Assembly (NCBI GenBank): GCA_001683735.1
Contig: LUGG01000001.1
Coordinates: 992,001 to 1,056,000, forward strand
Source of the DNA: Grifola frondosa
Lineage: Eukaryota; Basidiomycota; Agaricomycetes; Polyporales; Grifolaceae
DNA length: 64,000 nucleotides
Reading direction: 5' to 3'
The position numbers and the translations under genes were made by a program. Shown here in pieces: positions 1-64,000 of the stretch (position 1 is its first letter; each line of letters begins with the position of its first letter). A model generated the notes under the pieces. That model was not told the DNA's origin and ran no database searches. It saw nothing but the letters and a program-made list of their open reading frames with translations.

Positions 1-87
1 GGCATCACAACGTGCTGCACAGTTGTCTGTGCGCGCTCGTGCGTTCTCTCTGATATAAATGTGCATACATCTATCTCATTCTTTGGT

Positions 88-1311
88 TAATAGATGCTCC
101 AGCGAGGCTCAAGAAAGAGCTCGACCTGGTGCTCAATCTCCAGGGCGATCTTGATGTTGTCGATAAAGCCCTCGAGACACACGCAAGGTTATCACTCAAA
201 GTGCAGCCCCAAAAGAAGCCCTCGACTCTCTCACGAGCTTGGAGCGAACACATGCAAGACTCGCAGACAAGGTTGAGGCGCTATACGCATCACTAAATAT
301 ACATGACAAGTTCCCAGAGCTGAAGGAAGTCTCGCTCGAATTCGTCCGCTTACTCCTGATGGCATGAGACCTCAAGATTAACATCCGAAAGCGTGCGATT
401 GGGAGTTTTTTTGAATGGGATAGACTCGATCAAGCGGTTGGAGGTCGAGATCAGGCTTTGGGTGAGTGCATGAAGCGAGTGTATGACGTGGAAGTTCGAC
501 ACTAATCCCATCATATAGGTACAAAGCTCCACCAGCAGACGTGCAAAGCAATCGCGAAACGCACCCCAGCATTAGTGCGAGCAATTCGAAAATTCAACAA
601 GTATTGCGACAGCCTCAAAGCCCTGTACCAGCCATCGTGGAACATTCCTCTTCCCGACCCTCTTCCCAGTGAACTGTCGATCCTCCGGAGTGACCCAGCA
701 TTACTTGCCGATGTGTGGGTAACTCAAATTCATGGCGATACTCCACGATGGCTTGATGATGTTCAGTTCGCCGAGGAATTCGTGCCATGCTCGAGATCGA
801 CCGCTGTAACGAGGAGAAAGTTCGGCTGATTACGGAGGCAGAAAACATGACCCATTGGTATGGTGATGAACTCGCCGCATTGGAAATTGCATTGCGCGAT
901 CCGACTAGTACGTTCGTATTCACACCTATCGGAAGGACATGGTAATTGATGTATTCTGTAGATGCTCCGTTCATATTCCTTCTAGATCGAATCAAGGAAA
1001 ACCATCTTCGACTGAAACACCGTTGGAAAAACGTCAATATGTCCATCAGTACATTCGAAGCGCAAGAGCAAGTGTCGGAAGACATTGTGCGGCGTATATT
1101 CGGTCCCAACGCAATGATAGAATCTCCGAGGATCCATGTCCCAACACTTAACGAGTCTGACGTCCTGGAGCTGGATCCTTCTGAGGATGAATGCGCTGAT
1201 GATGATCTTGATGACATGCCTGACATCTTCACGTCGACCAGTACCTGCTTCAAGATTTCCTCGCAGACGAGGACGATAACATGTCGGACGTGGATGACCC
1301 ACCGGTGGTGA
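88..1311 (+). pseudogene. KDZ-type transposase, C-terminal part (5' end outside window)
   Basis: The translated pieces match the C-terminal half of basidiomycete KDZ (Kyakuja-Dileera-Zisupton) transposases as I know the family. A helical stretch contains LVLNLQGDLD, ALYASLNIHDKFPELK and FVRLLLMA, then DLKINIRKRAIGSFFEWDRL. Next comes the conserved block AIRKFNKYCDSLKALY, PLPDPLPSELSILRSDP and DVWVTQIHGDTPRWLDDV (575-770). An intron seems to lie near 465-520. The frame breaks near 187, where one G appears to be missing, and a TGA stands at 365-367 where the family has Arg, which is a CGA to TGA change. The catalytic DDE part would lie upstream of base 1. After about 1200 the frame shifts again and leads into the Ulp1 domain, so this was probably one transposase-peptidase protein. 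The TGA makes it likely dead. Confidence 0.75.
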
Positions 1312-1399
1312 TGAGCCCCTTCTTGTGGATTTCGCTTGGATGCTCCCGGTGCGTATGCGTGCAGTATGACCTTAATCGAGCTAACTGATATTTGGGCAG

Positions 1400-2188
1400 G
1401 ACGACCTCCAAAGCGACACGGTCAACGATTACAACTCGGAAGTGTTTACATCTGAAGATGTTCGCGAGGCGTGCAAGAGCCTCCCGCGCCTCGGCATTGA
1501 AGATCTTATGCGTCTCTCGACAACCGGCGAGATGCTGAACGACACTTGCATCAACCATTGTGCTCTCCTGCTACAGTCATTGCCATTCGCAGTTGCCGCC
1601 GAACAATGTGCACTCTTCAATACCTACCTCATCTCATCCTTGCGCCATAATGTCAACGATGACTACCTCTGGCGCGTATCAAAATACGTCATTCTGGCGC
1701 AAACAGATCTGGATCATTCCTATTCACGATGCAGTTCGCATGCATTGGACTGTCTGTGTCCTCGATCGTACATTGCAGCGTATCTTATACAGTGATAGTC
1801 TGGCTAGGCAGAGCTCTTGGAAACAGAATGTCACCGTGCGCTTGTGTTCCTTTCTTGCGTTAATAAATCTAACCACTTAACTCACAGGATATCTTGGAGG
1901 TGTTCTTCCGTCTTGAGGGTCGAGCCATACAAGAAGGCAAGATTATGACACGAGCCTCTAAGACTTGGTTAGCACGCCCCACTATGGTATGTTTTTTCAC
2001 TGTAATTCGATATTCAATGACAGTGATCACATACTTTTCAGTCGCTTGCCATGCAAACAAATTCATACGACTGTGGTCTATGGGTTCTCGCCTCTATTCT
2101 GGCTATCTTTCGAGGATCCGATGTGACGAGTATGGTGGAGACGAACATTTCTGCATTTCGAGCGTATCTAGTTGGTCTCGCGAGCTAG
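1400..2188 (+). CDS. Ulp1-like cysteine peptidase (C48) domain, C-terminal end of the KDZ gene
   Basis: This is the peptidase module often joined to KDZ transposases. The segment before the active site carries DTCINHCALLLQ and CALFNTYLISSLR (about 1540-1640). The catalytic His is in IPIHDAVRMHWTV, the Asp in ILYSDSLA (about 1790), and the Gln and Cys box QTNSYDCGLWVL lies near 2055-2090. The whole His-Asp-Gln-Cys set is therefore visible. The frame jumps near 1683-1690, where adding one A to an A-run joins KNTSFWRKQIWII to the upstream frame. Introns are likely at about 1839-1887 and 1986-2040. Stop TAG at 2186. The enzyme would cleave SUMO-like or unknown substrates; its role in transposition is not established. 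It is probably inactive as part of a decayed element. Confidence 0.75.
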
Positions 2189-2205
2189 TCTTTCATTAAT
2201 TGTAA

Positions 2206-3022
2206 TTACATGTCAAGAATGCGAATGTTTTGCCAGCGCAATATATGAGCCGAATAGTGTCTAATAAACCCTTCGCCATTCGTTTGAAATATCCGTAATT
2301 CCTGACTCAAAACAAAAAGGCGTCTCGCAATCCATTCCTTGAATCGTGCCGCCATAATGCTGTCACGATGAGATGCATGATTGCTTTCATTGCTGACCTC
2401 GACTCGTTGCCACACCTTCCAGAGGTCCTCCATCTCCTTGCGAATATTTTCTGACATGATTTGGCTGTCATTGCAACTCTCCCAATCTTCGCGTCTAGCC
2501 TCGCCACTCTGTTGAAGCTCCCTCAACCGCTTTCCGTCCGTGACCCGAACAATTTTGTCCAAACTCCTGATCGTCGGCTTCATCTGCTGGTGTAATCGTC
2601 GAATAGGGAGGTTCTTCATTCCATGTAGATAAATCAGATTCGTCTAGCGCAGTGGTATCGTGCGCCGCCATCCAAAATAGGGCATTCGCTTCTAATGGAC
2701 GTTTAGCGAGATGGATGAGATTTGAAGGAAGGAGGTTTGGCAGAGGCTCAAGGACTAGTTTGTTGCAGCAATGTGCGTATGCACGCTGGTTTTGTTTTCG
2801 TCGAGCCACTCGACCTCTGCTGACATGAAGACAGTAAATCACAGATTGGTGCTTGTGGAATTCGAGACACATACTGTGGTGAATGATTATATTTGTTCTT
2901 GGTCTCCCGTGTAGCCTCAACTCGCGCTTGCGAAGTGAGATATCTTGCTTTGCGCCCCATAGTCGCAGTATAGGTATGAGTTGACGATGCTTCTCGTTAA
3001 CGTCGACGGATTCAAATGCCAT
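2206..3022 (-). CDS. hypothetical protein, unrecognised
   Basis: Two overlapping open frames run on the minus strand (2495-3022 and 2206-2619) and can be joined by a single frame change near 2500-2600. A GTATGT donor near 2870 and a CAG near 2818 look like a 50-60 bp intron, after which AEVEWLDENKTSVHTH is readable. The C-terminal part is charged and helical (EMEDLWKVWQRVEV, MAARFKEWIARRLFVL). I recognise no family. The gene is tail-to-tail with the KDZ element, only 17 bp from its stop. It may be a passenger or remnant of that element. Low confidence that it is expressed. Confidence 0.3.
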
Positions 3023-3040
3023 GCTGTCTCGTGTTCTCAC

Positions 3041-3930
3041 AGTATATATGATTCCTATGACATATCCCAGGTAGCGAACGGGTTCAATTGCTTCTAGGAG
3101 TTCATCTAATATGTTCTAGCTGTATGTTCCATTTTTTCTGGATTTTTATCATGCTCATATTCATAGAAGTAGGCGAAATTGTGTTTTCAGCAGGATCGTT
3201 ATCCGCAATGTGATTGGCTATCGCACTCAGGCCGCGAGGCTCGCGACGATCCTCCAAGCCTTGAAAGACATCTGGTCTTCCTGTTATCAACGACTTCCTC
3301 CATCACGTCCAGTTGTTTATTTGGCCCTCAAAGTTTATTTTTCTCCCCATCCATCCCCGCACTTTTCTCTCCTCCACCTTCACTCACCCATCTGCTCATT
3401 GATATGCTCTGAGTCCCTTTTTCCACCGATCCTCCCGTACTCATTCATCCACAGTGATCTTCAGAAAAGCCAGACGCGTCGAAACCGTCTTTCAGATGCA
3501 TCAATCTGGTCTTTCAGACGCGTTAAAATTGCCCTCCTGTCGTGTTTTTGCAGAACGTAAGTCCCAAAAGTTGCTTCAACACATATTCAACTCACGTAGT
3601 ATCATTGTAGACACTCAAAGACTTTCAATTGCACATCTGAGAGTCTCGCAGACGCGTGGGCGCGTCCAATAAGTGATTCCCCCTCAATTGTACGCTCCCA
3701 CCATCCTCCCCAACTCATGATCTGACTTCGAACTATCATTAGGCGTATCAATACACGTTCCCTCATATTCGTAAGTGAGATTACAATGTACATTCACTAT
3801 ATTTACCGAATCTCTATAGCCTCAAAAGCGTACATCAGACGTCGTACATCAGACGTTGTTTGTATTCCTCTCATATCCTGTCTTGTTTCTTGTGACTGTA
3901 AGCATTCATCATGCTCTGGGATCATTGGCT
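3041..3930. other. gene-free stretch with weak TCTGG/CAGACGCG repeats
   Basis: I see no convincing gene. From about 3455 to 3660 the sequence holds several copies of CAGACGCGT, and at about 3506 an imperfect palindrome TCTGGTCTTTCAGACGCG. These resemble the P1 palindromes found upstream of the genes at 42-55 kb, but are weaker. Two TCAGACGT words lie at 3836-3855. The region lies 5' of the gene starting at 3931. Confidence 0.4.
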
Positions 3931-6900
3931 ATGTCTAATCTACCGTTGACCCCTCTAGGCAATCCTGATCACGCTCGTAAGTTTCCGATCCTACCTCATA
4001 TGATCTATATTCATGTAATCGGTATTTTACTACTTTTAGACGTGTAAATCTACGTCAAGACGTCTTGTAAAAGCCAACTGCGAGCTTAGTTTTGCGGCAG
4101 TGAGTCTTGTTTACCATTATGTGCGCACGTCTGATCTAACACCCTCACAGGTGCATCAATATTCATTCGTGTAGTTTTAGGACAGGCAACGTTCCATAGT
4201 ATGGTACGTTAACCGTGGCTGTCTCATCCAACGACTCACACATTATCCGATCCGGCAACAGGACCAAAGCAAGCTCCAGCATGATGCTCAGCGAGCCTTA
4301 GTACCGCCATCGTGCGCCTCCTCTACCATCCCATCCTCATCCACAGAATCAGAATCTTCTGGTGTCGAAGCTACAAGTAATGTCAGACAAGCACATTTGA
4401 CCCTCGCGCCACAGAACACACATTCTGCATCGATCGTAGACGATTCCCCAACACCGCGTCGCAAACCTCGGGCAAAGCCTGACACTAAACACCTTGAGAC
4501 TCCACACGTCTCCGCACCAGGATCAAGCTCACTACGCATGCAAATCCTAATATAGTGGATACAAAAACTCGGCAAGAACAAAAGCTACTCGAAGCTGGTA
4601 CGGTGGGCGGAACTGTCGACATTGCAGTGCGTATGTTGGCGTTCGTCAGTATTCATACTCACTGAAACATGCACAGCCATCATCCGACAACTCTCGATTA
4701 GAAAATGCACAAATGCAAGTCCCGCTGTCAATGCCCAGTAATGACGCTACTACGTCTCAGGATGTTGGGCCTCCAAACGATCCTCCTCCGAACCATCTTC
4801 CTCCTGACCATCCTCCTTCGATCCGTTACGACACGTATCCACCACGTTCCCGGTCTCAGTCCATAGCCCAGTCTCGTTTGCCATCCCCATTCCTATATCC
4901 TTTACAGCATCCAGGAGATCAGGCATCCTTACGAGAACTCCCCCCTGTCGGTCACACTCAGCGCTTTCTGTATCAATCTGACATGTCTCAGCTGCAATAC
5001 GAGGCGCGCTACCTTCCTGGACCTGAAGGACCTCAAATGGCATATGGTCCGCACTATCATTCGGCCGTATATCGCGGCCTCGGTCCACCATTTCAACCGT
5101 TACCCTCTGAAGGCTCGGTAATGCATTATCCTTACCGGGAATTCAGTCTGGATCGCACAGCGAAATTGGTGCCTACCCGAGGACAGACACCTCGGAACGC
5201 GAGTCATGCATCCTCCGATCATGCCTCTGAATCTAGCCTACCCGTACGGTCATCGCTGCCTTGTGAGCTGCGTCCTCCACCCGAACCAATGCCTTCTGCG
5301 ACATCAGTTCCAGCACACCATGCACCGTCCGTTGGGCTAGGTTCCCCTCGAGAGTCAGTTCCCTCTGTTACATTGATCCCGGCACATCATGCGCCATCCG
5401 CTGAGCCATGCTCCCCTGCGACCCAGGCTCTCCACGAGAGCCCCTAGCCTCCCTTGAGCATCTGTCACGTCTAGCCTCCCATGACCACCATCCTCTTCAG
5501 CATCTCGTTTCTCATAATCCGATGCAGACGCCACCGAGTCGTCGAGTATCTGTTGTGCCCAATGTTATACCTCCGCAGACGCTTCCATCTCCTAATGGCT
5601 CAGAACTTAGCTATGCTATTCGGCACGCTACACATAGTCCTGAGAATGCGATGCAGGTCCACGAGCAGCAATACGATGCTCCTACATCCAAAAAAGGTGA
5701 CGATCAACAAGCTCAGGATCCAGATGAGGTAACCTATCTCTTCACCGAACATGCCATAATGCTTAAAACATTTTCTCAGGATATTGTGATCGGACCTGGG
5801 AGGATCTCTGATGCTAATCATCTCATCCTCGAAGGCGGTTTCAGTGTCATTCAAGACAAGGTCATCGAGATGGCCACGCAAACCGGTCTTCCTCCAACAC
5901 AAATTCTCAGGCTGTGGATGAAGAAATTTGGCCGAATACGTCCACAGCAAAACATGTGGAACATATACGAGAAGTACTTCACTGCAAATCGAGATCTTGA
6001 GGAGGCTCGAGATTTGACCGATCTAGATGGATATAACGGTAAGCTCCAAGTGTTCTGATGTGTTGCGTATCGCCTTGACCTCAGACCGCCCAGATGATAT
6101 GGACAAGGACTCCAGCCAGTTCCGCCGACTCTGCTATGAATCCTTCAAGCGGGAGCATGAGGACAGTTGGCGCGAAGTGCTGGAGGCCTTTCAGGTGACC
6201 AAGGATCTCTCGACAGTAACTACGGTTGGCGGTCGCCAGCGCACCTTTCTCAGTGCATATAAGCATGTTCACACTATCGTAAGTAATATACATTCATATG
6301 TGTCCAATCCTGAAATCACGCGTCCATATTCGTAGCTCGAGATGTACCAGAAGCGTGAAGGCTTTGAGTCAATCTGGGGATTTGTTGGGAAGAATGTCAA
6401 CTCTGATACGAGCCTCTGCAGAATATATGAGTCCAAAGGCGCAGAAAACGTAAGTCGTCCCGTTATATATCCAATGTTTAATTTTTGACATTTGTAAAGT
6501 TCTTTTCTGTTCGATTCCGTGCCCACGAACATATTGTGAAGTCGCAGCTCAAAGCACATGTCTAGTAAGTTTGTATTTCGTCTATCGAAACCATGCTGAT
6601 ATCACCACTTTGCGCTCAGTAACACGAGCTCGCTGGAGGTAGCTCAGCAAATATATGATGATGACGAGACCAAGGGCAGCAAGAAAGATAACATCACCGA
6701 AAGTCACGATGATGGCAAGTCATCGGATGATGTCGAGGAGCCGCCTGCGGGCAGCAGGATCCCTTACATCAAGTCAGAGTTCATCAAACGCGCAGGTACG
6801 TTCTCCGAAAACATTGACTCGGTCTCCTTGATCACATTTAATGCACCAGCGAAAGTCGGCGGCACAATCAGCGTGACACAGTTTCCGTGGAAGACCATGC

Positions 6901-9189
6901 CAAAGGTGTTCTCAGTCCAGGGGATTCAGTGCATCAATTATCCAGAGGATGCCCGCTTACCAGGCGAGCTCACGAGCGGCAATGCCAAGTCAAAAGGCAT
7001 CGCGGACCTCACGAGGAAGGAGGAGGAGGCTCTTGTAGAGGCTCTGCGGGGAAATCCTCCACTGACGTTCGTGAGCGTGCCCGATGAGCGAAAGAAAGGT
7101 ACGTTATTGAACAATTATTGCAATTTTTAATGTGAGTTAAATTGAGGTTGGCAGCACTTACATCAAGTCGGTATCCAGTTCTCATCGGAGCCGCACCTCG
7201 CGCTGGCTCTCGACATTCCTGTGCGCGACAAATGTTTGCGAATGGGAAGACAGATCGTCTTGGACCGGCTCGAGTCACTGCTTCAGACAGTGATGATGAC
7301 GAGTCGGAGAAGGAGAATGCTGTCCGCCGCGCACCAAGAAGACATCGAACTACCAGCCTCCTTCCGCACGGCTTCGCAGTTCTGAGATTGACGACTCAGG
7401 CGCCGAAGAGGATCAGCTGTTCTCGAGCGATGCTCCTGTCCCACTTCCTCACCACCGCCAATCGAGCCTCGAAGAACACGGTCTCGTACGAAGACGTCCG
7501 GGCCATCCAGGACCAGACAATTTGAGGCCGTGGTTATCCCGACACGCACTCCCCAAAGTGGAACGAAACCCGCCACAAATTCCGTCATCGAAATATCATC
7601 TGGCTCAGGCTCCGAATACCAGCCCGAGTCAGAATCAGATCCATTCATTTCTCCGGTCAAAAAAGCTTCCTCCCGGCCTATCGATGAGCTGCAGAAGACG
7701 TTTGAACGCAACGTTGATATGCTGGCCGCCGATTCAGACAGCTCCATAGAGTTTATATCTGGTTCCAAGGCCAAACACGATAAGAAGATCGAACTCCCAG
7801 TGAAGGTTGACAAGGGCAAGAAGCGATTGCAGTCGGAGAGTGAAGGCGAGGATGCTGATGAAACGATGTTGAAGAAAGGCAAGAAGAAAGCTCGTGTCCA
7901 GCACACTGGTAAGTGCACGTACCTCCTGTCGCCGTGGACTTCACTCATTGTATTCGGCATATAGAGCTCAGACACGCTGCCTCAGAGGTGGAAAAACCTA
8001 AGAAGCGATCACGTCCAGAGGCTCAGAGCGATGATGCCGATGAAGGGAAGGTGAAAAAGGAGAAGAAGAAAGCTCGTGTGCAGCACACTGGTGAGTAGAT
8101 GTATTCACCATTACCGTGTACTTCGCTCACCGTGATATAGACGTCAGAGTTGCACCGTCCGAGGCTACGTTACCTACCGTCTGTGCACCACGACCAAAGC
8201 CCAGACCCACATACCGAGGCGCAATAAACAAGGGGAAGGGTGCAAACATTTCCCATGTCGATGAGCCTCAAACCGTCCCCGCAGACATCGCAGACATACC
8301 CACTGAGGCTTCGACAGACGAAGCCCCCAGCGTCCAAGCGGCAGGTATGAACAACCACTCGGATGGACGTAGTCGGGTCGGGGCACCTGCTGATGAACAG
8401 GATCCGGCTCTGGTGGCTATGTATTCGCCTGGCCGATATGATGAGTGGGATCAGCACGCTGCCCATGATATTCGACCTTTGCCTCCCCACAACACTCGTC
8501 CTTTGCCTTCCCGCGACAGTCGAGGTTTGGCTCTTCGCGACGTTCGACCTCTGTCTGCTCACGATCCTCGTGTCTTGCCTCCGGACACACGAGCTCCGTA
8601 TCCGCACGATGCTCAACCCTTACCTCCCCACGAGGCTCGGCGTCTGCCTCTCTACGATGCGCCACGTCTGCCTGCTCATGATCCCCGTGTCTTGCCTCCA
8701 AACACACGAGCTCCGCATGCGCATGATGCTCAGCCCTTGCCTCCTCACGAAGCTCGGCGTCTGCCTCTCTACGATGCGCCACTTCTGCCTCCTCACGACC
8801 TTCGAGCCTTGGCCCATGATGCCCGACCTCTACTTCCTCAGGATGCTCGAGGGTTGTCTCCTTACGACCCCCGCGTCTTGCATTCTCAGCCGCAATCCCG
8901 GTATCATTCTCAAGCGATGCCATACCATGCTCAACCATATTACCCACCTGAATATGGGCCCTGGTATGATACTCTCGATGGGCGGCGAACAGCGGATGGG
9001 ATGATGGGACATTATCCAGAGCCTGGCCCATCCGACCATCGATATCAAGAACAGTATGGCGCTGGCCAGCCTGACCCCGGATATCCACGCCGCCTGCCAG
9101 CCCAGTATCCTCCTGGGTACCCCCGCGAACGCTACGCTGAAGACGGAGGGGCTTCTGGATATGGCCAGGAAGATGAGCCGCCGAAGTGA
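3931..9189 (+). CDS. large multi-exon proline-rich protein of unknown function
   Basis: Start proposed at ATG 3931 (MSNLPLTPLGNPDHA). Exon pieces follow at about 3978-4105 (TCKSTSRRLVKANCELSFAA) and 4261-4626, then a Pro/His-rich exon 4677-5440. A conserved middle holds WMKKFGRIRPQQNMWNIYEK (about 5930), SFKREHEDSWREVLEAFQ and YQKREGFESIWGFVGKNV. Introns fit well at 6039-6084, 6279-6335, 6450-6499, 6565-6619 and 6796-6849. I recall the middle as a domain common in agaricomycete proteins, without known function. Then come Ser/Asp-rich and Lys-rich stretches (EISSGSGSEYQPESESD; KKGKKKARVQHT) that suggest a nuclear protein. The last exon (8142-9189) is Pro/His/Tyr-rich and repetitive. Frame changes occur near 4540, 5410-5440, 7180-7260, 7320 and 7515, so the model is either fragmented or affected by base-calling indels. 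Confidence 0.5.
7780..8142 (+). repeat. duplicated exon plus intron inside the 3931-9189 gene
   Basis: Two successive exons end almost identically: KKARVQHT followed by a GTAAGT donor at 7912, and KKARVQHT followed by GTGAGT at 8092. The two introns end at the same kind of acceptor (CATATAG near 7964, GATATAG near 8141) and share a middle with TCGC..TGGACTTC-like text. Both exons encode acidic then lysine-rich segments (SEGEDADETMLKKGKKK; QSDDADEGKVKKEKKK). The phase is 1 at each junction, so the duplication keeps the frame. Confidence 0.65.
8460..8890 (+). repeat. in-frame Pro/His/Arg tandem repeats
   Basis: The last exon of the 3931 gene repeats HD(A/P/I)R.LPP-type heptads. It also holds two nearly identical units of about 40 residues: HDPRVLPP, then TRAP, HDAQPLPPHEARRLPLYDAP, at about 8560-8680 and 8680-8800. 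Low-complexity, likely disordered. A long antisense open frame over this stretch is only a by-product of the codon pattern. Confidence 0.75.
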
Positions 9190-9936
9190 TGTTGAAGGTA
9201 TGCACCTTCTTGAGATCTTGTTGCACAGCGTTGTGTCTGCCCTACCCATTTTCGCCGTTACATTCTGCCCCTCGCAAATTCTATTATTTTGCTTTGTCGA
9301 TATTCAAATCTGTCTTGGCATCTTGGCATTTATTATGCACTTATTGCTCATCTATATATTCCCCAATCGCGTTGATTGACGGCCGCCAAAGTTCCTTCAG
9401 CATAGTGCTCCTCATTGTTGACTTCTGCCTCAATTTCTTGATATGTTAAATGGTACGGCGCCGCCATTTTCAAATGTCATGTATGTCTTTCTTGTCATTA
9501 TGCGCATTCTGCCGCATAGTTTTAAACATTGTGTATTTCTTCCTTGTTGTTATGCACACACTGCCGCATAGTCTTACTTACTACTAATTCTATCTTGAAT
9601 CTTGATACGGCATTATTACATTTGCACTAAGATCCCAAAGCATCAGTGAGATCCTTGCAGCGATACTGACTACTGAGCGCTGAGCCTCGACATTAACGAC
9701 TGAAATACTCGATAGGAGACTTGCGGTGAAACTAGTTACTGAGCCTCGACATAAAAAATTAGAATACTCTCCGAGGCTCCTCCATAGATAATGGTGGAGC
9801 CTCAGCACACAATTTAAGATATCTAAATACGAGCATCAGTTACGAGGAACCCCCTCAGATTGATTTCCCATGACACATAAATACCCCCTACCAGGAGGGT
9901 CAGGTCCTGCCTGGGGTGGCACTGACCCGGGTAGAA
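9190..9936. other. AT-rich gene-free stretch
   Basis: No gene seen. Two related 60-bp segments with the text TTATGCGCATTCTGCCGCATAG and TTATGCACACACTGCCGCATAG-like words occur at about 9500 and 9555. Several 'gagcctcg(a)c' words occur at 9680-9800. The stretch holds the 3' flank of the preceding gene. Confidence 0.4.
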
Positions 9937-10681
9937 CGTCTGGTGACATTCGTATAGAGGGGGGGGGATACCCCAAATTTGTCACGCTCACGTGTAACCG
10001 ACGCGACTCTTGCGCGTCACGTCGCGTCCTCTTTCATACTTAGTAACTAAGACCTCTGCGCGCAATGTCGCACAACAATTCAAATATTTTCAATCTACTT
10101 TCCTCGCCTAACTGCGGCGACGTACCCGACGACGATGAGTTCGACGACTCTGAATGGCAAACCGAGCAAGAAACCTCTACCGATGAAGAGCTCGCCGACG
10201 AGAATTAGACCGACCACCAGTGCGAGCCCAGTGAACCGCTGCATAAAGCTGGACTCATTGATCTTGTTGCGCATCTGGCTGGTCTTGTAGTTGCGCGAGT
10301 TCAGCACTTTCTCACGCGCCGCCTGAAGCATCGCCGCAGTCTTGATATTCTGCTGCCTGTGGGAATCTGTCGAAGGTGAGTTAGTGGCAGGAGCTGTGTT
10401 CTCAGCAGAGCTCGTCGGCTGGTCTCGTCGAGTAGATGTTGAGGCGGGCTTAGCTCTTGAAGGGCGGGCGGATGCCATCGGTCGCAGTAGGGAACAGGGA
10501 AAAAAATTGTCATTGGGGACATAGCTACAGATGCGCATGGAGTTTGAAGCTTGAAGTCGAGTGAGGCAGAGGCTGAATGCACAAGACCGTTTCGGATGCG
10601 TGAGGTAACGCGTCAGTCACAGAGGTCACTTGCCAAAAATGGGGTATCCCCCCCCCCCCTCTATACGAAAGTCACCAGACG
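9937..10681. repeat. inverted repeat pair bounding a small gene
   Basis: The left arm (9937-9980) begins CGTCTGGTGACATTCGTATA, then has AGA, a run of nine G and ATACCCCAAATTTG. The right arm (10633-10681) is its reverse complement with a run of 12 C and two or three mismatches, ending CACCAGACG. Only the ORF at 10095-10478 lies between the arms. This may be a 745-bp element with 45-bp inverted ends, or two copies of a palindromic mini-element on either side of a host gene. The right arm overlaps the first hairpin unit at 10675. Confidence 0.65.
10095..10478 (-). CDS. small membrane protein, unrecognised
   Basis: A 127-residue frame if translation starts at MASARPSRAKP (10478); a longer start at 10538 is possible. 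The N-terminal half is Ser/Thr/Pro-rich and polar (residues 1-45). A basic helical part (AAREKVLNSRNYKTSQMRNK) leads to a hydrophobic C-terminus: RFTGLALVVGLILVGELFIG and LPFRVVELIVVGYVAA form one long or two short membrane segments, ending RRGK. This suggests a tail-anchored or hairpin endomembrane protein. I do not recognise the family. It is the only frame between the inverted repeats at 9937 and 10681. Confidence 0.5.
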   Translation of the reverse strand: MASARPSRAKPASTSTRRDQPTSSAENTAPATNSPSTDSHRQQNIKTAAMLQAAREKVLNSRNYKTSQMRNKINESSFMQRFTGLALVVGLILVGELFIGRGFLLGLPFRVVELIVVGYVAAVRRGK

Positions 10682-10809
10682 GTATACATATGACTGTGCT
10701 GGTATTTTTCGCTCTCCGATCCCAACTCCGAAGTGACACGCGGATTATTCCGGTGGCTCTCGGTGGCGCAGCCACTTTCCCTAGTGCAGTTCTTATGTAT
10801 ACCGTCTGG
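10675..10809. mobile_element. MITE-like hairpin unit 1
   Basis: A 135-bp unit with perfect 16-bp inverted ends: CCAGACGGTATACATA at the left and TATGTATACCGTCTGG at the right. The inside is shared with the next unit (TTTTTCGCTCTCCG, AACTCCGAAG). No coding capacity. Confidence 0.75.
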
Positions 10810-10823
10810 TTTCGAGACTATCA

Positions 10824-10929
10824 CCAGACGGTATAGGGTGTGTCCGTGCTGCTGTTTTTCGCTCTCCGGTTTGAACTCCGAAGGGGAGCACGTGATCCCG
10901 GTGGCACGCTCACACCCTATACCGTCTGG
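10824..10929. mobile_element. MITE-like hairpin unit 2
   Basis: A 106-bp unit with perfect 19-bp inverted ends: CCAGACGGTATAGGGTGTG and its exact reverse complement. It is separated from unit 1 by 14 bp. Both units are followed by GGTTWCGAGACTA, so the two may have arisen by tandem duplication. Confidence 0.75.
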
Positions 10930-10942
10930 TTACGAGACTACC

Positions 10943-10972
10943 ATGTTGCTCACCGATGTCCTCGTCGACAAC
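10943..10972 (+). pseudogene. 5' stub of an F-box-like gene, cut by the MULE
   Basis: ATG at 10943 opens MLLTDVLVD, which matches the start of the neighbouring F-box-like genes (MLLTDLPLD, MVLLTDLPFD). The coding match stops at the MULE target duplication (10964-10972). The sequence on the other side of the element (14337 on) continues with HLTEQVNSLEDLL, equivalent to LIPEHFESLDDLH of the family. Confidence 0.5.
10964..10972. repeat. 9-bp target site duplication, left
   Basis: GTCGACAAC directly precedes the left terminal inverted repeat; the same nine bases directly follow the right one (14328-14336). Nine-base duplications are typical of Mutator-like elements. Confidence 0.85.
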
Positions 10973-13900
10973 AGCTGACCCAGCGCTCCCCCGTCCCTGA
11001 CACATCATGTGATATGTTGAGCCACTCAATGACTTATCCTCGACGCCGCGAGTTCTCGATTATAAAATATATTTTATACCTGTGTGGCTCAGTGACATGT
11101 TGACTTAACTATATGTGGCTCAATTGTGTGTCTTTCATCTTTCTTCCACCTCACAATGAGCAACTTGCCCAATACTCCAAGAATCTGTTCTACTGGTCAT
11201 TGCAAAAATGTCGTGGCCGATAGCAAGTACAAACGATGCGAAAAGTGTCGGGAACGCGACAGGGTCTATCAAGAGAATAAACGGGCAAAGGAAAAAGCAC
11301 TGAAGACAGCGGGAGATGGGTCTGAAAGGCTGGGCCCGGGTAATGAAAATTCGAAAACCAATGGAGAAGATGGTCCAGTAAGTGCTTGTCCATCAGACTG
11401 ATTAATAATGTGACTTACCAATAAGTAGTTGGAAATATACGAAGATGCCCACGGCTTGATGGAAGCATTGCGAAGCCACTTCAAGCATCCCAGAGTCTCC
11501 TTTCGAGGCGCCTATCAAATCCCGATTGATTCTATGGTTGACTGTAGGGAGCGAGCACAGATGACTGCACGCGAGGTTTGGCAGGTCACCGGATACAGAT
11601 TTACGTGAGTATTGATGACTAGAAGGTGCAAAGGATCAAACTTACCAACTTATGAAGGGTACATGATCACGAAAAGCTCAAGACTGGACACAAAATTCGC
11701 CTGTGGTGTTCACAAGATGAGGCACATCGGAAAGCATATAGAACAAACAGGAATAGTGGTCCGATGCACCGTGACAATCCCGGCATGCACCGTTTCTGCT
11801 GTAATAGCAAACTGCTGGTTACATGTAAAACCGCAGCATCTGCCGAAAACCAACTTCTCGTCAGCATCTATATCAAGCACGAAATGGCGCACGTACCCTA
11901 TTATGATGTTGCCTTACCGCCAGATGCAGCCCAAGTCATCCGTGACAATATTGGATGGGCAACGCCAAATGAGCTTGTTCGCCAGATCCAGGCAACACAT
12001 CCGAATGTGACCGCAAAACAAATACATGCAGCTTGGACGAAGATGAGCGAAACCCTCTGGAAGCGAGATCCGGAACAGCTGTTATCCGCAAGGACCCTTC
12101 TGGAGGAATTCAAAGATGATGTTGATGTATTTGAGGTGAAGACGCAAGACGGTGTTGAGCAAATCTGTTGGGGGATGAAGAGAATCAACATGCAGCTGCG
12201 GGGAAAGATAGTCGAGATTGGATTGGATGCCACCTGTACGTCTGTTTATGTCAGCGCTCCGATTGATACACTTAACCAGATGATGCCAGATAATACCAAT
12301 TCAAAGCATCTAGAGTTGTACAGTATCATGGCGGAACACGACAATGCAGGATTCCCACTATCATACTGTTTGCTCTCGACGGCGACCTCCATAGAAGTTC
12401 ACAAGCGTACAAATGCTCTCAAAGTGTGGCGGAACATGTCCGGGACGAGTATGGCGTGCAACCGATGTTTGTACACCTTGATAAGGACATGGGGGAGATA
12501 GGAATGGCACGTGAAGTATGGCCTGTTAAGCTTCAGCTTTGCTGGTGGCACTTGCGACGGGCAGTGCGTCAACGGTTTAGCAAGAACAAGCTGTCGACCT
12601 CACCATATGATGCACATCGTGCGCACGATGATTTTCCTTTCATTTCCCCCTCCTTTGTGCCCACGGGACAGGCCGATGCTAGCGAGCATGAAGGCGGTAT
12701 ACGAGACGCACGGCCAGTTCGAGCTGAAGATCATCCTGGGAAACAAAGTGTCAATGCTGTCCACCTACGCATTCATGTGCCGCCGTCTATGCAGCAGCTT
12801 CCACCACCATCCCCATTTCCCTCAGACCCTCTCGCTCCAACACTCACATCCTGTGTCATGGCAAATACTACCGGAGAGCCACAAGCTCCTATTGCTGTGA
12901 GCGCAGATGGTCTGACAGAGAAAAATCCGCTCTCAGTCCGTCCGGGGACAATCAAAATCCCCCTAGACAGATAACAACAGCAGTGGACATAGTATCTAAG
13001 CCATCTGCTGCTGCTATAGGTTCTGGTGAGACTGAAGAGGCCAGCAGACGCACCTTTTGCCCAGAGGAATTCCGTGAACCACTGATCAACATGATGGAGA
13101 GGCACTTCTGTGCCCATCCATTAATACCGGGCTACTCACATCCTAGCCCAGAGGGTATTCGAGAATGGGCTGTCAAAGAAGTTTATGCCTATTGTGTTCA
13201 GCAGGATCTTCGAGAGGTTTGGGCGTACCTATGGGAGAATTGGTATCGAAGAGGACGTTGGGAATTGTGGGCACGCGCACCAGACCCTCAGATTCCACGG
13301 CTGAAGACCACCATGCTGCTTGAGAGCCAGTGAGTGATTTCTAGACTTGGTGTCATAAGGCGTGCTGATCGTTTGATAGCTGGCGACGAATCAAGCACGA
13401 CTTCTTAAATCATTTCCACCAGCCTCGGATTGATTTGTTAGTGTGGATTCTTGTTGTCAAGCTAGCGCCAACGTACTATCGAAAGTTGGATATACGCCTC
13501 AATGACATTGGTCGATTTCGTGAGCTTGCCGACTGGCACAAGTCATTCAAGCGCGAATGGAAACGCTGCGAAAATGCACCGTACAAGCTCCCACTCAACC
13601 CTAAATATAGGCCAGACCCTTACAGATGGGTATGCACCTGTGCTTACTTCAGCACAAGTTGATTCCTCGTCTGCAAACATCTTGTTCGTGCAGTACACCC
13701 TGTCAATCCGGCCTTCTTCTTGGAGGTCACTCGAAATCGAACCATTCCATTCTGGTCTCATACTTCCTTAATCCCTCTCAATGGCATCATTCTCAATGCT
13801 GCTGCTGCAACGAACCTGTCAGCGGCCAATGAGCTGTCAGCGGAAGCAGCCTCAAATCTTCGTGAAGGATCTGCACCACCACATGATGACGATGTAGATG

Positions 13901-14327
13901 ATTCAGATTCAGAGTCAGCACTGGTTGACGTTGGGCAGCGGGTACATTCCGTGAGCGAATCAGTGAAGCAATCGAGCTTTTTAAGGACTTGGCCAATGGT
14001 CTGGAGTATCAGATCCAATTCAATGATCACCGTATGCTAGATGTTGTGGAACGCGAAGGCGCTGGCGCTCTTTGACTGGCTCGGAATTTGCGAAGGAAAG
14101 AGAAGGCCTTTCATTCGACCAGAGGCCTGACACCTAATACATGGGACTCAACCTGCACAAATGCTATGTTTTATCGCCCGCGCCCGCGTTCGACTTAATT
14201 AGTTGTATTATATTTACTTATCCAATTACTCGATGAAATTTATGAATTTAATTCTGGCTCAGCCACTCGGAACAAATATTTGTTATATCACGTGATGTGT
14301 CGGGGAAGGGGGAGCGCTAGGGGCGCT
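10973..14327 (+). mobile_element. Mutator-like element (MULE) with TIRs and TSD, 3355 bp
   Basis: Both ends carry a 43-bp terminal inverted repeat (10973-11015 and 14285-14327) with about seven mismatches. Shared words are AGCGCTCCCCC and GACACATCA, followed by GTGATAT. Direct copies of GTCGACAAC flank it. One transposase gene fills the inside. The element sits in an F-box-like gene and its transposase has stops, so it is now an immobile relic unless it is moved by a copy elsewhere. Confidence 0.85.
11157..14198 (+). pseudogene. MULE transposase with SWIM zinc finger, decayed
   Basis: Begins MSNLPNTPRICSTGHC with a Cys cluster (CSTGHC, RCEKC). Introns fit at 11378-11428 and 11605-11657. The catalytic part follows: VEIGLDAT (about 12215), FVHLDKDMGEIG (about 12470) and LCWWHLRRAVRQRF (about 12535), then CPEEFREPLINMMERHF, AYLWENWYRRGRWELW and PRLKTTMLLES. 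The C-terminal SWIM finger reads WVCTCAYF...FLVCKHLV (about 13625-13690). This order is the standard agaricomycete MULE transposase. Lesions: one G missing near 12428 (TGGGCGG to TGGCGG), frame changes near 12940 and 13940, and two in-frame TGA codons at 13660 and 14073, where relatives have Arg (CGA to TGA). The first TGA falls between the two halves of the SWIM motif. Stop TAA at 14196. Confidence 0.85.
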
Positions 14328-14336
14328 GTCGACAAC
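14328..14336. repeat. 9-bp target site duplication, right
   Basis: GTCGACAAC, the same as 10964-10972, next to the right end of the MULE. Confidence 0.85.
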
Positions 14337-14420
14337 TCATCTCACGGAACAAGTGAACTCGCTCGAGGACCTTCTTCTATCGAGGTATGGCCAGTATGGG
14401 GAAGGAAAACGGAATATTCA
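14337..14420 (+). pseudogene. interrupted F-box-like gene, segment after the MULE
   Basis: Reads HLTEQVNSLEDLLLSRYG in one frame, continuing the stub at 10943. The nucleotide stretch aactcgctcgaggacctt also occurs in the intact neighbour (about 14759, gactcgctcgaggacctt). Similarity is lost soon after, so the gene is truncated as well as split. Confidence 0.45.
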
Positions 14421-14700
14421 ATAACTGGCGAGAAAGTTCAAGACGGCTGGGAGTCAAACATCGCAGTTGATACTGTATGCGGACAGCGCCTGAGCCTACC
14501 TGAGCGCTGAGCGGTAATATCCTCTGAATTACGTATGGATATACCGAAAGGTCGTGAATGAAGGGGTTTTCTTCCAAATATGCAGTCGAGATTGTCGGTC
14601 CATCAATGCCATCACTTCTTCCCGGATTTGGCAACTCACGTAGTTGTATGTTCATATTCGAACCATACGCTCACCACCATCACGCGTCCAACAGAAAAAC

Positions 14701-15787
14701 ATGGTGCTACTGACAGACCTCCCCTTCGATGTCTTATCTCTTCTCCCAGAGCATGTAGACTCGCTCGAGGACCTTCACGCTCTCGTCCTCACCTCACGAT
14801 TGCTCCGCGATTACACTTCTAAGCCATCTTCTCACACCCTCCACCGGCTGGCCTCCGACATACAGCCCTACCCGCACTTCCTACTCGCCGTCAAGGCGCG
14901 CTCTCTTGCAAATTGGGCAATACAATCCCGGGAAACGCGCAGGACTCTCCTCATAGCCATCGCGTCCGGCCGCCTGACCGTCATTCTTGACCTCGCCCTC
15001 TCCGTCTCCCCACTGACTCTCGCCGACCTCCTGTTCCTCCGCAATGCTCTCACAAACATCATTTATCCTGCGAACATAGCACTCATACACTCGAGTGGCA
15101 GTAACTTGGAACGCGGCATGATATGTAGCGATTTCATCGCCTCGATGGCGCACTTCTGGATTTACTGCGACCTCTTCTATCACTCGATCGTCGCGCCCGT
15201 TCACGCTATCGCTGTAGGGCATGAAGTGGTGGTACGTGAAAACTAGCAGCAGTCATTCAGTCTCGATTCTCGTCGACTCACACAGCATCGGCGCGTAGGA
15301 GCCACTGAGCGAGGGCATACGGCGCGAGTGGGTTGTCAAGTTCATCCCGAATGGGACCCCGGGCATATACGTTACGTATCGCTCACACGAGACCATCCCG
15401 AACACCGCAGCGGAAGACATGCACTCGCTCATCGGGTCCAGTTTGTATCCCGTACTGGGCAAGTACACCGCGACGTACCACAAGCGCGAAGACGCCACAC
15501 CACAGCAGATCATCTTCCGCGATTGCGCGATCCATATGGGCATCAGCACGCTGCAGCTCTACCTAGCGGGAACCAGGGCCCGCGCCGAAGGTGATATCCG
15601 CGATGCATGGCCGGCTGAAGTCGCTGAGCTGGAGAGGGTTGCTGAGAGTTTGAGTGCGGAGGGGGCGCGGAAGGTATGGGAGGTGTATGGGCGGAAGACA
15701 CCGAAGGGTTGGTTGTGTGTGAAGGTCCAGGTCGGTTGGTGGGCTTTGCTATTTGATATCGCCATGATCTTGTTCTCGCAGAAGTAG
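14701..15787 (+). CDS. F-box-like protein, copy 1
   Basis: Two exons, 14701-15231 and 15299-15787, joined in phase 0 across a 67-bp intron (donor GTACGT, acceptor GCGTAG), give about 339 residues without breaks. The N-terminus LLTDLPFDVLSLLPEHVDSL and EDLHALVLTSR has the spacing of an F-box motif. It continues with the family segment QPYPHFLLAVKAR, LANWAIQS, LDLALSVSPLTLADLLFLR and FWIYCDLFYHS. Exon 2 carries EPLSEGIRREWVVKF, CAIHMGISTLQLYL and KVQVGWWALLFDIAMIL. F-box proteins usually present substrates to SCF ubiquitin ligases; here only the fold-level motif supports this. It belongs to a local same-strand array. ATG 14701 was chosen because it matches the other copies. Confidence 0.7.
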
Positions 15788-16165
15788 GGCTGAACCGAGT
15801 CGCAGTACTTACTACCAGATATGCGGAGGGTGTTCAAAACGGTCTGCGCTGTGCAATATACTATCTATATTCAATTGTACTTTGTATCACCATAACACTA
15901 CTGCGACCTTCCCTATGGTTGTATATACCTATGCTAGATTTGAATCCATACTTCATACTTCGGACATGACTGAGATGGAATTAGATCTGAGGCTTCAGTG
16001 GATCGTGGCAAAGGAAGCCAACGAGAGATCACTGGAGGGAAGGAACACGGAGTACAACGTATGCATATTTGAGCATCAACTTGGAAGATATCATCCCTCT
16101 TAGCCAACTTAGCCTCCATCGTCACAGTACCACCACTCCTCAAGACAAGACAAACATTTATGATA
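15788..16165. other. intergenic, convergent with P450
   Basis: Nothing supported. Between the end of the F-box-like gene and the stop of the minus-strand P450. A 74-codon plus-strand frame at 15882-16103 has no recognisable content. Confidence 0.4.
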
Positions 16166-18410
16166 TTAATGGGCAAAGTCGGCATTCACAGACTGAACAA
16201 GCTCGCAGGCTTTCTTGTTTCTGGGAAGGATAACACAGGTGAATGGTTTGGGAGCGCTAAAGAGGAAGAGGATTTCAGCCTATGCACTCATGAATCAACC
16301 GAGTTAGTGCGCTTACCTGGTAAACCCGGGACTAAAGGCGGCTTCAAAGTTGATCTCTTTACCAAAATTGTCGACGCTTTTGCGGATATCCAGTGTTGCT
16401 ATCATATGTGCCATAGCAAGCCATAGACTCGAGTCCCCGAAGGCCTGACCTGGACACGATCTGCCATAAGGTCAGGTGGTAAGGAAACAGAAAGAAAAAT
16501 TAAATGAATGTTACCTGCGGCCAAATCCGAACACCACATTATATGGGTCAGAGGCATCCGTTCGTGAACTTGGCCGGTCTTCCGTCTCCAGGAAACGCTC
16601 CGGTCGGAACTTCTCCGGCTCTGGATAAATATCAGGCGCGTGCATCATGCCCCTAGATGGATTGTTCAAAACATGAAATATATACCATTGACAAACAGAA
16701 ACAGCATGCATACCAGATATTTGGGATGATCATGCACCCTTGTGGGATATAGTATCCACGATAAATATCATCGGACATCGCTCTATGAGGGATACCTGGA
16801 TAGACGTCATCAAGACGTGCGCAAATAGATCTTGCTCAACGACTGACCAAGAGGAAGCGGACTATTCCAGCTGTAAGATAAACCGTCAGGTAAAACATGC
16901 ATGCTGATATGCAGATGAACTAACCGATACAATTCTTTTAATATACACCCAAGGTAAGGTAAGGAGTCGCGATCTGTAAAATCCGGGAGCCTTTCATTGC
17001 CTATCACCCTGTCGATCTCCTCTCGCGCCTTCTTCAAGACATTAGGATAGAGCACCATTGCCATAACAAAAGTTGTCAAGGCGGTAACCATCTAGATCCA
17101 AGGAGGAAGGAAGTTTGTCAAAGTTCTTCTACCGATGCGCGACACTGACTGTCTCGGTTCCAGCTAGAATCCGATCAGAAGCAGGCCGGAAAAGAACAGA
17201 TGATAAGGGGACAGACCTCCGTATAAAACCCCCGCAGTACCTTTGATATCTTCCTCATCTTCTTCGCTGATGCCTTCGTTTCCAGAACATTTTTCAATTA
17301 GAGTTGCGGTCATGGATGGTATCGTAATGCCTGTAGCCTGCCATAAAGTTAGACTGGGCTTCCAAAATACGTTTAATATGTATCGAGAGGACAAACCATA
17401 GCATCTTTGACCATCTGGAAGGGCATATCCAGAAATACGCGTATATGAGGCCGAACATCCAACGCTTGTCGCTTGAAACCACATCCCGGAAACCAAGCAG
17501 GTAGTTCTTTCACTTTCGAATGAATATAAAGCATGAATATTCAAACATCTTTTGGTGCGAAACAACTCACAAAATGGGAAGAAATCGACCAACATGGATC
17601 CGGGGCTCCCTGCTTCGGCGGTGGCTGTAGTGGCACGCTCAGCGACTCTAAGATATTTGTCTTCCAACGAAGTCACACGGTGCCCATATGCTATTTCCAA
17701 GACTAACGCAGAGGCAAACCTGTCAAGGCATCCAAATAAATCAATCTCCTCGACAAATGTACCCGAGGAAATTTGGTTACCTTCTAAAATGCGCGATATA
17801 TGCTTCGGGGCTTTCAAGTAGTCCTGAAAGTAATACAGAAGACTCGCGTCGTTGCAACGGGTAGTAGCTCTCAAGCACAGGTTTGGCTTGGAATGCCTCG
17901 TGTATCCATTTCCTATGTTTCCGGCAGCGATCTCCGTATCCCATGGTCGATAAAACGCAATCCCAGCCCATGCTATTTACATGTAAAATAGCGGACAGCG
18001 GAGATGACATAATGACACTCACAGTTCACTCATCAGAACAAACCGGGGTCTGTCAGAATACTTCGCGCTCCTTTTGTCCATGAGGTCTTGAGCGGCTTGC
18101 AACGAATTCAGAATGAGGGTTGGTGTATGGAATAAATGTGCGAATGAGACATCTCCTGATATTGGAATGTATTAACTCTACCACAAGAGTAGACATTTAG
18201 TCGCAACACACCGTATTGTTTTCCCCATTCGGCGAATTTTATATGTTGATAGTCCATGGGTAGCTGATGTAAATTTCCAAGCAGTGGTACTGGTTTAGGC
18301 CCAGGCGGAAATCGGCCCTTGTCCCGTCTCATGACAGACCACGCATAGACAAGGAGAAGGAAAAGGAAAACGGCAATACTGACTGACGGGATATGCAGGT
18401 TAGCAATCAT
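16166..18410 (-). CDS. cytochrome P450 monooxygenase
   Basis: A complete 13-exon model can be read. It opens with a membrane anchor ([17 protein letters not shown]) and the hinge [19 protein letters not shown]. The C-helix is [12 protein letters not shown], the I-helix AGTET joins [14 protein letters not shown] across an intron, and the K-helix is ILKELYRW. PERF follows as FRPERFLE, and the heme loop FGFGRRSCPG is split by an intron near 16511-16516, with Cys as the heme ligand. The C-terminus runs [16 protein letters not shown] to SVNADFAH and stops at 16166. The layout matches the OrdA-like microsomal P450s expanded in wood-decay fungi. It should be anchored in the ER and oxidise small hydrophobic substrates with a P450 reductase; the substrate cannot be told. 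It sits on the opposite strand within the F-box-like array. Confidence 0.9.
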
Positions 18411-18960
18411 TTCAGGGTCAATTAGGGAGGGAGCAGTGAAGGGAAGGGGGGTGAGAGATACAGCGTTCAGCGCGCACCTTTATGTATCTACAAATGGGAG
18501 AGCCGTGCGAGCTTGATGGCCCATGTCATGCATTTATTGGGGAGAGTTAGATGGACATTGACATGGAAGTTTGTCAATTCAATTTCCAGCTTAAAATAAG
18601 CCATAGTGATACCGTATCGAGACCAGATCTTCTGTACCATTCAGTGCTTAGTTGAAGCTCGCTTGCGGTAAATTAATGGATGGAAACACTGCACCTTCAT
18701 CAGTACAACTGCGAGATGACCGAAGAGACACTTTCGGGTCAGCATGATTCACAATCGTATAAACCCTTCAACGACTGCATCAATTCCATAAGTCATAGTT
18801 CTAGCACATGCATGATTGACCGCGGAACGAAAGACTGAAATTTAAAAATGGGACACCACTGTGGAATTTCAAATCAACCTAAGAACTCGTCTAGACGACT
18901 GCAAAAATGGATTTTAAGAAGGAGAAGATGTACGTTGCTTATGCCAGCTAACTCAGTCTC
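18411..18960. other. 5' region of the P450 gene
   Basis: No gene seen. The P450 promoter must lie here (transcription runs leftwards from about 18450). The right end meets the duplicated F-box-like fragment. Confidence 0.5.
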
Positions 18961-19490
18961 ATCGACTCACACAGCACCGGCACGCGGGAGCCACTGAGCG
19001 AGGGGATACGGCGCGAGTGGATTGCCAAGTTCATCCCCCCACACGAACGCTATCCGCGCGGCGTATGGCCATACGAGACGATCCAGAATACCGCAGCGCA
19101 GGACATGCACTCTCTCATCGGGTCCAGTTTGTATCCCGTGCTGGGCCAAGCGCGAAGATGCCACGCAGCAGGGGGACATCTTCTGTGACTGCGCAATCCA
19201 CATGGGATGCATCACCACGCTGCAGCTCTACCTTGCGGGAACAGGGCGCCCCGCCGAAGATGATATCCGCGATGCGTGGCCGGCCGAGATCGCTGCGCTG
19301 GAGGCGGTCGCTGAGAGCTTAAGTGCGGAGCAGGCGCAGAAGGTATGGGAGGTGTATGGCGGAAGACGCCGAAGGATATCGTTGGTGTGAAGGTCCAGGT
19401 CGGTTGGTGGGCTTTGAAATTTGATGCGTTGATGTTTGATATCGCCATGATCTTGGGGACCAGCGCTTCCGAGTCTTTCTCTCTGATCAT
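18961..19490 (+). pseudogene. F-box-like fragment (intron end plus exon 2 only)
   Basis: The stretch repeats the intron 3' end and exon 2 of copy 1. CGACTCACACAGCA is followed by TREPLSEGIRREWIAKFIP, then MHSLIGSSLYPVLG, CAIHMG..TTLQLYLAG, DIRDAWPAEIAALEAVAESL and KVQVGWWALKFDA. The N-terminal half is absent. A stretch near 19145 is deleted relative to copy 1, and GGGCGG has become GGCGG near 19360. It ends just before the start of copy 2, so it is a partial duplicate rather than a gene. Confidence 0.7.
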
Positions 19491-19554
19491 GGCTACCGCG
19501 TCCTCACATATATACGAGCGACGCCTATATACCTCTCAATACCACCATTTGCCC

Positions 19555-20544
19555 ATGCGGCTCATAGATCTACCCCTCGATATCTTAACACTCATCCCAG
19601 AGCACTTCGAGTCGCTGGACGATCTGCATGCTATCATTCTCACTTCCCGCGCGCTGTATTTCGCTAACTCGAGCCCCACCCCCTCCCTTATAAGACACCT
19701 TGCTACGAGCCCGCACAGCGGTATCCAGCCGTACCCGCATCTCTTCATCGCCATCAAAGCCCGCGTGCTCGCCGACTGGGCCGTCCAGTCTGCCGCCAAC
19801 CGCAAGTCGCTGCACGCCGCCATCATCACGGGTGGCCCCCAAGGCGTCCTCGACCTCGCTCTCTCGATCTCCCCGCTGACCCTGGAAGACCTGACCTTCC
19901 TCCGCACTGCACGGCTGACGGTCCTCGATCCCGCGATAGAGATCCTCGAGCCGATGTGCGGCAATATCGATGACATTCTCGACCCCGACTATGAGACAGC
20001 CTGCAGCAACGTCCCGCTCTCCATGGTAAACTATTGGATCTACTGCGATCTATTCTACCACACCATCGCCGCGCCGGTGCTGTGCCGCGCCGCTCGCGTC
20101 CGCGCACCGGTGCCGCTCAGCAACAACACGCGTCTCAAGTGGGTGTACCAGTTCCTGCCGGACTGCCCCAAGAGGAGCGATGTCGACGAAGAGTACGAGT
20201 TGCTCAACATGAGGCATTTTCTTCAAGAGGGCCTGCTGGAAATACTCCCCAAGCAGGTCGTGACCATGCCTCCCGCATACAGGGGCGTGTTCCAACGGTG
20301 CGTGAACCACATGGGCCTCGCATCGCTGAAGCTGGTCGTCTTGTATGAGGAAGACATAAGTGGGGCTGCCGGGGCCCCGGACGAGATCTGGGCGCTTGCT
20401 ACGGCGATAGAGGGCTTGAGTGACGCGGCACTGTTGGAGGCGTACACCAGGACGGGTGTAAACGACGACGAGAACGAGGACGATAAAGTTCTTGACTGGG
20501 TTTCGCTCCAAGCCGACATTTCCTCCTTTTGGCGTGTTCACTAG
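19555..20544 (+). CDS. F-box-like protein, copy 2
   Basis: A single-exon frame of 329 residues from MRLIDLPLDILTLIPEHF and ESLDDLHAIILTSR. The family blocks follow in order: QPYPHLFIAIKARVLADWAV, GVLDLALSISPLTLEDLTFL, VNYWIYCDLFYHTIAAPV, TRLKWVYQFLPDC, RCVNHMGLASLKLVV and a C-terminal ALATAIEGLSDAALLEAYT. The upstream in-frame extension to 19345 is the tail of the preceding fragment, so ATG 19555 is preferred. It is closer to copies 3 and 4 than to copy 1. Probable substrate adaptor of an SCF complex by the F-box motif; targets unknown. Confidence 0.75.
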   Translation: MRLIDLPLDILTLIPEHFESLDDLHAIILTSRALYFANSSPTPSLIRHLATSPHSGIQPYPHLFIAIKARVLADWAVQSAANRKSLHAAIITGGPQGVLDLALSISPLTLEDLTFLRTARLTVLDPAIEILEPMCGNIDDILDPDYETACSNVPLSMVNYWIYCDLFYHTIAAPVLCRAARVRAPVPLSNNTRLKWVYQFLPDCPKRSDVDEEYELLNMRHFLQEGLLEILPKQVVTMPPAYRGVFQRCVNHMGLASLKLVVLYEEDISGAAGAPDEIWALATAIEGLSDAALLEAYTRTGVNDDENEDDKVLDWVSLQADISSFWRVH

Positions 20545-21035
20545 GACGTGTTCGGGTATGGTGTTGCGCGAGTGCACAACAACACATCGAGGATGCTGTA
20601 TTTAGCCGATACCAATGTAAGAATCACGAACCTTTATACCATGTTCGCGATATCCCTTATGGGAATTTATCAAACTCTAGAAAGCCATCATACAATGCAA
20701 TATGTGTGCAATTCAATTTGGATACTTGCCAAATGGGGTCAAATTCTAACTGTACTCTCTAGCGTCTGTTCCGTATGCCTTTCGATATCATTTGTGTTGT
20801 GCAAAAAAAATTGCCCCGATGTATGTAAGTACGTATCACGATAGACGTTCACGATGCGAGATTTTGTTTGTTGAATTGATGGAAGTCATGGATTGAATGA
20901 ATCGCCATAGCCGGCGCTTAATTTAGTCCTCTTTGTCTTTAGTTCAGTGAGGTGGCTACCACCCCCTCATATAGCGACGCCCACATACCCATAGCTAGCC
21001 CTCCTATTCTTCTCGCAATACCACCATATATTCCC
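20545..21035. other. 3' flank of copy 2, duplicated after copy 3
   Basis: No gene. The first 220 bp (GTGTTCGGGTATGG ... TTGGATACTTGCCAAATGGG) occur again, diverged, at 22636-22820 after copy 3, which shows that the duplicated unit included the 3' flank. Confidence 0.6.
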
Positions 21036-22632
21036 ATGCTGCTGACAGACCTACCCCTCGATATCTTAAGGCTCATCCCAGAGCACTTCGAGTCGCTGGA
21101 CGATCTGCATGCCCTCATTCTTACCTCTCGCGTGCTGTATTTCGCCAACTCAGCGCCCTCACTAGCGTACCGTGCAAAACTCCTCGGGCTTTTTAACTGA
21201 CAGTTTTTAACTATCCTGGGATTTCGTGCATTTTTAACACAGTTTATAACAGTTATTAACAATGTAGTTATTAACAATTAAAAACATGTTAAAAATACTT
21301 TTAAACATGTTAAAAAACATTCGAAAGTTAAAAATCCCAGTTCATGATGCTATATCTCTCCTCGGGGGAGGCTGTGCAATGTCAGTGTGCTCTTGATGTG
21401 TCACGGAAATCCACGAGCATGTTCAGCAGTGAGTTCGACCTAAGATCTACCACCAGGCCCAGGAACACTGCCCATAATCTCATGGCCGGATGAGGACTCG
21501 GACGACGGGGAAATTTCTCAGTCGAGTTGAAGTTCCACTGTAGCAATAGAAACTGCAAAATGTATTTGTCCGAGCACCCGGCGACCGTCTGCTCGTGGAA
21601 AACGCCGCACTATCAAAGTTTTCAAAGCCGGATTTATTCACACTTTTTAACCGGTCTATTCAGGCCTCCGACTATTTAACTGTTATTAACCTGTTATTAA
21701 CCGTGTTAATTAACACCTGTTAAAAAAAACTGAGTTATGCACGGTACACTAGCCCTCACCGTCCCTTATACGACACCTTGCTACGAGCCCACACAGCGGT
21801 ATCCAGCCGTACCCGCATCTCTTCATTGCTGTCAAAGCCCGCGTGCTCGCAGACTGGGCCGTCCAGTCTGCTGCCAACCGCGACTCGCTGCTCACCGCCA
21901 TTACGACCGGCGGCCCCCAGGGCGTCCTCGACCTCGCTCTTTCCATCTCCCCGCTGACCCTCGCAGACCTGATTTTCCTCCGCACTACACGGCTGACGGT
22001 TCTCGATCCCGCAATAGCGATCCTCGACCCGATATGTCGCGGTGCCACTGACGGCGCCGACGACATCGTCGTCTGCCACGACTCCCGCTCTCCATAATAA
22101 ATTACTGGATCTATTGCGATCTGTTCTACCACGCCATGCCGCGTCTGCGCTATGTCGCGCGGCGCGCGTCCCCGCACCGATGCCCCTCAGCAAAGACACC
22201 CGCCTCAAGTGGGTGCACCATTTCCTACGGGACTGTGATGAGAGCCACGGGTTCGGCGAGCTCGGCGATGTCGGGCTGCTCGACATGGTATACTTGGTGA
22301 ATGACGGCCTGCGCGGAATAATTGCCGCCCAGCTCGCGGACATAACCTTCGCACAATACAGTGCTAAGAGTATGTTCATACGGCGTGCGAGCCACGTGGG
22401 TCTGGCGTTGTTGAAGCTGGTCACGTTTCATGCGGAAGCAATGAGCGCGGGCCCTGAGAGGGTCCCGGACGAGATCAAGGCGCTCGCTGCGGCGGTGAAG
22501 AGCCTGAAAGACTATAAGCCAGGGACGGCGTACCTTGGGAGTGATGTTATTGGATATGACCCCGAGGACAATACAGTTATTATCTGGGGTTCATTACTAG
22601 TCGATATCGACAATCTGTTGCATCATTTCTAG
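21036..22632 (+). pseudogene. F-box-like copy 3, split by a MITE
   Basis: The coding match starts MLLTDLPLDILRLIPEHF, is cut after FANSAP by a 581-bp insertion, and resumes with PSLIRHLATSPHSGIQPYPH. It then gives LADWAVQSAANRDSLL and GVLDLALSISPLTLADLIFL. Two single-base losses are seen against copy 2: near 22070 before LSIINYWIYCDLFYH, and near 22138 (ATCGCC to ATGCC). The C-terminal half is open again: TRLKWVHHFLRDCDES to VDIDNLLHHF, stop at 22630. The insertion alone disrupts the gene. Confidence 0.8.
21167..21747. mobile_element. non-autonomous TIR element (MITE), 581 bp
   Basis: Ends are inverted copies of GTACCGTGCAAAACTC (one mismatch). The flanks repeat ACTAGC (21161-21166 and 21748-21753), or 7 bp (CACTAGC) if the border is moved by one. 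Removing the element plus one flank copy restores the F-box-like reading frame. The inside is noncoding and rich in subterminal GTTATTAAC and GTTAAAAA words in both orientations. The superfamily cannot be assigned safely; a hAT-like origin is possible. Confidence 0.8.
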
Positions 22633-22916
22633 GATGTGTTCGGATATGGGGTTGCACGAGTGCGCAACGACGCATCGAAAGCTGGATGTCTGCACAATTT
22701 GGTTGATACCGATGTAAGAATTACGGGCCTTTATATATTTATATACCATGATTGTTCGCATCTCGTATGGTAATATATATGCAATTCAATTTGGATACTT
22801 GCCAAATTGGGTCAAATTCTATAGTCAACATTTGATCAGCTTGTGAATTCTGAGATACTATCCCGAGCTCATACAAAAGGCGTCGTACATTGAATTTCTG
22901 AGATATCTCGCCGTAC

Positions 22917-23908
22917 ATGTTGATAACAGATTTGCCCGCCGATATCCTGGCCTCCCTCCCTGAGTATCTCGACTCCCTCGACGATCTCCATTCTCTCATT
23001 CTCACTTCGCGATGTCTCCACACATGGACATCCAATCCAACTCCTTCTGTCGTTCGTTCTCTTGCCACGACTCCTGAATCAGGTATCCAGCCCTACCCGC
23101 ACGTTTTTATCGCAGTCAAGGCCCGTGCGCTCGCAGATTGGGCCATACAGTCTCCCGAGAATCGTAATAGACTGTCCACTGCAATTACCACAGGAGGACC
23201 GGTGCGGCTCTGCGACCTTGCTCTCTCGATCTCCCCGTTGACTCTGGATGATCTTGCCTTCCTACGCATCACATGCATCACAGTATTGGAGCCCGCAATC
23301 ACCATCCTCAAGGGCAAGTGTGATGTTTCCAGCGTCGACGATTCGCTCTTCCCCCGGTGCCATAACATCACCCTCTCTGTGATAAACTTCTGGATCTATT
23401 GTGATCTTTTTCACCACAACATCATCGCCCCGAGTCACGCTACTGGCGCTGATGCGCTGGAGCCACTAAGCAATCAGACCCGCTTGAAATGGATGTTCCA
23501 TTGCTTAAGCGACGTCAATTGTATGTTCGAACACCCGCCGGGTGATCCCTGCGGGCTGGACGAGATGCACCGATTGTGTATGAACGGCATCCAGCCACTT
23601 TCTGAGAAGTGGCTCATTCCCTCGCTGCTCTGGAGCCATGTCCATGACGACGTCCTTCGCGAGAGAGTGCTGTACAGATGCGCAGGCCACATGGGCTTGG
23701 CTACCCTCCAGTTGGTTCTTTTGAAGAAAGTGGAGCCGAAAAAGTTGGGGCTGAACAGCTGGTAGCTCTGTTGCCAGAGGAAATATTGGAGGTTGCCGCG
23801 GTGCTCGAGGGATTGGACGAGACTCAGCTACTTGACTGTTACTATTGGTTGCCGATGCCTGATGGGCTGTTGATATCCCTCTCCACAGTCAGAGCGAGGA
23901 GTGCTTGA
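22917..23908 (+). CDS. F-box-like protein, copy 4
   Basis: Begins MLITDLPADILASLPEYLDS and LDDLHSLILTSRCL. Family blocks follow: QPYPHVFIAVKARALADWAI, LCDLALSISPLTLDDLAFL, INFWIYCDLFHHNIIAP, TRLKWMFHCLSD, RCAGHMGLATLQLVLLKK. The frame closes at 23765, but one added base near 23735 (AAAAAG region) carries on into VGAEQLVALLPEEILEVAAV and LEGLDETQLLDCYYW to a stop at 23906. This matches the family C-terminus and length, so the longer form is probably the real protein. Confidence 0.7.
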
Positions 23909-24324
23909 CTCTACAGATGGACCTATCTTGTTTGTTGCGACGGCTCTGAATGGTTCAAATGCTCATGCACCTAAATGCATGTTCCAGTCTCATAGTGGTA
24001 TCAGCCATAGATAGCTAAACTCGCTAAGTCTCACTGCGGTATCGGTACTTAACAGCATCGAATATTCAAACTAGAGAAATACCATTATGTCCACCATCTT
24101 GTAGATTATTAGAATATTGGGTAGCTATGGGCGCTGTGTAGTCATGCGACAAGAAATCTTCTCATCGAGGTCCCAGGCTGTCTCTATCTTCGCCAAGCTT
24201 GAAGAAGGTGTCAGAAAAGAATCTTACATAACGACATGCTCGTACCTCAACGTCATCCAACGCGATTACTTCGGAGGGCATCTCCAAACCGCACAAGAGA
24301 GGATTATCTGAGAACTCGGCTGCC
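23909..24324. other. intergenic, no feature seen
   Basis: Short frames only. It separates the F-box-like array from the convergent DUF6533 gene. Confidence 0.4.
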
Positions 24325-25815
24325 TCACAATCGTCCTCCTGTCCCCATCACATCCCACTCGAGCTCCAAGGGCACACCCAGGTTGCCGACAATGTCGAAG
24401 CGCAGATTTGAGGCGGACGCACAACGAGAGGGATCATCGGCCTCGGTGTAATAGACCGCACGTAGGTTGAGCATAAAGCGCGAAGCAAAGATTGACGAGG
24501 AGCTGATACGCATGTCATTTAGTTGGACCATGCATGCAAGAAAAAAAATATTTACACATCATCTAAATAGGACAGCGAAGTCACGACGGCATCCTTGGAT
24601 TGCAGTATGATCAGCTGTCATCGAGATCCTTGGCTTGAAGTACATACCGGGATGAACTGTGACAGAACATGAGTTAATAATGCACTGTATCACCGGCCCT
24701 AACAACAACATCACCTTAGCATGCGATAGCAGTAATGTCTTGATCAGCAGGTGATAGCGTTACTGTAGACGTGTACATACCGAACTGATCTACAAGAGTG
24801 TTAGTTTAAATTACTACGTCACAATGTGTCCAAATTACCGTGAGTGAAATAATAATGCAGATTTGAACAAGAAGGATCGAACTGCTCTATGGATCGGTCA
24901 TCGTGGCAATTTATACTAAGGAATGACTTACACAAAAAAGAGTGTCCCTGCAATGTCGAATGTTAGGCGGAGCTCACGCTAGAACAAAGGACTCACAACC
25001 ATCGCGAAGAAGCAGTGTAACAATGGGCATCTTGATTCCCGACCTCAGAACGCCGAACGTTTGAATCCACGTGAAGGCAATGAGAAATATCTCGGTAGCA
25101 ATGGCGGACGAAGATGCAAAGATGGGCACTAAGTAATAAATATGCTGCGGCAGCTAAAAATCTTTCAAGTACTGACTGCTAAACTTCGGTCAGCCAATTA
25201 TTTCCGAATCAGAATAGATCAACACCCCTGAAAAATTAGCTTTCTAGGGACGAAGTGGAGACCCCTGCATCCGTTCAAAGGAGGACCAAAGGCACGTGGA
25301 GTGTAAAAAATATACTGGAACTGCCACAGAGTGAGAAGAATGAAGAACGTAAAGAAGATGCTCACGATGATATTTCCAGGCCTGATTGAGTACAGAGGAA
25401 CCAAAACTAGAAGAGGCCTCCAATCCTTGCCCCGCGCACCTGCACGAAGTGGGCATGAGGACCAAGTAGCATTTGAATTTAGAGAAATTCAGGAATACCT
25501 CTATAACATGAAGATGGGTCAGTGGACGGAGACATTATAGAAGAGGATTTTGGTACCGCATTGCCCGTGGTCGGCAGTAAGGACAATATTATCAAGATAA
25601 TCCTCTCGGCCAAAGTGGCATAACGATTGATGAAGTATACAACGGTCGCACCCGTGAACTTCCTACCCCATATAAATCGCACTTCAAGCCCAATTGTGAC
25701 CAGGAAGTCAAAAAACAAGACAGCTTGTGCACCAAGTCAGCAACACGGCGAAGACAGATAGAACAAAGCACGACAGGGCGGACCTGAAGAAGCGATCACA
25801 CAACAATTCTGTATG
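24325..25815 (-). CDS. DUF6533-type multi-pass membrane protein
   Basis: Exons readable on the minus strand: NCCVIASS joined to AVLFFDFLVTIGLEVRFIW and GRKFTGATVVYFINRYATLA (DUF6533 signature, 25500-25735). Then comes GKDWRPLLVLVPLYS with IIVSIFFTFFILLTLWQF (25220-25440), then AIATEIFLIAFTWIQTFG and KMPIVTLLLRDG (about 25005-25135), and TLFF. The final exon holds SSSIFASRFMLNLRAVYY and FDIVGNLGVPLELEW, stop at 24325. The last exon matches the usual cytosolic tail of the family. About seven membrane segments are expected; the fungal function is unknown. The first exon and start are not resolved and may lie near 25850 or beyond. Intact as far as visible. Confidence 0.75.
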
Positions 25816-26874
25816 ACACTGAAATGCGGTATCAACGAACATTCCAGTTCAAGAAAATGCAGCGAGTCTCACACTGCGTTGTCGATGTAGATGTCCATGC
25901 GCCAATTTATATGCGCAGGATGGGAGGGCGAAGGCGAACCAAATCTCTCAAAACTGTTGGTGCCCTTGAGCTCGGAAACAATGCCATAAAATGGGTCCGG
26001 CATGTGGGCCTTCCAACAACCCTTTTCTGTTGTGAAAAATTCCAAGGTTTCACTATCGTAAATCCCTGTCTGAAACGGCTGACATCTTTGATCGGACGGT
26101 GTAGTACCACACATCGGAATGCTGCATTATCGCACCCCTGATGTCAGTGTTCGTCTCTTGAATTCCTGTTACATAACAGAAATCTAGGTATCAAAGCGGA
26201 ATAACTTTTAAACTATGCTCACCAAGAAATGGAACGTCATGTTTTTGTTTAGGCGAAAGCTAATTCTAGTTGGAATTTGTCCCGCGTCGTGATCTCTGAA
26301 ACTGTTACTGTAGAGTAAGTAATTTGAGCATGCACAATGCACTCAGACATAGCAGAAATGCGTAAATTAGTCCGCACGTAGCTTATGTGACATTCCGATT
26401 GATGCCTTCCAAATTTGGAGCAATTCCGATAAGCTCAAGCGCTCATGTCAGTGTTCTACGGCCGTCTGAATGTTCGCAAAAGTCATGACCACGACCTTTA
26501 CAACAATTTTCCATCAGTTCGTTGGTATGTAGTCGACACGACTTTTGTCACGCTCGCACGACCTTGGAAAGACATGGGGCCTTGATACTTCCCCGTCGCT
26601 TTCCGGAATCGGCACCGGCAAGCACGTACCCCGCCGAATTTCAGTTCCAAGTGCTGCAGAAAGGTCACGCTCTCGTGAGAAAGGTCGTGGTTTCAGGTCT
26701 GCAAACTGTCGCCGACCTCTGCGAACGTTCGATGTCCTGCACAACACTGGCTCATGTCAATTATTCGGCAGTAATAAGACTGCCACTTGAATAACATTCC
26801 TCATCAACTGAAATGCAAGCTTGTTTACTGCTCTACCACATTATCTCACAACATACTAACTACACTCTTACAAA
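25816..26874. other. gene-poor stretch between DUF6533 and NPL4
   Basis: Probably holds the start and promoter of the DUF6533 gene and the 3' end of NPL4. A minus-strand frame at 25869-26114 (EFFTTEKGCWKAHMPDPFYG) might be a 5' exon but matches nothing I know. Nothing else supported. Confidence 0.35.
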
Positions 26875-29222
26875 CTATAGTGGCAGACCGCACACCTCAC
26901 AATCACTGTCTCCATGCGAGTTCTCGAACGTACAGTGCGGGCAGATTCGAACGCCCCCACCGCCACCGGCGGCCCCCGATCCTCCCTGTTGTGACCGTGC
27001 GATCTGATCGAACACTTCTGGTGGAATGTCCTCGTCCATCGGTGTGTGCGAAGATCCCGGCGGGGGCCCTGTAGACGGCCGTTGTGGTGCCGCTGCGACA
27101 TATGTCAACTTTGTACATTACTACGACGTGTGCGGAAAACAGTGACTTACGGACAGTCTCGCGCGTGAACGTCATCAGCGTGTGCCAGCTCTCCGTGCCG
27201 ATCAGCTCGTCGAGCACAGAGGGGTCGCTCAAATTTGGCGCAGTTGCAGCTCTTAGCAGCACTTTCATATCATCCTAACGGACACCGAACCGTAAACGTG
27301 ATGAGATAGAGAAGATTATGCACCAAAATCTGCTGCACCTGTGAAATGAGCTGTGTCGTGCCCAAAAATGTGACAAGGTGCCAGTCGCTCAGCCATTCCG
27401 CGAGCGCCGCGCGCTTTTGCGAATCGCCGCCATGCGCGCTCTGTGGAATGTCCGGTGCACCGAGGCGCGCGAGTTCGCGCAGGACGCCCTCAATATGTTG
27501 ATCCTCTAATCCCGGACGATTCTCAATCCGGAATGCCGTCGAGCGGAAGATCGGAGACGGGGTTTGCGGGAAACCATTCGACACCTGTTGAAAAATATCA
27601 GTCGCGCATCCGAATAGCACACTTCGGCAAGTACACGCACATTTACGAGCAAATACTCCACAGGGAAGCACGGCTTCGCATTCTTCTGGACGTCAAGCCC
27701 GTATTCGTTTTTGTATCTAAAGAACACGTCGGGCACGTAACGCGCCGAGTCCTGGCTCCTGTCCTCCTCCTTCACGCGAACTATCCCAGGCTCCACACTC
27801 GCCTCAATCATGTCAGCAGCCACCATCGCGCACGCCTGCTCCGACACCTGGTATGCTGACACATCGATCGCACCGTCAGCCGTGCCTGTGAGCACCGCCG
27901 TGACCATGCGTGAGCCGAACGAGCCGCTGAACGACGAGCGCGACGGCGTTGGGTTCGCGTTCTGCACGTGCGCCGCAAAAATGGCCTCGACGCATGACAG
28001 GTAGAACGATTGCGGGTGGCGCTTATACACATTCTTCGTCTTGTCCTCCGGCGTAGGGTCCAGGTCTGTGAATATATACCCGACAATTGCGAGCGGAGTC
28101 GTCGCGTCGCGCGCGAGTCCGCGGATGCGCGGCTCGTCCTCCCACGGGAGGCCGAGCGTGAGCCCGTCGAGCTCGCCCTCCTGTGGCGGCTCGTGGATCG
28201 CCTCCACGACCGCCTTCACGCCCATCGGCACCTTGTCGTACGGCTCGTAGTGCCCGATGAGCCACCCAAAGCGCTGCAGGCCCGTCGCACGCCACGCGGC
28301 GAGGAAGCGGTCCACAATGCCCATCGACGCGATCTCAAGGTGGTCCACCATACGGAACGGCTGGCTCTGCAGCGTGATCGCGGACGTCTGGCACCCTGTG
28401 CAGATCCCGAGCGGCCATGGCGGGTGCCCGCCTGATGGGCACGGGTCCTTCACGCGGTACGAGAGCGGCGTGAGCGGGGGAGGGACGCGGTTGCGGAGGA
28501 GCCAGCTGCTGTTGCGGAGGGGGACGCGTTGGGCGCGAGCCTGTGGAGGTAGGCATGGTAGGAGAGGTGTTTGATACTGTGTTCGGAGTGATAGCCCGGG
28601 TCGTACGGTTCGAGTGGCATGCAGTAGTCGCACATCGCATTCGCGCCGTGTTTGCAGAAGCGTGAGTCGCGCCCGCGCGGATCTTCCCGTCCTGTTTGCG
28701 CCAGTATTGGTCCACAGAATCCTCCACTACTGCATCCCAAGACCGCTTTGAGCTATCATGTGTGGTCGGGGCAGAAGTGGTGGTGGTAGCGCCGCCAGAG
28801 GTGTCCTGCGCTGGGTTGGATTTGTATGAGACAAAGAAGAGATCGCCATGTCTGTTGATATCACATCGCAAATCAACGAATGTTCATGCAACGGATAGAT
28901 GTGCAAGCGTACTTGAAGCCGAGTGCTTGCAACGTTCTCCCGCCAAAGCCGACACCAATACTTCATTCCCCCGAGGCTGATTAGAGATTGTTAACGTGGA
29001 GAGATCCGGATCACTAGCAGTCTCGATGATCTATTTTCCATGTCATTCAGACGGCGCTGTATACTTGAATGCGGCAACACGTACCTTCGAGACGAGCTCT
29101 GAAATGTCTGTGGTGGGTGCGAGATCGAATCGAAAATTCCCGTCCTTAGATCGGATTCTAACAAGCTAGACAAGAGTATAAAATTCTATCGTCGTTCGGT
29201 GAACAAATTTGGGACATACCAT
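26875..29222 (-). CDS. NPL4: NPL4, ubiquitin-recognition cofactor of Cdc48/p97
   Basis: Exon 1 is only the ATG (29220-29222). Exon 2 starts at 29165 and gives [16 protein letters not shown], the N-terminal ubiquitin-like domain. RTLQALGFK and [10 protein letters not shown] follow. The zinc-binding part is [20 protein letters not shown] and [12 protein letters not shown]. The MPN-like core includes [38 protein letters not shown] and [12 protein letters not shown]. The gene ends with an NZF finger, [18 protein letters not shown], stop at 26875. NPL4 with UFD1 recruits ubiquitylated proteins to Cdc48 in ERAD and related pathways. Three single-base losses break the frame: near 28940, near 28674 before [11 protein letters not shown], and near 28500. 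In an essential gene these are more likely sequence errors than real lesions. Confidence 0.92.
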
Positions 29223-29836
29223 TGCAGGTTATCGTGATTGCGAGACGTTGGTTGTGGTGGTTGCGGTACAAGCTACGGAATTAGTTTCGCCTTCGAGCGC
29301 GTAAGTGGTATACAGCACTTATTCTCGACGTCACCCAGGCTGACGCGTCGCGTGAATATCACATAAGCACATGTCACGTCTCACGTGATGGTGGTGTACG
29401 ATCGCGTCGGCCAAATCTCAGAAGACAATCGAAGAGGTCGCGTTCATAGAAATGATGCATTCCGCGAACTAAACCACCTTAGAGAACCTCGTGAATCATC
29501 GTATGGCTCTATGCCTATGCAGTATCGTAACGAACCCGCTCGTGATCTACATCGAGCCCATTCTCCACTCCTGTTGTACCTACCCGGAAGAACAAATCAG
29601 AAGCCTGACGGCCAGGCCAAATACAACGACACAACAAATGAATAAAAGAATGGATAGGGAGAATGTGTATCCTGGTCGTCATAGAAAAACAACAAACCAC
29701 AATAGACGGCAGTAGACAGACAGTAGAAAGACAAATGAATAAGACAATCGGTCAGGAAAGAACATGCTGGGTCCAAAAGCATGTACGTGGTCGAAGACCA
29801 TTCAGTTCAGGTTATCCTCCATATTTAGACGGGGCA
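29223..29836. other. NPL4 promoter region and 3' flank of the Nudix gene
   Basis: No gene supported. Short frames at 29385-29715 have no recognisable content. It must contain the NPL4 promoter. Confidence 0.4.
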
Positions 29837-31403
29837 TCATGACCTCAGGAAAAGTAGCCATCCTCCGAAGAGTAGCCCCGCAAGCACGAGGATCGCACGC
29901 ACAACGATGACGACGACGAGTGCTTTGCGCACCGCTGCATAGAATGTCGTTAGCGCAGAGCCCGTCCAGTTTATTCTGCCAAATAGACGGATACATCAGC
30001 ACAAGATCTAATTATAGCAAATATAGGGACACACCGGCGATCGTTTGTGCCACCTGTGAGCACACTGGATTCCCAGCCGCGAATGACAGCACGATAGCGT
30101 TTTCCAAATACCCTACAGATGTCGTGGTAGCCCGTTAGAACACGTACAATTGCACAGAACGAAACTAAGGTATAAAAGTATCCAGAAGAACCCAAGACTC
30201 ACCAAATCCAGAAATTCACATCCGGGTAGCCAAATCGCGGGAACACACTCGCCAAGCTCGGCGCCATAACTGGGACACGCAGGAGCTCGGACTCGGCGTC
30301 TGGTGGAAGCAAGACCGAGGCAGCACCGCTACCGTCAGGAGCCATGTACGCAAGCAGATCAAGCGTCATGCCAAGGGAGAGCCCCACAGTTTCAGTGCAT
30401 CGTCATCGTTCTGTGACCGTCGTGTAAGCAGCTGCAGAGAAAGCTTCCGTGTGAGGGGCGCAGGCGCGGCGCCCGCGGCCTCGATGCGTGCACGCTTCTC
30501 GTCAATCGCCTTTTCATCCGTGTGAAGGGGTGAGGGTGATGGCGTGGGGGAGATGAGGAGAGCGGGGAACTTCATACTGCCGACGAGTGCGCGCACGAGC
30601 AGGCGAAGGATAGGAGAATGCCGCGAGGCGACGCGCGAAGACGCGTCCACAGTCACCGTCGACCACCGGGGTCCATCGCCGACCGGACGCGGTAGCAGCT
30701 CGGTAATGGGGACCCAGTGTAACTCGGTGCCCTGGGCTGGGTCAACCGGTGTGGTGTGGGGAGTAAGCTGGAGGAAGACGAAAGGAGAGAGGATCATGAG
30801 GAGACGTTTGCCCAGAGAGGTTGTGATCTCGCGGTCGTCAAGCTGTCCGACCGAGGTATACGCGGACTCGGCGAGGTCGAGCCCAATCTCTTCCCAAGTT
30901 TGTCGCATTGCTGTGACCGGTCAGAGGGTGGTGCAGGGAAGGGTAGGGCGTACGTACCTGTGTAGAGCCCTCCCTCGTCGCCCTCCTCTGTCTTGCCTCC
31001 GGGAAAGGCGACATGTGGTGGACCACCAGGCCTATCCCGACGGAGGAAAAGAATCTCTGGTCGAGCACCCTGTGCGTTGACCCAATCAAGCTGGAAAAAG
31101 TCGGTTAGTGACGGTGAAGGAACATCTGGGGCAGATTCGAAGGCGGGAGAAGGGCAAATGCGAATAATGATAGCGACAGCTGCACGACGAGGTTCTGCAA
31201 AGGAATGGTCAAAACTCCGAAGTGGCTCAGAAAGGGGGAAGACATACGTGTTGCGGGGGATGCAATGATCCTTGGGGGAGTGGAGCGGATGCGGTGAAGG
31301 GCGCGGCAGAGAAGGGGAACGACGCGGGTGGGCTCTGGGGGTTGGATAAGTGGACGAGAACGACGGCAGCGACGACGAGGAACGTACCTTTTGAGGTGGA
31401 CAT
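29837..31403 (-). CDS. Nudix hydrolase (CoA-diphosphatase-like) with C-terminal membrane segment
   Basis: Exon 1 is ATG 31403 with MSTSK, then EPTRVVPLLCRALHRIRS, RRAAVAIIIRICPSP, EILFLRRDRPGGPPHVAF, and the Nudix helix: PGGKTEEGDEGGLYT and AMRQTWEEIGLDL. The two Glu of the EExG core are present, but the RE pair is RQ and the insert before it has one extra residue, as in Pcd1/NUDT7/NUDT8-like enzymes. Such proteins cleave CoA or related nucleoside diphosphates. The C-terminal part has RYRAVIRGWESS and a membrane helix (KALVVVIVVRAILVLAGLLF), stop at 29837. One G seems missing near 30374 (GGGGCTC), after which LSLGMTLDLLAYM continues. It is upstream of and co-oriented with NPL4. Confidence 0.85.
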
Positions 31404-31609
31404 GGTCGTGTGGAAGGAGGACAACGCAGAACGCGAGACGAAGCCAGACCAAGTTGCGGGATCGGCGCGTGTACCGAGAAATTCGTTGGGATGTGACGTC
31501 ACACTGCTAGCATGAATACAACACCATCAGAGTTTTCATGAACAAAATGTAAAGGTATATATGTTTCTATACTATGTATAATTTAACAAATTTCTGTAAT
31601 TCTGATACA

Positions 31610-32104
31610 GCACTAGACAAGGGTATATAATCCTAAGTAGCGTTGGTGACATCTGCATAATGCATAAGTATTTCAGGATATATTAGTGTTATCATAAAGG
31701 AGAATCCGGTGAGATGCAGCAGAGAGATTGTTACTGACACATCCTGCCAGGTAGCCGGGAATGTCAATTGACGCAATGCTTACAGGAACTCAACAGATCA
31801 ACCGAAGCATATAAAGATATATTACGCTGGCAGGTGTTTCGTAAGGTGCGCCCGGATGCGGCACTAGACATGGGTATATAATCCTAAGTAGCGTTGGTGA
31901 CATCTGCATAATGCATAAGTATTTTAGGATATTATTAGTGATATCATAAAGGAGAATCCGGTGAGATGCAGCAGAGAGATTGTTACTGACACATCCTGCC
32001 AGGTAGCCGGGAATGTCAATTGACACAATGCTTACAGGAACTCAACAGATCAACCGAAGCATGTAAAGATATATTACGCTGGCAGGTGTTTCGTAAGATG
32101 TGCC
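31610..32104. repeat. 251-bp direct tandem repeat, two copies
   Basis: Copy 1 is 31610-31860 and copy 2 is 31861-32104, starting GCACTAGACA and sharing ATAATCCTAAGTAGCGTTGG and GCTGGCAGGTGTTTCGTAAG. They differ by a few bases, including one 3-bp length change. No coding content. Confidence 0.85.
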
Positions 32105-32282
32105 CGACCGGAAGAGCGACCAGCGGCAGCGAGGTTGGCGTGAGCTCCACAAGCATGCAATCTGGCAGGTGTTTCGTAAGATGTGCCCGACCGAGAAGAG
32201 CGACCAGCGGCAGCGAGGTTGGCGTAGCTCCACAAGCATGCAAGTCTGGCAGGTGTTTCGTAAGGTGCGCCCGACCGAGAAG
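32079..32282. repeat. 84-bp tandem repeat, two copies plus a third interrupted
   Basis: Units start CTGGCAGGTGTTTCGTAAG at 32079, 32162 and 32246 and contain GCCCGACCGAGAAGAGCGAC, CAGCGGCAGCGAGGTTGGCG and CACAAGCATGCAA. The third unit stops at CGAGAAG (32276-32282), where the foldback element begins; its continuation AGCGACCGGCG appears at 36840. Confidence 0.8.
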
Positions 32283-35200
32283 GAGCCCATTCAGTCATCC
32301 GGTCTGTTACCAACAGCCAGCCTGTGTCCGGAGAACCCTGTTTTCACAGCTCAGCCGGTCCCGGCCGGGATTGGATAAAATTCTGTGATTGCAGAAAAGC
32401 CGGAGCAGGAGTTTTAACTGTGATAGCAGACAAGCCAGACATTGTCCGGAGTTTTCATCCGAGCATAATATCGGGGTTAATGGTCGGCCTGCGGGGAAAA
32501 AATTCTGTTACAAAGGAGTGGCCGGACTTTGAAGAAGCAGTCTGGCCAGTTGCAGCAACGGAGTTTGATCTGCACATTGCAGGCAGGGTCCACGGAGCAG
32601 AACTCCGAAAAACATTCTGTAATCATATTGTAGTCGGAGGGAAATTCAAATCTATATTTCGGAGTTTTAGCTAATGCTCCAGAGTTTAGCTGCATACTCC
32701 GGAGCTTAACTGTATAATCAAAGTTACTGTGAAGATATTATTTATATTTTGAATTTTAACTCGGAGTTTAAGCTAATACTCTGAAGTTTAACTGCATAAT
32801 TCAAAGTTACTCTCAAAATATCATTTATATTTCAAAGTTGAAGTTTACACTCCGGAGCTTAAGCTAATAGCCCAGAGTTTAAGCAAATAATTCGGAGTTT
32901 AAGCTAGTACACCGGAGTTAAAGCTAGTACACTGGAGTTATAGCTAGTACACCGGAGTTTACATTGCACCCCAGAGTTGAAGTAATGCTCCAAAATGAAA
33001 CTGTGAACTCCGGAGTTGTAGCTAATTTCAAATTTTACCTGTGAAGTCCGAGGTTAAAGCTAATACACTGGAGTTCCACACCACACTCCAAAGTTGGGCT
33101 AGTACCTCGGAGTTTGAGCTAATACTTTGAAATTTAGCTATAAACTCCGGGGTTAATACTAGTTAACCGGAGTTTAACTTCATACTTCAAAGTTGAGCTA
33201 ATATTTCGGAGTTTTACTGTAAACTCCGAAGTTGGTGCTAGTACATCGAGTTTAACTCCGTACTCTGGAGTAAAAGTAGGCACCTCAAAGTATTCCGGAG
33301 TTGAAGCTAGTGCTTCAAATTTTAACTGAAAAGTTCGGAGTTAAAGATAGTTAATCGGAGTTTAACTCCACACTCCAAAGTTGAGCCGATACTCCGAAAT
33401 TTGACTATGAACTCCGGAGTTGGAGCTGGGTCTTCAAATTTTAACTGAGAAGTCCGGAGTTAGAGCTAGTTAATCAGAGTTTAACTCCACACCTTAAAGT
33501 TGGACTAGTACCCGGAGTTTGAGCTAATACTCCAAAATTTAGCTAGAAACTCCGGAGTTGAAGCTCGTTAACCGGAGTTTAATTCCGTATTTTGAAGTTG
33601 AGCTCATACTTCAAAATTTAACTGTGAACTCCGAAGTTGGAGCTAGCACATCGGAGTTTAACTTTGTTGAGCTAATACTCCAAAGTTTAAGTAAATACTC
33701 TGGAGTTCAACTCCATACTTTGAAGTGTAAGTAGATGCTCCGGAGTTTGATTTCATACTCTGAAGTCCGGATATGTGACGGAAGCATACTGCTTTTGATA
33801 TGTTTTAATTTCAGCCACCATATGTTTTATTCCTCATTGTGTCCTCAATTCTTGACAGATCATCTTCATCTTAGGCTCATCTAAAAGTGCTTCTTTAGGA
33901 GAACTAGAATATGTACATAATTTGGTATGTTATTGGAATAAAAACTACTGTTTGAATATGATTGCCCAGAATGTTCTGCAAATTGGAAGATGAATACTTG
34001 ACCAATCAAGGTGTTTGAGGGATGCTTTTGATGGTGGAATTTATCCAAATAAGGCGCACTTTACTCTGGCAAACTCCGAACAGTAATCACATCGCAGTAC
34101 ACCAAATAATCATGAATGGTACTAGCAACATTGATGTCCAAATATCTTCATGTGTATGTTCTCATTTTTTGTTATCTCTTTTGCATACATTCCACCTCAT
34201 CCCAACACAGTCAGTAATTCTGCCTCATATATTTAGGGTAGTTGAAATTCTGCAATGAAATCACTCAGTTATGATATATGCTTTCTAGAAATCTTTGCAG
34301 CCGCTGTCGAAATTTAATTACATAGGAGAACATAGGTTGCATATATCCCAACAGGATTCAAAAAAGATTAGGTGAATCCATGCAGAAATGGTTGAGATAT
34401 GAAGAGATTACCTCCGGATATCCAATTGTGGCTAAGTGATCAGTACTACTATACTGAGCTCCATCAGCAAAAGTCAAATTTTCCTTGCCACTCTTTGGGC
34501 TCTTATCGGTTCTTTTTCTTTTTATCAACGTGAAAAATTGCCTTTTTTGGGCATTTTAAAAGTAAAAAAAGGAGCGAGCCCTCCTTTTTTTGCTTTTTCT
34601 TCTTAATAAGTATTTTAAATAGCAAAAAAGTAACTAAAAGTACAATAAAGGAAAGTTCGAGTTTTGCTGATGTCAAGTCACCTGCATAGTGAATCAGGTG
34701 CAATTAAACTGATCTGTTAATTGCATCCTCAGTTTCTCATTGCTTTCTATGATTCTGGACTCACTTTAAAGCTGGAATATGTCTCTATTTGGTTCTGTAA
34801 TCTGATCCTTTATATGAGTTCATATACTAGTATAATTGTCTAATCTACCTGGGGAACTGATAAGCATTATCCTATGCCAGTTCCTCTCTGATAAGGGTGA
34901 TTAAAGGCTTGATTGAAAGCCCTCATAAGCATCAATACAGTTTAGAAGTGTGCTCAAAACTAGGTCCACATTTCATGGAAAAAAGGTGAAGGAATTGTTT
35001 TTATCACTTTTGAAAACTGTTCTATGTACTGCGATGTGATTACTGTTCGGAGTTTGCCAGAGTAAAGTGCGCCTTATTTGGATAAATTCCACCATCAAAA
35101 GCATCCCTCAAACACCTTGATTGGTCAAGTATTCATCTTCCAATTTGCAGAACATTCTGGGCAATCATATTCAAACAGTATGTTTTTATTCCAATAACAT

Positions 35201-36832
35201 ACCAAATTATGTACATATTCTAGTTCTCCTAAAGAAGCACTTTTAGATGAGCCTAAGATGAAGATGACTGTCAAGAATTGAGGACACAATGAGGAATAAA
35301 AATATGGTGGCTGAAATTAAAACATATCAAAAGCAGTATGCTTCCGTCACATATCCGGACTTCAGAGTATGAAATCAAACTCCGGAGCATCTACTTACAC
35401 TTCAAAGTATGGAGTTGAACTCCAGAGTATTTCTTAAACTTTGGAGTATTAGCTCAACAAAGTTAAACTCCGATGTGCTAGCTCCAACTTCGAGTTCACA
35501 GTTAAATTTTGAAGTATGAGCTCAACTTCAAAATACGGAATTAAACTCCGGTTAACGAGCTTAACTCCGGAGTTTCTAGCTAAATTTGGAGTATTAGCTC
35601 AAACTCCGGGGTACTAGTCCAACTTTAAGGTGTGGAGTTAAACTCTGATTAACTAGCTCTAACTCCGACTTCTCAGTTAAAATTTGAAGACCCAGCTCCA
35701 ACTCCGGAGTTCATAGTCAAATTTCGGAGTATCGGCTCAACTTTGGAGTGTGGAGTTAAACTCCGATTAACTATCTTTAACTCCGAACTTTTCAGTTAAA
35801 ATTTGAAGCACTAGCTTCAACTCCGGAATACTTTGAGGTGCCTACTTTTACTCCAGAGTACGGAGTTAAACTCCGATGTACTAGCACCAACTTCGGAGTT
35901 ACAGTAAAACTCCGAAATATTAGCTCAACTTTGAAGTATGAAGTTAAACTCCGGTTAACTAGTATTAACCCCGGAGTTTATAGCTAAATTTCAAAGTATT
36001 AGCTCAAACTCCGAGGTACTAGCCAACTTTGGAGTGTGGTGTGGAACTCCAGTGTATTAGCTTTAACCTCGGACTTCACAGGTAAAATTTGAAATTAGCT
36101 ACAACTCCGGAGTTCACAGTTTCATTTTGGAGCATTACTTCAACTCTGGGTGCAATGTAAACTCCGGTGTACTAGCTATAACTCCAGTGTACTAGCTTAA
36201 CTCCGGTGTACTAGCTTAAACTCCGAATTATTTGCTTAAACTCTGGGCTATTAGCTTAAGCTCCGGAGTGTAAACTTCAACTTTGAAATATAAATGATAT
36301 TTTGAGAGTAATTTGAATTATGCAGTTAAACTTCAGAGTATTAGCTTAAACTCCGAGTTAAATTCAAAATATAAATAATATCTTCACAGTAACTTTGATT
36401 ATACAGTTAAGCTCCGGAGTATGCAGCTAAACTCTGGAGCATTAGCTAAAACTCCGAAATATAGATTTGAATTTCCCTCCGACTACAATATGATTACAGA
36501 ATGTTTTTCGGATTCTGCTCCGTGGACCCTGCCTGCAATGTGCAGATCAAACTCCGTTGCTGCAACTGGCCAGACTGCTTCTTCAAAGTCCGGCCACTCC
36601 TTTGTAACAGAATTTTTTCCCCGCAGGCCGACCCATTAACCCCGCATATTGCTCGGATGAAAACTCCGGACAATGTCTGGCTTGTCTGCTATCACAGTTA
36701 AAACTCCTGCTCCGGCTTTTCTGCAATCACAGAATTTTATCCAATCCCGGCCGGGACCGCTGAGCTGTGAAAACAGGGTTCTCCGGACACAGGCTGGCTG
36801 TTGGTAACAGAAACATGTGACTGAAAGGTGTG
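32283..36832. mobile_element. foldback-type element, 4.55 kb, arms of about 1.8 kb
   Basis: The left arm (32283-34101) and right arm (35025-36832) are reverse complements for about 1.8 kb with scattered mismatches and small indels. Outer ends are GAGCCCATTCAGTCA at the left and TGACTGAAAGGTGTGC at the right. Flanks repeat CGAGAAG (32276-32282 and 36833-36839). Most of each arm consists of dozens of short degenerate repeats built on CTCCGGAGTT with AGCTAGTACAC or AGCTAATAC spacers. The central 923 bp has no gene. This is the design of foldback (FB/TIR) elements: long inverted repeats made of subrepeats and no transposase. Confidence 0.85.
34102..35024. other. central spacer (loop) of the foldback element
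   Basis: AT-rich and unique, with A/T homopolymers and a short imperfect hairpin near 34530-34600 (TTTTGGGCATTTTAAAAG; GGAGCGAGCCCTCC). The longest frames are under 80 codons and lack recognisable content. Confidence 0.6.
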
Positions 36833-36984
36833 CGAGAAGAGCGACCGGCGACGATCACATTTATGGGGGTTTAATATATATCTTGGTCTTGGTCTGTTTT
36901 AGAAGGAAATAATCTACGAAATTCGCGAGGTATGAATGGCAGGACAACGCGTGGATACATGCATATGTAAATAAAGTGTTCCCG

Positions 36985-38386
36985 CTACGTGGACACCGCC
37001 GCCGCAGTGTTGTTCTTCTGCTTACGTCTCTCCAAAAGTTTAGCTAATGCACTATTCTTGGCAGGTGCCCGTGCGCCCGTTGCGGATCCAGGAAAAATAT
37101 GACTAGCAACCATACTCATGAATCCACATATTGACTGAGAGGTACGCAACATAACGCACCGGTTCCACCATGCTAAAAGCGCATCGACATCTTCTTTCTC
37201 ATTGATGTCATCAAGGAACTCCAGGACACTATTATAGAATCGTTCGGAGTCAGTCACAGTGTCCGTTCTGGAAAACACGGATGACGAAGATAAGGCGAAT
37301 CGGACCTGGTAGAATACGTGAGATACCGTCCATGACTATAGTTGAGAACAGTCGATAAGGACATCATGCTCACTTGAGTAGCGATGTAAGCAATCGAGGC
37401 AGCCGTCACCTTGGTCATACCATGGATACGAGCATTGCCAGCTCTTGTAGCTTTGGTTTCATCGTCCACGGAACTGGGCGAAGTAAAAATATGCTTGTAA
37501 GCCTGCATTTACGAAAATTTCAGTAAGATGACAAATCCAATGCCGATCACACTCACTGTCACTAACAGCCTACTTCTCAATAACCCATTCCAAGGATCGT
37601 CCGGGTCGTACTGGTTATTGGCATACAAGAAAATCGGCCACTGGTCCCCGGGACTGTCATTTCCCCGCTACGCAGCTGGGCCTTCACACTAGACCGAGTA
37701 AGCGTAGCTTATGCCAAAATAGAGAGTCGACGTACTTGGAATCTGCCCAATTCAAGCCAGCCGGACAAAGAAGCGACCCAGTGACTTCATGATGATAGCC
37801 ACGATTAGTTTTGATGTTGCGGGCGATAGGGGGCACGAAAGCCTCTCCTGGAGTGCCGATCCAGTCCAAAATATGACCTTTCAGACTCTTCGTATCATCT
37901 GACCTCGCACTTGAAGCACCCCGCTGAATCTAGTAACATTAGGCTATATAATGATGATAAGGAGGGAACATACGAAGTCAGCAACTCGAGACATCTCTTC
38001 TTCGTCGCAGTCGGTCATCAACCGTTGCTCCAAGAAAGGGACCAGGTTCAATAGCTGCGCGAAGACCCGCTGCTCTCGCCGTTCTCGTGATGATAGGGAA
38101 GTGAGCAATACTAAAAGGATGAATGAACATACTCAGCAGATAATAATTCCATCGGTTCTCGCTCGTCTAAACGAAGCACACAGTTCACAATCAGTGCAGA
38201 GACGTTGCACATGGCATGAATGGTTCTCCCGAAATGACGACCATGGTGCACGAGCGGGTCAGAGGTACGCCTAGGAAAGAAATTAGTGCACGGAAACATG
38301 TATGGTGAAGGGAATGTACGGTTTCTTCCTGGCCCTTGTTCAAGGGCACTCGGTCGCCTGGTTCCGGATTCGATGTTGTCACTCAT
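36985..38386 (-). CDS. DUF6698 protein
   Basis: Exon 1 is MSDNIESGTRRPSALEQG. After an intron the conserved domain begins: RTSDPLVHHGRHFGRTIHAM, CNVSALIVNCVLRLDE. Then come CSRRSRD-side exons on the minus strand coding FAQLLNLVPFLEQRLM and CDEEEMSRVADF. The core is SSARSDDTKSLKGHILDWIG, PPIARNIKTNRGYHHEVTGS, LLCPAGLNWADS, then AYKHIFTSPSSV, RAGNARIHGMTKVTAASIAY. It ends with DDINEKEDVDALLAWWNR and a Lys/Arg-rich tail, stop at 36985. Introns are about 50-60 bp. DUF6698 is a basidiomycete-expanded domain of unknown function, often near transposons; here it lies just outside the foldback element. No break seen. Confidence 0.8.
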
Positions 38387-38569
38387 GAATACTGAGAGCG
38401 AGAGACTGAAGGGCTAATTCTGCGAGGAATCAAGGCATAAGCGCATGATGAAGTCTACCTCATCTTAAAGGTGAAACTTGATCAAGCTCGCGTGACCTCA
38501 AAGTATCAAATCTACAAGGCTGTCGTAATGGTATTCGCGCTATGCCATTATGGTGTTTCAAGGAACAAT

Positions 38570-39250
38570 GTCGTCGGCGTCCGGGCACGTCATGAAAGAA
38601 TGAAAAAATCATCTTAACAACACACCTCGGTTTGCTTCTAGGACAAGACAGCCAGACGGGCTTACGTTGTGCGTATGTTTGAAGGGCGATTCAGGGCGGG
38701 ATGTGACGGCGTTTCTAATCAGTGGTGTCTGAAGAAAATGTACGATGTCGTCGGCATTCGGGCACGTCATGAGAGAATGAAATAATCATCTTGACAACGC
38801 ATTCGGTCTGCTTCTGAGACGAGATAGCCAGACGGGCACACATTGTGCATATGTTCGAAGGGCGACTCAGGGCGGGTGCACGGCGTTTCTAATCAGTGGT
38901 GTCTGAAGAAAATGTACGATGTCGTCGGCATTCGGGCACGTCATGAAAGAATGAAAAAAATCATCTTAACAACACACCTCGGTTTGCTTCTAGGACAAGA
39001 CAGCCAGACGGGCTTACGTTGTGCATATGTTCGAAGGGCGATTCAGGGCGGGATGTGACGGCGTTTCTAATCAGTGGTGTCTGAAGAAAATGTACGATGT
39101 CGTCGGCATTCGGGCACGTCATGAAAGAATGAAAAAAATCATCTTAACAACACACCTCGGTTTGCTTCTGGGACAAGATAGCCAGACGGGCTTACGTTGT
39201 GTGTATGTTCGAAGGGCGATTCAGGGCGGGATGGGACGGCGTTTCCAATA
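38570..39250. repeat. 177-bp tandem repeat, four copies
   Basis: Units begin GTCGTCGGCRTYCGGGCACG at 38570, 38747, 38921 and 39099. They share ATCATCTTAACAACACACCT, CAGCCAGACGGGC, and GGCGTTTCTAATCAGTGGTG. Copies 3 and 4 are nearly identical, copy 2 more diverged. Each copy happens to hold an open frame of about 70 codons; this is a repeat effect. Confidence 0.85.
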
Positions 39251-39389
39251 ACACTCCACTTGTGTCTCTATGGCATCTGGAGGAATGCAAGATGTTCGCA
39301 GATGAAGTTACAAGCCAACAGAGATGCACCTCCTTTCTCATATAAGAGCACAGGAATCATGAACTTCTACAGATCATTCTCGTCATATT

Positions 39390-40378
39390 ATGATAACCTC
39401 CCAACACCAAACCCTTCTTCAACGTATCCGCGACGAGCGACATGAAGTCTTGCAATATGATATTAGGACGAAGGGGCTATGCACCTGGTACTGGTAAGCA
39501 TGTCGATCAAGGAATGCTTGACACCGCTGATTTTCCCTCCTACAGGCCCCTGGAGGACGGAGGTCGTCGCGTCACGCCGTCAGCATTACGAGAGCGATCG
39601 CATGACATACAAATTTACTGGACCTTGTTGTCTCTGCCCGAACGCAACTCCAGACGAAGGACATTATACAGAAGCTGCGACACTAATAGCAATCGAAGGT
39701 CCATGTTCGGGAGAATACGTAGCAATGTGTGCAAAGGGAAGCTGTGGGTATTTGGGTAAGCATCTAACTTGCTCTCTCACAACTTGAAACCTCACCAAGC
39801 TCGACCGTTTTACAGTGTACTTGGAGAGGATCTTCGCCGCCTTCTTCGTGAAGTCCAAACAGTATGATCGCAGAGGTGCGTAGTTGTCGCATGAGTATTC
39901 ATCGAACATACGTCGAGACATCTCGACAGAACCTGGTGACTTAAGGCCCGCCACCGTATTTCACTTCTCGGAAGTCGAACTTGACAACGCATTCCGCCGT
40001 CGACAGTCTGGTAAGTTGTCAGACTCAACACTAAATGTTTAACAACTCATTCCATAAGAAGGGACTGAACATTCCGACTCACGCAAACTAAAGCGCACGT
40101 ATGCAATGTTGGGTTAGTTCACACCGTTACTAGTTTTCTGCAAACAATCTGATTCAGTGCTAGATGTAACGGCAGAGGAGATCAAAGTGACACCCGCTGA
40201 TCGACCGGTGCCTCGTCCGATTATAATCGACGACGTTCTACGCAAACTCGATAGCCTTCTGGACCCGGGTATTTCAGATGCCCAGTTCGGATTTGTGATG
40301 GCTAGATGTACGTGCGGCCTTATCATGACGCGCCGGGTGTTCCGCTACCACAGGTGCGCTACAGAACCTGCAGAGTGA
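39390..40378 (+). CDS. Cys/His-rich hypothetical protein of an agaricomycete family
   Basis: Begins MITSQHQTLLQRIRDERHEV. After an intron comes TYKFTGPCCLCPNATPDEGH, ATLIAIEGPCSGEYVAMC and GSCGYLVYLERIF, then short exons (VFHFSEVELDNAFRRRQS) and VTPADRPVPRPIIID, VLRKLDSLLDPGISDAQFGF. It ends CTCGLIMTRRVFRYHRC. Introns fit at about 39756-39814, 39875-39932, 40011-40058 and 40115-40157. The spaced CxxC and CxC..HxxC groups look like two zinc sites. One G seems missing at 39545 (GGGCCCC to GGCCCC). I recall similar proteins in mushrooms without known function; it may bind nucleic acid or protein. Confidence 0.6.
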
Positions 40379-40404
40379 TAGATCCCAAGAGAATATAGCT
40401 ATAC

Positions 40405-40485
40405 ATGATACGCGTACATAGAAGGAATGGGAGCAATCTGGAGCGAACGCTTGTCTGGAGACCGGACAGAGCGCGTACACTACTT
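40405..40485. repeat. 65-bp direct repeat, copy A, with P1 palindrome
   Basis: GCGTACATAG..GAATGGGAGCAATCT, then GAGCGAACGCTTGTCTGGAG and ACCGGACAGAGCGC. It is the same as 42716-42783 with few changes. The two copies lie on either side of the Ulp1 gene (40596-42530). The P1 palindrome GTCTGGAGACCGGAC is at 40453-40467. Confidence 0.75.
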
Positions 40486-40595
40486 ATACACTATACATAA
40501 TACATCTTGGAGATGCTTGCATATAAATGCGATTTTTTGAGTGATAAAAAACAGGCGAATTGCAAGCATGGATGAGTTGGTAACAAACAAGAGTC

Positions 40596-42530
40596 TTACG
40601 GTTTATCCAGACGCGAATTTCGATGCAAATGCTCCCATTCCTCGACAATTGCTAATATCCTATTCTTCATGTGTGTTCGCAGAGAAGGCAGCGCATCAAC
40701 TTGCCAGACTGCATTGGGATCCACCAGGAAGTCTGCATCCATCTCGGCTGTCTACCATCGAAAAATAGTTCTAGTCTCTAATGAAAACTTGTAGTTGAAG
40801 GGACGCACCCATAGAACGCCTATCATTCGCTTGGGATTGGCCATGAAGAGTTGTGCAAAGTGGCAGATGTACAACCCACAGTCATTGGAACCTGCAGGTT
40901 GCTGCGGCACCTGAAAAATACAAATAAAATACAGAACTTCATATTATATTAATATGGAACACTCACTGGTACTTGCACAACAGCAGGGCGGCACGTTGGT
41001 GAAATGTTCTTCTTTGTGTATGCCTCTACACTCAAATAATCTGATAACACTCCTCCCACCTCGACACAATTAGTCCCCGTCACCGAGCCTATAGATACAC
41101 GAGAGCAGTTCATGGAGTCAAGAATAAAGATGGTCGCGCTAAACTGTCAATTAGTATGCCGATGCAGCACAATTGAAGCAAACCCACGCTGGGGCGTAGA
41201 GGGACGAGCCGGACTGGGTGTCACCGTCACCAGCACGAAGAGTGCTACTACTCTCTGGGGGCGGGCCAAATACAGATCCAGGGTAAGCAATAACTGCCAA
41301 ATACCAATGTTTTTCGTTGCTTTATACATGCATATGAGCAATGAATGGGCAAGCTGGTGAAGAGACTTACCTATCGTAAACAGGCACGATGAGAACTGTT
41401 TTACTGAAGATGTCGACACAATTTGTATGTGATGTTACTCGATCATATCCACATTTTGTACTGCCATGAGCTAAGTGCTGAATGAATGAATGACTGGGAG
41501 TTGAACAGACTCACAGTTGCGTGAAGAAGAAAGGACTAAAGACATGAATTTGATCAGCGGTGGTGACATCTCTGGCCTTGAGCTCCTCATAACATACTCT
41601 GCAGATGCTCGTGAGTGCGTTACGGCCGCACAAATCTAATGGCACTCACCTTAAACCAAATTCAATAATGTTATCATTGAGATAACGACCCGGTTCCAAC
41701 ATAGCCAGTTCTTCAGTACCGATGCTCACAGCTCCTTTAGAATGGAAGGGATATAGAAAAAGTCTGTGGTCGGCGGGGGTAGGAGTGTCGGTTGGGACAG
41801 GAAGCGTTCGTAGAGGTAAGGATGAAGACGCAGTTATAGGGCGCCCACCAATGATCCCCGCGTGCGAGGAGCGTAGACGTGTGGAAGGGACAGATACATC
41901 AGAAATGACGCGTTTGGTGATACGTTTGGTGATACGTTTGCTGCAAATCGTTGCGCTTGAGCAAGCGCTGAGTAGAAATATAGAATCGACTTACACCACC
42001 ACGGCGATTGTAGGTTTCACATCTTCTTTGCGTTTCTTACGTGCCGGAGATGCATTCCGATGCCTAAAAGCTTGAGCATGGAGTAATTTGTGGGTACAAC
42101 AAACCGACCTACTTGATTAGTTCTTTCTTTCTTTCCGACTTGGTTAACGATGGATTTCCCCTGCACTTCTCGACCGGAGAAGACCTGAAGAGTGACATCA
42201 ATCTCAGGTTTTGAATGCAACGATTAAATGACCGCGTACTTCGGTATCACAACCTCCGTTGTTCCTTTTGCATCCCCGATCATCGTACCTGCAGCAGGAT
42301 GACTGGACACGCATGAATGTCTCAAATGCGCATTCAACGAAGGCGCATGCCGTACCTAGGCATATGTGACAGACTGCATGCGCTTCATATTGTAACATCG
42401 TGATGTGAAGATTTCAGGGAAGACAAACTAACCTTGACCCAACGATACTCTGTAGTTTCTGTAGGAGTTCGTCAGGTAGACTACTACCCATGATACGATC
42501 CAATTCGCGGTCTTGAACATCCTTAATCAT
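40596..42530 (-). CDS. Ulp1/SENP-like cysteine peptidase (C48)
   Basis: Start MIKDVQDRELDRIMGSSLPD at 42530. The N-terminal exons are poorly conserved (ARKKRKEDVKPTIAVVV near 42000). The peptidase domain is clear: DIFSKTVLIVPVYDR (about 41390), HWYLAVIAYPGS with the catalytic His (about 41285), FILDSMNCSR with the Asp (about 41120), then VPQQPAGSNDCGLYICHFAQ with Gln and the catalytic Cys (about 40880). A last exon ends with IVEEWEHLHRNSRLDKP, stop at 40596. All catalytic residues are present and the exons join without obvious damage. Ulp1 enzymes remove SUMO; many copies in mushrooms are linked to transposons. A P2-P1 palindrome array lies 170 bp upstream of the start. Confidence 0.8.
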
Positions 42531-42848
42531 TGTGACCAGGAGAGAACGATAAACGAGACAGAGAAAGCTGTCAAACGTGTGTGAGAATGCGTACAGCCAC
42601 AAAGGGTTGAACGACAATGAGAAATGGATACACGCACGATGGACGCGTACTAAATTTTGAACGTAAACGCAGAGGAACAGGAGAGCGAGGAGACACGCTT
42701 GTCTGGTGACCGGACAGTGCGCGTACATAGAATGGGAGCAATCTAGAGCGAACGCTTGTCTGGAGACCGGACAGAGCGCATACACCAGTTGCACCTGTCC
42801 ACTTGAAGTGAGCAGATGCAGACGCAATGCTGTCCACTTGGATGAGCA
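42531..42848 (-). promoter_or_regulatory. P2-P1 palindrome array upstream of the Ulp1 gene (C1)
   Basis: Read on the gene's strand, the order is: P2-like half (42831-42848), P2 GCTCACTTCAAGTGGACA (42796-42813), P1 GTCCGGTCTCCAGAC (42758-42772), P1 variant GTCCGGTCACCAGAC (42701-42715), then 170 bp to the ATG. Same order as in the other four arrays. 42716-42783 also forms copy B of the 65-bp direct repeat. Confidence 0.7.
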
Positions 42849-43565
42849 GTATTCGTGATGGTTAAAAGTTAAAGAAGCCTTCCATCCGCCGGCCTGAAAG
42901 AAGCCTATCCCTTCGGACCCCCAATCGGATAGTGCAAATTATAAACACAGCTGCAGCTTCTCGATGTCCGATTGATTTTGCGCCGGACTCTTCCGGTGGC
43001 GCGATGATAACACGTTCAAGGGGACGGCGAGCAGCAGAGTCAAGACAAGCTGTGAAACAAAGAGGCAAAAGAGATAAGCATAGCGATGACGGGTAAACGA
43101 GATAGGCATAGCGATGACGGAGAAATTAGTTACTTGAATACTGTGGAAGGCGGCTGCTGTCACATGACCTTTTGTTCCAAATGTGTACTACTACCAGTAC
43201 CGTCATCGCACTGGAACGGTACTCACAGAGAAGCCTAAAAAAATGTTCAATGAGTAATTAAGAAGAGGTGAATCGGACTCTGGCGGACCCCCCAAGTGAC
43301 TTGATGTTCTGAGACGTTAGCGGATAGGAATGCAGTAATCGGAGACGGGAAAAGTGGTTGAGAGACAAATGTCCTCACCGCCGCTCGAACATGCAGCACA
43401 CGATAAATGTCGAAATGTGTAGTCACCAACTTGTATTAACCGCGACGCTCGGCCTTGAAAGTATGCAGCCAAAGTTTTCATAAATACATGCAGTTAAATA
43501 CAGTATACAGCCGTGACATTGTCCCTACAAAATACACGAACAGGAAACCTCCGGGATTTCGGACT
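42849..43565. other. intergenic, no gene supported
   Basis: Between the 5' array of the Ulp1 gene and the 3' end of FunK1. A near-repeat ACGAGATAGGCATAGCGATGACG / GAGATAAGCATAGCGATGACG occurs at 43070-43120. No recognisable protein. Confidence 0.4.
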
Positions 43566-46163
43566 TCATGCGAGTACCACCGACAGAGCTCGCCGACCAC
43601 TAATGCCTCGTTCTCTTCCGACTGCTGTGACGTGAATCATCACTGGGACGCTTGTTACCAAGCTGGGTGGAGAGATGTGTGGAAGTTGCGGGGCTACGGG
43701 GTCGGAATAGTTCTTCAGGAATCCGCGTGGCTCCCCGAACGCGTAATGCTCCCCCGTTGCGTCCATCTCGACAATAGCGTTGATAAGAAGTCGACGAAAT
43801 GCCTCATGGACAAAGTCAACGGAGACGCCTTCACAAAGCGCATACTCGGGCCAGACAATACCAAACATCTCCGTGATGAGAGTTGCAATTGGGCCTTTCC
43901 GGAGTCTCGAATGGAGCAAATTTGGAAATTCTGCCTGATCTATCCAGGCTCCTCGTTGATCGTGACACATGCTGGAAATCTCGTGGGAGAGGAAGTCGCG
44001 GAGGTAAGGGTGTACACCATCGTATTCAAGCTCGTCCTTGCCATCTCCCCACATAATGAGGCGGTAAACCAGCAGCCAGAATACGCTTTCCATGTCGTGG
44101 TATTCCCGATGACAGAAAGGGGGAGTTTCTGGACCAGGTGGCACCAGTGTAGGTTTTGGATATTCGACATTTATATCCTTGTAAGCAGCCTTATAGAGGC
44201 TTGCGGCTTTGTCGCTGACCTTCGGGAGGTCGGGAGGAAGTGTGCCCGGGCCCTGCAGGAGACGCCCAGAAGAGACAGCGCGTGCGATGAACATGGGGGT
44301 ACCCTGAATCTAAACTGAGTACAATTACCATTAAATCAAGCAGATGGACTTACAGTGCGTGAGCTGCGATTTCCCGGTTCCTCCGGTTCAATTGATGGGT
44401 CTAGCTCCACGGAATTCGCTTTGAGGTTGTCCAGGTACTTAGCGCTGCCTTGCGTGAAAGCAGAATTGTCGAAGTCGGCCAGCAAGCAGAGACATTTGTT
44501 CGGGTCCTCGCTAAAAGGAAGGAATTAGCACACGTAACGCTCCATTATGAGCAACACTTGCGTTTTATCGAGTACGCGGGAGATATAGACGCCACCCTCA
44601 TGGCTCTGATATGTCTTACGCAATGGTGGTTTGTGAACGTTCCAGAGAACATTGCCCATCGAGATGTCGCGGTGAAGAACGCCGCGCGCACACAGAAGAC
44701 GATGAGCTAACAATTGGATCGTATTAGCTTGCAGAAGAGACAGGAGAAGATAAGAATACTCACTCTCAACGAGGTCATACAGCACTTTCAGTAGCTCATA
44801 AATTGTCGGGCAGCTTTCGAGGGTCTCGCCGATACCCTCGACGACGATGCGAAGACGCTTCCATTGTGATTCGCACGTTGTGATAAACCGTTCCTCGCGA
44901 TCCTTCACGACTGCATACTCCACCAAAATGGGAACACCCGGCAAGACACTACGGCCATAGTCGTGCGCGATGTTCAGCATGCGATGCTCGAAATAGAACC
45001 TGGTCCTCGATAGAAAAATATCCTTGCAGGCCAAATTGTGCTTGTAGTCGACGAAAACGTTGACCCGCCTGCTGCGAGTCGGACTTCCCACAAAAACCAG
45101 CCGCATGTCATCATAGACTTTTTCACCAACAGTAAGCTTCCATAGCGACAGTCCAGCAAACTGCCGTACTTCACGGGGGATACCTGATGGCAATCGAGGA
45201 CGTCGTGCACTATTGGCGTCGCCGGAACCTTGGGGGAGTTCTGACATGAACCCGATAGTACTATCATAATAAGTGTGCGGGCGTGCGGGACGGCGAACGG
45301 TCCACATCAATTGCATGAGAAGATGACCTCCATTAATCAATTCCATTGGCGTCGTAATCCGAGTGCCCTCGGCGTCGCTCCAATACAAACGAAAGCTCGA
45401 TGGGGAGAGGCAGAGCCCGAAAACGCCGACACAGTCCGGCCTGCCGATAAGATGGTAGGTCGTATACATTGCCGCCTGCTCCCTCCCCCTCCTTAACGAC
45501 CATTGGTTTCACCTCGATGGTCATGCAGAGACGGGCCCATGGCACCCCGACGAATTGCTTGCTTTTCTTGCGTTGTTCTTCCGGTCCGTCCTTCTGCTCG
45601 TCCTGCTGTGCGATATTCTTCGTCCGTCTGTAATATTCTATCTCCTCCGCCGAAGCATTCACTGCGACAAGGTCGGGGCGGACTTTAGTTCCGAGTGCAT
45701 GTTCGGACGGGGCGCTGTCCGCGTGGATGACGAAGAGGAGAGGTGCATGATTCAATCCTCGGACTTTCATATGTTCTGAGGGCGCATTAGCATTGAAATC
45801 AATGTAATTTATGCACGGTCACCTTCGACATGTGCAGCACAGGCGTTCAAGAGGTCGCAGATAGGTTGGTACAGTGTTTCCTCCTTGGTAGATTTCGGGA
45901 GCTCGAGCAAACGTGTGAGTAGTGATTGCACGGACTCCGGAATTGGTCTTGATATCGTACTCCGGCGAAAGAAGATTCATAAAGTCAGAAACATCTATGT
46001 CTGGCAAACGCGCAGAGGCATTCTTGACATGACCAGGTATCCTAATGTTACCCGGGTTGGTAGTTGCCTTTACGGGGCTTGATGGTTCCAAGTAAGGGAG
46101 CACCCGTCTGACAGGAGACCCAGGACGCGGCTCTGTAGAGAATTTGGGGTCCGGGTTCGACAT
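43566..46163 (-). CDS. FunK1-type protein kinase
   Basis: First exon MSNPDPKFSTEPRPGSPVRR. A frame change then leads to PESVQSLLTRLLELPKST and LYQPICDLLNACAAHVEG. Next come KVRPDLVAV and WARLCMTIEVKP (about 45500-45690), YWSDAEGTRITTPM and LLMQLMWTVRRP. The catalytic loop is VLHRDISMGNVLW (about 44670), and the metal motif ADFDNSAF lies near 44465. The C-lobe continues GTPMFIARAVSSGRLLQGPG, PPFCHREYHDMESVFWLLVY, stop at 43566. HRDIS and DFD in place of DFG are characteristic of FunK1, a basidiomycete-expanded kinase family of unknown substrates. Frame changes near 45930 and 45450 need resequencing. Divergent from the gene at 47001, with mirror-image palindrome arrays between them. Confidence 0.85.
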
Positions 46164-46275
46164 GTTAACCGTCTGATGTTCAGACGGTGTCACGGTGTGT
46201 GGTGGAGGTGGCGTTGTTCAAAGGATCGGTACTGTGAGCCTCAGCGGATAGGTGGAATAGAGGATAACCTGAGTT

Positions 46276-46377
46276 GTCTGGAGACCGGACAACTCGGACA
46301 GAGGAAGTTTGAATAGAAGGAATCTACCAACTTGAAGTTGGCAGATCCCTGTTGAGCACCGTCCACTTGAAGTGAGC
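46276..46377 (-). promoter_or_regulatory. P2-P1 palindrome array upstream of FunK1 (C2)
   Basis: On the gene's strand: P2 GCTCACTTCAAGTGGAC (46361-46377), P2 variant CTGCCAACTTCAAGTTGG (46326-46343), P1 GTCCGGTCTCCAGAC (46276-46290), then 112 bp to ATG 46163. Same order and orientation as C1. Confidence 0.7.
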
Positions 46378-46490
46378 GGTGACTGGGCACTATCTGAATC
46401 AAGACCGACGTTCAGGATTGAGCCGCGTTAGAAAATCAAGCTTCTTCCCAGATTGTTACCGGCGCACAGCCGGTGGCACGGAAGGTAGTA

Positions 46491-46573
46491 TTTGTCCAGG
46501 CCATATATAGGGTGAGAATATGCACATATCTGGACATATGCTTACCCTTTAAGGCAATATCTGGCCTGGACAA
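46491..46573. repeat. imperfect hairpin between the divergent arrays
   Basis: TTTGTCCAGGCCATATATAG then GGTGAG pairs with CTTACCCT and ATATCTGGCCTGGACAAA some 30 bp later. It lies midway between arrays C2 and C3. Confidence 0.6.
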
Positions 46574-46807
46574 ATTCCGATTCCCCGGATCATCAATATG
46601 CAAGAAACTCGCTGTGCCACATGACATTGGTACTTTTGCCCATATATGGTATACTCCCATATTCACCTTTTTCCGGGCTGCCCGCCTCCGCCGCAAGTGT
46701 TGCCGAATTTCTTTCACACGTGACCCAGTTACGGTGGCGTGACACATATGAAGCGCTCGATTTTCAGTCGAACACTCTTGCTTTCTTACTACCACCAATT
46801 CAGTACT

Positions 46808-46957
46808 GCTCACTTCAAGTGGACAGTACTGAACAGGATCTGCTAACTTCAAGTTGGCAGATTCCGAAGCTTTCTGAACTCTGTCGTCCGGTCTCCAGAC
46901 GTCTGAGAATACCCTTGTTTTGTTCCACGCTACAGCACTGCCGTCCGGTCTCCAGAC
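46808..46957 (+). promoter_or_regulatory. P2-P1 palindrome array upstream of the 47001 gene (C3)
   Basis: P2 GCTCACTTCAAGTGGACA (46808-46825), P2 variant TGCTAACTTCAAGTTGGCAG (46841-46860), P1 GTCCGGTCTCCAGAC twice (46886-46900 and 46943-46957), then 43 bp to ATG 47001. Confidence 0.7.
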
Positions 46958-47000
46958 GAGCGTGCTGTTATCCCCTACCTGCCTACCTGCTGCCTGCCCT

Positions 47001-49609
47001 ATGGCGGAAGACGTGACTGGACCCAAGCCCCTAGGCGGCCTGGTGGAATTCATGCGTGCATGTCGAAGACCAATGAAGGACGAGGAAATCACACCTCGGG
47101 ACTGCTTGCGTCTCAGCCGCTTCCCCGGCACAAACGACAAACTATGGATTTCCACGCCAAACATGACGTGGATCCCTGAACCTCCGATACATCTCGACAA
47201 GGAATTCCGGTATCACGATGACGGTATGCTCCATGCCTTCGAGTATGCCAAATGGCCGCAAGCGTACTGCGATTCCGAGCCCCATATCATCGCCGCGCCG
47301 CTATGCCCAACCCTGGCTCAGTTCGGAATCAGCGATCGCTTCCGTATGGGACCAGCGTTTCCCGTGATGGATGACGAGCACGTATTGCCGGATTTCGAGG
47401 ACGTCAATATTGCATGGATGGACTTCAATCCCATGCATCATTTCCGTATTGCCGAGGAGCTGCCCAATGAGGCTGTGGGATCTCTGTCCCCATCACTTCT
47501 TCAGCGTTTTCGTGCGACAATGATAGAAGCCAAGACGATGGCAGGGAGAGGGTTTGCAGACGACTTCAGAAAGTTGGGAGATGATGGTATGTGTACGGTG
47601 TTCATGCTCCTCTGTAGATGTGCTAATTCCTTTTCTTAGTTCATGACATGCGGACGGCCAAGAAGGTGGCCGGCATGTTCAGGTTCCAAAAACAACGGTG
47701 CGACGACTTGAAAATGGTATTCGACCATTTGAAGGAAGTGCCGATGTCAAGTTTCGACACCTTGTTGTGGTTCCGCGAATTTCAGCGCGTCTTGCTGGAC
47801 TTGCGCGCTTTCATCATATATCGCGAAGTGATCGTGCCGCGTCTGAACGACGTCAATTTCAAGCAGCCACAGCCTGTACTGCCACTGAGAGGTGTAATTA
47901 CCTCTCATCTCCATCTAGTGTCCGAGATGTATCGTGTCGGCGTACCGGTCTGGTATGTTCGCGACAGGGTTTCAATCACGGAGCGCACCCTCATTGTCCG
48001 AGTGGAGACATTGCTGTTAGCAGGCGTTTGTTTTTCATCTGCTATCACGATGAAACACGGGCAGCATTTGGCAAACGCTCCGCTCTGGGTTGATGCTCCC
48101 ATGGCGCAAGTGATTCGTGGATCTCTTCAAGAGAGGCTGCGAAGGTTCTCCCTGACGAGCCGTCCCATACTCCGTCCTCTCGAAACATACTCTGCGGGGC
48201 GCGTTGGCGATTTCGAAAAGCAGCAACATCGTTCCTCACCGCAGATCGCTGGTCCTGACCATCCTCGCCAGGAGCTCGTTGATTTGACAGCAGATGATGT
48301 TCTGCCAGCATCTGACAATGACCATGTCATCATGGTGACTACGCAAGCCACCGAGCAGTATGGTACGGATATCAGCAGCTGATAATCATCCGTTCGCGCA
48401 TTAATTTTGTTTTATAGGCAGCAGCGTTACAGATGTCGGCGGAGTTGCAGTCGGTGCAGACATTGAAGACAATGTCAGTGCGGAAAAGCAGACAAAAGAT
48501 GCAGCCATGCGCGGTCCCTCGATGAGTGTTGGGATGCCGTCTGCCTACATGGCACGTAAATCTTTGCAAACGCGGACCGCCCATAAGAAGGGCAAATCGA
48601 CCAATCATAGGATCGTACCACCTTCATGGGTCCCTCCCTATGCACCTGGGTGGGCGAACGTCCTGAAGTCATGCGAAGGTCTCACCGATGACGACCACGT
48701 GGGCCTTGTTTATGCGCTGCCTCCCATCCATATTTTCTTCAGTGCCGAAAGCCCCCTCACAGAGCAGCGTGCCCATAATTGGCTTCGCGTCAGAATCTTC
48801 TGCTTCCAGCAGATTCTCAGCCCTCCGGCCCACAGGATGGTGCTCATGACAACGCAGCAGTGGAGAATCGCGCTCGAGGGCAAATATTTTGCTATAGAAT
48901 ACGAGCATAGTCATGTAGAGCCGGAGTCGGCCAAGGAACATATTATCCGTCTGCCCCACCGCCACCACAGGAGAAAAGGCCGCGACAAGAAGGGAAGATG
49001 GAGGCGGGACAGATCATGAAGAACGCCAATGCAAAGAGGGTGGCTGATCGCGTCGACATCAATGTCCGGTTCGGTATTCATGGGGGCTTTCCGCCGTATA
49101 GCGCAGACTGTGCTCCTGCATGGGGCGACGTCAACATCACGCGCCAAATGCTCTCTGCGGATCGCACCGTTTTCGTCGGCATTGTGTGGGAGCTGGCTTT
49201 ATTCAACTTCCGTCTGGAGTTGATCTTCCTCGATCGCCAACTCGTCCCATATTTCTATAATCACTCGGACCAGAGGCTTGCCCTTCGACGAGAGCGTGTT
49301 ATCTACGAGATCTGGAACAGCGGAGGAGTCCGGCCCATGTGGACAGACGACCTCAAGTGCGATCGTCTCACTTCGGTGTTATGGGATGAGCGGCGCGAAG
49401 CGGTCAAGCAGATGGCCATAGTGATGAAGGATTGGCCAGATGGTCAACATCTGCTGTGGACCGATCAGTGTTCCTCGGATTTCGACGCATACTCGAAGTT
49501 CGAAACCGAGGTCTTCACGTTCTACGTAGAAGCCTTTCATGGTCGTTTCGGTCGCATTCCGCATGTGCCCCTCGAGCAGCCGTTGTCCTTGGGCCAGTTT
49601 CGCAAGTGA
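47001..49609 (+). CDS. uncharacterised agaricomycete family protein, paralog A
   Basis: Start MAEDVTGPKPLGGLVEFMRA. Exon 1 runs to about 47585 (MIEAKTMAGRGFADDFRKLG). After an intron (47586-47639) comes VHDMRTAKKVAGMFRFQKQR, FREFQRVLLDLRAFIIYREV, SEMYRVGVPVWYVRDRVSI. An intron near 48361-48417 leads to VTDVGGVAVGADIEDNVSAE, PPSWVPPYAPGWANVLKSC, RIFCFQQILSPPAHRMVLM. A frame change near 48985 precedes RTVFVGIVWELALFNFRLEL and LWTDQCSSDFDAYSKFE, ending at 49609. I recall this architecture (GVPVW(Y/L)(V/I)R box, then WEL..NFR.EL) from many mushroom proteins of unknown function. No catalytic motif is evident. About 830 residues. Confidence 0.7.
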
Positions 49610-49867
49610 TTCGCGGACCGTCTTATGATTGATGTCTTTCTCGCGCTCTCCTCGGTAGCTTTTCCCTCCAAAGAACTTGTCGCACGGAGGGTTTTTGACG
49701 CACCCGTAGGAGAATTTATCTTGTAGCATGTACGTCTGCAATGAATCCTTCCAGTTGCGTGCCATCGAGTTAAGTAGACGCTCAATTATTTGGTAATATT
49801 TGTATCTCTGCGTCTAATGCTGACTTTTTTTCAACCTTTCACTCGCACGTTTACGGTATACGTATAC
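49610..49867. other. intergenic, no gene supported
   Basis: A 52-codon minus-strand stretch (49610-49765, MARNWKDSLQTYMLQDKFSY) and a 36-codon plus-strand stretch (RLMIDVFLALSSVAFPSKEL) overlap here; neither is convincing. Confidence 0.35.
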
Positions 49868-50050
49868 TGCTCATTTTCAAGTGGACAGGTACAGACCTCT
49901 GCTCACTTCAAGTGGACAGAAGTTACTCGTCGCTACACGCACCGTCCGGCTTCCAGACGAGTGTGCTCTGAGTCTTCGATCACGCGTTTTACCCGCACCA
50001 GCGGAGGATATCTTTGTTTTCTCATCTCACATGCCGTCTGGTTTCCAGGC
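49868..50050 (+). promoter_or_regulatory. P2-P1 palindrome array upstream of the Plavaka gene (C4)
   Basis: P2-like TGCTCATTTTCAAGTGGACA (49868-49887), P2 GCTCACTTCAAGTGGACA (49901-49918), P1 variant GTCCGGCTTCCAGAC (49944-49958), P1 variant GTCTGGTTTCCAGGC (50036-50050), then 181 bp to ATG 50232. Another worn copy, TCTGTGGTTTCTGGAAGAGC, follows at about 50116. Confidence 0.65.
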
Positions 50051-50231
50051 GCATTCTAGTGTCGCGTTTCGCTCCTACTAGTTCACATTAGAGGACGACA
50101 TCATTTCCTCACGCGCTCTGTGGTTTCTGGAAGAGCGTGTTCCGAGTCTCCTCACCCTCATCAAGAGTGATATACGGTCGGTTGAACTTTGTTGTTATTG
50201 AATCCATCTACTCACATATTGTGGAACTTAG

Positions 50232-53200
50232 ATGGAGCTGTCTACCACCTACACGGAGTCTTGCATATGTGGGAGAAGCTTTATGACCCCAGGGTCGTTC
50301 ACCAAGCATAGTCGAGTTTGCCCTAAGCGCAAGAAAAGATCTGCGGGTGCCCTCGCTAGAGTGCAGGAGCTTTGGGCTTCGAAACGACAACGACAGGATG
50401 ACTCCATGCCCCCTGAAGCTCAAGGCGTGAAGACCAAGACGCACACCTTTGGCCCTCTCTCGTCTCCACTTGACGCTGCCAGAGTCTTCGACTCAGCATC
50501 AACTACCCTATATGATTTGGACGCTCGGTGGCAGAGCGTAGGACCCGCAGAGAAAATCGTATGCTTCCCAAGCGGTATCGAGACATAATCCCGGCACCTG
50601 CTGCAGCACTACCTCCATCGTCGTCGCTACCTCCATCGTCATCGCTACCTCCGTCACTTCCATTACCTCAAGATTCAACACAAAATACTGCTCCATCAGT
50701 TGGGACTCGCCTTCTACATGTCTTCAAGTCTCCTCGGAACGTGTTCGGGTTATTTCGACGATATCAATCAAATAACTTCCCCCAGCATGATCCTGAAGAG
50801 AATGTGGACCGGGAGGAGCTAATGACTGCATCCGACGAGGTTTTAAGCTCGTCTGAGATCGATGAACAACCATACTACCCATACCCAAATCAGTCATCGT
50901 TTACTTTACATAACTGGTTTTGGAATGATGGGGTGGTGAAGTCTCAATCGTCCTTTCGAAAGTTGACAAAAATCATCAGTCACCCCGAGTTCAAACCGGA
51001 AGACATCGCAAGGACTAACTGGCAGCGCATCGATGCTCGTTTGGCAGACGTTGAGCAAGATGCCAACATTTCCCAACGACACGAAGGGAGACAGTATAGT
51101 GACAAGTGGACAGAGACCCCAATCACAATATCTGTTCCTTTTCATGCCAAGATGCACCGCCCAGGGCCTCAGGATTTCGGTGCAGGAATACTTCATCACC
51201 GAAAGCTAGTTTCGGTGATCCGCGAAAAGGTCTCGAACCCTGAAAGCCATCCCCACTTTCATTACGAGCCTTATGAACTACATTGGCAGCCGGAGGGAGC
51301 TTTGGAAGATGTTAGAGTATTCGGAGAAATGTATACATCACAGGCGTTCGTCAATGCGCACCGCGATCTTCAGCTAGCTCCTGGAGAACCTGGATGTGAC
51401 CTTCCGAGGGTTGTCGTTGCACTCATGTTTGCGTCTGATGCTACCCATCTAACGGATTTCGGCTCCGCTAAACTCTGGCCTCTGTACCTTTCGTTTGGAA
51501 ACGAATCGAAGTATAGACGAGGCAACCCGTCTTGTAATCACTTTGAACATGTCGCCTACTTTGAATCTGTGAGGAATCCTGAAAATCCTGCAGTTCATAA
51601 CTGACTTAATGCGTTAGCTACCTGATACATTCAAGGACTTCGTGATGGAAAGTGTCGGGGGAAAGGGTCCGAACACCGCTTTCACCACACATTGTCACCG
51701 AGAAATGCTTCATGCACAGTGGACCATCCTTCTTGATGATGACTTTCTGGAGGCGTATGAGCACGGTATTATCATCGAATGTTGTGACGGCGTGCGACGT
51801 CGGTTTTACCCGCGTATTTTCACATATTCCGCAGATTATCCTGAAAAGTATGTAAAGCCCATTGTTCCTTTCTTGAGGATTCGCTGATAAGTTCTTCAGG
51901 ATCACCATAGCAAGCATCAGAAATCTCGGTCGTTGTCCATGTCCGCGTGCCTAATTCCACTCAATCGCGTGCACAACATGGGCATGACTCGAGATATGGC
52001 CCAGCGTGTAACACTTGCTCGCACCAACGACGCTCGACGTCGGGATCGTGTCGCGACAGCTCGTAAATTCATTTACGAGATGAATTATGGGTCAACAGTG
52101 CGGCAGTTGAGAAGTTGCTGCAGGAAGAGTCGCTTGTACCCACTGCAGTGAGTGTGATTCGTGTTACATATTCCCGTTGAGCTTGAACATATCGTATTCT
52201 TAGAACGCTTTTTCGGAAAGGTTGTCGTCACCAAATTTCAACTTGTTTGGGATGCTCGTTGTAGACCTTATGCACGAGTTCGAGTTAGGCGTCTGGAAGG
52301 CGCTCTTCATTCATCTTCTTCGGATACTTGATTGTCTGGATGAATCCCGTAAACACGAACTGGACCGCCGGCAAGTTGACTTATTCCGACATATTGAACG
52401 ATGAAGCCCATGCTTTGATCATAGATTTCGTCAAATCCCTGCATTTGGCAAAGATACCATCAGGAAAATTCATTCCAATAGATCGGAGTTGAAGAAAATG
52501 GCTGCGCGGGATTATGAAGACTTGCTGCAGGTGAATTTTTAATTTGGGCTACTGGGTGAATCGCTTCAATGTGGATTCTAGTGTGCAATACCCGTCTTTG
52601 AAGGTCTCTTCCCCGAACCACATAACACTCGAGTGAAAGATTTGTTATATATCATGGCCCACTGGCACGGTTTTGCAAAGTTGCGCATGCATACGGACAC
52701 AACATTGGATATCCTATCTGAGGATACCGCTGTCTTAGGCCAGAAACTTCGTGAATTCAAGGAGAAGACCTGCGCCGCGTTTCAAACACGGGAGTTAGCT
52801 CGCGAGGGTGAAGCTCGAAAGAGGCGTCAGCAGAAAAATGTTGCAGGCGCTGGTCCTAATTCCGCAGCACCGGGCGATGCGCGTCGACCTAAAGCTTTCA
52901 ATCTCAATACCTACAAACTTCACTCCTTGGGTGACTATGTGTCAACCATCCGACTCTTTGGGACTACAGATTCTTACTCGACTCAACTGGTGGGCTCTTT
53001 CTACTTTGTGGAATGCGTTCGCTAATGTACTTTGCCTAGCCTGAAACCGAACACCGAAAGTCGAAATCTCGCTTCCTTCGTACGAACGGTAGATTGATTC
53101 GGAAACAGTTGACCAAGATCGAAACACGGCAGCGCAATATACGTAAAATGCGTGAAAAACTTAGTCCGCAGGAAGCTCTCCATCCTCCGGACATGGAGGA

Positions 53201-54382
53201 CGTCCCAAGCGATCCACGGATGCAGTACAACATGGGTAAATCGGAGAATTCTCCGGTGAATGTCCCATCCTTCCTTCAGAAACATGCTGGCGATCCAGCA
53301 ATCAAGGTAGGCCATTTCTGGATTGTTCGTTGAGTGTGCTGACGGCGTTCCGTAGGACTTCTTGCCAAAGCTGAAAGATCACCTTCTTCCTCGCATACAG
53401 GAGATCATCTCGCAAGAAGCCACCTTCGGCTCTAACTCGACTAGCGTTCCAGGACCTGTGGTCGGTTACGAACATCCACGGGATTCTGTCTTCTTGAAGA
53501 ATGATCGCATCTATCATCACAGTCTCATCCGATTCAACTACACTACCTATGACGTCAGACCGCACCACAGTGTTGTCAATGCCGGTACCGAGCAATGCAA
53601 TATCATGCTTCTCGCCGACAGTTCTGATCCCGCCGGCTCCGGTCGTTTCTTGTATGCCCGTGTGTTGGGGACATACCATGCAAAAGTCGTTTATATGGGA
53701 TCTGGAATGCGCGACTACGAACCTCGTCGTATGGACTTTTTATGGGTGCGATGGTACGAAGTCTTGGATGGAAGCAGCTCTCAACTTCCTTCCCTTCGAT
53801 TTCCTTCCATGTGCGATGCGTATTCATTTGGATTCGTCAATCCGAGCGATGTGCTACGTAGCTGCCACGTTATTCCTGATTTCGCGGGGGCAAGCGCCAT
53901 GATGATGGTATTGGTACTTCCTGCTGCGCCAAGGATGCCCAGGACTGGTGTCGCTACTACGTGGGCTGGTATGTGTTCGGATATTATTTACTAGAAATGA
54001 TTTGACTTGTTCAATCCTTGCAGTTTTTCTGATCGCGACCTTTATGCGCCATCACTGGGATTAGGTGTGGGTCACATCTATGCTCACGGAGCTGGAATCA
54101 AGGTAAACCGTGGTGCCGTGGTGGAAAATGCAATTGATGCACGGTTGGCTATTCTATCCGCGGAGAGAACGGAAGGTGTGCAATGTTCCTTTCACTGCCT
54201 TCGTAGTTCTAACTTAGTGTAGTTGTAGATGATATATCGGACAACCATGAAGAAACTTACAACCCAGATGATGATCCGGAACTAAGTATGGAAGACGAGA
54301 GAGAGAGGGCTGGGAAGACGTCGAATCAGACGATGAGGCTGAGTATGAGGACGACGTCTCCTCTGGGGAACATGATGAATGA
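50232..54382 (+). CDS. Plavaka-type (CACTA/EnSpm-related) transposase
   Basis: N-terminal C2H2 finger CICGRSFMTPGSFTKHSRVC (about 50268), then a Pro/Ser stretch. The transposase blocks follow: HNWFWNDGVVKSQSSFRKL, GILHHRKLVSVIREKV, LMFASDATHLTDFGSAKLWP, LSFGNESKYRRGNPSCN, DDDFLEAYEHGIIIECCDGV, RRFYPRIFTYSADYPEK, FGMLVVDLMHEFELGVWKAL, YIMAHWHGFAKLRMHTDTTL, FNLNTYKLHSLGDYVSTIRL, NDRIYHHSLIRFNYTTYDVR, MDFLWVRWYEV, VNPSDVLRSCHVIP, FSDRDLYAPSLGLGVGHIYA and an acidic tail, stop 54380. This is the full Plavaka protein order. Frame changes at about 50570, 51600-51640, 52400 and 53890 (a G-run, where one added G restores RHDDGIGTSCC). No clear TIRs were found. Confidence 0.85.
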
Positions 54383-55154
54383 GAGGCTGGCTCCGACCAT
54401 TCGCGCATGTCTTCTCATCATCACGTTCACCCCGTCCTTGTTCCATACTTATTCGTGTCCTCTTACATCCATGTTCTAAGCATCTGTCGCATTCACGTAC
54501 GCAAACTCTTCACTTTACTACTGATTCGAGTTGCATATGAATCAAATGGGCATATCTTGCACCATATACTGCACTACCCCTCCTCAAGTACTCGAAGTTG
54601 GTGTGACTGTTTAAGAACCCAAGGCGAAGAGGGATGAAGAAGAGAGCGGACCGTATATGACAGACTCTGTCTGCTCGGAGCGGCATAACGAACTAATTTG
54701 GACAGCAGCGCGTTCACTTGTGAGTAGTTGGCGCTGCTCCGCCCGCCCAATCCGATTCCGTCTCTGTCCACAGTTCAGACATCACGCAGCCACCCGTTCG
54801 TTGGATTTAATTTATGTTTAATTTAAGTCATTATCATAGCCCAGCCTCAAACAACCATACTCGAAGTTAATGACTGTACTCCATGGGCCGTTACATACTT
54901 ACCCCAGGACGTCGGTAGGAAGGAGTGGTGAGAGGTAGTTGTCCTGTCTTTGTTCGCAGAATCTCTGGATTGGCATATGTATGTTCAATTACTTTCCTCC
55001 AACCTCGACATCTGCGGTGATAGCCGTTAATTAAGGCAATCTGTCCACATAAGTCGATGGGTCACGTTCACCCATGTGACCTCGGAGGTGTTCGACTCCT
55101 TGAATTCACTCTTGCCTGATGAACTAGTACTAGCATTACGGTGCTCCAGTCGCT
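54383..55154. other. intergenic with a short Ulp1-like start fragment
   Basis: Mostly empty. The frame at 55076 reads MTSEVFDSLNSLLPDELVLA and then runs into the palindrome array. It resembles the start of the Ulp1 gene at 42530 (SSLPDELLQKL), so it may be a 5' remnant of such a gene. Confidence 0.4.
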
Positions 55155-55351
55155 GCTCACTTCAAGTGGACAGCCATCATTGCTATTGCTCACTACAAGT
55201 GGACAATTGCATCTTGCGTCGTCCGGTTTCCAGACGCGCATTTACTCGATTTCAGACAGACCCCTCGAATTGCCCGCGTCGTCCGGTCTCCAGACTGCAT
55301 TTACTCGATTTCAGACCTTTCGAATTGTCTGCGTCGTCCGGTTTTCCAGAC
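55155..55351 (+). promoter_or_regulatory. P2-P1 palindrome array upstream of paralog B (C5)
   Basis: P2 GCTCACTTCAAGTGGACA (55155-55172), P2 variant GCTCACTACAAGTGGACA (55188-55205), then three P1 forms, GTCCGGTTTCCAGAC (55221-55235), GTCCGGTCTCCAGAC (55281-55295) and GTCCGGTTTTCCAGAC (55336-55351). The P1 copies are spaced about 55-60 bp and separated by related text (ATTTACTCGATTTCAGAC). A half copy follows at about 55431. The ATG at 55552 is 200 bp on. Confidence 0.7.
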
Positions 55352-55551
55352 AGGCGCGTCAATTACTCGACTTTGGACCTTCATCCGGCCTTCAGACACC
55401 TGCTCGATTTACCTTCGAATTCCTCGCGTTGTCCGGTGCTTGCTTGTGCACGATATCCGACCCTCACCCTTTTTCCATCGTCACCTACATTTCAGTGTAA
55501 GTGATAGCTTCCGTCTGTACCACTACTATATGCTTACCCGCTGGTATAGCT

Positions 55552-58437
55552 ATGATGCATACTTGTCATACTCTCCTGTACGATCCAAAAACCTGCCTAG
55601 CGGGATCTTCCCGAGGCCCATCGACACCCTGGGACCAATTCCACGACCACAAGGTCATCCGCACCTATGCAATACTCGACAATAATCGAGTCGCAATATC
55701 TCCCAATGCTGACTACATTCCGGCGGAGCCACCTTCTGGGAACCCACCAAAAAGGCCATATGCGGATGGTCGCCGATACACATTCGAATTCGCGTTTCAG
55801 CCGCAGCAATGGTGTGCCGAGCTGGAGTACATTTCTTGTAGTTATCAGTTGTCAGAGGCCAGTGGTATTATAGACCCAGCCTTCACATTGCTGGAGGATG
55901 GGCAAACGTTCAAGACGACAAACTGGCACAGCCGTCAAGGCCGAGTTCTTCAGACGTTCTACGAGCCGTTATTTGAGCTGTTCCAGTCGGAATGGACTGC
56001 TGCGACAGCCATTCAGAGCAATGCGTTGCCCCATGTCGTGCGTTCGTGGTCGGAGATAAACACTGCCGAGGAACGCCGCTGCGTCAAAGACGAACGTCTT
56101 ACGCTGCAAAAGCAGCGCACGAAAGTCGCTGAGATTCAGCGTCACATCCTAAAGCTGCGAGCATTTACTCAATGGTGCACGCTCATGAAAGCTTTCCGCG
56201 ACGGGATTATAATACGTCCAGTCCCTACCTTGTCTGTCGTTGGCACTTGGACAGCCGCGAACGATGAAGTCACCAGGAAGCGACTTGTGTGGCTAGGTAT
56301 ACCGTGTTGGTATATCGCCTCTTTACCGAAGTCGCCGATTCCAACGTCGCCAAGTGAAATTCGATCAGTTGACTCTCGTCTCACTGGTTGGGAATGGGAT
56401 GACGATATGGACCATCCTAAGCCTGAGACGGCGAAGGCGAAGAAGAGGTGTATGGAATCGGACGATGAGGGCTGGAGTGAGGAAGAAATGACGGCCATCC
56501 CCCCTGCGACATACACGCTTCCTGGTGTCCTTCCGGAACGGAAATATCTTAAGCTGAAGAAAAAGGGTGCTACGATCCTTCCCTCTGAGGTTCCGGTGAA
56601 GTTCAGACCTGGTTTGACTCCCAGACCTTCTCCTGGTTGGCAACCGCCACAAGGCGGATATCGCTCTCATTCTCCCAAACCTCGCGCTCCTCAGCCCCAT
56701 TCACGGGGCAACAACTATCAACGTCGCTCTCGTTCTCCCGAGCCTCGCGCTCCTCAGCCCCATTCACGGGGCAACAACTATCAACGTCGCTCTCGCTCTC
56801 CCGTTCGCCGCTGGGGTTATTCATCCGCTAGAACACAATGCGAATCTCCAGATCGGTACGACCCTATGGGTGCTGATGTCGGGTGTCGGGCAGGACATGA
56901 TGGCGGCCAGTCTTCCTGCAGTCTGCGAGATGCCAGTGAGTACATCCCATACCAAGGTCAGTGTGCCCGCTAACGAAGAAGTAGGCGACATAGGATCAAT
57001 ACATGCCACTGCCGAGCCCGTCAGCCTTGAAGGGCTCGAGATCGCTCTCGCCGATATCGGACACCAGCTTCATCCTCCCCCGCAGGAGAAACAAGCTCAT
57101 ATGGACGTTGATGGCAGAGATGCACCGATGACGGACAAGGTACCCCCGCCGTCAATCCCGTCAGCCTTGAAGAGCTCGAGGTCGCTCCCGCCGAGCTTCA
57201 TCCTCCCCCGCAGGAGAAACAAGCTCATATGGACGTTGATGGCAGAGATGCACTGATGACGGACAAGGTACCCCCCGCCGTCAATCCCGTCAGCCTTGAA
57301 GAGCTCGAGGTCGCTCCTGCCGATACCGGACACCAGCTGGATCCTCCTCTGCAGGAGCAACAAGCTCATATGAACGTTGATGGCAGAGATGCACTGATGA
57401 CGGACAAGGTACCCCCGCCGTCAATCCCGTCAGTCTTGAAGAGCTCGAGGTCGCTCCCGCCGATACCGGACACCAGCTGGATCCTCCTCTGCAGGAGCAA
57501 CAGGCTCATACGGACGTTGATGGCAGAGATGCATTAATGACGGATAAGGTACCCCCGCCGTCAATCCTGTCGGCCTTGAAGGGCTCGAGACCGCCGGTGC
57601 TGGGAACCAGCTTAACGTCGCAGTCCCTTCTCCTTTCATACAAGCGCGATCTGCGACGGAAATAGACATGTTGATGCCCAATGCTGAAGACGAGGCCCGA
57701 GTGTGGACAACAAATTACGGTGTCGCTGTTCGCACCACAGTCCCCATCAACAGCCAGGCAGAGCTCGACATCTTTCTACGCGACACTTTCCCTTTCGATT
57801 CATCTTTACCATATGCCCTTGCGCGATGGGAAGAAATGATGGCCATGCCTGCATTCCCGCCACGGGGAGAATGGTTTCTACCTCCCGCTAGCATGTTCAC
57901 ACCCGAGGATGCTAATCATTATCAGTACGTCTCATGTGGAAGCGGGTCAGAGACAGATACATAACTTCGGTTGTGGAACAGCACCCATCATCCTGGAATG
58001 GATTACAGGCCAGGTGTGAAAACCATAGCTCGAGAGCTACGACACCGTTGAAAGGCCTTCTCCGTACTTTCGGTAAAGCCCAGATTCCTGCCGAACAGCT
58101 CTCAAAAATCGGTTATTCGCCCATATCCTATGAGGATCTGGCGAGATATCGCTGGGAGCTAGATACATGTCACTTCCGTTCCGAGTTTGAACGTACAGCG
58201 ATTACTCTCGATGAATCATATGTCTTGGCGCCATCACCTGCTACTTGGATTCCGCTGCGCGCCGCCATACGCAGGGCCTGGGGATACGGCATCTGCTACT
58301 TTCCATACTCTCAGGAGGCGCGATTTCTTGACAGCCCGGATGAACTTGTGCGACTTCGCCACTGGCGAGCCCTTGGACGATCATGTTGCGGTGGCGTATT
58401 TCCAACCACAGTAAAGCATGTATACGTCTCGCTCTGA
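55552..58437 (+). CDS. uncharacterised agaricomycete family protein, paralog B
   Basis: Long first exon, probably from ATG 55552. It contains RYTFEFAFQPQQWCAELEYI, LQTFYEPLFELFQSEWTAA and MKAFRDGIIIRPVPTLSVVG, then KRLVWLGIPCWYIASLPKSP, equivalent to the VGVPVWYVRD box of paralog A. Ser/Arg/Pro repeats foll (PEPRAPQPHSRGNNYQRRSR twice, about 56670-56800). A 47-residue tandem repeat follows (57017-57600). The C-terminal part has TPEDANHYQ and SYEDLARYRWELDTCHFRSE, matching the WEL..NFR.EL block of paralog A, and stops at 58435. The frame is broken inside the tandem repeats and near 57940. The extra RS-like and repeat insert is absent from paralog A. Function unknown; the RS/Pro-rich part suggests nuclear or RNA contact, which is only a guess. 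Confidence 0.6.
57017..57600 (+). repeat. 141-bp (47-codon) tandem repeat in paralog B
   Basis: Units start CCCGTCAGCCTTGA at 57017, 57157, 57286, 57426 and 57566. Spacings are 140, 129, 140 and 140. The encoded unit reads PVSLEELEVAPADTGHQLDP then PLQEQQAHMNVDGRDALMTD and KVPP. The 129-bp unit lacks 12 bp and has a run of six C; the 140-bp units have five C there and lose frame. With six C all units would be in frame. Confidence 0.8.
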
Positions 58438-59097
58438 GGGGGTCTCCAAGAGAAGTGGAAGACGGTGTACGGGCGGTGTACACCCAGCAATGTCGGAACG
58501 TGCACGCCAGTCAGCCGACGAATTTCACATCTCGTAGTGCTTCGTGGTGAGTCCAGGAACTACGTTTTACAAATAATGTTTTAAAATTTTTTGGTAAACT
58601 TAGGCTATGAATCCGTCGGACTACGCTACACCTGCCTAAGCACACCTTGTGCATCGTGTAGGCTTGTATCATTACCTCCAATGTGTACTATCTGCTGTAT
58701 ATATTGCAAGTCGTATTTATGTTGGATCTGCTAATGAACAGCATTTTGCTGCGATTTCACTTGGACGGTACATTGTGGAACTCGTGCCTCATCCTGACTA
58801 CAGAAAGCTCAACGAGAAGAAATTCGAGTCTCATGTCAATGTCCAGTAACAGGTCAACACGAGTTCCAGATCGACGCACCAAAGCCCCTCGTAGTTCGAG
58901 CATCTTACACACAGTAATCGTCACGGAAACTTGATTGAACTGCAGACACATATCCCTTCTCGCGTTCCTTGTTCATGCACCGCATCGACATCTAGCAATC
59001 TCTGTCTCTCTCTCTCACATACATACACACACACATCCGTCTTCTCAAAGGTAAGTACCAATATCCGATCGATTTCGAATTTCCTGACCCCCTTGTA
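58438..59097. other. gene-poor stretch after paralog B
   Basis: A GTGAGT donor at about 58549 and AACTTAG acceptor near 58603 lead to a short exon MNPSDYATPA ending at 58638. It might be the true 3' end of paralog B in another frame. A 66-codon frame at 58649-58849 is unrecognised. A CT- and CA-rich simple repeat lies at 59002-59036. Confidence 0.35.
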
Positions 59098-59402
59098 GAA
59101 TGTGCCGCGCCGAAAACGTCGTCTATCGATGCGGGAAGTCCGCCGTTGTCCGACGACATTCTGCGCTCATGCGACAAGATTTCCTCGCCGCCTGCGGAGT
59201 GGCAATTTCACCTGGGTGCGACGCCGTTGCCAGCATACTGGCGAGATAAACCGGTGGCCCACGTTTGGTGCAGACGCTGCGCAAGGAAGCCGGTGAAGCG
59301 TCGCAAAGCGAGCTTCAACGGAAGGCCGACATGCGATAAGGTGCGTTCATTCTTCTGATTATTTCAATTTTTCTAACCACAACTATGTTGCCAGGCGTGG
59401 TG
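59098..59402 (+). CDS. short Cys-rich hypothetical ORF
   Basis: Frame ECAAPKTSSIDAGSPPLSDD, ILRSCDKISSPPAEWQFHLG, AYWRDKPVAHVWCRRCARKP, GRPTCDK, with a GTGCGT donor at 59341 and an acceptor TGCCAG at 59395 giving a last AW and stop. The upstream intron 59051-59097 is plausible. The CRRC and CDK Cys could bind zinc. It may be the terminal exon of a longer gene or a remnant. No family recognised. Confidence 0.3.
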
Positions 59403-60639
59403 AAGGGCCTGGGCGTGCGCTGCAACTGTCTTTGTATTTTCCATTACATACTTTGATTATCAGCGGCAATTACCTTTCCTGATGCTTCATACTGTATGTC
59501 AAACGAGACAGCCCAGCGGTAATAAAAAAAAACTCGCATGTATCGCTCGCACGGCCGCCCCTGTCGCCAGCGAGGGATGATCCGCCAAGGGACAGGCTTC
59601 GGATACCAGAATACGCTCAGTTTTCAGGTGTTGCAATTTTTGCTCTAGGGCACGCGGTCCTGTATTGTATTCAGGTGAATGTCTCTCGTCCATTGCAATG
59701 TGTTATACTGAAGTCTGTCCCAGCGGCGATGAGCATGTTAACTGCGAGTACGTCCATACGATCGCTCCGACAGAAGGCACCAAATTGTCTCGAATCTTCT
59801 CCGTCTTGCAAGCAATAGTCAAGTCTTTCTCAATCACCATGGGGTCCATAGGCGTAGATATCAGCTTCTTTCGCTCATGCCTACCTCTGATATTCTGCCG
59901 AAGCATCTCTCGCACACGCCCCCTGTCTTCTCTCTGATTAAATCAGGATCTATCTTTCGGTATATCTACTGCTGTTCATGGCCACTATCATCGTGCTACT
60001 CCTGGTCATGCGCGTGCGGCATCGTTGAGCGCCCAAGTATGCTGTAAGGTCTCGCGACCGACGTAGTCCTGCGGACAGTACTATAGAACTCGAACTCACT
60101 AACAGGGAGCCGGATACGTCATACCCTCTTCAAGCTCCTCACGCAGCAAGCGACGTACCGCTTGGACCCGCTCGTGGACGTTTGCCCTGGGCGGACGCTG
60201 GCGGCAGATAACGCGCTCGATCGGCCTCCTCGCCTCCCTGCTCTCGTGTCTCTGGACCAAGGCGAGCGACTGGAGCCGCGAGGGATTTCTTCGCGGGTTT
60301 CTGCTGGACGTGCGACTTCGCTTGGGCGCCGGTCCTGGTATTTCAGTGATTGCGTGCTGGGCGTTTTGACCATCCGGGACGACGCTCGCGGTGCAGTGCC
60401 TGGCTCAGGATCTCTTGTGTAGACAATGACAGACAAGGGACGCAGCCATATATAATTTTCATAATATGGATTGGTCATGGTTCTTCCCTTAAAGGGGGAT
60501 CATCAGCCATGATACTCTCTAGATTGTTCAGTAGCGATGCGGAGTTTCTGTACGATCTACAACAAACTCGAGAATTAGAGAAGATTAATATATATTACTT
60601 AATTTAGTTTGCATAAAATAATCTGCAACTACATGCAAT
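59403..60639. other. no gene supported with confidence
   Basis: A plus-strand stretch at 60114-60420 reads FKLLTQQATYRLDPLVDVCP and ALVSLDQGERLEPRG without a start or recognisable domain, and an antisense frame overlaps it. Nothing else is seen. Confidence 0.35.
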
Positions 60640-60985
60640 TATAATCAAGTATTTTACCTATTTCATCAGTGCATGCAATATGTTAACATGTACTACAATT
60701 ATGACCATGCAAGCTCGGACAATCTCATTATTTTTGACTTTTAATCCACGGTGAATTAGGTACAACTATTTCACCTATTTCATCAGTGCATGCAATATAT
60801 TAACATGTACTACAATTATGACCATGCAAGCTCGGACAATCTCATTATTTTTTGACCTTTTAATCCACGGTGAATTAGGTGCAACTATTTCACCTATTTC
60901 ATCAGTGCATGCAATATATTAACATGTACTACAATTATGGCCATGCAAGCTCGGACAATCTCATTATTTTTGTCGCTTTAATTTT
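60640..60985. repeat. 118-bp AT-rich tandem repeat, three copies
   Basis: Units marked by ACCTATTTCATCAGTGCATG at 60656, 60773 and 60892, each followed by ACATGTACTACAATTATG and GCAAGCTCGGACAATCTCAT. The period is 117-119 bp and the last unit is partial. Noncoding. Confidence 0.85.
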
Positions 60986-61407
60986 TGGTCAGAGTATTAT
61001 AAATTTGTTCTTGTATGATAATCACAAATACTTATGTATCATAACAACACATGCTTTGGGACTGCGATCGGTACCATCTATGTATACCGGCGTCTCCCGA
61101 TTTTTCTGATGACGACCACTCAGCGCTCTCCTCAGTTTCTCCTCAGTACTGTTCCGCCCGTCGGCAACGCCTAGCTAGATGACCATCTCCATGTATGCGC
61201 GCAGAGTTGCATAAATACCCGACGAGAGTGTATGACGAAGGCGGAAAACGTAGCATAAAATCAGTGGACAGCCCAGCACTACGACAATGCTGAAGCGATG
61301 ATGTGAATAAAGTGTATTCATCCAAGTTGTATCCTCCCAAAGATCCAGATATCGCCTGCTATACAAACGCAGTAAGGAGCACAGGTTTCCTACACTTCTA
61401 CCACTTC
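60986..61407. other. intergenic, 3' flank of SGT2
   Basis: No gene seen. Holds the SGT2 3' untranslated region at its right end. Confidence 0.4.
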
Positions 61408-62694
61408 TACTGTCCACCTCCAGCACCAAACTGGCTTGCCCTGCGATGATAATCAATCAGCGAAGCCTTCGAGAGTAACTAAAAGACTCACAAATTCCTA
61501 AGAGTTGGGTCCGCCATCATTTCCGTCATTGACGGCATGTTACCGGACTGCATACGGTTCATCTGCGCGCGCAAACACAATCAGCCAATGACAGGACATG
61601 CATGTAATGGGGACGTACCATGTTCGCGACTGAAGGATTCGACATAAGCTGCTCTATACCCCCATTCTGCATCATCTGCTGCGCCATCTGCATAAACATC
61701 GGATTGCTCATCATCGATGCAAGGTCCGGCATGCCCCCGGCATCACCGCCCATTCCTCCCATGTTGCGGAGCATATCAGCCATGCCGCCGAGCCCTGCCC
61801 CAGCACCCACACCACTCGCCGTAGGAGACGGAGAGGTCGCGGAGAGCATGTCTTCACTCGTCATCTGTCACAATGCGCGTCTCGGCATTCTGGAGACCGG
61901 ACTTGAGGGAAGCATTAGACGGATCGAGCTCCAGTCCTCGACGGAAAGCGGCTGCAGCGGCTTTGAAATCTGCGAGGGAGTAGTGTGCGTGTCTAACAAC
62001 GATTGATCCGCATCAGATACGGTGTATCACGACAACAGGTAGTACTACTCACCCTAACCGATGATATGCCTTGACAAACGAAGGATCCACCTCGATAGCC
62101 TTCTCCGCATCCAGCACAGCAGACGGGTGGTCGCCCTTGCTTGAGTATGCCGCAGCACGGTTGGAGTAGTACACGGCGTTAGTGGAGTCAAGCGCGATCG
62201 CGCGTGTGTACGAGCTGATCGCCTCGTCGTACTTCTTGCCAGACATCTGGGCATTCCCATCCGACTTCAGCTTCTCCGCTGCTGCCTTGTCTGCAGCGGA
62301 GGGCACGTCTGGGGAGGGCGAATTTGCCGATTTGGATGCTGACGCGGACGGGGCCGCAGACGCAGTGGTAGCAGTGGGCGACGCGAGCTTCTCGCGCGTC
62401 TTCAGGAAGACATCGAATATGGAGGGGAGAGTCGCAGGCTTCACCGTGAGGCGTTCGCATTGCACCTGGTCAGATGGGTCGACGCCAAAGGCTTCGCCGA
62501 TGCACTGGACTGTACGCAACGAGCGTGAGCGGGTAGCGCGTGGGGACAGCAGGGACTGACGGGTGGATGCGAGAATTGGGGCACGTACTCGCTACCTCAA
62601 GACTCTCCTTATCATCCTGCTTGACGGTGCCATCACCGATGGACTGGTTGAGGAAGTCGATGATGGAGAGGACAAGACGCTGTTTGTTGGACAT
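61408..62694 (-). CDS. SGT2: SGT2, small glutamine-rich TPR co-chaperone
   Basis: Exon 1 MSNKQRLVLSIIDFLNQSI, GDGTVKQDDKESLEVA, then IQCIGEAFGVD: the N-terminal dimerisation domain. Next is a Ser/Ala linker and three TPRs: AAEKLKSDGNAQMSGKKYDE, ALDSTNAVYYSNRAAAYSSK, AIEVDPSFVKAYHRLG joined to HYSLADFKAAAAAFRRGLEL. The C-terminus is Gly/Met-rich (GGMADMLRNMGGMGG, SNPMFMQMAQQMMQN), then PSMTEMMADPTLRNLASQFG and stop at 61408. SGT2 hands tail-anchored proteins to the GET pathway and binds Hsp70/Hsp90 through the TPRs. A frame change sits near 61865, after NAETRIVTD. It shares a 127-bp divergent promoter with PRP19. Confidence 0.92.
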
Positions 62695-62821
62695 GGCGGT
62701 ATGAATGGGACAAGAGATATCGCTAGGCGCTTGCAGTCAACAACGGCAAACAGGCCGCTCGCTGCCGCTGTTGCTCTTTCAGTGCATACTCGTACTCGCT
62801 GACGGCGTCTCACCCTCGAAA
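62695..62821. promoter_or_regulatory. short divergent promoter of SGT2 and PRP19
   Basis: The two ATGs are 127 bp apart on opposite strands, so both core promoters must lie in or overlap this stretch. No TATA box is evident. GC-rich. Confidence 0.7.
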
Positions 62822-64000
62822 ATGTCTTTCTTCTGCTCCATCTCCGGCGACCCCCTCAAGACCCTGTTATCTCGCAGAAGTCTGGCCATGTCTACGAACG
62901 CAGACTCATCTTGAAGTATATTACCGAGAATGGCACTGACCCAATCACTGGAGACAAGTTGGAGGAAGCAGACCTCATCAGTGTCAAAGCTAGTACGTAC
63001 CTTGCTTGCTCTACTTTTTCTCGATACCGATTTTTTCCCTTTTGCAGACCCTAAGACTGCCGCTCCTCGTCCTCCCACCGCTACCTCCATCCCTGCCCTT
63101 TTGCACACCCTGCAGAATGAGTGGGACGCGACTATTATTGAAACTTTCACGCTCAGACAACAGTACAACTCCATGCGCCAGGAACTGAGCTACGCACTGT
63201 ACGCGCAGGATGCTGCAACGCGTGTCGTAGCGCGTCTTATTCGAGAGCGTGATGCTGCCCGAAGTCCATGGGTTTCATCTGCTTCGTAGCACCAATTGAC
63301 CCGGGAATGCCTACCTATCTAGAGCACTTGCAAACGTCTCCGCCACCATCGGTGTTGCGCCACCTGCGGCAGGTGACGTTGAGATGGCAGAGGCTGGCCA
63401 GGAAGCAGGCGCCCTGCCTGAAAACATCATGAAGCGAATCGACGAAACCCATCAGACCCTATCTGCCGCGCGCAAAAAGCGCAAAGCACCTGCGGGCTAT
63501 GCTACTGCCGCAGAGGTCAAGACCTTCACCGCAAAACACACCATCCCGTCCCTTCACTCGCCTTCTCCCGCGGGCATCACCGCGCTCGCAGCTCCCACGC
63601 CAGCCCGTCCAGTTCCTCACAGGCGGTAACGACAAGGTCGTCCAGCTGTATGACAGGGACACGGACAAGGTCCTCGCGTCGCTCAAGGGCCACACCAAAA
63701 AGATCACCCACGTCGCGTTCCGCGAGCGCGAGGGTGAGCCGACCCTTGTACTCTCCGCAGGTGCGGATAAAGTCGCAAGGCGTGGGCACACGACACCGCA
63801 TCGGGCGAGTATATCCCGAAGGCCACAATCCGTACACACAAAGGCGAGCTCACGGGCCTCGTGGTACACCCCACTTCGACGCTGCTCGCGCTCGCCTCCG
63901 CGGACCGCACGTATTCGCTGCACGACCTCACGACCTTCGAACAGGTGTACCGCTCGCCGGAGGCGGACGAGCCGTATACCTCGCTCGCGGTGCATCCCGA
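62822..64000 (+). CDS. PRP19: PRP19, U-box E3 ligase of the spliceosomal NineTeen complex (3' end outside window)
   Basis: [51 protein letters not shown] form the U-box. After an intron (about 62992-63048) comes the tetramerisation coiled coil: [37 protein letters not shown] linker [18 protein letters not shown] leads to WD40 repeats: [83 protein letters not shown]19 builds K63 ubiquitin chains in the spliceosome and is essential. Single bases appear to be missing in C or G runs at about 62853, 63597, 63611 and 63780; adding them restores the canonical protein. These look like sequence errors. The last repeats lie beyond base 64000. Confidence 0.92.

What the first reader, a model, noticed from the sequence alone, without database searches (positions are those of the whole stretch)
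40405..55552. Five unrelated genes share one 5' architecture: P2 palindromes, then P1 palindromes, then the start codon
P2 is GCTCACTTCAAGTGGACA (core CACTTCAAGTG, a palindrome with a one-base centre). P1 is GTCCGGTCTCCAGAC (imperfect palindrome). Arrays lie upstream of the Ulp1 gene (42701-42848, minus), FunK1 (46276-46377, minus), paralog A (46808-46957, plus), the Plavaka transposase (49868-50050, plus) and paralog B (55155-55351, plus). In all five, P2 is distal, P1 is proximal, and both have the same orientation relative to the gene. The distance from the last P1 to the ATG is 43-200 bp. No full array was noticed elsewhere in the window. It could be a regulon with one or two dimeric transcription factors serving transposon-linked genes, or a mobile promoter cassette spread with these genes. 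I know of no description of it.
Basis: seen in the sequence. Interest (0 to 1): 0.88.

Follow-up and report, generated by a model that had tools for sequence, protein, structure and literature searches.

The report
Shared promoter cassette in fungal transposon
A large jumping gene cluster in a fungus carries the same two-part stretch of repeated DNA words in front of five of its genes, and some of its distant cousins in the same genome do likewise with different words, which suggests that such elements may switch on their own genes with a private code.

Summary
In detail: each of the five genes has two P2 palindromes, then P1, then the start codon, in gene orientation. But the five genes are the inside of one ~25 kb PlavakaB-type DNA transposon (window 31525-61111; ends CATCAGA..TCTGATG; 2-bp target duplications in 5 of 5 copies with both ends read). 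Genome-wide, 39 of 39 exact P1 and 30 of 30 exact P2 hits lie in its copies or remnants; other hits are near background. So there is no host regulon. Between the five promoters the motifs are 79-100% alike, while 28 of 30 spacer comparisons are near the shuffled level. Two diverged families in this genome show a similar plan with other letters: doublets of ATCGCTCYCAGCGGTG before B, Ulp1 and A, and of CGCTCTTTAGCGGT before B, Ulp1, A and a unit holding a UGPase fragment, partly through recent promoter duplication. Six A-like genes of more distant kin gave no signal. Best reading: a family-specific promoter cassette that co-regulates the element's genes. The binding protein is unknown; there are no expression data.

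The parts
31525..61111 (.). PlavakaB-type DNA transposon, window copy (29,587 bp including a 4,550 bp nested insertion); termini CATCAGA..TCTGATG; 2-bp target duplication AC at 31523-31524 and 61112-61113
   Evidence: terminal pattern matches PlavakaB as described in PMC12730594 (passages)
36985..38387 (-). DUF6698 gene (approximate), no P1/P2 upstream
   Evidence: PF20414 on two exon pieces
39440..40380 (+). Cys-rich small gene 'g2' (approximate), divergent from DUF6698; four ~177-bp tandem repeats (38560-39250) lie between them in place of P1/P2
40600..42530 (-). Ulp1-type protease gene (approximate)
   Evidence: PF02902 on one exon piece, E 2e-4, just above the curated cut-off
42701..42848 (-). 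Ulp1 promoter array: P2 42831-42848 (degenerate) and 42796-42814, P1 42758-42772 and 42701-42715
40453..40467 (-). orphan P1, in a ~70 bp copy of the Ulp1 promoter
43560..46163 (-). FunK1-type kinase gene (approximate); close matches only in copies of this family, other genome matches at most 33% identical
   Evidence: PF17667, E 6e-6
46276..46378 (-). FunK1 promoter array: P2 46360-46378 and 46325-46343, P1 46276-46290
46807..46957 (+). gene A promoter array: P2 46807-46825 and 46841-46859, P1 46886-46900 and 46943-46957
47001..49609 (+). gene A, unknown function (approximate)
   Evidence: no Pfam match on four exon pieces; relatives in families II and III
49868..50050 (+). transposase promoter array: P2 49868-49887 (degenerate) and 49900-49918, P1 49944-49958 and 50036-50050 (degenerate)
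50232..53994 (+). Plavaka transposase gene (approximate); N-terminal C2HC-like finger, below the Pfam cut-off
   Evidence: PF18759 and weak PF13913
55154..55397 (+). gene B promoter array: P2 55154-55172 and 55187-55205; P1 55221-55235, 55281-55295, 55336-55351 (one base longer), 55383-55397 (3 mismatches)
55552..58437 (+). gene B, unknown function (approximate)
   Evidence: no Pfam match on two exon pieces; relatives in families II and III

Best explanation
The P2-P2-P1(-P1) arrays are the shared promoter or upstream activating module of a multi-gene PlavakaB transposon. Copies of one cassette stand before five of its genes, so that one or two dimeric DNA-binding proteins, binding the 19-bp P2 pair and the 15-bp P1 sites, switch the set together. 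Shown here: the arrays, their order and orientation, their confinement to the element, divergence of most spacers against retention of motifs between the five promoters, and similar family-specific doublets in two related families. Inferred: that the sites bind protein, that the effect is transcriptional, that motif copies spread by intra-element promoter copying, and that the regulator is most likely encoded by the element because the site changes with the family.
For: Exact P1 39 of 39 and exact P2 30 of 30 genome hits lie in element copies or remnants; of one-mismatch hits 3 of 17 (P1) and 6 of 27 (P2) lie outside, against 2 and 5 hits of the reversed control patterns. Across the 10 promoter pairs motif identity is 79-100%, while 28 of 30 spacer comparisons lie within 0.10 of the mean for shuffled spacers. 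Two P2 at 31-35 bp spacing in 5 of 5. Family II (C40, C2, C3 loci): P1' doublet 36-37 bp apart before B, Ulp1 and A; 15 of 15 exact genome hits in its three copies. Family III (C12): doublet 45-46 bp apart before B, Ulp1, A and a minus unit, 8 sites in the two loci scanned; 4 of 4 exact genome hits of the longer pattern there. Promoters of different genes share 160-604 bp at 90-99% in families II and III. Repeated-dyad test: 7 of 18 promoters stand out (0-1 of 200 shuffles reach the value).
Against: No expression, start-site or binding data. 11 of 18 promoters gave nothing in the repeated-dyad test, including 2 of 5 of family I (FunK1, transposase), II_Tnp, III_A, III_B and all 6 family IV promoters; promoter bounds and settings were chosen by me after seeing the motifs. 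In III_Ulp1 and II_Ulp1 the dyads that stood out are the distal palindromes, not the P1-like doublet; the family III doublet is a poor palindrome and passes no dyad test. The family II transposase promoter has no P1' within 3 mismatches. The decayed copy on C6 has four P2 hits but no P1 within 1 mismatch. Between near-identical copies the motifs are not better kept than the rest: 2 of 1,775 against 30 of 9,280, but insertions were all booked outside motifs and five of them, one change seen in five comparisons, fall inside the Ulp1 P2, which makes 7 against 25. DUF6698/g2 has another repeat type. In families II and III the shared motifs sit in recent promoter duplications, so recurrence there is not independent evidence of selection. 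No element protein with a clear transcription-factor domain was found.
Confidence: 0.55

Rival explanations
1. P1 and P2 are sites for host transcription factors that the element has recruited, and families differ because they recruited different host factors.
For: A host factor needs no element-encoded DNA-binding protein, and none was clearly recognised.
Against: P1/P2 occur near background in the rest of the genome, unexpected for a used host site of this length; a much shorter host core within them is not excluded.
Confidence: 0.25
2. The arrays are internal binding sites for the transposase or an accessory protein with a role in transposition, silencing or autorepression, as with TnpA of plant CACTA elements.
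For: Plavaka transposases resemble EnSpm/CACTA ones (PMC12730594, passages); TnpA binds repeated family-variable motifs (PMC2613891, passages).
Against: P1/P2 are not subterminal: the nearest P1 is about 8.9 kb from the left end (4.4 kb without the nested insertion), and the right end is 5.7 kb away; each end has its own repeats. The arrays sit before five of the genes in gene orientation.
Confidence: 0.15
3. The arrays are passive leftovers of promoter duplication inside the element, with no constraint on the motifs.
For: Promoter stretches are clearly copied between genes: 160-604 bp at 90-99% in families II and III; ~70 bp at 91% for the orphan P1 and 67 bp at 88% between A and FunK1. Between near-identical copies the motifs are not better kept than other promoter positions.
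Against: In family I most spacers are at the shuffled level while P2, P2 and P1 are kept at 79-100% in all ten promoter pairs, with similar spacing.
Confidence: 0.15
4. A free mobile promoter cassette (MITE-like) inserted repeatedly before these genes.
For: The same blocks recur before different genes.
Against: No exact copies outside the element and its remnants; no common cassette ends in family I, only the motifs align.
Confidence: 0.03

Closest known systems
PlavakaB DNA transposons (PMC12730594, passages seen)
   Same: PF18759 transposase, CATCA..TGATG ends, 2-bp target duplication.
   Different: The passages seen describe no shared promoter arrays; 'Ulp1' does not occur in that main text and 'promoter' occurs once.
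CACTA (En/Spm, Tgmt*) subterminal repeats bound by TnpA-like proteins (PMC2613891, passages seen)
   Same: Short repeated motifs, some palindromic, that change from one element family to the next together with presumed binding proteins.
   Different: Those repeats sit at the element ends and serve excision; P1/P2 stand before five internal genes.
Type-specific promoter motifs of endogenous mavirus-like elements (PMC8547959, passages seen)
   Same: A mobile element whose genes share an upstream motif, with different motifs in different element types.
   Different: Those are virophages thought to answer to giant-virus factors; there the mavirus-type motif is short (TCTA), not a palindrome pair in fixed order.
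MITEs in promoters of Fusarium effector genes (PMC3599309, search listing only)
   Same: Repeated mobile DNA before a set of genes.
   Different: As I recall, those are separate insertions; P1/P2 are inside one element.

Membership tests
PlavakaB DNA transposon | Plavaka transposase domain | tested here: met
   PF18759, E 7e-14 and 5e-6 on two open stretches
PlavakaB DNA transposon | termini 5'-CATCA..TGATG-3' | tested here: met
   CATCAGA..TCTGATG in 5 of 5 copies with both ends held; criterion from PMC12730594
PlavakaB DNA transposon | 2- or 3-bp target duplication | tested here: met
   AC, CA, CC, CC, CC in 5 of 5; right end of copy E and both ends of the C36 copy not read
PlavakaB DNA transposon | transposase phylogeny within PlavakaB | not tested
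   no tree was built
CACTA TnpA-type binding array | arrays located subterminally at both ends | tested here: not met
   no P1/P2 site in the terminal regions at the mismatch limits used
CACTA TnpA-type binding array | bound by an element-encoded protein | not testable with these tools
   needs binding assay
Regulon (shared site at several promoters) | same sites, order and orientation before several genes | tested here: met
   5 of 5 promoters
Regulon (shared site at several promoters) | common trans-acting factor and co-expression | not testable with these tools
   no expression or binding data
Free mobile promoter cassette | copies outside the element, own ends and target duplication | tested here: not met
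   no exact P1 or P2 outside element copies or remnants; own ends not seen in family I

The most novel reading that the evidence does not exclude
Each PlavakaB family runs a private transcription circuit: an element-encoded dimeric regulator and its cognate doublet, copied before core genes and also before captured cargo (FunK1 in family I; a unit with a UGPase fragment in family III). The doublet is homogenised within a family by copying promoters between genes and replaced wholesale between families, so that families sharing one nucleus do not cross-activate.
Probability: 0.28. Interest if true: 0.8.

Novelty: new variant of a known kind. Interest (0 to 1): 0.6.

Why it matters
Large multi-gene DNA transposons must express several proteins together while remaining foreign to the host. 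A promoter cassette copied before element genes and captured cargo, and renewed family by family, would be a simple way to do so and would suggest how cargo genes come under element control. It gives a testable handle (short synthetic sites) on the regulation of Plavaka elements; KDZ and Plavaka together are about half of the DNA elements in the one mushroom genome I looked up (Marasmius oreades; PMC8290104, passages).

Tried and rejected
Host regulon: rejected, exact genome-wide hits lie in the element or its remnants. Free cassette: rejected. Sites as ordinary transposase-end repeats: disfavoured by position. Family IV: upstream DNA of six A-like loci at 38-40% identity (C25, C22, C5, C15, C2 twice; at least four more of similar identity were not fetched) was read; no repeated dyads over shuffles (0 of 6). 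By eye C25 and C22 carry a CGCT-CCT-AGCG stretch resembling P1', but next to splice-donor-like letters; not counted. A family III distal palindrome GTCTCATYGATGAGAC occurs exactly at only two places, both between B and Ulp1, so it is a weak P2 analogue; family II AAGCGCTT palindromes likewise. Protein homologues of B in the large database: none. Structure of an exon piece of A from a two-row alignment: mean pLDDT 28, useless. Literature: 'Plavaka' in 11 papers (passages seen in three of them); 'DUF6698' in none; the P1/P2 strings in 16 papers, of which the 10 listed showed no apparent tie to a transposon by title and start of abstract, none opened; the rows listed by searches (each a part of the hits or all of a few) named nothing on shared promoters within fungal transposons. 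That is a statement about these searches in open-access text only.

Limits: one genome, unnamed fungus, no transcripts; gene ends are approximate; the copy on C36 and the remnants on C6 and C13 are known from pattern and protein hits only; the list was cut after its first places, and protein searches of the genome score only the best candidates.

Full report
WHAT IS THERE. P2 core and P1 are far above chance in the window, and P2 followed by P1 on the same strand occurs 13 times, only in the five named promoters, against none in 60 simulated windows. Every one of the five promoters has two P2 sites 31-35 bp apart and a P1 whose start lies 34-53 bp after the start of the second P2. P1 is a 6-3-6 imperfect palindrome (GTCCGG-TCT-CCAGAC), in the same polarity at all five promoters. 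P2 extends to about 19 bp (TGCTCACTTCAAGTGGACA), with a variant TGCTAACTTCAAGTTGGCA at A and a similar one at FunK1.

WHAT IT BELONGS TO. The window lies in a 39.06 Mb, 64-contig assembly, of a fungus by its protein families and introns (my inference). The 39 exact P1 hits fall in seven clusters. DNA of six of them (the window and five others) was compared: they are copies of one element, 99.1-99.8% identical over the main alignments of 4-20 kb, with shorter pieces and end regions at about 96-98%. The element runs from 31525 to 61111, with ends CATCAGA..TCTGATG and 2-bp target duplications AC, CA, CC, CC and CC in the five copies with both ends held. These are the marks given for PlavakaB (PMC12730594, passages), and it encodes a Plavaka transposase (PF18759), an Ulp1-type protease, a fungal kinase and DUF6698, plus two unknown proteins, A and B. 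A 4.55 kb fold-back element (32283-36832) sits inside the window copy and not in the other five compared.

GENOME-WIDE SPECIFICITY. Exact P1: 39 of 39 in the element. One-mismatch P1: 14 of 17 in the element or in a remnant on C13 (reversed-pattern control: 2 hits). Exact P2 15-mer: 30 of 30 in the element or in remnants on C6 and C13; one mismatch: 21 of 27 (control: 5 hits). The C6 remnant keeps P2 but has no P1 within one mismatch. So there is no host regulon of these sites.

CONSTRAINT. Between the five promoters of the element the motifs are 79-100% identical in all ten pairs, while 28 of 30 spacer comparisons lie within 0.10 of what shuffling gives; the exceptions are FunK1 against A and Ulp1 against B, both in the first spacer. 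Between the near-identical copies there is no sign of constraint: 2 of 1,775 motif positions and 30 of 9,280 other promoter positions differ as the script booked them, but it booked every insertion outside the motifs, and one change seen in five comparisons (a base missing from the Ulp1 P2 of the window copy) lies inside one, which makes 7 against 25. Many differences are single-base gaps that could be assembly errors.

THE SAME PLAN WITH OTHER LETTERS. Family II (C40:46.6-66k, C2:1125-1138k, C3:876-890k) encodes B, Ulp1, g2, DUF6698, A and transposase in another gene order; exon matches to the window element run from about 30 to 87% identity (on C40; for places on the others). Its B, Ulp1 and A promoters share 189-322 bp at 90-94% in gene orientation, each with a doublet ATCGCTCCCAGCGGTG / ATCGCTCTCAGCGGTG 36-37 bp apart (the second B site in the C2 copy is broken by one base). 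All 15 exact genome hits of the pattern are there; of 5 one-mismatch hits 2 are there and 3 elsewhere; the control gave none. P1' is again a 6-3-6 imperfect palindrome. The family II transposase promoter has no P1' within 3 mismatches. Family III (C12:35-43k) has CGCTCTTTAGCGGT-like doublets 45-46 bp apart before B, Ulp1, A and a minus-strand unit, 8 sites in 4 promoters (two loci scanned, up to 2 mismatches); it is a poorer palindrome. The 4 exact genome hits of the longer pattern are all there, 2 one-mismatch hits lie elsewhere, and the control gave 4. Its A and B promoters share 604 bp at 98.7%, and the minus unit's promoter is a 160 bp, 91% copy of the Ulp1 promoter. Downstream of that last doublet, beyond a MITE-like insertion seen by eye, lies a fragment of UTP-glucose-1-phosphate uridylyltransferase (PF01704). 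Thus the slot divergent from A holds FunK1 in family I and a captured metabolic gene fragment in family III, both behind the family's own motif. The UGPase unit also shows a TATA-like stretch nearer its start (by eye), so control by the doublet is a guess.

TEST WITHOUT A CHOSEN MOTIF. Looking for repeated dyads within each single promoter, 7 of 18 exceed shuffles (Ulp1, A, B in family I; B, Ulp1, A in family II; Ulp1 in family III; 0-1 of 200). In I_A it is the P2 pair that stands out, and in II_Ulp1 and III_Ulp1 a distal palindrome pair, not the P1-like doublet. Eleven do not exceed: FunK1 and transposase of family I, whose copies are too few or too diverged for the test, the family II transposase, family III A and B, and all six family IV genes. 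I set the promoter bounds by hand after seeing the motifs and ran one setting. The architecture is therefore supported in family I, less strongly in II and III, and not in IV. In families II and III recent duplication explains part of the recurrence.

MECHANISM. Most likely the cassette is an upstream regulatory module recognised by one or two dimeric proteins that co-regulate the element's genes. Since the sites are private to a family and change together before several genes, an element-encoded regulator is the simplest match, but I could not identify one: the exon pieces of A and B have no Pfam match, B has no homologue in the protein database search, and the one structure model failed. A host factor remains possible.

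COMPARISON. The element is a PlavakaB transposon by three tested features; no tree was built. The arrays work perhaps like TnpA sites of CACTA elements, or like the type-specific promoter motifs of mavirus-like elements, but are not members of either: they are not subterminal, and this is not a virophage. I found no description of promoter sharing in Plavaka elements in the searches named under Tried and rejected.

Noticed in passing
window 32283-36832: Nested 4.55 kb fold-back element with long inverted arms built of ~20-bp degenerate repeats; 7-bp target duplication CGAGAAG; absent from the other five copies compared.
   Followed up: partly
window 38560-39250: Four ~177-bp tandem repeats between the divergent genes DUF6698 and g2, in place of P1/P2; the family II intergenic region showed only one exact 10-bp direct repeat.
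   Followed up: partly
L055:787-1188 (minus), C12 contig: Fragment of a UGPase gene (PF01704) captured in a related element, in the slot that FunK1 holds in the window element.
   Followed up: partly
L041:1635-7095: A second large fold-back insertion (arms of about 2.2 kb) with 21-bp repeats beside gene B of the family II copy on C40.
   Followed up: no
window 44887-44892 and 52788-52791: Sites where copy A (11.6 kb, in FunK1) and copy D (2.0 kb, in the transposase) carry further insertions, with short overlaps that look like target duplications.
   Followed up: no
L042:5841-5857 and 7819-7835: A perfect 17-bp inverted repeat between the A coding region and the transposase promoter of family II.
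   Followed up: no
window 57006-57603: Tandem repeats of about 128-141 bp inside gene B whose number appears to differ between copies.
   Followed up: no
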